Shown here: positions 1 to 37,784 of the stretch, piece by piece | How positions within the stretch are numbered: position 1 is the first letter of the stretch | Layout of the letters: the number at the start of each line of letters is the position of its first letter | Source: Thermoplasmata archaeon | Lineage (GTDB): Archaea; Thermoplasmatota; Thermoplasmata; Thermoplasmatales; Thermoplasmataceae | DNA length: 37,784 bases | Direction of reading: 5' to 3' | NCBI GenBank assembly: GCA_021816965.1 | Contig: JAKAWU010000005.1 | Span: forward strand, 520-38,303 | Program-made: the position numbers and the translations under genes | The notes under the pieces: model-generated | What the model was told of the DNA's origin: nothing | The model's database searches: none | Seen by the model: the letters and a program-made list of their open reading frames with translations, nothing else

Positions 1-150
1 AATCCTCACTGAGGCTGATTCCACATCATCGCACATTCACCTATGCTTCAATGGGAGAATCGGGCTTAAAATTCTTTTTCATGAAAGTATCTAATTCTTT
101 TGGTTTTATCATCCTTTGCAAAGCATGAAATGTAAAAAATAAAAGGGTGT
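1..150. other. Edge region downstream of aceA; possible tiny ORF
   Basis: No secure gene is visible. On the minus strand a 23-codon ORF runs from an ATG at 112 to a stop at 41-43. An AAAGG sequence sits directly before its ATG, too close for a good ribosome site. An AGGTGA then precedes another minus-strand ATG at 34-36, whose frame stays open to the window edge. Either could be the start of a gene lying outside the window, but the reading is too short to recognise anything. Treat as unassigned. Confidence 0.2.
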
Positions 151-1401
151 TCAGAACTGTTCAGACTCTGTAGATTGTGCCATTGCCACAGTGGAACTTT
201 CTGATCCACTTATGATCTGCATCACCTGGTCAAAGTAACCTGTTCCGACGAAACTCTGGTGTTTCAGGGCCCCATAGCCTCTCGGCTCCATTTCCAGTTC
301 CTTCTCCTGCAGCGTAGAATATGCAGCCATCCCATGCTCCCTGTAATTGTCTGCAAGCTCAAACATAGAAAAGTTCAGCGCATGAAATCCTGCAAGCGTG
401 ATAAACTGGAACCTGTATCCCAATTTTCCAAGCTCATCCTGAAACCCCTCAATCTCTTCAGGAGAAAGATGCTTCTTCCAGTTGAATGATGGAGAGCAGT
501 TGTAAGCCAGCAACTTTCCGGGGAATCTCGAATGAACAGACCTTGCAAAATTCCTTGCCTGGTCAATGTCCGGGCTTGAAGTTTCAAACCAGAGCATGTC
601 TGAATAGGGTGCATATGCAAGGCCCCTGCTTATGCATGCTTCCAAGGAACCATCATACTGGTAGAATCCCTCTGCAGTTCTTGAATTTCCTATGAACTCA
701 TGATCCAAAGGATCTATGTCATTGGTGATGAGCTTTGCAGAAAGTGCATCAGTCCTGGCAACTATAACAAGTGGTATACCGAGCACATCTGATGCAAGCC
801 TTGCAGAAACAAGGTTCCTGATGAAGCTTGATACAGGTATGAGGACCTTTCCTCCCAGATGCCCGCATTTCTTTTCAGATGAAAGCTGATCCTCCAGGTG
901 TATGCCTGCAGCACCCGCCTCAATCATGGACTTTGTAAGTTCAAAGACATTCAGTGGCCCCCCAAAACCCGCCTCTGCATCAGCCAATATGGGCACGAAG
1001 CTTTCCTTTTTCACACCGTTCATTGCGCATATGACATCCTCCCTCTGGAAAGCGTTGTTGATCCTCTTTACGAGCATGGGAACGCTGTTGCTCGGATAGA
1101 GGCTCTGATCAGGATATGTATGCCCTGCAAGGTTTGCGTCTGCAGCCACCTGCCACCCGCTCAGGTAAACAGCCTCAAGGCCCGCCCTGACCATCTGCAC
1201 TGCCTGGGTTCCGGTCATGGCCCCAAGTGCTTTGATATAATTCCCTCCATTCATGAGATTCCACAATCTTATGGACATTTTCCTGCTTATGGTGTGCTCA
1301 ACATTCATGCTTCCAGAAATCTTCCTCACATCATCTTCCACGTAGGGCCTCACTATGCCATCCCATCTTCCTTGGGGCAGTGTTTCTCTGTATTCAATCA
1401 C
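151..1401 (-). CDS. aceA: Isocitrate lyase
   Basis: Cleaves isocitrate to glyoxylate and succinate, the first step of the glyoxylate shunt in the cytoplasm. The 416-residue product has the family signature [14 protein letters not shown] with the catalytic cysteine at about residue 179, a metal-binding DAEAGFGGP segment at 141-149, and the conserved stretch [10 protein letters not shown] near 81-90. Length is typical of the compact bacterial/archaeal form. The GTG start overlaps the malate synthase stop (GTGA), and a GGAGG sequence lies about 7 bases upstream, so the two genes form one operon and are probably translationally coupled. Having lyase and synthase together means acetyl-CoA can be used for net carbon gain, for example during growth on acetate, fatty acids or some amino acids. 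Confidence 0.96.
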
Positions 1402-2993
1402 AGGAAACCCTCCTTTTTCAGTATTTCCTCATAAGCAGGAATGGTCAGGAATTCCACGAATTTCTCCCCGAGGACAAGTTCCATAAAAATACTCACTGCT
1501 GCATCCAGATCAGGATTTTTTTCAAGCTTTCCCGCCTCTTCGTAGATGACTTTCTTCACAAAATCCTGGTTGATTTTGATTCCAGACTCAGTGGTTTCAC
1601 CATGCCTGATCCACTGCCAGAGCTGTGCCCTGCAAATTTCAGAAGTTGCAGCATCTTCCATGAGGTTGTAAAGCGGAACAGCACCCTTTCCTCCTATCCA
1701 GGCCTCAAGGTATCTTATTCCAACCCTTACATTGGCCCTCACACCATTCTCCGTGATCCTTCCTTTAACCGGTGCAATTAGATCATCCCTTGAGATGGAA
1801 GTGTTCTTCTTCAGGGAGATCTGGTTTCCTGTTTTCATATGAATATGGAAAGCTTCTCTTGCTACAGGAACAAGTCCAGGATGTGCAACCCATGTCCCGT
1901 CATGCCCGTTCTTCACTTCCCTCTCCTTATCCTCCCTTACCCTGCCCATGGCAATCCTGTTCTCCTCTTCATTTCCTTTCACAGGTATGTATGCGGACAT
2001 TCCACCCATGGCATGAACACCCCTCCTGTGGCATGTGCTGATCAGGAGGTTTGAGTAAGCAAGGAGGAACCCCCTGTCCATTGTAACTTCCGACCTGTCG
2101 GGAAGAACAAAATTCCCGTTTGATCCAAGTTTCTTGATGTAGCTGAAAATATAGTCCCATCTTCCACAGTTCAGGCCCAGAGAATGCTCCCTTGCCTCAT
2201 ACAGTATCTCATCCATCTGGAAAGCTGCAGGAAGAGTCTCAATGAGGAAAGTGGCCTTAATGGTTCCGGGGCTGATCCCCATGTATTTTTCAGAGAAGGA
2301 GAATATACTGTTCCAGAGCCTTGCCTCCAGGTAACTTTCTGTTTTTGGTATGTAAAATGCAGGAATGAGGGATTGTAAAATCATTTCCATTGCATTGTTG
2401 AAGAGAAAAACGCCAAAATCAAAGAATGCTCCGGGCAACGGAACACCATCCACCTTCACATGGAACTCATCAAGGTGCAGCCCCCTTGGCCTGACGAAGA
2501 GTATGGCAGTTTTTTCATTCATGCTGTATGCCTTCCCTTCATCGGAGGTGTATGATAGTTTTTTCCTCACAGCTTTGTAGAGATTCTCCTGTCCTTTCAA
2601 AAGAAGTTCCCAGTATGGCGACTGTGCATCCTCAAAATCAGACATGTAAACGTTGGCCCCTGAATTGAATGCATTTATCACCATCTTTGCATCTGAGGAC
2701 GGGCCTGTTATCTCAACACTTCTGTCATCAAGGTATGCTGGAAAAGGACTTGCCTTCCAGTCACTCTCCCTTATGGATGCAGTTTCTTCAAGGAAATCTG
2801 GCAGAATGCCTTGATCAAGCTTTTCCTGCTCCTTCTTTCTCTGAATGAGAAGCTTATTCCTCTCCTCCGTGAAATTTCTGGAGAGTTCTGATAGAAAAGC
2901 AAGGCATTCCTTACTCAGAAGAATATCTTTGAAGACGTTGGTGCTTGGGGCCACCTGTATATCCGAATTCAATTTCTGATCTGCCATTAGCAT
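1398..2993 (-). CDS. aceB: Malate synthase (A-type)
   Basis: Condenses glyoxylate with acetyl-CoA to malate, completing the glyoxylate shunt. The product is about 531 residues, the size of A-type malate synthases. The family signature [16 protein letters not shown] is intact, preceded by the [15 protein letters not shown] segment. The conserved C-terminal [16 protein letters not shown] region is also present. Possible starts are TTG 2996, ATG 2993 and ATG 2987. ATG 2993 is preferred because a TATA-like TTAAATATA (minus strand, 3013-3021) lies 20-28 bases ahead, as expected for a leaderless mRNA. No ribosome-binding site is seen. First gene of the aceB-aceA operon and divergent from a DNA-binding regulator, which may control it. 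Confidence 0.96.
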
Positions 2994-3100
2994 CAAATAT
3001 ACATACGGTACGTATATTTAATTATATCTATGTGAATAAAAATACAAATGTACATAGATAATAATAAATATGTATTTTACATATTATAGATGAAACTGGT
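2994..3100. promoter_or_regulatory. Divergent promoter region with three inverted repeats
   Basis: This 107-base AT-rich gap separates aceB (minus) from the AbrB-PhoU gene (plus). Three palindromes are visible. The first, at 2998-3016, is a 19-base near-perfect palindrome (TATACATACGGTACGTATA, one mismatched pair). It abuts and partly overlaps the aceB TATA element, between it and the start codon. The second has perfect 9-base arms, TATCTATGT at 3025-3033 and ACATAGATA at 3052-3060. The third has perfect 7-base arms, ATATGTA at 3068-3074 and TACATAT at 3078-3084, 17-33 bases before the plus-strand start. All share a TACATA or close variant core, as expected for repeated binding sites of one dimeric regulator. 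Which protein binds is inferred, not shown. Confidence 0.7.
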
Positions 3101-4099
3101 ATGAAAGATGTAAGGAAGTTGCAGATAACTGCCAATGGAACATACATTGTCACAATTCCCAAGGCATGGGTGGACAGCCTTGGTCTTACTAAAGGCGATC
3201 CACTTAGTCTTTCCTTGCAGGGAAATGAAATATCCATAACTCCAGTCCTTCGGAAACAGCAGAGCATAGAGTCGAGATCAATTTCAGTGGAAGATTTCAC
3301 TGATGCAAGGCTTCTGGAAATGTGCATAACCTCCTCATATGTTGTGGGGAATGACATAATGGAGGTAAAATCAGGGAAGGAATCCGGGCATGAATGGAAA
3401 TCATGGGTCAGGGAATCACTGGATGGCCTTCTCGGGGTTGAGATATCCGAGGAGTATTCCACAAGGATCATGCTTCAGAATCTCATAGATCCTTACAAGT
3501 TCGATCTTGTGGGAGAGTTATCCAAATTCATGAATAATTCCATGGCGGTTCTGTTGGATTCAATTCACGCATCCGGAGATCTTCGTGAAGATCTTGCCAG
3601 TGATGCATTCAGGAGGGGAAAGGAACTGATCAAGTCTTACAGGTTCCTCATGAGGCTCGCGTCTCTTGCATCAAGATCTATTGAACTAAGGGAAAAATAT
3701 GGATTCAAAACCATCCAGAAACTTATGATATCTGTCATAGCCATAAGGGAGATGGGAAGGATATCTTACTATTCAATGAGGACTGCACAGCATGTCACGG
3801 AGATTGGCAACGTTCTGAGCCCTGAGTTTACAGGCCTTCTGGAAAGCATGGCTTCCCACACAGTTGAGATGTCTTTGAAAGCATTTGATTCCCTGAAAGG
3901 AAACGACATCAAGAAAGCATCAGAGGTGCTGGAAATGATGAAAAAAGTCAGGAAGATTTTCGCCCAGATTCATGAGATGGAGAATGACCTTCCAGCACAG
4001 GACAGGTTACCCATGACTCTAATCATAAGGGGGATCAGGGCCATAGCAGGTTACGCGGTGGCCCTTGCTGATGATTCGGTTCTGAACATATATGCATGA
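3101..4099 (+). CDS. AbrB-type DNA-binding protein with PhoU-like domain
   Basis: Residues 1-45 form a SpoVT/AbrB-like swapped-hairpin domain (KLQITANGTYIVTIPKAW then GLTKGDPLSL), a known DNA-binding fold. The remaining 285 residues are mostly helical and rich in charged residues, as in the PhoU helical bundle, with two repeats at roughly 110-215 and 220-320. Archaeal proteins with this layout are usually annotated as phosphate-uptake regulators. No phosphate transporter (pstSCAB) is adjacent, and the gene is divergent from the glyoxylate operon with palindromes between them, so a role in controlling carbon metabolism is possible. The ATG at 3101 is chosen because it begins just before the domain. 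A promoter palindrome close to its own start suggests autoregulation. Family call is firm; the target is inference. Confidence 0.82.
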   Translation: MKDVRKLQITANGTYIVTIPKAWVDSLGLTKGDPLSLSLQGNEISITPVLRKQQSIESRSISVEDFTDARLLEMCITSSYVVGNDIMEVKSGKESGHEWKSWVRESLDGLLGVEISEEYSTRIMLQNLIDPYKFDLVGELSKFMNNSMAVLLDSIHASGDLREDLASDAFRRGKELIKSYRFLMRLASLASRSIELREKYGFKTIQKLMISVIAIREMGRISYYSMRTAQHVTEIGNVLSPEFTGLLESMASHTVEMSLKAFDSLKGNDIKKASEVLEMMKKVRKIFAQIHEMENDLPAQDRLPMTLIIRGIRAIAGYAVALADDSVLNIYA

Positions 4100-4336
4100 G
4101 TTAAAGCAGTATTCCCTTTTCCATCCACTCCTGAAAAGTTCAGGATCAGGGAATATGTATTTCCATGCTGATCAAAACTCGGTTTTCCTGCCATTATACT
4201 CATTAAAAATATTGAAAAATGATGCTGAGGATTTTACCTGTTGTACCTGATTTCTTTACCTATATTATAGGAATAAACATGGCTGGTTCCGGACGTGAAA
4301 AGTTTATATTTTTTCAGATAATGTACTCAAGGTATT

Positions 4337-4669
4337 ATGAATTCAAGGCAGAGAATTCGCATCACGGTTTTCAGGGCGAACAGCCCGGATGAGGAGGAAA
4401 AATGGACCGTAAGACAGAGATTTCAAATCACATCTGTCAGGAACAGGTACACTGTTAAGAATGCGCTGGTTGGCTGGCTCATAATTTTCACTATGTTTGG
4501 CCCCTTAGAATATTACCTTTACAACTTTGCGGGATACAGTCTCTATTATGCACTCTTCCAGGGTATTCTTGTGGCATCGCTTTCCCCGTCAATTTTAATC
4601 ATTTATCAAAGGTTCAGGGGATCGAATGTAAAAGCAAGTTCTCCAATGGATATTTCCGTTGAGAAATAA
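4337..4669 (+). CDS. Small two-helix membrane protein, unknown function
   Basis: A 110-residue protein I do not recognise. Residues 1-40 are charged and probably cytoplasmic. Two hydrophobic segments follow, at about 44-66 (VGWLIIFTMFGPLEYYLYNF) and 70-92 (YALFQGILVASLSPSILIIY), then a short polar tail. A clear TATA element (AGTTTATATTTTTT, about 4301-4314) lies about 25 bases before the ATG, which supports a real leaderless gene. It stands alone between the AbrB-PhoU gene and hutH on the same strand with over 200 bases on each side. No motif gives a function. Confidence 0.6.
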   Translation: MNSRQRIRITVFRANSPDEEEKWTVRQRFQITSVRNRYTVKNALVGWLIIFTMFGPLEYYLYNFAGYSLYYALFQGILVASLSPSILIIYQRFRGSNVKASSPMDISVEK

Positions 4670-4844
4670 CATCATCTCCTATTTCAAGCATAGTTCGCTC
4701 TTCTTTCGATAAATTGCATGTCGCTGCATACTATCTTATAACTTATCCAAAGTATTCCTCTTGAAACACTCTTAGCAGGAAAGCCGCTGAACCTGCGATA
4801 AGGAAGAATTTCATCTGTCTCATTTCATATGAAATGGCATGATA

Positions 4845-4862
4845 AGCAAATATAATTTAAGC
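4845..4862 (+). promoter_or_regulatory. Putative promoter of hutH
   Basis: The AT-rich stretch AAATATAATTTAAGC sits about 20-33 bases before the hutH ATG, the expected distance for a TATA box with a start site close to the ATG. A GAGG also lies just before the ATG. The rest of the 210-base gap (4670-4879) shows no gene, tRNA or strong repeat. Confidence 0.45.
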
Positions 4863-4879
4863 ATTCGGCATTCAGAGGC

Positions 4880-6388
4880 ATGATCATTGACGGTGAGAGT
4901 CTCGATCTTGACTCTGTCTACAGGGTCTGTTTTCTCGGGGAAAAAGTTGAAATTTCAAATGAGGCAGAGAGGAGAATCAGGGAAGGAAGAGAATCGCTCC
5001 TGAAAATAATTGAAGATGGAAGGACTGTATATGGAGTTAATACAGGTTACGGCAGCCTGCTTAATGTGAAGATCAGCAGGGAAGATTCAGAAAAACTGCA
5101 GCTCAACCTCATAAGGAGCCATTCCAGCGGTTCAGGAAAACCTCTGTCTGTAGAAAAGGTCAGGGCCATGATGCTTGTTAGGGCAAACAGCCTCTGCAGG
5201 GGGTATTCCGGCATATCCACAGATCTTGTAAACAAGATACTTGAAATTCTGAACAGCGGGGCATATCCCTTTGTTCCAGAATATGGCTCAGTGGGGGCCA
5301 GCGGAGACCTTGCGCCACTTGCCCATCTCTGCCTTGCCCTCATTGGAGAAGGGGAGATGATGGTGGATGGCGCGAGAGCAGAAGCATCAACTGTGCTTGG
5401 GAGACTTGGGATAAAGCCATACAGGCTGAGGGAGAAGGAGGCAATCTCATTCATCAATGGAACATCTGCAATCACCGGCATAGGATCAATAGAACTCATA
5501 CGGGCGAAGATGAACCTGTCGCTTGCAGCACTTTCATTCATCCCGGTAATGGAGGCGTTGAAAGGAACATCAAAGGCATTCTCACCATGGGCCCTTGAAA
5601 CAAGAAAACAGAAGGGCCAGATTAAAGTTGGGAGATTGCTGTATGAGGTGCTTCAGGGGAGCCAGAGGATCATAGAACAGGACAGGATCAAGGTTCAGGA
5701 TGCATACACCCTGAGATGCACTCCACAGGTATATGGTGCTGTTCAGGACACCATCAGGTATGTTGAATCTGTTATGGTATCTGAAATGAATTCCACAACA
5801 GACAATCCTCTCATCAAAGGGGAGGAATACATATCATGTGGAAATTTCCATGGAGAGCCTGTTGCACTTGTTTCTGATTTCCTCGCAATCGCCCTTACTG
5901 ATCTTGGAAATATGATAGAAAGAAGGCTTGCAAGGATCACCGACTCATCACTGAGTGGCCTCGATCCGTTTCTTGTAAAGAACAGCGGACTCAATTCAGG
6001 CTTCATGATAGGACAGTATTCAGCTGCTGCACTTTGCAACAGGAACAAGATACTGGCATATCCGGGTTCAGCAGATTCAATTCCAACCTGTGCAAACCAG
6101 GAGGATCATGTGAGCATGGGAGCGAATTCAGCGCTGAAGCTTGAGGAGATTAACACAAACATAAGACGAATCATAGCAACGGAAATGGTCATGGGGGCCC
6201 AGGCAATGGACCTATCACCTGATGGGTACTCAGCCCTTTCAGTCGAACTTCATGATATCATAAGGAAGCATATTGAATATCTTCATGAGGACAGGCCTGT
6301 ATACCGGGACTTTGAAAAAATGGAGATGCTGATGGAATCTGAAGAGTTCAGATCCATGCTGGAAAAAATTGAAGGAATATGGCATTGA
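4880..6388 (+). CDS. hutH: Histidine ammonia-lyase
   Basis: Removes ammonia from L-histidine to give urocanate, the first step of histidine breakdown. The 502-residue product has the Ala-Ser-Gly triad at 140-142 (GASGDLAPLAHL), which cyclises autocatalytically into the MIO electrophile. It also has the catalytic tyrosine in YGVNTGYGSL at 51-60 and the conserved GNFHGEPVAL and NQEDHVSMGANSA segments. Length matches bacterial HutH. Phenylalanine ammonia-lyases share the fold, but the overall pattern fits HutH. No hutU, hutI or formimidoyl-glutamate gene lies within the window, so the rest of the pathway must be elsewhere or absent. It converges on the methyltransferase gene with only 8 bases between stops. 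Confidence 0.94.
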   Translation: MIIDGESLDLDSVYRVCFLGEKVEISNEAERRIREGRESLLKIIEDGRTVYGVNTGYGSLLNVKISREDSEKLQLNLIRSHSSGSGKPLSVEKVRAMMLVRANSLCRGYSGISTDLVNKILEILNSGAYPFVPEYGSVGASGDLAPLAHLCLALIGEGEMMVDGARAEASTVLGRLGIKPYRLREKEAISFINGTSAITGIGSIELIRAKMNLSLAALSFIPVMEALKGTSKAFSPWALETRKQKGQIKVGRLLYEVLQGSQRIIEQDRIKVQDAYTLRCTPQVYGAVQDTIRYVESVMVSEMNSTTDNPLIKGEEYISCGNFHGEPVALVSDFLAIALTDLGNMIERRLARITDSSLSGLDPFLVKNSGLNSGFMIGQYSAAALCNRNKILAYPGSADSIPTCANQEDHVSMGANSALKLEEINTNIRRIIATEMVMGAQAMDLSPDGYSALSVELHDIIRKHIEYLHEDRPVYRDFEKMEMLMESEEFRSMLEKIEGIWH

Positions 6389-6396
6389 GCATGAAA

Positions 6397-7155
6397 TCAT
6401 GATTTTATTGCCACAATTATGATTCTTTTCTTTTCAAAACTCATTTTCTCCCTGTCCAGTCCTGCATTGTTTAGATCAATGTCACTTTCGCCTGCAATCA
6501 GCTTCATTGCTTCAAGATCTTCCTTCCCTCCGATCTTCACTGGATAAAGCCATTTTTCATAAGTATAGGGTTCAGCCATTATGATCTCCCTGAATATTTT
6601 AAATCCGTTGTCAGCAAGGAACTCCTTCCACTGAGAAGCAGTGGGTGCATAGAAATGGCTGGGATCTCTTATAATTTCAAGTCTGTTCCTGATATCCTTC
6701 CTGTCTTCTTCATTTCTAATCATGTCCACTATGCCTATTTTTCCACCCTTCTTCAGTATCCTGTTTGCTTCCTTAAGGAATCGATTCTTATCATGAAAAT
6801 GATGTGCAGCTCTTCTGCATGTTACCATATCAACGCTCTCATCTTTCAGTGGCGTAGTTTCAACACTGGATTCAACAAATTCTACATTTTTGAGATTATT
6901 TTCCAATGCAAGTTTTTCAGCCTTTTCCAGCATATGCCTTGTTCCATCGATTGCATACACCTTGTTGCATCTTTTTGCGAATTCAATTGCTGTAAACCCT
7001 GTTCCGGTGGCCATGTCAGCACATTTCTGATCCATTTCCGGTTTCATCAGTTCCACAAACTGGAAAAGGTCATCCCCCTTTGCATGGGAAGAACTTTTGG
7101 CATATTCATCTGCATGGGCCCCAAAAAATTCCTTATAGAGTTCATCTTTTTTCAT
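6397..7155 (-). CDS. Class I SAM-dependent methyltransferase
   Basis: A 252-residue methyltransferase of the UbiE/Methyltransf_11 type. The SAM-binding glycine motif is DMATGTGFTAIEFA (about 47-60), followed by an acidic strand end (KVYAIDGT), VDMVTCRRAAHHFHD, and LKEANRILKKGGKIGIVDM, the usual post-motif II/III strand. The substrate cannot be read from sequence; small-molecule methyltransferases with this pattern include quinone and arsenite enzymes, but the arsenite-specific cysteines are not evident. It is transcribed alone. A TATA-like TTTTATATAAAC lies at about 7203-7214 on the minus strand, implying a leader of roughly 20-30 bases. It meets hutH tail to tail. Confidence 0.85.
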   Translation of the reverse strand: MKKDELYKEFFGAHADEYAKSSSHAKGDDLFQFVELMKPEMDQKCADMATGTGFTAIEFAKRCNKVYAIDGTRHMLEKAEKLALENNLKNVEFVESSVETTPLKDESVDMVTCRRAAHHFHDKNRFLKEANRILKKGGKIGIVDMIRNEEDRKDIRNRLEIIRDPSHFYAPTASQWKEFLADNGFKIFREIIMAEPYTYEKWLYPVKIGGKEDLEAMKLIAGESDIDLNNAGLDREKMSFEKKRIIIVAIKS

Positions 7156-7416
7156 GCAGGGAAATGCTACAAAAATACTTACGAATTTTTGATCTCCAGC
7201 AACGTTTATATAAAATAATTAACGCTTCCAATTCTATGTCATTTTGAAATTGTCCCTGTCTTCCAATTTCAACCATCCATCCTGCGATCCACGAAAACTC
7301 TTTCCATGCATCTTTGCAGTGTTCAGTTCACTGCAAAAAGTCTCTCTTATGATTATATTTTGTTACTCGTTATTTAATTACAGTCAGGTTTCAAGTTCAG
7401 GAAAATACCAATCCTT

Positions 7417-7971
7417 TCATGATTTGATGGGCACAACAATCCACATGTTTTCAGGTATTCCTATAACCGGACTTGTTTCAGTCTCATAGAGCATCCCCTC
7501 TCCAAGTTCCAAATGAACGTCAACAAAGAAACCTGTTATCCCAAACCCTCGATAGAACTTGCCATCTCCCGCACCTCCTTTTGAAAGCACTATGGCCCCA
7601 GCAGAATTTCCGATTATGACGCCCTTGAAATCCCGCAATTTATTCTGTATGGACTTTAAATTCATCTCTTGGTACAATATTCCAGGGTCCCCTCCTGGGA
7701 GATAGATCACATCTACTGAGGAGAATTTCTTCTCCGACTGTTCGTAAGTATCTTCTCTTTTCAGAAAATATACTGATTTAAACCCACAATCTGAGAAGTA
7801 GTCAAACAATATATGTGCGTATTCCATTTCTTTTTCTGCAGATTCCTGAGTCCACGGAATTACCAGTATTCCCTTTGTTGAAGACAGTTCAGCAACTGCA
7901 AGAAAAAGTGATTCGTTGGTCCGGTTCCTGACATCCTCTCCTCCCTGTAAAATGATCGTCTGTGAACTCAT
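7417..7971 (-). CDS. Peptidase S51 family protein (dipeptidase E/cyanophycinase-like)
   Basis: A 184-residue protein with the S51 layout: an N-terminal LQGGEDV turn, the strand-turn motif VIYLPGGDPGILY at about 88-100, and the nucleophile elbow IIGNSAGAIVLS with Ser at 123. A candidate catalytic histidine is in DVHLELG (about 153). S51 enzymes cleave Asp-containing dipeptides or cyanophycin in a Ser-His-Asp/Glu arrangement. It is shorter than the E. coli PepE type (about 229 residues) and ends soon after an IGIPEN segment, so the C-terminal strand and helix look trimmed. Other archaeal members are also short. The substrate is unknown. Single gene, minus strand, with AT-rich promoter sequence just upstream. 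Confidence 0.75.
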   Translation of the reverse strand: MSSQTIILQGGEDVRNRTNESLFLAVAELSSTKGILVIPWTQESAEKEMEYAHILFDYFSDCGFKSVYFLKREDTYEQSEKKFSSVDVIYLPGGDPGILYQEMNLKSIQNKLRDFKGVIIGNSAGAIVLSKGGAGDGKFYRGFGITGFFVDVHLELGEGMLYETETSPVIGIPENMWIVVPIKS

Positions 7972-8040
7972 AATATGTTAAGGAGCTGAAATACTAAAAG
8001 AATTCGTATCTTTCGCAGTCTTAAGCCTTTACTATTTGGA

Positions 8041-8148
8041 GCGGAAATTTCTCTCTCTCAACACACGGCTCTGTCCGTCGGCAGGCAGAAATGAGAGAGA
8101 TTGGATAATATATGGCTTAATACGTGCCTTCCGCCCAGGAATTTCCGC
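8041..8148. repeat. Nested inverted repeats, possible structured RNA or terminator
   Basis: Two inverted repeats are nested. The outer pair is GCGGAAATT (8041-8049) with AATTTCCGC (8140-8148). The inner pair is TCTCTCTCA (8052-8060) with TGAGAGAGA (8092-8100). Inside the inner loop a third short pair occurs, ACGG (8065-8068) with CCGT (8075-8078). All arms are exact. This lies in the 345-base stretch 7972-8316 that has no secure gene. It may be a folded RNA, a transcription stop region between minus-strand genes, or an insertion remnant. Confidence 0.5.
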
Positions 8149-8314
8149 GTGTAGAGTCGATCCATCGGAAATGGGTGTTCCTTTCATGAAGGTATCTCTC
8201 CACGATCTCATCTAAACAGTTGTGCATGCATTGAAGGAACTGCGTATTGATCTTAGCAATCTCATCAATGTTTGTTTTTCTTCCTCTGTTTTTTATGAAA
8301 AAAGTGGTAACCAA
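8117..8314 (-). CDS. Short ORF of uncertain status
   Basis: A 65-codon ORF with a TTG start two bases after the stop of the large surface protein gene on the same strand. The first ATG is only at residue 30. The product is polar (DEIAKINTQF, CMHNCLDEIVERYLHERN) and matches nothing I recognise. No ribosome-binding site is seen. Its 3' end runs into the nested inverted-repeat structure. It could be a small downstream gene, a relic of a mobile element, or chance. I list it mainly to document the stretch. Confidence 0.25.
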   Translation of the reverse strand: MVTTFFIKNRGRKTNIDEIAKINTQFLQCMHNCLDEIVERYLHERNTHFRWIDSTRGNSWAEGTY

Positions 8315-8316
8315 AT

Positions 8317-10050
8317 CTATGTTGGTATCACATTTACAACGGAAACTGAAGGTTGATACGAATAGAGATTGCCTCCGTTTCCATAGAAATGTACAGTCTG
8401 TGAGGATTGATAAATATAGATTTGAAAGTTGCTTCCAGCCGCATAGCTATATGGTTGGTTACCAATCTCAAAAATGTTAAGGTTTAATTTTTCTGCCACA
8501 ACAACTGATATTGAGGTAAAAGCTGATGCCAGTGTTGTCAGAAGTCCAACTTCTGCAAAAGTCAATGTGACAGCGTTCATCACATCTTCTACCGAAGAAG
8601 CTATTGGGATAATACCGGTAACAGCATTGATGGCAAGGGCCACACCAAGTGCTGCTGAAAAAACGCCAACTCCCTTTTCTGCGCTTTGCAAATAATCATT
8701 GGCGTTGTTGGATTCATTCGCATAATAGGACAAATTGAAACGGGAATAGACATCACCGGCATTTAACTGATATGCTTTCACCGATGAGATTCCAAGCATA
8801 TTGACTGTCGCTGACCAGTAATTGGAAGTTTCAGATGCATTTCCATTATTAGCTAAATTATAAGGGTGATTTAACTTCACTTGTGGATTTTTTGCCCCAA
8901 CAATCTGAATGTTCGTTTCATTGGCCCCAGGCGTTGCTACGCAATAATAACTTGTGCCGTCATTATACCAATAGGTTGAAATATAGTACGGCGTAAATTC
9001 CAATGCTTCGAACGATACATTGGTTATGTAGTTGATTGATGTGTTATTTGTCTGGCTATTCGAATCTATAGCAAGGGGGGGAGAGTATGGGAGAGTTGCA
9101 TTATATGAGGATGTTGTAGACTGAAATGTTCCAGATTCTCCCTGTGTGTGTTGGGCAGAGTTGAATCTCAAAGTTATATTTGCATTCAAATAGGTTGAAA
9201 CCATGGAAAATAGTGAGTTTGAAGGCAAGCTCATACTGGAATAAAGCAGGGGAAGAATCCCTGTCCATGTATCGATCTTAATGTTCTTGTCCACTACAGA
9301 GGGGGTGCATGGGTTGGTGTTTCCGGTATTGCCTCCACCACCACCTATCTGTCCGAAATTTTTCTCCTTCAAAGTATTCAAAATATTGCTTACATTCATT
9401 TTTTTGACAAAATCAGGTTTTGAAAGGTTGAAATGGAGAGTGCTATTAAAAGTCAACGGACTCATTCCATTATAGAATTTGTATGAAGCTAAACTATTGA
9501 ACATTGGGTTGAATGGAGAGTATTCAATGTTGTTGAAATAGTTGAAACCATAGAGAGTTCCATTCCTTATGTATGAATAAGTGGCTTCTTCGGTGACCGA
9601 TACATTATATCCATCTGATGGGATCACATTTCTCCACGATTTTGCTATTTTCTGTATCGTGTCGTTCACATATCCTTTTACTATTCCCTTGCTATTTGAT
9701 CTCCCGTTAAACACATCCTGGATATAAGGGTTGCTTGAGAGGTTATATGTTAAGTTTTTATGTCCAAGGTCCCCTCCAGTCAAAATCCAGTCTGGATTCG
9801 CGGATAAAAGAGTGACACTTGCATTCGATAGGTTATAATTAAATCCTGATTTTGCATAATTTGATGGGTTTGATGATGCACCAGCAGGAATCCCAGACAG
9901 TGAAACGTTTATATTGACAGGCAATCCCTTTGTTGAATTGGCGTAAGAGGTTTCATAATTATATATTATAATAAAAGATGATGCGGTAATGATTATAGCA
10001 GCGAAAAAAGCAAACACCAATTTCTTTTTTTCTTTGGGGGCATTCATCAT
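8317..10050 (-). CDS. Large secreted or membrane-anchored glycoprotein candidate, unknown function
   Basis: A 577-residue protein I cannot assign. Residues 1-9 are basic, then a hydrophobic segment (about 10-31, LVFAFFAAIIITASSFIIIY) acts as signal or anchor. Residues 32-458 are rich in Asn, Ser, Thr and Tyr with about 21 N-x-S/T sequons, as expected for a glycosylated archaeal cell-surface protein. A glycine-rich linker (IGGGGGNTG) lies about halfway, near two isolated cysteines (NPCTP and YYCVA) that could form a disulphide. Residues about 459-526 form two long hydrophobic helices (GVGVFSAALGVALAINAV and AEVGLLTTLASAFTSISVVV), followed by a 50-residue Tyr/Ser-rich tail. The TATA-like ATTATATAAC about 25-30 bases upstream of the ATG indicates leaderless expression. 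It sits in an island with gene relics and so may have been acquired. Function could be surface layer, adhesion or membrane-active secretion. Confidence 0.75.
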   Translation of the reverse strand: MMNAPKEKKKLVFAFFAAIIITASSFIIIYNYETSYANSTKGLPVNINVSLSGIPAGASSNPSNYAKSGFNYNLSNASVTLLSANPDWILTGGDLGHKNLTYNLSSNPYIQDVFNGRSNSKGIVKGYVNDTIQKIAKSWRNVIPSDGYNVSVTEEATYSYIRNGTLYGFNYFNNIEYSPFNPMFNSLASYKFYNGMSPLTFNSTLHFNLSKPDFVKKMNVSNILNTLKEKNFGQIGGGGGNTGNTNPCTPSVVDKNIKIDTWTGILPLLYSSMSLPSNSLFSMVSTYLNANITLRFNSAQHTQGESGTFQSTTSSYNATLPYSPPLAIDSNSQTNNTSINYITNVSFEALEFTPYYISTYWYNDGTSYYCVATPGANETNIQIVGAKNPQVKLNHPYNLANNGNASETSNYWSATVNMLGISSVKAYQLNAGDVYSRFNLSYYANESNNANDYLQSAEKGVGVFSAALGVALAINAVTGIIPIASSVEDVMNAVTLTFAEVGLLTTLASAFTSISVVVAEKLNLNIFEIGNQPYSYAAGSNFQIYIYQSSQTVHFYGNGGNLYSYQPSVSVVNVIPT

Positions 10051-10289
10051 TTTTGTATAGAAAAGAATGTTATATAATATTTGATATTTATTTCAGGTTT
10101 AGAGTAAATCTGTCTACTCCTGTTCTTGAGACTCTTCTATCTCTGATCGAGTTGATATTCTTAATACCCATAAACCAGTGTTGGCCAGGGATATCGATAT
10201 TTCTATGGACAGGAAAGAGTTCAAACGCTTTGAAATCCTTTTACAGTCCATGCGATATCAGGAGACCTTCCTGTTCACATCAGTAATAA

Positions 10290-10395
10290 TTTGGAATCAT
10301 TGAAAGAAGAAAATATGGTTATGTTAGGAAAAACTTGTTTGCCAGTTCTATTAAGGTGGGGACTATATTTCCTGATTCGTAAACTGTTTTTTCAC
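10290..10395 (+). pseudogene. Decayed 3' end of a second Fic/Doc gene copy
   Basis: Read in frame from about 10302, this stretch gives ERRKYGYVRKN and ends KVGTIFPDS-stop. The intact copy 959 bases downstream reads ERRKQGYPKED and ends EEGDYISDIS-stop. At DNA level GAAAGAAGAAAATATGGTTA and GAAAGGAGAAAACAGGGTTA match at most positions, and the last 31 bases are identical. Stops appear directly upstream in this frame, so only a fragment remains. It is best read as the end of an older duplicate whose body has been lost. Confidence 0.55.
10365..10395 (+). repeat. 31-base direct repeat, copy 1
   Basis: Exact 31-base match to 11324-11354 (begins ATATTTCCTGATTCGTAAAC, ends TTTTTTCAC). The preceding ten bases GACTATATTT are also shared, but copy 2 has nine additional bases between the blocks. 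The repeat spans the stop codon of the Fic-type reading frame and about 20 bases beyond. Confidence 0.9.
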
Positions 10396-10587
10396 GGTAG
10401 AGTAGAATGATGATAAAGTTAAAATAAAAAATCTAATCATTTTTGGAAGAGATTATATAGGGAATTTTATTGTTGATAAATGCGCGTGACTGTGAGGAAA
10501 GAAAATAGAGTTGTTAATATGCCAAGAAGAAATAATAAAATCCTCAAAGACAATGAAATAGTCTTTACTATATTAAGCGTAATATAG

Positions 10588-11334
10588 GTGTTTTATCCAA
10601 GCGTCAATTATGTGAAAAAGATTCATTCTTACATCATAGATAGTTAGGGGGGAATACCAGGAATACTTTCCGAGAGTCTTCTCGAATCCGCCATAGATAG
10701 ACCCAAAACAAAAATAAGTGGATATGAACCTTACTCGGATGTTGTGAGGAAGGCGATTGCTCTGAGCTATGCTATTATATCTTGGCACCCTTTTTTGGAC
10801 GGAAATAAAAGAACTGCCGTTTATATTTTGGGGGATTCTCTTTACACGAACTGGATCAATATTTCAATTCCAGTATATATGGCTAAATACACAATTTCCG
10901 TTGCAATGGGAGAGAACTCTTCGAGACATATGAGCGAGGATGAGTTTTATAAAAAAATATTGCCCCTCTGCTCCAGAAACATTATAGTAAAATTTTTAAA
11001 GGACATTCGATATAAGAACTGGACTATATTTCGGTTTAGAGTGGCTATGAAGTTTGGATATATCATGTTTAACTATCTGAATGATATGGTCAAATCCCAA
11101 AACTCGCGTTCCTCCAAAAAATATTTCCAATACCTTATCAACCATACAAAAAATTTTGAAAACTTGTTCGAGTTTTTATTTTCAAGACCAATAGACTGGT
11201 ACGGAGCTGGAGATTTGAATATTTTCCTTAATAGAATAAGGGAAATAGAAGAAAGGAGAAAACAGGGTTATCCGAAGGAAGATATTTTACCTCCATCCGA
11301 CGAGGAAGGAGACTATATTTCAGATATTTCCTGA
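10588..11334 (+). pseudogene. Fic/Doc-family protein gene interrupted by an amber stop
   Basis: The frame from GTG 10588 reads FYPSVNYVKKIHSYIIDS, then TAG (10645-10647), then GGIPGILSESLLESAIDRPK and further to the Fic core HPFLDGNKRTA. This is the full Doc-like layout: an N-terminal helix, the GG..GI..ESLLESAI segment, then HxFxxGNxxR. Family members usually have a residue such as Tyr before GG, so a single base change to TAG explains the stop. Fic/Doc enzymes transfer AMP or phosphate to target proteins; Doc phosphorylates EF-Tu. About 150 further residues form an unrecognised, aromatic- and Lys-rich C-terminal region. Translation could restart at GTG 10744, but that would lose the N-terminal half of the domain. 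No clear antitoxin is adjacent. Probably inactive. Confidence 0.72.
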
Positions 11335-11354
11335 TTCGTAAACTGTTTTTTCAC
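11324..11354 (+). repeat. 31-base direct repeat, copy 2
   Basis: Identical to 10365-10395. This copy contains the TGA stop of the Fic-type gene at 11332-11334 and ends just before the TATA box of the ribosomal operon. The two copies bound a 959-base unit. Confidence 0.9.
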
Positions 11355-11359
11355 TAAAT

Positions 11360-11373
11360 CTTTATATATAGTT
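11360..11373 (+). promoter_or_regulatory. Promoter of the ribosomal superoperon
   Basis: CTTTATATATAG is the strongest TATA-box match in the window. A start site about 25 bases downstream would fall near 11390, giving a leader of about 95 bases before L3. It lies directly after the 31-base repeat, so the accessory island ends at the edge of this core promoter. Confidence 0.7.
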
Positions 11374-11403
11374 TTACATTCACCTGAAAAGGACCATACA
11401 CTT

Positions 11404-11472
11404 ATGGCAATGCTTCGGCAACCAAAGCCAACGTCTCAATATTTTGAGTTCTATGGCAGGTGTAACGGTTAA
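11404..11472 (+). CDS. Possible 22-codon leader ORF before L3
   Basis: Within the presumed leader an ATG at 11404 opens a 22-codon frame ending NG-TAA at 11470-11472, with MAMLRQPKPTS at its start and YFEFYGRCNG at its end. The stop directly abuts the AGGTGAT ribosome-binding site of L3 at 11473-11479. It may be a leader peptide that couples or attenuates L3 translation, or a chance ORF within a structured leader. The short pair GGC (11407-11409) with GCC might help fold the leader. No homology is recalled. Confidence 0.35.
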   Translation: MAMLRQPKPTSQYFEFYGRCNG

Positions 11473-11484
11473 AGGTGATAAAGA

Positions 11485-12474
11485 ATGTCTACGCCACATC
11501 ATCCCAGAAGGGGATCTATTGGATACTATCATAGAAAGAGAAAGCCCGGTCTAAAATCCAGCATCCGCAGTTGGCCTGAGATTGAAGGAAATCCCAAGAT
11601 TCAGTCCTTTGCAGGATATAAAGTTGGAATGACCCATGTTGAAATGGTCGACTACAGGAAGGCCAGCACGACTGCAGGAAGGAACATAATGGCAGCAGTT
11701 ACTGTTGTGGAAGTTCCTCCTGCGAAAGTAGTTGCCATGAGAGGTTACAGGGAATCGGAGGACGGGCTGAGAATTGCTTACGAGAAATGGGCAGATAACC
11801 TCGATAAGAGTATATTCAAGGTCATACTTGAGTCAAAGGAGAGAAAGGAAAGTGCAGTTCCTGACGATATATGTGAAGTCAGGGTCATAATGATGGTCAC
11901 GCCTGAGGAGATAACAGGTGTTCCAAAGAAGGTACCCGAACTCTACGAAACAAGAGTTGGTGGGTCCAATATCGAAGCAAGGCTCAAATATGCACAGGAC
12001 AAGCTTGGAAAGGAAGTATTATTCACTGATTTCTCAAAGACTGGAAATTTTGTCGATGTTATTTCAGTCACTAAAGGTAAAGGTTTTACGGGCCACGTTG
12101 AAAGATTCGGTGTCAAGCTGCTTCCAAAGAAAAACAGGAAACACAGAAGAATGATCGGTACACTTGGCCCATGGCATCCAGACTGGGTGAGATGGCAGGT
12201 ACCACAGGCAGGACAGATGGGTTCACACCAGAGGACACAGCATAATATGAGAGTTTTAAAATATGCAAAATCACAGGGAAATGATGACATAAATGTTAAG
12301 GGCGGATTTGTCAACTATGGTCTCGTAAGAACAAATTATGTTCTGGTTCATGGTTCAATTCCAGGTTCCATAAAGAGGCTTATAAAGTTCAGGGACCCTG
12401 CCAGACAGAAATCACCATCTGTGGACAACATACAGCTTGCATACGTCTCAAGAGAATCAAAGCAGGGTGATTAA
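11485..12474 (+). CDS. rpl3p: Large subunit ribosomal protein L3 (uL3)
   Basis: 329 residues, the archaeal/eukaryotic-size L3. It starts HHPRRGSIGYYHRKR and contains GYKVGMTHV, the SVTKGKGFTGHVERFGV loop that reaches toward the peptidyl-transferase centre, and HPDWVRWQVPQAGQMGSHQRT. It is an early assembly protein binding 23S rRNA. First gene of the superoperon. ATG 11485 is supported by AGGTGAT with a 5-base spacer. Two bases separate it from L4. Confidence 0.98.
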   Translation: MSTPHHPRRGSIGYYHRKRKPGLKSSIRSWPEIEGNPKIQSFAGYKVGMTHVEMVDYRKASTTAGRNIMAAVTVVEVPPAKVVAMRGYRESEDGLRIAYEKWADNLDKSIFKVILESKERKESAVPDDICEVRVIMMVTPEEITGVPKKVPELYETRVGGSNIEARLKYAQDKLGKEVLFTDFSKTGNFVDVISVTKGKGFTGHVERFGVKLLPKKNRKHRRMIGTLGPWHPDWVRWQVPQAGQMGSHQRTQHNMRVLKYAKSQGNDDINVKGGFVNYGLVRTNYVLVHGSIPGSIKRLIKFRDPARQKSPSVDNIQLAYVSRESKQGD

Positions 12475-12476
12475 AA

Positions 12477-13235
12477 ATGAAGACGCAGATATATTCAACA
12501 AACGGAGAAAACAAGGGCGAGATAGATATCCCTGAAGTTTTCAATGCACAGATCAGGGATGACATTCTGAAGAAAGCTTTCAGGATCATTTCTCTTTCAA
12601 ACAGGCATCCATATGGTTCTTCCCCACTGGCAGGAACAAGAAGGGTTGGAGCAACATCAAGGCCGGGAATGGGAATTTCAAGAATGCCAAGGGTTGCCGG
12701 AAGCTCAAGGGCAGTCCAGCTCGGTAGCACAAAGGGAGGAAGAAGTCCTCACTCACCAAGATCCACTAAGAATCTTATACTTAGGATAAACAAGAAGGAA
12801 AAAGCCATCGCATGGAAATCAGCACTGGCAATGACGGCAGACCCGGAGGCTGTAAAGATCAGGGGACATGTATTCAGGCAGGATCTTTCATTCCCCATTG
12901 TGGTTGAAGATGAGATGGATAGTATAGATAAATCAAGAGATGCAATGGTTTTCCTTCAGTCCATAGGCGTATGGGATGATGTGGAGAGATCCAAGAATGG
13001 AACAAAGATCAGGGCAGGAAGAGGAAAGATGAGGAACAGGAGATACAGGACACCAAAAAGCCTGCTCATTGTCACTGAAAATCCTGCAAAGCTGAAAGCA
13101 TTCAGGTCATTCTCAGGAATAGATGTTGCATACTCAGACAACATATCCATATCCAAACTGGCTCCAGGAGGAGTTGGAGGAAGACTGGTAATCTATACGG
13201 AATCAGCCTTCAAGAAAATAGGGGGTGTACAGTGA
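12477..13235 (+). CDS. rpl4p: Large subunit ribosomal protein L4 (uL4)
   Basis: 252 residues in archaeal L4 (L1e) form. The conserved loop GTRRVGATSRPGMGISRMPR lines the exit tunnel, and the segment MRNRRYRTPKSLLIV is typical of the family. A GGTGA lies before the ATG, inside the L3 end. Its TGA stop shares bases with the L23 ATG (TGATG), which suggests coupled translation. Confidence 0.97.
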   Translation: MKTQIYSTNGENKGEIDIPEVFNAQIRDDILKKAFRIISLSNRHPYGSSPLAGTRRVGATSRPGMGISRMPRVAGSSRAVQLGSTKGGRSPHSPRSTKNLILRINKKEKAIAWKSALAMTADPEAVKIRGHVFRQDLSFPIVVEDEMDSIDKSRDAMVFLQSIGVWDDVERSKNGTKIRAGRGKMRNRRYRTPKSLLIVTENPAKLKAFRSFSGIDVAYSDNISISKLAPGGVGGRLVIYTESAFKKIGGVQ

Positions 13236-13483
13236 TGGATTACATAATATCACCAGTAGCAACAGAAAAAACCATGATAAACGGGCAGAAGGAGAACAAG
13301 CTCACATTCATAGTTAGAAGGGAGGCAACAAGAGATGCCGTTGCACAGGAAGTTGAGAGAAGGTTCGACGTGAAGGTTGTTCGGGTGAACATAATGATCA
13401 CGAAGAAGGGAAAGAAAGCAATAGTGAAACTTTCCGAGAAATACAATGCAGAGGAAATAGGGGAGAGAATAGGAATATATTGA
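13235..13483 (+). CDS. rpl23p: Large subunit ribosomal protein L23 (uL23)
   Basis: 82 residues, normal archaeal length. Begins MDYIISPVATEKTM, the hallmark of the family, and ends near an AEEIGERIGIY tail. It sits at the tunnel exit and forms part of the docking site for SRP and the Sec translocon. ATG 13235 is preferred over GTG 13232 because it gives the usual N-terminus and overlaps the L4 stop as TGATG. Confidence 0.97.
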   Translation: MDYIISPVATEKTMINGQKENKLTFIVRREATRDAVAQEVERRFDVKVVRVNIMITKKGKKAIVKLSEKYNAEEIGERIGIY

Positions 13484-13493
13484 GGTGCAGTAA

Positions 13494-14189
13494 ATGGGTA
13501 AGCGTATAATTCCACAGAGAAGAGGAAAAGGAGGGCTGACATACAGGAGTCCGAGCCACAGGCATGTTGCCCCCATGAGAATACCATCAGATGGTACATA
13601 CACAGTAAGGGACATAATTCATGCACCGGGAAGAACCGGGCCCGTTCTTGTATTATCAGACGGAAATGGAAAAAAGGAATATCAGATAGCATTCAACGGA
13701 GCCTTTGTTGATCAGAAGATAACTGTTGGCAAAGTTGACAGCGCAAATACAGGGGACTCAACATATCTTGGCCTCATACCGGACGGCTCGTTGGTGTACA
13801 ATATTGAGACCGTTCCCGGAGACGGAGGAAAACTTTGCAGAACAGCAGGTTCTGCTGCACAGGTAATAAGCCATGGTGAAATGGTTTCAGTCAAGCTTCC
13901 ATCAGGTGCCATAAAATCCATACACCCCCAGTGCAGGGCCTCAGTGGGCTATGTTGCAGGGGCAGGAGCAAAGGATATACCTATCCTGAAGGCAGGAAGG
14001 AGAGTCCACTATTACCAGAGCAAGGCAAAGAGACCATTCAGTGTCAGGGGAGTAGCAATGAACGCAATCAACCACCCCCATGGAGGAGGTAACCACCAGC
14101 ATGTGGGAAGGGCAAGCACAGTTGGAAGGGGAACACCGCCGGGCAGGAAGGTAGGGCGTCTCTCACCGCAGAGGAGGAAGGTTAAATGA
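13494..14189 (+). CDS. rpl2p: Large subunit ribosomal protein L2 (uL2)
   Basis: 231 residues. Opens [13 protein letters not shown] and contains RAGVGYV-like [14 protein letters not shown] and the C-terminal [20 protein letters not shown] loop with the histidine needed for peptidyl transfer support. It holds domain IV of 23S rRNA at the subunit interface. GAGGTG lies 6 bases before the ATG. The stop overlaps the S19 ATG. Confidence 0.98.
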
Positions 14190-14641
14190 CCACTAACAGA
14201 CAGGCATCAGCAAAATCCATAAGAAGAAGATCAAGAAAATCGCAGAAGGTAGCACTGGGAAGATCAAAGGAATTCAAGTTCAAGGGGCTCACCCTTGAAG
14301 AACTCCAGAACCTGGACAGGGACGCTCTCCTTAAGGTTCTTCCTGCAAGGGCAAGAAGAAGTATGAAAAGAGAAATGGGCCCTGACCAGAAGATACTCCT
14401 GAGAAGACTCATAAAAACAAACAGGGAACTCAAGACTCATGTCAGGGACATGATCATACTTCCGAAATTTGTTGGAAAAATAGTTCAGGTTCATAATGGA
14501 AAGGAATACGTCAAATTTGAGATAAAAGCAGAGATGATAGGCCACTATCTTGGAGAATTTGCACTCACAAGAAAAGGTGTAAAACATTCAGGACCTGGTG
14601 TGGGAGCCACAAGATCGTCAAAGTTCATGCCATTGAAGTGA
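14186..14641 (+). CDS. rps19p: Small subunit ribosomal protein S19 (uS19)
   Basis: 151 residues; the longer archaeal/eukaryotic S15e-like form, with a basic N-terminal extension (RRRSRKSQK) and the conserved core [20 protein letters not shown] and [13 protein letters not shown], ending [14 protein letters not shown]. It binds the head of the 30S near the A-site tRNA. ATGA overlap with L2 and an upstream GGAGG set the start. Confidence 0.97.
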
Positions 14642-14647
14642 TGTGAA

Positions 14648-15100
14648 ATGAAAGGATATTCAATAGAAGAAATACCGGAAAAAACCGCAATTGCGTTAAA
14701 GAAGAACTGCAATATATCCGTGAAGGACTCGGTCAATGTTGCACACAACATCAGGGGCATGATGCTTTCGGATGCAGTGGATTTCCTCAACCTTGTACTG
14801 AAGAAGGAAAAGCCTGTGAAATATTTCAGGTATCTTGATTCAGTATCTCACAGGAAGGGGGCAGGGCCCGGAAGATATCCGGTGAAGGCTTGCAAGAGTT
14901 TCCTGCAGCTTCTTGAAAATGTGGAGTCAAATGCAGAATTCAAGGGCCTGAATACAGACTCTCTCAGGATTCTGCACATCACGGCAGACAAGGGAACAAT
15001 GCTGAAGAGATACACGCCAAAGGCATACGGAAGGGCAGGGGCGAACAACAGGGACATGGTCAATCTTGCAGTGGTAGTCAAAGAGGTCGAGGAAGAATGA
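14648..15100 (+). CDS. rpl22p: Large subunit ribosomal protein L22 (uL22)
   Basis: 150 residues, archaeal L22/L17e form. The conserved hook region is [14 protein letters not shown], and the hairpin that lines the exit tunnel is carried by the [17 protein letters not shown] segment, followed by the typical strand [13 protein letters not shown]. Six bases follow the S19 stop; the stop overlaps the S3 start. Confidence 0.97.
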
Positions 15101-15759
15101 AGGAAAGAAAGTTCATCAACGAGAACATAAAAAGGCTTCTCGTATTAGAATATATCATGAAAGAGACTGACAACGCTGGATTTGGCGGAATGGAAATGAA
15201 GAGAAACCTTCTGGACACATCCATAAGGCTCACAGTGAACAAGCCTGGGCTTGTAATAGGAAGAAGAGGTTCAAAGGTTCAGGAAATTGAGGAAACACTG
15301 AAGAACAGATTTCACATTGAAGCTCCAAGAATCGAAGTCATGGAGGTCAAGAATCCAGATCTCAATCCTCAGATAGTGTCTAAGAAGATTGCGATGTCGC
15401 TTGAAAAGGGATGGGCATACAGGAAGGCAGGCAACACAGCGCTCAGAAGAATTATTGAAAGCAACGCCAGGGGCGTTATGATCAGGATAGGCGGAAAAAT
15501 ATCTGGAGAAAGGGCAAGGTCCCAGAAATTCTTCTACGGTTCAATAAAATATTCAGGAGAACCTGCAAGGTCAGGAATTGGATACGGGTACTCTGTTGCA
15601 AAGCTCAAGCTTGGAGCAATAGGCGTCACCGTAAGGATACTCAACCGTGACTACAGACTTCCGGATGATATTACAGTAAGGAAGGAAAACTTGAAAAGAG
15701 AGGTGAAAACAGATGTCGGAACTGAAAGCAAAGTCCTTGAGAACAATGAGCAGAACTGA
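15097..15759 (+). CDS. rps3p: Small subunit ribosomal protein S3 (uS3)
   Basis: 220 residues. The KH domain [16 protein letters not shown] (about 51-66) contains the GxxG loop, and the C-terminal half has [20 protein letters not shown]. It forms the mRNA entry site with S4e/S5 neighbours. The ATG overlaps the L22 stop. The last 47 bases of the gene also encode the start of L29 in another frame. Confidence 0.97.
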
Positions 15760-15919
15760 GAGGGATGAGAGGATGAAGGAACTTCAGGAATCACTTCTGA
15801 AGCAGAGAGCTAGTGTGGCCATGGGAGGCGCACCGCTTAACCCGGGTCTTATAAAATCACTGAGAAGGCAGATAGCCAGAATAGAAACAGTAAACCATTT
15901 GGAGGAAACAAAAAAATGA
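15713..15919 (+). CDS. rpl29p: Large subunit ribosomal protein L29 (uL29)
   Basis: 68 residues with the whole family pattern: [10 protein letters not shown] at the N-terminus, [20 protein letters not shown] and [10 protein letters not shown] at the C-terminus. Start 15713 lies 47 bases inside S3 but is supported by AGAGGTGA about 7 bases upstream and by the conserved N-terminus; the later ATG 15746 would cut it off. It sits at the tunnel exit beside L23. The stop overlaps the aIF1 ATG. Confidence 0.94.
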
Positions 15920-16218
15920 AGGATAAGAATTTCACCGGTATTCCAAAAGAACTACAGCCATGGGATGGTTTCACCAGAGACACCCAGGCTGTGAAGATAA
16001 CTGTGGATAAGAGAAGATATGGTAAGAATGTAACAATAATCGAAGGCATCGATCCAAAACTGGAAAACGTTGACGATATTGCCAAATTGCTCAAGAAGAA
16101 GGTGGCATCAGGCGGAACAGTGAAGGATGGAAGAACCATAGAACTTCAGGGAGACCATAGGGATACGGTGAGGAAATACCTCGAAGAGATGGGATTTAGG
16201 ACAGAGGTCGTGGGTTGA
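15916..16218 (+). CDS. sui1: Translation initiation factor aIF1 (SUI1)
   Basis: 100 residues with the SUI1 fold: RRYGKNVTIIEGID, then KKVASGGTVKDGRTIELQGD, the basic loop and strand that contact the 30S P site. The factor checks start-codon pairing during initiation. In archaea it is regularly found here between L29 and Rpp29. Overlaps L29 by ATGA, and its TGA overlaps the next ATG. Confidence 0.95.
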   Translation: MKDKNFTGIPKELQPWDGFTRDTQAVKITVDKRRYGKNVTIIEGIDPKLENVDDIAKLLKKKVASGGTVKDGRTIELQGDHRDTVRKYLEEMGFRTEVVG

Positions 16219-16505
16219 TGTTTGAACTGGTGAGTGCTGAATATTTGGGAAAAAGGATAGAGGTTGTTGAATCTTCAATGACAGGCTTGAAGGGCATATA
16301 TGGAACGGTCACGGGCGAATCAAAAAATATGTTTCGCATCAGGACAGATAAAGGTGAGATAAACGTTCCAAAGAAGGTATGCCTCTTCTCCATAAAAATG
16401 GATTCCGGATATTTCAGGATTCACGGAAAATTCATATGTCTCAGGCCCGAGAACAGATTGAAAGATGCAGAAAGAATACTGAAGAACATGAAGAAGGTGA
16501 ACTAA
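16218..16505 (+). CDS. rnp1: RNase P protein component 1 (Rpp29/POP4)
   Basis: 95 residues with the Sm-like barrel of archaeal Rpp29 (GLKGIYGTVTGESKNMFRIR then INVPKKVCLFSI, and later IHGKFICLRPENRLKD). It binds the specificity domain of RNase P RNA together with Rpp21 and takes part in tRNA 5' maturation. ATG 16218 is chosen over TTG 16215 because it shares TGATG with the aIF1 stop. Confidence 0.94.
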   Translation: MFELVSAEYLGKRIEVVESSMTGLKGIYGTVTGESKNMFRIRTDKGEINVPKKVCLFSIKMDSGYFRIHGKFICLRPENRLKDAERILKNMKKVN

Positions 16506-16508
16506 TTG

Positions 16509-16832
16509 GTGATAAACATAGGATTTGATATACCGGTTCCAGAGAAAGAATGCCATGACAAGAAATGTCCATTCCACTCAGGACTCAGTGTAAGGGGAAG
16601 AATGCAGAGAGTTAAGGTGGTATCAACCGGCATGATAAACAGTGCGGTTGTACAGAGAGAATTCAGAAGATTCAACAAGAAATACGAGAGATATACAAAG
16701 AGCATATCAAAATATCATGTGCATCTCCCGGAGTGCATTGAAGTGAACAACGGAGATGAGGTAATCATGGTTGAATGCAGGAAACTGTCAAAAACAGTTT
16801 CACATGTCATAATCGGGAGGGTTCCGAAATGA
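16509..16832 (+). CDS. rps17p: Small subunit ribosomal protein S17 (uS17)
   Basis: About 107 residues, archaeal S17/S11e form with the N-terminal block INIGFDIPVPEKECHDKKCP, SVRGRMQRVKVVSTGM and the KYHVHLPECIEVNNGDEVIM core. It contacts h11 of 16S rRNA. The start is unusual: either GTG 16509 or TTG 16506, with an AGGTGA upstream spaced 8 or 5 bases. There is no ATG candidate. The stop overlaps the L14 ATG. Confidence 0.95.
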   Translation: MINIGFDIPVPEKECHDKKCPFHSGLSVRGRMQRVKVVSTGMINSAVVQREFRRFNKKYERYTKSISKYHVHLPECIEVNNGDEVIMVECRKLSKTVSHVIIGRVPK

Positions 16833-17227
16833 AAGGCATAGCAGGCAGACAGAGCAGGGGGCTTCCACTCGGGGCAGTAGTGCCATGCGCTGACAACAGT
16901 GGCGCAAAGATGATCAGCCTCATAGATGTAAAGGCATATCACGGTGTTGCAAGGAGGGTTCCTGCAGCAGGCGTTGGAGACATGTTCATAGCAAGTGTCA
17001 AGAAAGGTGGCCCCGAAATGAGGGCAAAAGTGGTCTACGCAGTCATCATAAGGCAGAGGAGGCCATACAGGAGAGCTGACGGTTCACTGATATCCTTCGA
17101 GGAGAATGCAGCAGTTCTCGTGACACCTGAAGGCGAGGTAAGAGGATCTGAGATCAAGGGGCCAGTTGCAAGGGAAGCAGCAGAGAGATGGCCAAGGATA
17201 GCTGCCATAGCATCCACTATAGTTTAA
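16829..17227 (+). CDS. rpl14p: Large subunit ribosomal protein L14 (uL14)
   Basis: 132 residues, the archaeal size. Contains GAVVPCADNSGAKMI, VARRVPAAGVGDMFIASVK and a C-terminal GPVAREAAERWPRIA. It forms intersubunit bridges and is the docking site for RsfS/aIF6-type factors. The ATG at 16829 overlaps the S17 stop (ATGA) and follows a GGGAGG; longer upstream readings lack conservation. Confidence 0.97.
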   Translation: MKGIAGRQSRGLPLGAVVPCADNSGAKMISLIDVKAYHGVARRVPAAGVGDMFIASVKKGGPEMRAKVVYAVIIRQRRPYRRADGSLISFEENAAVLVTPEGEVRGSEIKGPVAREAAERWPRIAAIASTIV

Positions 17228-17238
17228 AGGTGAAAAGG

Positions 17239-17727
17239 ATGATCAACAAGGTTAAGGTAACACTTTCCAAAGAACTCAGGCATAAACTGGGAATAAGGCA
17301 TTTCCCCATATCCAGGGGAGACATGGTAAAGGTAGTCAAGGGAAACAGGAAAAACGAGGGCGGAAAAGTATCATCAGTAGACCACAGGCATGGAATGGTG
17401 GTCATTGACGGCATCAACATGGCCAAGGCGGACGGAAAGGAAAAAGCATATCCAATTGCACCAGAGAAGATCGTAATCACAAAACTTGATTTCACGCTGC
17501 CTGAGAGAGAGGAAATGCTCAAGGCGATGGCAGCAAGAAAGAATATACAACTTTCAGAAGAGGACATAAAGGAAACAATGGTTGAACCCACACCTGAGCC
17601 ACTTCCTGAAGAGGATGCAGCAGAACAGGTGGATGAAACATCGGAAGAGGACGTTTCTGAACTGGAATCTGAAGAATCAAGTGAGGAATCGGATCAGGAG
17701 GAGGAAGAAAATGATAACAAAGAGTAA
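17239..17727 (+). CDS. rpl24p: Large subunit ribosomal protein L24 (uL24) with acidic tail
   Basis: The first 110 or so residues are a normal archaeal L24 (L26e): GIRHFPISRGDMVKVVKGN, the KOW motif around EGGKVSSVDHRHGMVVIDGI, and YPIAPEKIVITKLD. L24 is an assembly initiator near the tunnel exit. The last 50 residues (about 113-162) are unusual: mostly Glu, Asp and Ser (PEPLPEEDAAEQVDETSEED and further ESEESSEESDQEEEENDNKE). Start ATG 17239 has AGGTGA upstream; a longer reading from 17188 is not conserved. The tail end overlaps the S4e start by 17 bases. Confidence 0.95.
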   Translation: MINKVKVTLSKELRHKLGIRHFPISRGDMVKVVKGNRKNEGGKVSSVDHRHGMVVIDGINMAKADGKEKAYPIAPEKIVITKLDFTLPEREEMLKAMAARKNIQLSEEDIKETMVEPTPEPLPEEDAAEQVDETSEEDVSELESEESSEESDQEEEENDNKE

Positions 17728-18418
17728 AAGAGACATGCTCCCAAGAGTTGTCAAGATACCAAGGAAGGAGTACTTCTGGGGTGTTTCAGCGACACCTGGT
17801 GGACACAGGAAGGATCAGTCATTGCCAATGCTTCACCTGCTAAGGGATTATCTTTCAGTTGGAGACAAGGAGAGGGAGATATCAAGAATACTTACCAAGG
17901 GACTTGTACAGCTGGATGGGAAGGTCATAAAGGAGAAGAGAAGGGGCATTGGATTTATGGATGTAGTTTCACTGCCATCCATAAAGAAACAGTACAGGAT
18001 CATATATGACAAGCTTGGAAGGCTTGTTCCCGTGGAGGAGACAGAGGAAGGAAGCAAGCTCAAGCCAAGAAAGGTGGTCAACAAGGTCACGGTCAAGGGA
18101 GGAAAATCCATGCTTGTGTTCCATGACGGGACAAACAAGGTTTCCGATCTGGACGTTGAGACGGGAGACGTCGCAGTTTTCGATCTTGCTGGCAACTCAA
18201 TAAAAAATGTGATTAAACTCAAGGAAGGAATGAAGGTATTCCTCACAGGCGGGAACCATGTCGGTACAATCGCTACTGTGAAGGATGTGGAGGTCAGCAG
18301 ATCCTCTGCCTCAAATCTGGTACACACAGAGGAAGGCTTTGCAACCGTGGAAGAATACGTGTTCCCCACAGGCAATATGGCAATCAACTTTGCAGATATC
18401 AAAGGAGGCGTTAACTGA
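17711..18418 (+). CDS. rps4e: Small subunit ribosomal protein S4e
   Basis: 235 residues, with the S4e layout of an S4-like RNA-binding domain, a central domain and a KOW motif. Landmarks are KIPRKEYFWGVSATPGGHRK, the S4-type LTKGLVQLDGKVIKEKRRGIG, and KVFLTGGNHVGTIATVKDV. S4e is found only in archaea and eukaryotes. ATG 17711 is set by GGAGG seven bases ahead and by the conserved start; the open frame extends further upstream inside L24 but is not coding there. The stop overlaps the L5 ATG. Confidence 0.96.
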   Translation: MITKSKRDMLPRVVKIPRKEYFWGVSATPGGHRKDQSLPMLHLLRDYLSVGDKEREISRILTKGLVQLDGKVIKEKRRGIGFMDVVSLPSIKKQYRIIYDKLGRLVPVEETEEGSKLKPRKVVNKVTVKGGKSMLVFHDGTNKVSDLDVETGDVAVFDLAGNSIKNVIKLKEGMKVFLTGGNHVGTIATVKDVEVSRSSASNLVHTEEGFATVEEYVFPTGNMAINFADIKGGVN

Positions 18419-18972
18419 TGCCGAGAGCAAAAGCACAGAAGCAGGTACAGAAGAAACCGGGTAACCCTATGCAGGAAATAGTGATGGACAAGGTAGTCAT
18501 CAACATTGGAGTAGGGCAGGCAGGAGAAAGGCTCAACAAGGCCATGAAAGTCATAGAGATGCTCACAGGGCACAAACCTGTGATGACAGTTTCAAAGAAA
18601 ACATACAGGGAATTCAACGTTAGGAAAGGCCTAACCATTGGTGCAAAGGTAACACTCAGGAAGAAGGATGCATATGAATTCCTGGAGAAGGCATTCTATG
18701 CAAAGGTAAACAAGTTCCCGTCATACTCCATAGACAAGCAGGGAAATGCTTACTTCGGAATATCCGATTACACAGAGTTCAAGGGATTGAAATATGATCC
18801 TGAAATAGGAATTTTTGGAATGGATGTGGCCATTGTCCTGAAGAAGAAGGGTGGCTACAGAAATGCAAAAAGGAAGATCAGGAGAGAATCTCTTCCGGAG
18901 AAACTCATCATAAAGAAAGAGGAAACACTTGACTTTCTCAGGCAGAATTTCAAGGTTGAGGTGGTAAATTAA
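18418..18972 (+). CDS. rpl5p: Large subunit ribosomal protein L5 (uL5)
   Basis: 184 residues. Contains [40 protein letters not shown] and a typical [19 protein letters not shown] strand-loop. It carries part of the 5S RNP and contacts the P-site tRNA. A basic N-terminal extension of about 18 residues precedes the core. Overlaps S4e by one base and ends in TAATG with S14. Confidence 0.97.
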
Positions 18973-19133
18973 TGTCAAACATAGTTCTCAGACCGAAGAA
19001 AAATTTCGGCAGGACAAACGGATGCGTGAGATGCGGAAGGAAGAGAGGAATGGTAAGGAGATACGGCATTAGAATGTGCAGGCAGTGCTTCAGGGAGACT
19101 GCCCCTGCCATAGGCTTCAAGAAATACAGTTAG
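18972..19133 (+). CDS. rps14p: Small subunit ribosomal protein S14 (uS14, zinc form)
   Basis: A 53-codon gene. The product begins [20 protein letters not shown] and has two zinc-binding CxxC pairs (CVRC at 18-21 and CRQC at 36-39), then [11 protein letters not shown] at the C-terminus, as in archaeal S14/S29e. It is a 30S head protein. The ATG shares its A with the L5 TAA, and the stop is followed by AGGTGG and the S8 ATG. Confidence 0.96.
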
Positions 19134-19141
19134 GTGGTAAA

Positions 19142-19531
19142 ATGAGACACGATCCTTTAAATGATATTATAGTATCAATAAAAAATGCATCCAACATAGG
19201 GCAGAGCGAGATAGTCATCGGGCCAGCTGCAAGGATGATCGGAAAAGTCCTGAAGGTCATGCAGGAGTACAACTACCTGAAAAGCTTCGAGATAATCGAG
19301 GACGGGAAGGGCGGCAAGTTCAGGATAAATCTGAACACCACGATCAACAACTGCGGCATCATAAAGCCAAGATTTGCAGTGAAGAAAATCAACCTTGACA
19401 GGTTTGAATCAAGATACCTGCCTGCACAGGATTTCGGAATACTCATTGTCACAACGACAAAGGGAATAATGAGCCATGTGGAGGCAAGAAAGCTGGGCCT
19501 TGGAGGAAAGCTTCTGGCTTACATATATTGA
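19142..19531 (+). CDS. rps8p: Small subunit ribosomal protein S8 (uS8)
   Basis: 129 residues. Shows HDPLNDIIVSIKNA at the start, the IIKPRFAVKK strand and a C-terminal GILIVTTTKGIMSHVEARK, the segment that binds the central domain of 16S rRNA. The start at 19142 is fixed by AGGTGG upstream; a longer frame from 19076 lies within S14. Confidence 0.97.
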   Translation: MRHDPLNDIIVSIKNASNIGQSEIVIGPAARMIGKVLKVMQEYNYLKSFEIIEDGKGGKFRINLNTTINNCGIIKPRFAVKKINLDRFESRYLPAQDFGILIVTTTKGIMSHVEARKLGLGGKLLAYIY

Positions 19532-19541
19532 GGTGAAGGAA

Positions 19542-20084
19542 ATGGTTAAATGGGAACAGAGAGAGAAAATCGAGATACCATCAGGGGTTTCAGCTGAAGC
19601 TTCCAATGGCACTTTCACTTTCAAGGGGAAACTTGGAAAAACAAGCAGGACACTTCTGGACAACTATGTGAAGGTGGAGCTTGAAAATAAGGCCATCACC
19701 CTGAGCATATCAAAAGTGAACAGATATACAAAAGGCATAGTGGGAACATGGGCATCCGAGCTCAGGAACTGCATCAGCGGTGTCCAGGAAGGATTCACCT
19801 ATGCGATGAAGGTTGATTACACGCACTTCCCCACAAGGGTTTCAGTGAAAGGCGGAAAGGTTGTGGTGGAGAACTTCCTTGGGGAGAGAAGCCACAGGGA
19901 AGCAGAAATCGTTGGCGACACAAAGGTTTCAATAAAAGGAGACAGGCTCACATTAACTGGAATAGATAAGAGACACATCGGAGAGACATGCGCTAATATT
20001 GAGAGATCTACCAAAATAAAGGGCTTTGATCTCAGGATATTTCAGGATGGAATATTTCCGGTTGAAGTGGAGGACGAGGAATAA
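19542..20084 (+). CDS. rpl6p: Large subunit ribosomal protein L6 (uL6)
   Basis: 180 residues, archaeal L6/L9e size. Two L6 repeats are visible: [20 protein letters not shown] in the first and [20 protein letters not shown] in the second, followed by [19 protein letters not shown]. It binds near the GTPase centre. Start ATG 19542 has GAGGTGAAGG upstream; the earlier frame inside S8 is rejected. Confidence 0.97.
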
Positions 20085-20491
20085 TGAATACAATAAAACC
20101 TCATCTTGGGAAAGAAGAGAAGAAACTCCTGAAGATGAAGAACAAAATGGCAAGGAAGAGGGTACAGTTCAGGAGACAGGAATGGTTCAGGTACAAGAAG
20201 TTTGGAGAAGAATGGAGAAAACCAAGAGGCAAGCATTCAAAGCTCAGGGAACATCTTTCAAGAAGGCCTCCAGTTGTTGACGCAGGATACAGGGGCCCGG
20301 CACAGGTCAGGGGACTCCATCCATCCGGATTCAGGGAAGTGCTCGTACATAACATGAAAGAACTGGAATCCATAGACAACAGGTTTCAGGCATGCAGGAT
20401 AGCTTCCACAGTTGGAAGGAAGAAGAGGATCGAACTGGAATCAGAGGCTGACAAGCTTGGGATTAGAGTGTTGAACAGGACGGTGAGCTGA
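20084..20491 (+). CDS. rpl32e: Large subunit ribosomal protein L32e (eL32)
   Basis: 135 residues. Contains the family core [34 protein letters not shown] and [11 protein letters not shown]. Archaeal and eukaryotic only. The archaeal block L6-L32e-L19e-L18 replaces the simpler bacterial order. Overlaps L6 (TAATG) and L19e (TGATG-like) by one base each. Confidence 0.97.
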
Positions 20492-20940
20492 TGAGAATTG
20501 AGACGGCAAAGAGAATTGCCGCAGATGAATTCAAGTCGGGAATATCAAGAGTCTGGATCGACACGAACAGCCTGGAACTCATAAGGGACGCTGCAACAAG
20601 GGATGACATAAGGGGCCTCGTGGAGAGGAACGTCATTCAGGTGAAGCAGAAGAAGGGAAATTCCAATTCAAGACTGAAGAAAAGGATCAAGCAGCTCTCA
20701 AAGGAGAGAAGGCGCGGACCCGGTTCAGTGAAGGGAACAAGAAACACAAGATTCCCGAGAAAGAGAAGATGGATCAAGACCATCAGGGCTCTCAGGGACG
20801 AACTCAGGATATTGAATGAAGAGGGGAAAATAGATCAAAAAACATACAGGAAGTACTACAGGATCATAAAAGGCGGCACAATCAAGTCAAGGGCACAGCT
20901 TAGGTCCCAACTTAAGATAGCAGGACTTCTGGGTGAATAA
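20491..20940 (+). CDS. rpl19e: Large subunit ribosomal protein L19e (eL19)
   Basis: 149 residues. Starts with a short helical domain (AKRIAADEFKSGISRVWID), then the highly basic central stretch KERRRGPGSVKGTRNTRFPR typical of L19e, and a C-terminal helix. It forms an intersubunit bridge in archaea and eukaryotes. Start ATG overlaps the L32e TGA. Confidence 0.97.
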   Translation: MRIETAKRIAADEFKSGISRVWIDTNSLELIRDAATRDDIRGLVERNVIQVKQKKGNSNSRLKKRIKQLSKERRRGPGSVKGTRNTRFPRKRRWIKTIRALRDELRILNEEGKIDQKTYRKYYRIIKGGTIKSRAQLRSQLKIAGLLGE

Positions 20941-20941
20941 A

Positions 20942-21427
20942 ATGAAGACACCAGCAATATTGAAAAGAAAGAAAATGGGAGTCACGGATTACAGGAAGAG
21001 GCTTAGCCTTCTCAGGTCCGAATCCACAAGGCTCATCATAAGGCCATCCGGAAAAGGAATAGTTGTACAGGTAGCGGACTTTGCCCAGGAAGGAGATATC
21101 ATACTGGCTACTGTTAACGCAAATATACTGAAGAAAACGCTTGGCATATCTGGAAATAACTCACAGATATCATACATTTCAGGTTATTATCTTGGAATGA
21201 AGGCTCTTTCAAAGGGTGTTGAATACGCAGTGGTTGACACGGGCAGATTCAAGCTCACAAGAGGCGGAAGGATTTCATGCGCCATAAAAGGTGCAGTGGA
21301 TGCAGGCCTTGAGATCAATGTATCGGAAGAAATATTCCCTCCAAAGGACAGGCTGGAAGGAAAGCATCTAAAAAACCCTGTTGACGTCGATGAAATAAAG
21401 AAATCCATAATAGAGAAGGTGAAGTAG
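20942..21427 (+). CDS. rpl18p: Large subunit ribosomal protein L18 (uL18)
   Basis: 161 residues, somewhat shorter than many archaeal L18 proteins. Core motifs are DYRKRLSLLRSESTRLIIRP and the VDTGRFKLTRGGRISCAIKG region; part of the 5S RNA binding complex with L5. ATG 20942 is favoured because GGGTGA lies 5 bases upstream; the GTG at 20933 is inside that site. Confidence 0.95.
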   Translation: MKTPAILKRKKMGVTDYRKRLSLLRSESTRLIIRPSGKGIVVQVADFAQEGDIILATVNANILKKTLGISGNNSQISYISGYYLGMKALSKGVEYAVVDTGRFKLTRGGRISCAIKGAVDAGLEINVSEEIFPPKDRLEGKHLKNPVDVDEIKKSIIEKVK

Positions 21428-21428
21428 A

Positions 21429-22091
21429 ATGGAAGGAGAAAACTGGGTTCCAAAAACGGAACTGGGAAAACTGGTCTCATCAGGAAAGATAACATCCATG
21501 TCAGAGGCGCTGAGGACAAAACTGCCTCTCAGGGAATACCAGATTGTTGACATACTCATGCCTGATCTGAAGGATGAGGTTGTATACATAGAGCGTGCAC
21601 AGAGAATGACCGACTCAGGCAGAAGAATGAGCTACTCCATAACTGCAGCAGTAGGAAACGAGAACGGTTTCGTGGGACTTGGAAGAGGAAAGGCAAAGGA
21701 GGCAGCTCCTGCCATAAGGAAAGCCATAAACAATGCAAAACTCAATATTATAGAGATCAGGAGAGGCTGTGGTTCATGGGAATGCGGATGCGGAAGGGCA
21801 CACACCCTCCCATTCGTGGTTTCAGGTCACGTTGGTTCAGTCTCGGTCAGGCTCAAACCCTCACCTCAGGGAGTGGGAAGGGCAACAGGAGACGTCGCAA
21901 AACTCCTGCTCAGGATGGCAGGCATAGAGGATGCATGGGGTTTCGCAAGAGGACACACAAAAACAACGGTCAATTATGCGGAGGCAACATTCGCGGCACT
22001 GAAGCAGACCATAGAGATAAGGATTAATCCTGCAATACATCTCAGTACACCAATATATACTGGAAGTGTGACAAATGCTGGCAATAGTTAG
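21429..22091 (+). CDS. rps5p: Small subunit ribosomal protein S5 (uS5)
   Basis: 220 residues. The double-stranded RNA-binding domain around GLGRGKAKEAAPAIRKAINN and the archaeal/eukaryotic RRGCGSWECGCGRAH are clear, followed by LKPSPQGVGRATGDVAKLLL and a DAWGFARGHTKT-like stretch. S5 takes part in decoding accuracy and the mRNA entry channel. Overlaps L30 by 17 bases. Confidence 0.97.
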   Translation: MEGENWVPKTELGKLVSSGKITSMSEALRTKLPLREYQIVDILMPDLKDEVVYIERAQRMTDSGRRMSYSITAAVGNENGFVGLGRGKAKEAAPAIRKAINNAKLNIIEIRRGCGSWECGCGRAHTLPFVVSGHVGSVSVRLKPSPQGVGRATGDVAKLLLRMAGIEDAWGFARGHTKTTVNYAEATFAALKQTIEIRINPAIHLSTPIYTGSVTNAGNS

Positions 22092-22566
22092 AATAAGAGG
22101 AAGAACAGGAATAAGGCCCGCTGCAGCGAAAGCATGCAGCCTCATGAGGCTTCACAGGATAAACCATATGGTGGTGATGGAGGAGAGCCCGACACTAAAA
22201 GGAATGCTTCAGTCTGCTAAAGACTACATCACATGGGGAGAGATTGATCAGGATACTCTCGTGGAAATCCTGAAGACAAGAGCACTTCTCGTAGGCAGGA
22301 AACCGCTCACCGAACAGTACATCAAGGAGACGCTGTCTCTGGATGGATTCGAATCTCTTGCGAAGAGTATAATGGAAGGAAAGCTAAGATACAGGGATAT
22401 ACCAGAAATTATACCTGTTTTCAGGCTTCATCCCCCTGCAGGTGGGCTGGAATACATAAGAAAGTCCTTTGGCGTGGGCGGAACAGCAGGAAACAGGGGA
22501 AATGAGATAAACAGTCTCATAAGAAGAATGCTCATACCGGGGGTGAAGGTTGATGGTAAGAACTAA
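22075..22566 (+). CDS. rpl30p: Large subunit ribosomal protein L30 (uL30)
   Basis: 163 residues, the long archaeal/eukaryotic (L7e-type) form. Begins LAIVRIRGRTGIRPAAAKA with LMRLHRINHMVV, the ferredoxin-like L30 fold; the C-terminal extension has RLHPPAGGLEYIRKSFGVGG. Starts inside S5 and overlaps L15 by 14 bases. Confidence 0.96.
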   Translation: MLAIVRIRGRTGIRPAAAKACSLMRLHRINHMVVMEESPTLKGMLQSAKDYITWGEIDQDTLVEILKTRALLVGRKPLTEQYIKETLSLDGFESLAKSIMEGKLRYRDIPEIIPVFRLHPPAGGLEYIRKSFGVGGTAGNRGNEINSLIRRMLIPGVKVDGKN

Positions 22567-22996
22567 AACAAAGAAATTACGTGGGGGCCACTACGGCAGA
22601 GGCATGAAGGCAGGAAGAGGAAAGGGAAAGAGAGGAGGATCCGGAATGGCAGGGCTTGGAAAGCACAGGGCAGTCTGGATTCTGAAATATGACAGGAATC
22701 ATTTCGGTGTTCATGGCTTCAAGAGCCACAAAATGAGCAATATAGAGATTCCCATTACCCTCAGAGAACTTTATGAGTCATTGGATTCACTCAAATCAAA
22801 GGGTTATGTCAAGGAGAATGGAGAATCATTGATCATCGATCTGAAATCGGCTGGTTATACGAAGCTTCTTTCCACCGGAGAATTCAGAGTCAAGTCCACA
22901 ATAATCGTTCCAAAAGCGACCGAAAGATGCATAAGCAAGCTTTCAAATATGGGTGTACTGGTAGAATCTGATGACAACAAAGATACAGAGGAATAA
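22553..22996 (+). CDS. rpl15p: Large subunit ribosomal protein L15 (uL15)
   Basis: 147 residues. The glycine-rich N-terminus RGGHYGRGMKAGRGKGKRGG, RNHFGVHGFKS and the C-terminal L15/L18e fold (VIVPKATERCISKLSNMGV-like) are present. It is a late-assembly protein binding 23S and 5S rRNA. ATG 22553 has GGGTGA upstream; TTG 22550 is rejected. Confidence 0.96.
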   Translation: MVRTKTKKLRGGHYGRGMKAGRGKGKRGGSGMAGLGKHRAVWILKYDRNHFGVHGFKSHKMSNIEIPITLRELYESLDSLKSKGYVKENGESLIIDLKSAGYTKLLSTGEFRVKSTIIVPKATERCISKLSNMGVLVESDDNKDTEE

Positions 22997-23018
22997 GTCC
23001 ACCGGCGTTCCGGTGGCA

Positions 23019-24740
23019 ATGCTTTACATAATAGCGGTAACCGGTTTCTGGTACTTCAGCAAGCTCCCACTCCTTTCGGTGCTTATAGCTGCATTGCTTC
23101 TTTCACCGCTTTTCGGCATAATGTATTTGGTAATTAGTTATGCAGGCCCGAAGAAATCCAAGTTATACGGGTTGGAAAATCTCACAGCAAAACTGCCAGC
23201 AGTTAAAAAGGCAAAGGGCCATGTGCAGTTCAAACATAAGTTAATGTGGACCTTCCTTGTGGTGGTTCTCTATTTTGCCCTTACAAACGTTTACATTTAT
23301 GGTCTGAACACTTCGCAGACAGTGGATGTGTTTGCATCTTTCCGTGCAATTTTTGCAGGTGCAGAAGGATCACTGATGGATCTTGGGATTGGCCCCATTG
23401 TTACGGCAAGTATAGTTATGCAGCTTTTCGCAGGAGCGAAAATATTCAATATAGATCTTACTGATTCTGAGGATAAAGCAATATATCAGGGTGTGCAGAA
23501 ACTTCTTGTTATACTCATGATATTTGTGGAGGCTATTCCACAGGCTTTTGGATACCTTGTTCCAGATGCATCTCTTATCACTTCACTGAACGGTGTAGCC
23601 CCTGGATATGGTAACTTCCTTGCAAGTTCCATAATAGTTCTTCAGTTATTCTTCGGATCATACCTTGTTTTCCTCATGGATGAACTGGTATCAAAATACG
23701 GAATTGGCTCAGGAATATCCTTATTCATAGCAGCGGGAGTTTCCCAGCAGCTTTTCACTGGAACGTTCAACTGGCTGCCACAGAACCTGACAAGCCCAAT
23801 TTCACTGGTTAATCCTCCTGCAGGAACACTACCCGACCTGTTCTATTCAATATTTTATGGCTCAGCAGGTTATCTTCAGTCAGCTTCTGGAATACCAAGG
23901 CTTCTCTTTGCTCCACCGAATCCACTTATTGCCCTGTTTGGAACGCTTCTCATATTCTTCATAGTGGCATATTTCCAGAGCAGCAAGGTGGAACTCCCCA
24001 TAGCGCATGAAAGGGTAAGGGGGGCAAGAGGAAGATATCCGCTTCAGTTGTTTTATGCTTCAAATATACCTGTCATCCTTGCAACTGCACTTCTTGCGAA
24101 CGTATCCATGTGGACACTTCTGTTCTGGAGCAGTCCGGCACTGAGCAAGATTCCACTTCTTGGACACAATAAGTATCTTGGATCATATCTCTCGCCATCT
24201 GCGGCCAACGCCCTTCATCTTTCATCCACGACTCCTACTGGAGGGCTTGCTTTCTACCTTTATACTCCAAATGGAATCGCAAATTGGCTATTCCCTATAT
24301 TCCAGCCGCAGATATATAATTCAACAGTACTCTTCGGACATTCTCAGCTTGAGGAAATAATCCATGTGGTTGTGTTCCTGGGATTCATGACCATAGCAAG
24401 CATAATGTTTGCTAAATTCTGGATTGAGACAACAAACATGGGACCCTCATCTGTTGCAAAACAGATTCTTTCATCAGGGATGCAGATCCCTGGGTTCAGG
24501 AGAGATCCGAAAATACTTGAGAAGGTTCTCAGGAAATACATACCTGTCATAACAATATTCAGCGGTGCAGCAGTAGGGCTTCTTGCTGCGGGCGCAGACC
24601 TGATAGGAACGGTGGGTCAGACTTCTGGAACAGGATTGCTTCTTGCCGTAGGTATAGTGATTCAGTTTTATGAGGCTGTGGGAAGAGAGCAGATAATGGA
24701 AATGCATCCTCTCATCAGGCAGTTCTTCGTGGAGGGTTGA
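23019..24740 (+). CDS. secY: Protein translocase subunit SecY with extra N-terminal helices
   Basis: The channel protein of the Sec translocon. The core begins near residue 67 of this start (HKLMWTFLVVVLYFALTNVY, TM1) and has MDLGIGPIVTASIVMQLFAG (plug/TM2), DELVSKYGIGSGISLFIAAG and ELPIAHERVRGARGRYPLQL (cytoplasmic loop contacting the ribosome). The product is 573 residues, longer than the usual ten-helix protein, because two additional hydrophobic segments (about residues 1-42) precede TM1. Start ATG 23019 has GGTGG about 5 bases ahead; an earlier ATG at 22971 would add 16 residues and overlap L15 by 26 bases. Co-transcribed with adk, EMC3-like and cmk, a common archaeal arrangement. Confidence 0.94.
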   Translation: MLYIIAVTGFWYFSKLPLLSVLIAALLLSPLFGIMYLVISYAGPKKSKLYGLENLTAKLPAVKKAKGHVQFKHKLMWTFLVVVLYFALTNVYIYGLNTSQTVDVFASFRAIFAGAEGSLMDLGIGPIVTASIVMQLFAGAKIFNIDLTDSEDKAIYQGVQKLLVILMIFVEAIPQAFGYLVPDASLITSLNGVAPGYGNFLASSIIVLQLFFGSYLVFLMDELVSKYGIGSGISLFIAAGVSQQLFTGTFNWLPQNLTSPISLVNPPAGTLPDLFYSIFYGSAGYLQSASGIPRLLFAPPNPLIALFGTLLIFFIVAYFQSSKVELPIAHERVRGARGRYPLQLFYASNIPVILATALLANVSMWTLLFWSSPALSKIPLLGHNKYLGSYLSPSAANALHLSSTTPTGGLAFYLYTPNGIANWLFPIFQPQIYNSTVLFGHSQLEEIIHVVVFLGFMTIASIMFAKFWIETTNMGPSSVAKQILSSGMQIPGFRRDPKILEKVLRKYIPVITIFSGAAVGLLAAGADLIGTVGQTSGTGLLLAVGIVIQFYEAVGREQIMEMHPLIRQFFVEG

Positions 24741-24741
24741 T

Positions 24742-25290
24742 GTGAGAGTAGTCATTGCTGGAGTGGCAGGTGTCGGTAAATCAACTGTGCTTGCAGAGAT
24801 CAAAAAAGGCACCAGTTACGACATAATAAACTTCGGCACTCTCATGTATGAGATGGCAAAATCCCTTGAACTCGTGGAGAGCAGGGATGATATCAGACAC
24901 CTCAGCGTTGAAACGCAGATGAATCTACAGAAGAAGGCTGCAAACGCAATCGGGCAGATGGATAATGTCATAATTGACACACATATGTCCATAAAGGGAA
25001 ATCAGGGATTTTTGCCAGGACTTCCAGAATGGGTCATAAGGGAACTGAAGGTTTCATCCTATTTTATTTTGGAAGCCGATCCGGCTGAGATATTTCGGAG
25101 AAGGCAATCTGACACCTCGAGGGTGAGGGATGGAGAAACCGTCGAGGAAATAAAACTTCATCAGGAACTGAACAGGATGTTTGCTGTGTCATATGCAATA
25201 TACACTGGAGCAACTGTGAGCATCATCAAGAACAACGACACCAGAGTAAAAGAGGCTTCAGAGGAAATTTTGAGGAGGTTCACAAAATGA
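24742..25290 (+). CDS. adkA: Archaeal adenylate kinase
   Basis: Converts ATP and AMP into two ADP in the cytoplasm. 182 residues. P-loop GVAGVGKST at 7-15, NFGTLMYEMAK and VIIDTHMSIKGNQGFLPGLP as in the archaeal AdkA family, which differs from the bacterial zinc-lid type. The GTG start overlaps the secY stop region and has GGAGGG about 6 bases upstream. Placement after secY is conserved in archaea and bacteria. Confidence 0.93.
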   Translation: MRVVIAGVAGVGKSTVLAEIKKGTSYDIINFGTLMYEMAKSLELVESRDDIRHLSVETQMNLQKKAANAIGQMDNVIIDTHMSIKGNQGFLPGLPEWVIRELKVSSYFILEADPAEIFRRRQSDTSRVRDGETVEEIKLHQELNRMFAVSYAIYTGATVSIIKNNDTRVKEASEEILRRFTK

Positions 25291-25991
25291 CAGATAGAGA
25301 AAGGGAAAGAATGGAAAGATTAGAGGAGATGCAGAGACAGAAGGAAATGATGAAAGGCATGTACAAATTTCAGGGACTTTACTTCCTTATACTGATATTT
25401 GATCTCGCAGTAATATACTATCTTCCTCTCAGAGATGCCATTGGTGGTGCATTCCAGTCTGCATTTGGCCCCCTTATTGGTTTTAATTTCCAGTATCCCG
25501 TACTGACCATAGCACTCTCAGGAATCATAACGGGAGTGGTGACTGGTGTACCAAGATATTACTTCACCAACTGGGTGAGAATCGGGCAGGCTCAGAAAAG
25601 AGCAATGGCTTTCAGGAAGGCCATGAACGATGCATACAAGGAAAACAGCAGGGAGAAAATAAGCAAGCTCAGGAAAATGCAGCAGGAACATATGATGGAT
25701 CAGCAGAAAATACAGATGTCAAACCAGACACCGTTGATTTTCCTGTCATTCTTCACCATACTGATATTCGTCTGGCTTTATTACTTCCTTTCAAACCTGA
25801 AATTCCCATTCGTTTCCCTTCCATGGGCATCAAACGTTGACCTCAATGCATCCGCCACATTCTTCCCAAATTGGATCATAATCTCTTTCATATCAAACCT
25901 TGTAGTTGGTTACTTTGTGACAATGATAATCAAGTACGTTGATTTCAGTCTCAAGGAAATGAAATACAGCAGGGAACAGATCGAGGCATGA
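25287..25991 (+). CDS. EMC3/TMCO1 (DUF106) membrane insertase-like protein
   Basis: 234 residues with a charged N-terminal coiled coil (1-27) and three hydrophobic segments, about 29-47, 163-183 and 197-220, flanking a long cytoplasmic helical hairpin (KRAMAFRKAMNDAYKENSRE). This is the archaeal Oxa1-superfamily pattern related to EMC3 and YidC/Get1, which help insert membrane proteins. The position directly after secY-adk and before cmk is typical, so it probably works beside SecY. ATG overlaps the adk stop. Confidence 0.88.
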   Translation: MTDRERERMERLEEMQRQKEMMKGMYKFQGLYFLILIFDLAVIYYLPLRDAIGGAFQSAFGPLIGFNFQYPVLTIALSGIITGVVTGVPRYYFTNWVRIGQAQKRAMAFRKAMNDAYKENSREKISKLRKMQQEHMMDQQKIQMSNQTPLIFLSFFTILIFVWLYYFLSNLKFPFVSLPWASNVDLNASATFFPNWIIISFISNLVVGYFVTMIIKYVDFSLKEMKYSREQIEA

Positions 25992-26512
25992 TAATAACCC
26001 TGAGCGGACACATTGGCAGTGGAAAATCAACAGTGGCCTCAATCCTTTCTGAACTCACAGGATACAGATCATATTCAGGCGGTTATTTTTTCAGGAAGAA
26101 GGCAGAAGAAATGAATCTTTCCATTGCAGACTTCAATACACTCATGGAAATTGATGCGACAGAAGACAGGAAACTCAACAAGATGATCGGCAGTTTCATG
26201 ACTGCGAATAATGATCTGATCGTTGAATCAAGACTTGCGGGATGGATAGCAAAAGAGTATGAAATTGCATCATTCAAGGTATTCCTGGAAGCACCCATGG
26301 ACGTGAGAATACAGAGGGTTCAGGAAAGGGAAGGCCCCCATAAGATTGATGAAATGGTTCAGAGGGAAAACTCAGAGAACAAGAGGTTCATGGAATTCTT
26401 TGGTTATGACATGGACGATACAAGCATATATGATGCAGTAATAGATACCACGGAGGGTAACGCAGATTATGTTGCAAAGAAGATCTACAGACTGGCTTTT
26501 TCCACTGGATGA
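25988..26512 (+). CDS. cmk: Cytidylate kinase
   Basis: Phosphorylates CMP/dCMP with ATP. 174 residues, the compact archaeal form. P-loop GHIGSGKST at 7-15, the YSGGYFFRKKAEEMN nucleotide-monophosphate site and the arginine-rich lid VRIQRVQEREGP are visible. Starts at the EMC3-like stop (ATGA) and shares 44 bases with the start of cbf5. Confidence 0.94.
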   Translation: MIITLSGHIGSGKSTVASILSELTGYRSYSGGYFFRKKAEEMNLSIADFNTLMEIDATEDRKLNKMIGSFMTANNDLIVESRLAGWIAKEYEIASFKVFLEAPMDVRIQRVQEREGPHKIDEMVQRENSENKRFMEFFGYDMDDTSIYDAVIDTTEGNADYVAKKIYRLAFSTG

Positions 26513-27500
26513 AGGATGTTTTATATGTATTGACAAACCCAGTGGCCCCACAAGCCATCAGGTAGATCACTGGGTACGTCAGCTCACAGGCATAGAAAAG
26601 GTGGGCCACATAGGAACACTGGATCCCCAGGCAACAGGTGTTCTCGTGATGGCACTGGGGAAGGCAGTCAAGTCCATTGAAATAGCCCATGAGCAGCCAA
26701 AGGAATATGTTGGTGCAATGAAACTGCATGCGGAGGCCTCTGAGGAGAAGATAAGGGAAGCATTCAAACTCCTGACAGGACCCATTTATCAGCTTCCACC
26801 AATAAAGAGTGCAGTGGCAAGAAAGCTCAGAATTCGTGAAATATACGAACTTGAGATCTTGGAAATAAACAAGAGAGATGTGCTTTTCAGGGTGAAATGC
26901 CAGTCAGGCACCTATGTCAGAACACTATGCCTTGATCTGGGTTATATCATAGGGACAAGGGCAAGCATGATTGATCTCAGGAGGATTTCCAGCGGGCCCT
27001 TCAGGGAATCTGACTGCATCACACTTCAGCAGCTAAGTGATTATATTGAGCTTGCAAAGCAGGGAAATGACAGAAAACTGAAGAGTTCAATATTTTCGCA
27101 GCAGTACATAGTATCACCTTATTCCAAGATCATAGTGAAGGATTCCACCATGGAAAACATAGCACATGGTTCAGATCTCTATCCGGGTGGGATAAGAATG
27201 ATCATTGGGGAGCCCCTCAAGGGCGAGAGAGTTGGAGTTTTCACCCAATCCGGTGTGTTCCTTGGCACTGGGAAGATGATGGTCTCATTCAACCAGATAT
27301 CGGATACAAAGGTTCTTGATTTTGACAGGGTAGTAGTGGAACCGAAGCAGAAAAGTGTGAAAAAGAAGGAAATTATTCCAGAAAAGCCCAGAACTATCAC
27401 AAGGATTCCTGCCTCCTCACATGGAAGGGAACGCCACCAGAGCAACCCTTCAGGAAGGCCATACAACAGGAGCATGGATCATGGAAAGAGACGCAATTAA
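26469..27500 (+). CDS. cbf5: tRNA/rRNA pseudouridine synthase Cbf5 (TruB/dyskerin type)
   Basis: Catalytic subunit of archaeal H/ACA ribonucleoproteins, isomerising uridines guided by small RNAs. 343 residues. The catalytic motif is VGHIGTLDPQATGVLV with Asp 52, and the family start DKPSGPTSHQVDHWV is present. A PUA domain (about 215-300, including IAHGSDLYPGGI and GVFTQSGVFLGTGK) binds the guide RNA. A basic, Arg/Pro/Ser-rich tail of about 40 residues follows. The start ATG 26469 is inside cmk by 44 bases; no later start keeps the conserved N-terminus. Its partner Nop10 is encoded in another operon of this window. Overlaps the next gene. Confidence 0.93.
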   Translation: MLQRRSTDWLFPLDEGCFICIDKPSGPTSHQVDHWVRQLTGIEKVGHIGTLDPQATGVLVMALGKAVKSIEIAHEQPKEYVGAMKLHAEASEEKIREAFKLLTGPIYQLPPIKSAVARKLRIREIYELEILEINKRDVLFRVKCQSGTYVRTLCLDLGYIIGTRASMIDLRRISSGPFRESDCITLQQLSDYIELAKQGNDRKLKSSIFSQQYIVSPYSKIIVKDSTMENIAHGSDLYPGGIRMIIGEPLKGERVGVFTQSGVFLGTGKMMVSFNQISDTKVLDFDRVVVEPKQKSVKKKEIIPEKPRTITRIPASSHGRERHQSNPSGRPYNRSMDHGKRRN

Positions 27501-28269
27501 ATGGAATTCCCTCATCAGGAATGGGAAGAAATATTATTTTTCGACGAAAGGCGTAAATTATATGGAAGTCATTGATGGGATACTCTCCGGAAATATTCCG
27601 GAACTCGTTGAAAAGAGACCAGATGAGATGCCTGATCTCAGGAATGTGATGATCGAATATGGCCAGAGATCAATGGAGCAAGCCATAGGGGACGACTGGA
27701 AACTCGTAAAACTGGTACTTTCAAGGATGTCAATGGATGAGATCCTTAACACATTCTATGAGAAATCCATGGCCCTGTCGCTCCTTACTGGAAAACAGGA
27801 ACCCATGAATGTATTCTTCAGATCACTGGCAGAATCGGGTGACGATGCAATGATCACGCTGGGCAACACCGGGTTGGATCTGATCTCACGAAGGGAAGAA
27901 CTGTCACAGCAGATTCAGGACAGGGCAGCAAAGATCATGCCTAATGCAACAAGAATCATCGGAACAGATACTGCATGTCAGCTTCTTGCGCACTTTGGAT
28001 CCATGGAGAGGCTTGCTATGTGTAAATCCTCATCTATCCAGATGGCGGGGGCAGAGAGATCTCTCTTCATGAGCAAGACAAAGAAGATCAGGGGGCCAAA
28101 ATACGGCCTTATCTACAGATCCCCGGTTGTATCCGGTGCAAAGCCAGCAAGAAGGGGAACAATTGCGAGAAAACTCTCAAATGTCCTGTCCATATGCTTC
28201 AGGGCTGACTGTGCAGGAAGGATTATGGGGCAGGACGAGATAGATACTCTCCAGAAAAAAATAAGATAG
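27481..28269 (+). CDS. nop5: Compact Nop5/Nop56-family C/D box RNP protein
   Basis: The NOP domain is clear: NATRIIGTDTACQLLAHFGS, LAMCKSSSIQMAGAERSLF and RSPVVSGAKPARRGTIARKL, matching the part that binds C/D box or kink-turn RNA with L7Ae. The product is about 262 residues, against roughly 380 or more for most archaeal Nop5, and the N-terminal and coiled-coil portions look shortened. ATG 27481 is preferred over 27421; a GGAG lies upstream. It starts inside the cbf5 end. Fibrillarin, its usual neighbour, is not found here. Last gene of the superoperon, ending 3 bases from the convergent purF. Confidence 0.83.
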   Translation: MERDAIKWNSLIRNGKKYYFSTKGVNYMEVIDGILSGNIPELVEKRPDEMPDLRNVMIEYGQRSMEQAIGDDWKLVKLVLSRMSMDEILNTFYEKSMALSLLTGKQEPMNVFFRSLAESGDDAMITLGNTGLDLISRREELSQQIQDRAAKIMPNATRIIGTDTACQLLAHFGSMERLAMCKSSSIQMAGAERSLFMSKTKKIRGPKYGLIYRSPVVSGAKPARRGTIARKLSNVLSICFRADCAGRIMGQDEIDTLQKKIR

Positions 28270-28272
28270 AAC

Positions 28273-29709
28273 TCATTCAAGGGTTTTTTGTACGTACTCG
28301 ATCTCGTCAGTGATCTTCACAGGATATTTTCCGGTGAGGCATCCAAGACAGAGATCTTTTTCGGATTTTCCTATACTTTTAGTCAGGCCTTCAATGGAAA
28401 GGTACGCAACAGAATCCGCACCAATCTCTCTGGCAATTTCCTCATCTGTTCTTCTCAAAGCTATGAACTGATCCCTTGTCTTCATGTCTATCCCGAAATA
28501 GCATGGGGCGATTATCCTCGGAGAAGCGACCCTCACGTGAACTTCGGTGGCCCCTGCCTTCCTGAGAATGCCAACTATTCTCTTGGTGGTTGTGCCCCTG
28601 ATGATTGTATCGTCCACCAGGATTATTCTCTTTCCATTTATGACGCTCCTTATGGGGTTGAGTTTTATACGCACAGCCTCATCCCTCTCTGACTGCGAAG
28701 GCATGATGAAGGTTCTCTCTGAGTAACGATTCTTGAAAAGGCCCTCCTCGTATGGAATGCCTGAATATTCTGAATATCCTGAAGCCTGGGTCCTTCCTGA
28801 ATCCGGCACAGGTATCACAACATCTCCAACACAGGGGGCCTCTTTAGCCAGCTCCATTCCAAGTGAGTATCTCGTTTTGTAAACTTCAATATTATCAATA
28901 ATGCTGTCAGGCCTTGCAAAATAAACCCATTCGAACATGCAGTGAGCTTTCTTCTCCGATGGAACTTTCAGTATGGTTCTGAATCCATTCTCATCAATTT
29001 CCAGAACTTCTCCAGGTTCAACATCCCTGATGGTTTCTCCACCCAGCACATCCAGTGCACTGCTTTCTGAAGCCACCACTGTTCCTTCAATAGTCTTTCC
29101 AACAACAAGAGGTTTGAATCCAAGAGGGTCCCTTATGGCATAGAGCTTATTGCCAATCATCATGGTGATGGAATATGATCCCCTCATGATATTCATGGTA
29201 TTCCTGACTCCATTGATAAATCCTCTTTCCTTGAGTTCCTTTGAAAGAAGATTCACCAAGACTTCAGTGTCAGTCGTAGTGAAGAAAGACATCCCCTTCT
29301 CCTTTAGATTTTCTCTTATTTCTTTATAATTTGTTATTTCACCATTATGGGCAACTGCTATCTGTCCTGCGGATGTATTCACAAGAAAAGGGCCTGCACC
29401 GGTGATATTTTTCAATCCTGCTGTGGAATACCTGTTATGACCTATACCTATAGTACCCTTAGGTGTGGTATTCTTCTCAATATAAGGCCTGAATCCCTCA
29501 TATACATGACCATCAACCTTCAAAAGTTCTATCTTCTCGCCATCAAATATGGCTACACCTGAATTTTCCTGGCCCCTATGCTGCAACGTCCTCAGAGCAG
29601 AATAAAGCACAGGAAAAGCCTGAGACTTGCCGTGGAATCCGACCACAGCGCAACTCTCACTTGGCTTTTGCCCATCTATAGGATCTAAGTTTTGGGGCGG
29701 GGAAGCCAC
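28273..29709 (-). CDS. purF: Amidophosphoribosyltransferase (PurF)
   Basis: First step of purine synthesis: PRPP plus glutamine to phosphoribosylamine. Class II glutaminase domain: the catalytic cysteine is in ESCAVVGFHG (about residue 20, exposed after removal of a short propeptide), with IGHNRYSTAG and AHNGEITNY. The C-terminal phosphoribosyltransferase domain has the PRPP motif RIILVDDTIIRGTT. Four cysteines typical of an Fe-S ligand set may include those in CLGCLTG near the end. Start GTG 29709 has AGAGGTG with an 8-base spacer; GTG 29718 would lie within that site. The first 53 bases overlap L37e in another frame. Confidence 0.95.
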   Translation of the reverse strand: MASPPQNLDPIDGQKPSESCAVVGFHGKSQAFPVLYSALRTLQHRGQENSGVAIFDGEKIELLKVDGHVYEGFRPYIEKNTTPKGTIGIGHNRYSTAGLKNITGAGPFLVNTSAGQIAVAHNGEITNYKEIRENLKEKGMSFFTTTDTEVLVNLLSKELKERGFINGVRNTMNIMRGSYSITMMIGNKLYAIRDPLGFKPLVVGKTIEGTVVASESSALDVLGGETIRDVEPGEVLEIDENGFRTILKVPSEKKAHCMFEWVYFARPDSIIDNIEVYKTRYSLGMELAKEAPCVGDVVIPVPDSGRTQASGYSEYSGIPYEEGLFKNRYSERTFIMPSQSERDEAVRIKLNPIRSVINGKRIILVDDTIIRGTTTKRIVGILRKAGATEVHVRVASPRIIAPCYFGIDMKTRDQFIALRRTDEEIAREIGADSVAYLSIEGLTKSIGKSEKDLCLGCLTGKYPVKITDEIEYVQKTLE

Positions 29710-29821
29710 AGTGTGCACACCTCTTTTCCCTTACATGATACGCATGATGCCCACACCTTCTACATCTTATGTGGACTTTCTTGTTTGACATTTTTCCCAT
29801 TACTGCTGTTCCATTGCTCAT
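29657..29821 (-). CDS. rpl37e: Large subunit ribosomal protein L37e (eL37)
   Basis: A 54-codon gene. The product has KMSNKKVHIRCRRCGHHAYH, then REKRCAHCGFP, with two CxxC pairs (CRRC and CAHC) forming a zinc site, and ends LRSYRWAKAK. Typical L37e, near the exit tunnel. Its start shares bases with the LSm stop (ATGA), and its last part overlaps purF. The order LSm-L37e-purF is found in other euryarchaea. Confidence 0.95.
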   Translation of the reverse strand: MSNGTAVMGKMSNKKVHIRCRRCGHHAYHVREKRCAHCGFPAPKLRSYRWAKAK

Positions 29822-30072
29822 TGATCTTCACCTTTCGATGGGGATACAAATATTACATTGTCTCCTCTCACAAGTATCTTGTTGTGTATTCCTTTCACTT
29901 CACCATTGATCATTTCATTGGCGTTCTTGAGGACAAGGTTCAGATAAACATCGTAACCTTCCAGGACTCCAGAGTAGGTCCTGTTGCCTTTCACGTCAAC
30001 CAGAACATTTTTTTCTATGGTGTTTTTCATCACATCTAGTGGTTTCTGCAGAATGACTGGATTCTTTGGCAT
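29818..30072 (-). CDS. Sm-like archaeal protein (SmAP/LSm)
   Basis: 84 residues with the two Sm motifs: VLVDVKGNRTYSGVLEGYDVYLNLVL (Sm1, shown here only as a region at about 23-48) and ILVRGDNVIFV (Sm2, about 66-76). LSm proteins form heptameric rings that bind U-rich single-stranded RNA and tRNA precursors. First gene of the LSm-L37e-PurF operon. A TATA-like GGATATTTAA lies about 20-30 bases before the ATG. Confidence 0.93.
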   Translation of the reverse strand: MPKNPVILQKPLDVMKNTIEKNVLVDVKGNRTYSGVLEGYDVYLNLVLKNANEMINGEVKGIHNKILVRGDNVIFVSPSKGEDQ

Positions 30073-30197
30073 ATTGACTAAAGGCTGATTAAATATCCAT
30101 ATTAAAACGTATGCGTCGTTCCACGGGTTCTATAAATTTATGTTCTAATGGCAGCGAATTATTTATAAAGTAAAAAAGTTTGTTTGTTATTTCTTGT
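30073..30197. promoter_or_regulatory. Operon boundary: LSm promoter and poly-T stop region
   Basis: On the minus strand the stretch holds CTTTTTTAC just after the PAC2 stop (30170-30178), which could terminate the L44e-PAC2 operon. Closer to LSm it has TATA-like ATAAATTTATAG (30128-30139) and GGATATTTAA. No gene or clear hairpin is seen. Confidence 0.45.
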
Positions 30198-30965
30198 TTA
30201 GACGAAATATCCGAGGTCTTCCTTCTGCTCCTTTATCTGACCTTCCCCGTGCATTTTTTCAGTGATCTGTTCAATGCTCTTTGCCCTCTCCTCAATGTCC
30301 TCAAGTTCTATGGTGAATTTCACAATTTTTGAAAGTGCCTTGAGCAGCGCAATTGAACCTTTTGGATCAGTGAAGAATCCTGGAGTTTCTCCCATGAGGC
30401 AGGCTGCATCCATGTTGTAGAATTCCCCAGCCATTCCGAGGATGATTCCAGCAGAGCCGACGATTCCTCCTCCGGGTTCGTTTTCAGAGAATATAACTCC
30501 CTTTGAGGAGAGTTTCTTTTTCATCTTTGCATCAGTAACTGCTCCGATTATTCTGGGGTTTTCAACAATCTTGCCTATTCCATACCCACCAAGCGTATAC
30601 ACTTCACGCACACCCATTTCCGATGCCATTTTCAGGATGGTCTCGGAAAGTTCATACTGGCCTTCAATGGTGGTTCCCTGGAAGTCTCCAGTGAAGATGA
30701 GTATTGATCTTGTTTTTGAAAGTTCCTTGAAATAGAGGGTGTTTTTTGGAAGGGAGACAATGCTCTCCGGTGAAACAAAAACCTGTGCAGGAAGATGCGT
30801 GGAATAGATGTCGCAAACCTTTTTCATGTCGAACTTATCAATGATGTAATCCACTGCGAGTCTTCCGATGTTTCCTATGCCCGGCAGCCCACAAATAAGT
30901 ATGGGTTTCTTTTCCCTGCTAATGTCCATATATTTTTTAATATGAATTCTATCCAATATTTTCAT
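30198..30965 (-). CDS. PAC2/PbaB-family proteasome assembly chaperone
   Basis: 255 residues. The N-terminal motif ICGLPGIGNIGRLAVDYIID and the later YTLGGYGIGKI, GGGIVGSAGIILGMAGEF and CLMGETPGFFTDP belong to the PAC2 family (COG2047), whose archaeal members help assemble the 20S proteasome. The gene ends the L44e-S27e-aIF2alpha-Nop10 operon, a conserved euryarchaeal arrangement, and overlaps Nop10 by 17 bases. A direct chaperone role is known for the family but not shown for this member. Confidence 0.88.
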   Translation of the reverse strand: MKILDRIHIKKYMDISREKKPILICGLPGIGNIGRLAVDYIIDKFDMKKVCDIYSTHLPAQVFVSPESIVSLPKNTLYFKELSKTRSILIFTGDFQGTTIEGQYELSETILKMASEMGVREVYTLGGYGIGKIVENPRIIGAVTDAKMKKKLSSKGVIFSENEPGGGIVGSAGIILGMAGEFYNMDAACLMGETPGFFTDPKGSIALLKALSKIVKFTIELEDIEERAKSIEQITEKMHGEGQIKEQKEDLGYFV

Positions 30966-31116
30966 CCTCCAATTCTTTTATTCTGAATGCCTGAAATCTG
31001 TCCGTTGTGGAGTATTTCACGGGCCCTGGTGTGGATGTCTCCTTTCCGCATGCAGGACATGCCTTTAAAAGCGTGTATGTTTTGCAGGACCTGCATTTCA
31101 TTATAGTTCCTTTCAT
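30949..31116 (-). CDS. nop10: Ribosome biogenesis protein Nop10
   Basis: A 55-codon gene. The product has a zinc ribbon with CRSC (8-11) and CPAC (20-23), the family YTLLKACPACG, then a linear basic tail STTDRFQAFRIKEL. Nop10 binds Cbf5 in the H/ACA RNP. The ATG at 31116 overlaps the aIF2alpha stop (ATGA); an alternative ATG at 31101 would start at MKCRSC. It extends 17 bases into the PAC2 gene. Confidence 0.93.
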   Translation of the reverse strand: MKGTIMKCRSCKTYTLLKACPACGKETSTPGPVKYSTTDRFQAFRIKELEDENIG

Positions 31117-31889
31117 TTCTCCCTGCTTTCCCTATTGAACTTGAAGCTCACATTCAGCTTCTTGCAGGATTCCTGTATGCTGTTGGTGGAATTTTTCAAT
31201 ATATCCTCCGCAACCTTGAAATCCTTGCTTTTTACAGTTATAAGGTATCTTGGTGCACCTGAATACTGTATGTTGACCCCTTCAGAGAAACCAGAAGTAA
31301 GGCATTCCTTTATTCTATCTATTCCATCCGATGCAATTGAAGCCAGTTCCATCTCTCCTCCAATCTTTACGTAGGGTGATGACACATTCTGGGTAGCAAT
31401 CTTTATGAATGCAGTTCTCCACTTTGCTCTGGTTCCCTTCATGAATTCATCTTCCTCGCTGGCAGCTTCCTCAAAGGCAGCGTAGATGCTTCCATATTTT
31501 TCGACGAGATCCAGACCAAATTCTTGCATGCAGGTATCAACAGGTTTCTTCAAATTCTGTGCCACAATTTCCATAAGTTTGGTGGCTTTCTGGTCATTTT
31601 TCCATTCTGATATCTTATCTCTTTTCTGGTGTTCGTTGACTCTCTTCAGGGAAAGTTCAACTGCTTTCTTTCTAGAATCTATCTGTATAACTTTGCAGAC
31701 GGTTTTCTGGCCTTCTCTCAGGTGATCCCTTATGAGCCTGACCCATCCGTTTGCAACCTCGGAAATATGGACATAACCATTGAGACCCGGATACTCATCC
31801 AGCTTGACATGTGCACTGAACTTGTCAAGCTTTGTGACTGTTACTACAACAAGATCTCCATTTTCCGGTGCAGTTTTTTCTGATATCAT
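31113..31889 (-). CDS. eif2a: Translation initiation factor aIF2 alpha
   Basis: 258 residues. S1-type domain at the N-terminus (NGDLVVVTVTKLDKFSAHVK, GLNGYVHISEVANGWVR), then a helical domain and a C-terminal alpha-beta domain (YLITVKSKDFKVAEDILK). It is the subunit that helps aIF2 deliver initiator tRNA. No eukaryotic-type regulation site is claimed. ATG 31889 overlaps the S27e stop; a longer frame from 31970 lies inside S27e. Confidence 0.95.
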   Translation of the reverse strand: MISEKTAPENGDLVVVTVTKLDKFSAHVKLDEYPGLNGYVHISEVANGWVRLIRDHLREGQKTVCKVIQIDSRKKAVELSLKRVNEHQKRDKISEWKNDQKATKLMEIVAQNLKKPVDTCMQEFGLDLVEKYGSIYAAFEEAASEEDEFMKGTRAKWRTAFIKIATQNVSSPYVKIGGEMELASIASDGIDRIKECLTSGFSEGVNIQYSGAPRYLITVKSKDFKVAEDILKNSTNSIQESCKKLNVSFKFNRESREK

Positions 31890-32089
31890 TAATATTCTTC
31901 GACTATTTCGGCGGTTGTTGCTATGATGCCACCAGTTGGAACAGCAAGTTCTCCACCACATATGTGGCATGTGACAACACTTGACGCTCTTGTGTATGTG
32001 ATCTGCTCATTACCGCAGTCTGAGCATTTTATCTTTATGAATCTGTTTGTTTTTCCCTTCAACTTTTTCATTATCTTTTCCTCTGCCAT
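31889..32089 (-). CDS. rps27e: Small subunit ribosomal protein S27e (eS27)
   Basis: 66 residues. Zinc ribbon with CSDC (about 22-25) and CHIC (about 41-44); family pattern RFIKIKCSDCGNEQITYTRA then VVTCHICGG. A 30S body protein of archaea and eukaryotes. Its ATG overlaps the L44e stop (TGATG-like). Confidence 0.95.
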   Translation of the reverse strand: MAEEKIMKKLKGKTNRFIKIKCSDCGNEQITYTRASSVVTCHICGGELAVPTGGIIATTAEIVEEY

Positions 32090-32373
32090 TATCTTACCTC
32101 CACTATTTCAAATTTCTTGGCTCTCTGGGTTGGTCTTGTTATGGCTTTCTTGCATTTCTTGCATCTGAATTTGATGGAAACTCTTTTTGTAGGCTTCTCT
32201 CTTCCTTCGAATTTTGGCCTTGGAAATCCTCCAAATCCTGAGGTAACTCTCCTGAATCTCCTCTGACCGGCCTTCAACTCACTGGCCTTCCTTTTCCTAA
32301 CTCGCTCCACTTCTTGTTCAGTGTGCTCCTTGCAATGTTTACAGTACATTTTAACATTTTTTGGAAGTTTCAA
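32089..32373 (-). CDS. rpl44e: Large subunit ribosomal protein L44e (eL42)
   Basis: About 94 residues. Opens MKLPKNVKMYCKHCKEHTEQ and has a second zinc pair CKKCKKA near the end, with the typical QRRFRRVTSGFGGFPRPK. It lies near the E site. TTG 32373 is the likely start because GGGTGA lies 5 bases upstream and the N-terminus then matches the family; the earlier TTG at 32388 is upstream of that site. First gene of its operon. Confidence 0.93.
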   Translation of the reverse strand: MKLPKNVKMYCKHCKEHTEQEVERVRKRKASELKAGQRRFRRVTSGFGGFPRPKFEGREKPTKRVSIKFRCKKCKKAITRPTQRAKKFEIVEVR

Positions 32374-32808
32374 CGTTTTCACCCGCAATATCTAGCGTTT
32401 TCAATCTGACTTAAACGGTATTTAGTTTCCATATAAGAATTTATGCAGATTTTGTAGCTATTCAGTCAGTCCTGTACGCACAACCCTTAGAAGTACCTTT
32501 TCTGAGAACCAAAACTTGCTTTATGTCTATCTGAATTATACCATATTATAATTCCATAACTGAGTCTTTTTGGTAAAATATTCATTTGAGAAGTTTTTCT
32601 AAAAACAGGTGGAAACTGTCGAATTGAAGTAATTGATCTAGAAGAGTATCTATTGATATAGAAAATTTCATTACATTGTGAAAATCCAACGCGTTCTATT
32701 TCATTTCTGATCCAGTAAATACTTGAACTCTAAATCGTAGAAATTCAGGTGTAAAATTTTTCCGGGTTACACTTGACAAAAAATTTATAGTTATATCTCC
32801 CTTTAGAG
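32374..32808. other. AT-rich divergent intergenic region
   Basis: 435 bases with no gene. On the minus strand TTCTTATATGG (about 32432-32442) could be the promoter of the L44e operon. On the plus strand AAATTTATAG (32781-32790) lies about 20-28 bases before the ATG of the regulator. I see no long repeat or tRNA. Confidence 0.5.
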
Positions 32809-33723
32809 ATGGAAATGATTGATGACACCTCTATGGAAATAATTAGATGCTTTCAATGGCCACGAGGGGAATCAAGTGATTTGCAAAGCAGGCCATCAAT
32901 TTATAAAATTTCTAAAAAATTGGGGATTCATCCAGCAATGATAAAAAAAAGAATTGATGAAATGATATCTATGGGTCTCATCAGGAACATTAAGTACTAT
33001 ATCGATGATCGTTATAATGCATGGAATCGATATTTTTTACTGATAAATAACAAAAAAGAGATTCTTAATAATATTTCGGAAATGTTTCAATTCCTTCCCT
33101 TTGTAGAACGTGTTATTTATGGATATCTATGTGATAGAAATCTCACAGATATTGGTTTTTTCTGCGGAATATCGCTTATTTGCAAAAACGATTCAGAAGT
33201 GAATAGTAATTTAAACGCCCTGACTTCAAAGCTTGGAATTAAGGGCTATTATTCTTTGATGAAAGAAAATGATTCAAAGATATCCCAGTTGGACAATATA
33301 GACATTTCTATTGTAAAATCTATAATTAAACAGAGCCCCCTCACCTTCAACTTAAATGAAATCTTCGAAGAAACGAAGATACCTTTGAGAACTGTGAGAA
33401 GAAGAGTTGAAAAACTTCTAGAAATAGATGCAATATATGAAGAGATTTCCTTTGATACAGGAAAACTTGAATATGGAATCATGCCAAGCATCATATTGAA
33501 AACTACTCCTGAATTGAATATGAATACGCTTAAGAGTCTGTGTCTCTTGAATAAAAAATATCTAATTATGAAAAAATTTGGAGATTTTATGTTCATAATA
33601 TACCATGTTAAAAACTTCAATGAACTCGAAATGCTTTCCGCTGAATTCTCTAAAACGACTGAGAATTTCATGATATCGTTCAGGAATGGTTCATTAAATA
33701 ATCTCTACGTAAAATATTTTTAA
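32809..33723 (+). CDS. Double winged-helix transcription regulator (Lrp/AsnC-like)
   Basis: 304 residues. Two winged-helix segments: about 29-62 (IYKISKKLGIHPAMIKKRID, then GLIRNIKYYI) and about 165-212 (IVKSIIKQSPLTFNLNEIFE, PLRTVRRRVEKLLEIDAI). Each is followed by a region that could fold as an alpha-beta effector domain. The arrangement resembles fused Lrp-like regulators found in archaea. It is more AT-rich than its neighbours and uses many AAA/AAT/ATA codons, so it may be acquired or fast evolving. Leaderless promoter (AAATTTATAG). It stands 103 bases upstream of isocitrate dehydrogenase on the same strand. Target genes are unknown. Confidence 0.68.
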   Translation: MEMIDDTSMEIIRCFQWPRGESSDLQSRPSIYKISKKLGIHPAMIKKRIDEMISMGLIRNIKYYIDDRYNAWNRYFLLINNKKEILNNISEMFQFLPFVERVIYGYLCDRNLTDIGFFCGISLICKNDSEVNSNLNALTSKLGIKGYYSLMKENDSKISQLDNIDISIVKSIIKQSPLTFNLNEIFEETKIPLRTVRRRVEKLLEIDAIYEEISFDTGKLEYGIMPSIILKTTPELNMNTLKSLCLLNKKYLIMKKFGDFMFIIYHVKNFNELEMLSAEFSKTTENFMISFRNGSLNNLYVKYF

Positions 33724-33826
33724 CCAAAGTTTTTCCAATATAAGTAATGGTATTTTTCTTCAGAAAATAAAACGCAAAACTGTTTCATATGTTAAAGCAT
33801 TTATCTCTTATGGGCATATAGGTCAC

Positions 33827-35035
33827 ATGCCTTACATAAAAGTTGAAAATAACCACATAGTAGTTCCTAATAAAGTCACCATAGGTTACATAGAGGGTGA
33901 TGGCATTGGACCGGATATTACGACCGCTATGATTGATGTGGTCAATTCTGCAATAGAGATTGCATATGAAGGAGAGAGATCAATCGAGTGGGAGAAAATT
34001 GAAGCAGGAGAAGAGGCATACGAAAAGAGCGGAAAGCATCTCCCAGAAGAATCATTAGATCAACTTTCCAGATGTGTCATATCAATAAAGGGCCCTCTCA
34101 CGACTCCAATTGGAAAGGGTTTCAGGAGCCTGAATGTAACTCTGAGACAGCATTTTGATCTTTATGCAAATGTGAGGCCAGTGAAATACTTTCCCGGAGT
34201 TCCATCTCCAGTGAAACATCCTGAAAATATGAATATGATAGTATTCAGGGAGAACACGGAAGATCTTTATGCAGGCATAGAGTGGAAGTACGATTCAGAA
34301 GAGGCAAAGAAGGTCAGGAATTTCATGAACACACAGTTTGGAGTCAATCTCACTGATGATACTGGAATAGGCATTAAACCTATCAGTAAGTTCAAGAGCC
34401 AGAGGATTGTAAGAAAGGCACTTGAATATGCCATTGACAATAAGAGAAGAAGTGTCACACTCGTCCACAAGGGAAACATAATGAAGTATACAGAGGGCGC
34501 TTTCAAGGATTGGGGCTATGCTATTGCAAGTGAAATGTTTGGGGAGATGACTGTCACAGAAGATGAATACACCCAGAATCCTGATGCTTTCTCAGGCAAG
34601 ATCATCGTAAAGGACAGGATTGCCGACAATATGTTCCAGCAGATCCTGACAAGAACTGCAGAATATGATGTTATCGCCACTACGAACCTGAATGGAGATT
34701 ACCTTTCTGATGCACTTGCTGCACAAATTGGAGGACTCGGAATTGCTCCAGGAGCAAACATTGGAGATATATACGCAATATTTGAGGCAGTACATGGCAC
34801 AGCACCAAAATATGCCGGCATGGACATAGCAAACCCTACTTCACTCATACTTTCCAGTGCAATGATGCTGAACCATATGGGTTGGAAAGAGGCAGCAACA
34901 AGCCTGGAGAATGCAGTGACAAAATGCTATGCAGAGCAGAAAGTAACACAGGATCTTGCAAGAATCCTGAACATAAAACCATTGAAATGCTCTGAATTCA
35001 CAATGGAAATAGTCAAGAATTTGAAGAAGAACTGA
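33827..35035 (+). CDS. icd: NADP-dependent isocitrate dehydrogenase
   Basis: Oxidises isocitrate to 2-oxoglutarate in the TCA cycle. 402 residues. The substrate loop FRSLNVTLRQHFDLYANVRP, the segment VIFRENTEDLYAGIEW-like (here MIVFRENTEDLYAGIEWK), and the cofactor site HGTAPKYAGMDIANPTS match the E. coli Icd pattern, where the Lys-Tyr after Pro favours NADP. The start ATG 33827 has AT-rich promoter sequence before it. With isocitrate lyase in the same window it competes for isocitrate. Its last 23 bases overlap the convergent gene on the minus strand. Confidence 0.95.
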   Translation: MPYIKVENNHIVVPNKVTIGYIEGDGIGPDITTAMIDVVNSAIEIAYEGERSIEWEKIEAGEEAYEKSGKHLPEESLDQLSRCVISIKGPLTTPIGKGFRSLNVTLRQHFDLYANVRPVKYFPGVPSPVKHPENMNMIVFRENTEDLYAGIEWKYDSEEAKKVRNFMNTQFGVNLTDDTGIGIKPISKFKSQRIVRKALEYAIDNKRRSVTLVHKGNIMKYTEGAFKDWGYAIASEMFGEMTVTEDEYTQNPDAFSGKIIVKDRIADNMFQQILTRTAEYDVIATTNLNGDYLSDALAAQIGGLGIAPGANIGDIYAIFEAVHGTAPKYAGMDIANPTSLILSSAMMLNHMGWKEAATSLENAVTKCYAEQKVTQDLARILNIKPLKCSEFTMEIVKNLKKN

Positions 35036-36221
35036 GAAGGGAAATATTTCCAATATCCCTTTCATCGGTTCCATTCACAGATATTTTTATTGCATTCCCA
35101 AATCTCTGTTTCAGATATTCTGTATCATTTATTGAATCTGTGTAAATATTAATAATTTCAGGGAAATTCATTTTCTGAACAATATCTGCACATTCCTTCA
35201 GCGAAGTATAGTGTATTATTTCTATTAAGGGGCCATTTATTTCGCGTATTTTTTCTGGAGTTTCCCCATACTGTAACGTGAGAACATGAACAGTATCCGG
35301 AATGTTATCTACAAAATCCCATCCATTGTCAAGCAGCTCTGTCACTGCTGTTTTTGTGTTATCTATAGTTCTTTTTCCAGGATAATAGTTTATGTTAGAA
35401 TCTGGGGAATAAGATCCTGTTGCAGTTCTCTTTAGAAGTTCAGAAACCCTGTTCTTGAAATATAGAAACTCTTTGTCACTGACCAGATACACCTGACTTG
35501 ATAAGCCAAGGTTTGAAACAGAGGCGAAAGATAGTTTCATCACTGAATTTATTGCCTTATCTACCTGTGACTGGCCCCTGACAATTGATGCATAATTTGT
35601 GGCACCAGTATATTTGATATCCATGGAATCATGATTTCCACTCAATTTCCTTTCTTTTCCCCAAATAGATACTGTGGCCCCTTCTGGCGCATCTTTCATG
35701 TTTATTTCTTGGAAATAATCACAAACTGTTTCTGACATGATGTTCTCAAATCCATGTACTCTCTCAGCAAGTTGCTCGGTGATCTTCATAGTTGCAATTG
35801 GTGAATCTTTACAGTGCTCTATATGAATCCATGAAGTTTCCAGAATCGACTCCACAAGCTCTTTTGTCAGGGAAAACACTGGAAGTCCCTGATGAATGAA
35901 TGAATATCTTTTCCTGCTGAATCCTGAGGTAATTACCCTTCCATTACCATAACTTCCATACACTTTGGGGTATGCACGGTAAAGAAGGTAAAGTTTTGAC
36001 AGTTCTATTTCCCTCCTGCACGATGAGAGGCATTTTCCCGTTTCAGAACTGTACACCCTCATCATGGTATCGTCATTCAGCATTGAAGAAAGTTCTTCAA
36101 GCATCACATTCACAATTTCCATGGGTTCCAGCAGTGTTTCCTTCGTGTTTTTATTTATGTCTATCGTACTGTCATCCACTTCGCCCAGAACACTTCCATC
36201 AAATTTGTTTATAACATCCAT
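35013..36221 (-). CDS. Divergent aldehyde-dehydrogenase-like protein, probably not catalytic
   Basis: 402 residues that follow the aldehyde dehydrogenase fold in outline. The N-terminus INKFDGSVLGEVDD resembles the usual NPxdGSvIGEV strand. SMDIKYTGATNYASIVRG lines up with the Rossmann-fold FTGS loop. SNLGLSSQVYLVSDKEFLYF lines up with the segment that normally carries the catalytic Cys (NxGQxCxAxxRvyV). No cysteine is seen there, and the ELGGK glutamate motif is not recognisable. The protein is also shorter than usual (about 480). It directly follows thiD, overlapping it as GTGTGA if GTG 36227 is used; ATG 36221 is chosen here. It may be a structural or regulatory relative of ALDH. Family assignment is moderate. 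Confidence 0.6.
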   Translation of the reverse strand: MDVINKFDGSVLGEVDDSTIDINKNTKETLLEPMEIVNVMLEELSSMLNDDTMMRVYSSETGKCLSSCRREIELSKLYLLYRAYPKVYGSYGNGRVITSGFSRKRYSFIHQGLPVFSLTKELVESILETSWIHIEHCKDSPIATMKITEQLAERVHGFENIMSETVCDYFQEINMKDAPEGATVSIWGKERKLSGNHDSMDIKYTGATNYASIVRGQSQVDKAINSVMKLSFASVSNLGLSSQVYLVSDKEFLYFKNRVSELLKRTATGSYSPDSNINYYPGKRTIDNTKTAVTELLDNGWDFVDNIPDTVHVLTLQYGETPEKIREINGPLIEIIHYTSLKECADIVQKMNFPEIINIYTDSINDTEYLKQRFGNAIKISVNGTDERDIGNISLLSSSSNS

Positions 36222-36223
36222 TT

Positions 36224-37021
36224 TCACACACTTTCCAGTTTCCAGAAATGCCGTAAGGAGCCATATCCATTTCCCATAGGAAATGAACCTTCTATTGCTC
36301 TCTGAAGATATTCTTTTCCATTTTCCACCGCCTGCTCTATGCTATTTCCATTTGCCAGGAATGTCGCAATTGCAGCGGAATATGTATCACCTGTTCCATG
36401 GGTGTTTTTGGTATTAATCCTTGGCAGGGAATAATGCCGGATTTTTCCGTTATGATAAAGGGTATCCATGGAATGCACTGTATTAGACATATGGCCACCC
36501 TTTACGAGAACTGAAGATCCTGTAAGTTGATTTATCTTAATGGCTGATTTCTCCATTGATTCCACACTATCTATCCTGATTCCTGACATGATCTCCGCCT
36601 CCGGCACATTGGGAGTAACAATGCAGGCTATGCTAACAAGCCCTTTCATGAGTATTTCTATGGCATCATCATTCAATAACTTTGAACCCGTTTTTGAAAC
36701 CATTACGGGATCAACAACTATTTTGTTTACAGAATACTGTTTGAATGTACTGGTCACTGATTCTATTATTTCACTCGAATAAAGCATTCCTGTCTTTGCA
36801 GAATCCGTTCCTATGTCTGATAGTATTGAATTCATCTGCATTGACACGAATGAAGGTTCCATTGGGGCAATCCCATTGACGGCAACACTGTTCTGTGCCG
36901 TCAATGCTGTTATTGCAGATGTAGCAAAAGCACCAAGACACGTTATTGTTTTTATATCGGCCTGGATTCCTGCACCTCCTCCGGAATCTGATCCTGCAAC
37001 CGTCATCACACGAACAACCAT
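36224..37021 (-). CDS. thiD: Hydroxymethylpyrimidine (phosphate) kinase
   Basis: Phosphorylates HMP and HMP-P for thiamine synthesis. 265 residues. Ribokinase-fold motifs are VAGSDSGGGAGIQADIKTI near the N-terminus, DPVMVSKTGSKLLNDDAI in the middle, and NTHGTGDTYSAAIATFLANG with the catalytic Asp. Length is that of a stand-alone ThiD without a fused ThiN domain. First gene of a pair with the ALDH-like protein. Start could also be ATG 37006. A tnpB relic lies immediately upstream, so its promoter may have been reshaped. Confidence 0.93.
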   Translation of the reverse strand: MVVRVMTVAGSDSGGGAGIQADIKTITCLGAFATSAITALTAQNSVAVNGIAPMEPSFVSMQMNSILSDIGTDSAKTGMLYSSEIIESVTSTFKQYSVNKIVVDPVMVSKTGSKLLNDDAIEILMKGLVSIACIVTPNVPEAEIMSGIRIDSVESMEKSAIKINQLTGSSVLVKGGHMSNTVHSMDTLYHNGKIRHYSLPRINTKNTHGTGDTYSAAIATFLANGNSIEQAVENGKEYLQRAIEGSFPMGNGYGSLRHFWKLESV

Positions 37022-37051
37022 GAATGTTCATTACAAAGATGCATAATAGCA

Positions 37052-37540
37052 TAACTCTAACATCCTCTCCATCGCAAGCGATCGGAGTTCCTGATTCATA
37101 AAGTAGCAACTCGTAGACCTCTTTTTAGAGTGCCGACACTGTAGCGCTCTCCAAAGGCGTTAATTTAGGAATGATCAGTTAATTCTCATCGTTCTTGAAA
37201 CCTGATTGTATGATGAAGCACTGGTTATCCTTCTATGCCCTGAATGTTGGATAATCCGTAATGTGTTTGATGAAAGACTTGAATGCCTCATCCAGTTCCA
37301 CAAGGGAATGCTGGAGGCTTTATGAGTCGTTCTAATCAACTATTTTATTTCCCTTTTTTATACCGTGAGCATTTTCAATGTGTCGAAACCTGTCATCTCC
37401 ATCTTCCTGTTATTCTTTGGTCAGCATAATATCTGGTTCTCACTTCAAAAAAATGTTTCCTCAAAAGGCGGCATGCCCAAAATGTTTCGCAAGAAGAATC
37501 TTCTCTTCTTCACTGGATATAAACGCACTTTCAGTGTTTC
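37052..37540 (-). pseudogene. Internally deleted, decayed TnpB (IS200/IS605 OrfB) relic
   Basis: Reading the minus strand in pieces recovers a TnpB N-terminus: ETLKVRLYP, then in a second frame EEEKILLAKHFGHAAF, then in a third SLQHSLVELDEAFKSFIKHI-type text (about 37350-37270) running into DYPTFRA-stop-KDNQCFIIQSGFKNDEN-stop-LIIPKL. Without a frame change this continues directly as TPLESATVSAL and YESGTPIACDGEDVR, which resembles the extreme C-terminus of TnpB. The RuvC core between them is missing, so an internal deletion has joined the two ends. Several stops and frame shifts make it inactive. Confidence 0.65.
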
Positions 37541-37612
37541 AATCAATGCTTAAGCTGTTCCTTCTTTTCTGACAAATATGCCACAACTCATTCATATCAG
37601 ATTCTAGTGGTT

Positions 37613-37784
37613 TTATCGATGGGTATTGTAAAGTGACATCCTCCCCCAGCTAACGCAGGGGCTTCCCGTTTCAAAGACCGAAGTTGCCATTGGCAGAGCT
37701 CCAATCTCCACGGGCGTGAATTCGGGAGTGCCCCTCCCTACAGCGATCAATCCAGCATTCCGGATGTTCATTGCGGCATTCAGG
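37613..37784 (-). CDS. tnpB: TnpB (OrfB) C-terminus, truncated by the window edge
   Basis: The last 57 codons of a gene continuing beyond the right edge. The text LNAAMNIRNAGLIAVGRGTP, then EFTPVEIGAL and FETGSP, is the typical C-terminal region of IS200/IS605-family TnpB, which is an RNA-guided nuclease of RuvC type. The final Asp of the catalytic site would lie just outside the window. The frame is open to the edge and ends at TAA 37613-37615, so this copy could be intact. Its GC content is higher than the relic beside it, indicating a more recent arrival. Confidence 0.85.
   Translation of the reverse strand, partial: LNAAMNIRNAGLIAVGRGTPEFTPVEIGALPMATSVFETGSPCVSWGRMSLYNTHR
37644..37661 (-). 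repeat. IS200/IS605-type right-end hairpin, probably part of omega RNA
   Basis: An imperfect palindrome lies within the 3' end of tnpB: CCCC (37644-37647) with GGGG (37658-37661), an A-A mismatch, then GC with GC around a TAAC loop. This is the form of the subterminal hairpins recognised by TnpA and shared by the 3' scaffold of omega RNA. The guide would follow beyond the element end, around 37615-37640 on the minus strand. Confidence 0.6.

Follow-up and report, generated by a model that had tools for sequence, protein, structure and literature searches.

A candidate AbrB-PhoU regulator of glyoxylate shunt genes and its predicted half-site operators in Thermoplasmata

In enterobacteria the glyoxylate operon aceBAK is repressed by IclR; glyoxylate releases this repression and pyruvate stabilises it (PMC11323563). 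An archaeal aceB-aceA pair is represented by the ace operon of Haloferax volcanii, as cited in PMC7746861, and no transcriptional regulator of this operon was found in the papers searched. In the Thermoplasmatales organism 'E-plasma' glyoxylate shunt genes were noted and a lateral origin was suspected, with no mention of a PhoU-type protein (PMC10354927). Fusions of SpoVT/AbrB and PhoU domains are known from annotation; one of them, TK2245 of Thermococcus, is listed among chromosome-associated proteins (PMC7325993). The open-licence papers searched contained neither a target, operator, binding site or glyoxylate role of any AbrB-PhoU fusion nor a described equivalent of an AbrB-PhoU glyoxylate regulator.

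We analysed a stretch of 37.8 kb (hereafter the window; contig C7, 520-38303) from the 1.36-Mb assembly, in 77 contigs, of an acid-loving Thermoplasmata archaeon (genome G000). The aceB gene (1398-2987, minus strand) encodes malate synthase A (MS) of 529 aa (TIGR01344, 702 bits against a cut-off of 594.5), and aceA (151-1401, minus strand) encodes an isocitrate lyase (ICL) of 416 aa (NF011645, 668 bits against 562), in which the alignment shows the catalytic KKCGH loop. Since the end of aceB and the beginning of aceA share 4 bases, the two genes are assigned to one operon (2987-151, minus strand). The gene at 3101-4099 on the plus strand encodes a protein of 332 aa with an AbrB/MazE domain and a PhoU fold. 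Thus the coordinates and the Pfam and NCBIfam matches bear out the original prediction of an AbrB-PhoU gene divergent from aceB-aceA.

The AbrB/MazE/SpoVT DNA-binding domain (residues 10-49; 3128-3247, plus strand) matches the MazE_antitoxin profile PF04014 with 38.1 bits against 24.7 (E=1.5e-9), and the PhoU profile PF01895 is matched with 24.5 bits against 23.5 (E=3.6e-5). Secondary structure and fold search place the PhoU-like helical domain at residues 136-331 (3506-4093, plus strand). The AlphaFold2 model has a mean pLDDT of 86; the helical domain is confident, whereas values drop to about 57-72 in the AbrB part. The closest PDB folds of the model are bacterial PhoU proteins, the best being 1xwm with a TM score of 0.81 by target. 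The MazE and PhoU domains were the only matches in this protein, with no winged helix or effector domain of the IclR type.

Of 117 genomes of the order, 11 contain an ortholog of the regulator (E<1e-78), and exactly these 11 also have ICL (E<1e-180) and MS (E<1e-200), the genes being always adjacent and divergent. The set is spread patchily over four genera: the own genus contributes 2 of its 12 genomes, and the three others contribute all or most of theirs. The closest named record of the regulator is from Thermoplasmata archaeon YP4.bin8 (76% identity), and a search of genome contigs for related loci returned one close relative only. A class-wide search yielded six further orthologs with about 39% identity in another family of the class, f18. 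Five of these six face a gene for a diverged enzyme (28-41% identical), ICL-like in G478 and G498 and MS-like in G473, G484 and G409; in G493, the remaining genome, a contig end interrupts the neighbourhood. In G478 and G498 we noticed by eye a conserved small ORF between the regulator and the ICL-like gene (L075 7200-7351 and L080 615-776, respectively), which has about 51 codons and a TTG start, ends in ...FWERMI and overlaps the next start. In other families of the class and phylum having aceB-aceA pairs, no AbrB-PhoU gene was observed in the fetched flanks, which covered about 1.5 kb upstream of the aceB or MS loci where the contig allowed.

The 16 ICL/MS-linked regulators, 11 from the order and five from f18 (G493 included, the truncated G498 left out), form one clade apart from 20 ordinary AbrB-PhoU proteins, with support 100/100. 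The PhoU metal-ligand motif (E-R-x-x-D-H and its partners) has been substituted throughout the clade (16 of 16): E219, D223, H224, D173 and D321 (own numbering) become G, Y, Y, G and A, and the further positions E/Q186, E/D310 and E324 of the ordinary proteins become L, R and D/E. The positions R181, R220, Y223, Y224, R227, H231, E234, R310 and R313 are invariant in the clade, whose members have in common an invariant signature of the GRxxYYxMRxAQH / RDIR type. On the other hand, the ligand residues are kept in 25 of 25 other AbrB-PhoU proteins, 20 of 20 from the order and 5 of 5 from elsewhere in the phylum. The proteins L101-L105 from elsewhere in the phylum (26-28% identity) keep the PhoU ligands and were set aside.

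These replacements bear on the phosphate link through the PhoU domain that had been suggested initially. The domain could sense phosphate or talk to a transporter and so tie the phosphate status to the glyoxylate shunt, and both the Pfam PhoU match and the PhoU fold are consistent with this. So is the ordinary AbrB-PhoU gene in L105, which lies beside pstB-like and phoU(-like) genes (named by eye), a layout that fits a phosphate role for the relatives keeping the ligands. However, the loss of the metal-ligand residues throughout the clade argues against phosphate sensing, and no phosphate gene was seen among the scanned neighbours, comprising part of the ORFs of the window. A phosphate response is thus very unlikely here.

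The gap between aceB and the regulator gene has 21% GC. Three palindromes with TACATA-like cores had been described in it, and the inverted repeats are indeed present, the description of the cores being correct in substance. The first has arms of 12 nt with one mismatch (2995-3006/3008-3019; P=0.022), the middle one perfect arms of 9 nt at a distance of 18 nt (3025-3033/3052-3060; P=0.193), and the third perfect arms of 8 nt (3067-3074/3078-3085; P=0.072), where all probabilities are from dinucleotide shuffles of the gap. The middle palindrome is at the chance level, and all three repeats are weak or modest as palindromes. The first and the third contain a more specific unit, TAYRTA-N3-TAYRTA, in which 9 bp separate the starts of the two half-sites and which is found at 3000-3014 and again at 3069-3083; the word TAYRTA is itself a pseudo-palindrome. 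We therefore ruled out the three palindromes as a binding unit, since the middle one is at the chance level and the other two are explained by the spaced half-sites.

The pattern TAYRTA-N3-TAYRTA has three matches in the entire 1.36-Mb genome: two are in the gap, and the third is a TATATA run elsewhere. Within the window, the two gap sites are the only exact matches, and three matches with at most one mismatch were observed against 0.34 expected. Shuffling the gap together with the first codons gives 0.011 expected pairs at 9 bp, compared to the two observed. The putative operator of the aceB promoter, TACATA-CGG-TACGTA (3000-3014), directly adjoins the aceB TATA-like box (3015-3021), which reads TTAAATA in the minus-strand direction. 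The putative operator of the regulator promoter, TATGTA-TTT-TACATA (3069-3083), has an equivalent in all 16 orthologous gaps and follows the TATA-like box TAATAAA (3062-3068, plus strand). An additional half-site TACATA (3051-3056) lies 18 bp, that is, two 9-bp steps, before the latter operator, and is also found in G051 and G090. At both promoters the putative operator directly follows the TATA-like box and extends into the region where transcription is expected to start.

The 9-bp pair precedes the regulator gene in 16 of 16 readable gaps, exactly in 12 of them, including all five f18 gaps, and with one changed half-site base in four. This set includes the gap of G498, where the protein is truncated, and leaves out that of G493, cut off by the contig end. 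Thus conservation in relatives, named in the original prediction as a check, holds for the half-site pair and fails for the middle palindrome. In the other ten gaps of the order there are six exact pairs that are not TATATA, against 0.025 expected from dinucleotide shuffles. Among spacings from 6 to 21 bp in the 11 gaps of the order, pairs of non-TATATA half-sites occur eight times at 9 bp, five times at 18 bp (in 5 of the 11 gaps), once at 8 bp and at no other distance. In G409 and G484 the regulator promoter is the only genome-wide match to the pair, and in G473 it is the only non-TATATA match. The operator is always upstream of the regulator start, its end being 27-39 nt (order) or 44-57 nt (f18) from the arginine codon of the RKLQ motif.

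DNA as AT-rich as this gap is rich in TAYRTA-like words, and the half-sites could be mere promoter elements or products of chance. However, the composition was controlled by the dinucleotide shuffles, the 9/18-bp register and the genome-wide rarity are not features of promoters, and none of the genome-wide matches listed is at the paralogous AbrB-PhoU genes of G000, G048, G051 and G069. We consider this explanation hardly credible. Nevertheless, TAYRTA here lies inside AT-rich promoter DNA, and its conservation may partly reflect the constraint on the TATA box.

A wider regulon was considered and rejected: the extra TAYRTA-N3-TAYRTA matches in G051, G069, G089, G090 and G091 mostly fall inside ORFs or precede genes of unrelated kinds, and they have no target in common. 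In f18, a second operator match TACGTACAATATGTA is identical in G478 (L087 4113-4127) and G498 (L088 188-202). The G478 copy is situated some 75 bp upstream of the gene MRTVLVRPSNSRGSLYLTKMGFLPVPVG..., which resembles a gene near the G493 regulator (L079 3203-4834). It is possible that this match marks a second target in the family.

On the aceB side, the full exact 9-bp pair is present only in the own genome among the 11 gaps of the order. In eight of the other ten, one half-site adjoins the TATA-like box (TATA positions assigned by eye), and G085 and G086 have none there, also by eye. Counting the own gap, 9 of 11 thus have a half-site directly after the TATA-like box of aceB (by eye), and in 7 of 11 it is 24-25 nt from the start codon. 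Since the pair on this side is full only in the own genome, direct control of aceB seems less conserved than autoregulation. One could even suppose that the regulator controls only itself, and that its vicinity to aceBA reflects linked inheritance of a three-gene cassette, aceB being free of direct control. This would agree with the regulator-side operator being kept in 16 of 16 gaps and with the suggestion that 'E-plasma' acquired ICL and MS laterally (PMC10354927). However, the own gap contains two perfect operators, 7 of 11 gaps keep a half-site at a fixed distance near the TATA-like box of aceB, and another family shows the linkage again with enzymes that have diverged strongly. Self-regulation alone is accordingly improbable in our judgement.

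Taken together, these results make it likely that the product of 3101-4099 is a transcription factor dedicated to the glyoxylate shunt and subject to autoregulation, acting as a local repressor of aceBA and of itself. Comparative sequence analysis supports the ligand loss and gives good support to the linkage and the operator; from these we infer DNA binding at these sites, repression as its sign, and the effector. The AbrB domain would bind the paired TAYRTA half-sites 9 bp apart, directly downstream of both TATA-like boxes, and the bound regulator would block recruitment of RNA polymerase at aceBA and at its own gene. The PhoU-fold domain, having lost the metal/phosphate ligands, is the likely signal domain for a metabolite of the glyoxylate pathway, which would release the repression. 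Glyoxylate is our favoured guess for the effector, because it is the sole compound linking ICL alone, MS alone and both together.

Repression is expected because both operators are just downstream of TATA-like boxes, and a position downstream of TATA is typical of archaeal repressors. AbrB-type proteins can act both ways, and the sites are between two divergent start regions, so that an activator switching aceBA on in the presence of the effector may be considered. However, archaeal activators usually bind upstream of BRE/TATA, whereas both operators here lie over the expected start region, in a blocking position. We thus find activation rather unlikely and retain the repressor as the preferred reading. 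The original proposal of a repressor of aceB-aceA and itself stands as far as a dedicated regulator is concerned (11/11 linkage, recurrence in f18, operator in 16/16 gaps), with repression as the probable sign.

The partners of the regulator in f18 have decayed. The ICL-like proteins lack the catalytic KKCGH loop. In the MS-like proteins the conserved D of NCGRWDY, a Mg ligand in malate synthases, is missing, and in two of the three the D of the EDAAT motif is altered as well. Neither a further ICL nor a further MS was found in the f18 genomes having an ICL-like or MS-like partner. To judge from these replacements, the partner enzymes look catalytically dead, and therefore the regulator does not seem always to serve a working shunt. 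The regulator and its operator thus seem to outlive the enzyme activity, a hint at a sensing or partner role. Only tentatively, and with more doubt than belief, we suggest that the PhoU domain has turned into an organic-acid sensor of the glyoxylate pathway, the f18 pseudo-enzymes being kept as a ligand-sensing or protein-protein partner.

Several observations concern the wider surroundings. The same contig contains the gene of NADP isocitrate dehydrogenase, the competing branch enzyme of the shunt (33827-35035, within 32809-35035). The gene before it has weak matches to Lrp/LysM-type regulators, and no operator match was observed in the region 32809-35035. Downstream of the regulator there is a histidine ammonia-lyase gene (4880-6388), and an ORF of equal length, 502 aa, occupies the matching place in G051 (L063 2991-4499). 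Over 10744-28269, about 20 ORFs of the plus strand follow one another closely in a long series. In the own genome, a distance of about 3 kb separates the ordinary AbrB-PhoU paralog and a citrate synthase gene (L062 5551-6516 and 9450-10598).

The paired signals, kept in every checkable relative that has the regulator, point to a purpose-built pathway switch, apparently of a kind not described before. This provides a concrete candidate, with a predicted operator and sites, for how archaea control the glyoxylate shunt at the level of transcription. For AbrB-PhoU fusions, a common type of protein in the archaeal genomes searched, it also offers a regulon handle. The PhoU domain devoid of metal-ligand residues makes the signal of archaeal PhoU-domain regulators directly testable.

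The regulator has the same two-domain architecture as the archaeal SpoVT/AbrB-PhoU fusions, with about 330 aa, and the relatives examined likewise begin with RK[LIV]Q at the N-terminus. Unlike the other fusions, the present clade is separate (100/100), has no ERxxDH ligands and is tied to ICL and MS genes. With bacterial PhoU (1xwm, 1t72, 1sum) it shares the helical-bundle fold (TM 0.65-0.82 by target), but it is only 13-18% identical, has lost the metal-ligand motif, carries a fused DNA-binding domain and has no Pst partner among the scanned neighbours. The AbrB-fold protein MraZ binds spaced direct repeats TGGGN at about 10 bp; in both cases short half-sites form arrays with a spacing near one helical turn, here TAYRTA at 9 bp. 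In outline the predicted system resembles that of IclR, a local repressor of a glyoxylate operon. However, IclR consists of a winged helix and an IclR effector domain, whereas the regulator described here combines AbrB with PhoU and is an unrelated protein, so that the analogy is one of function and not of family.
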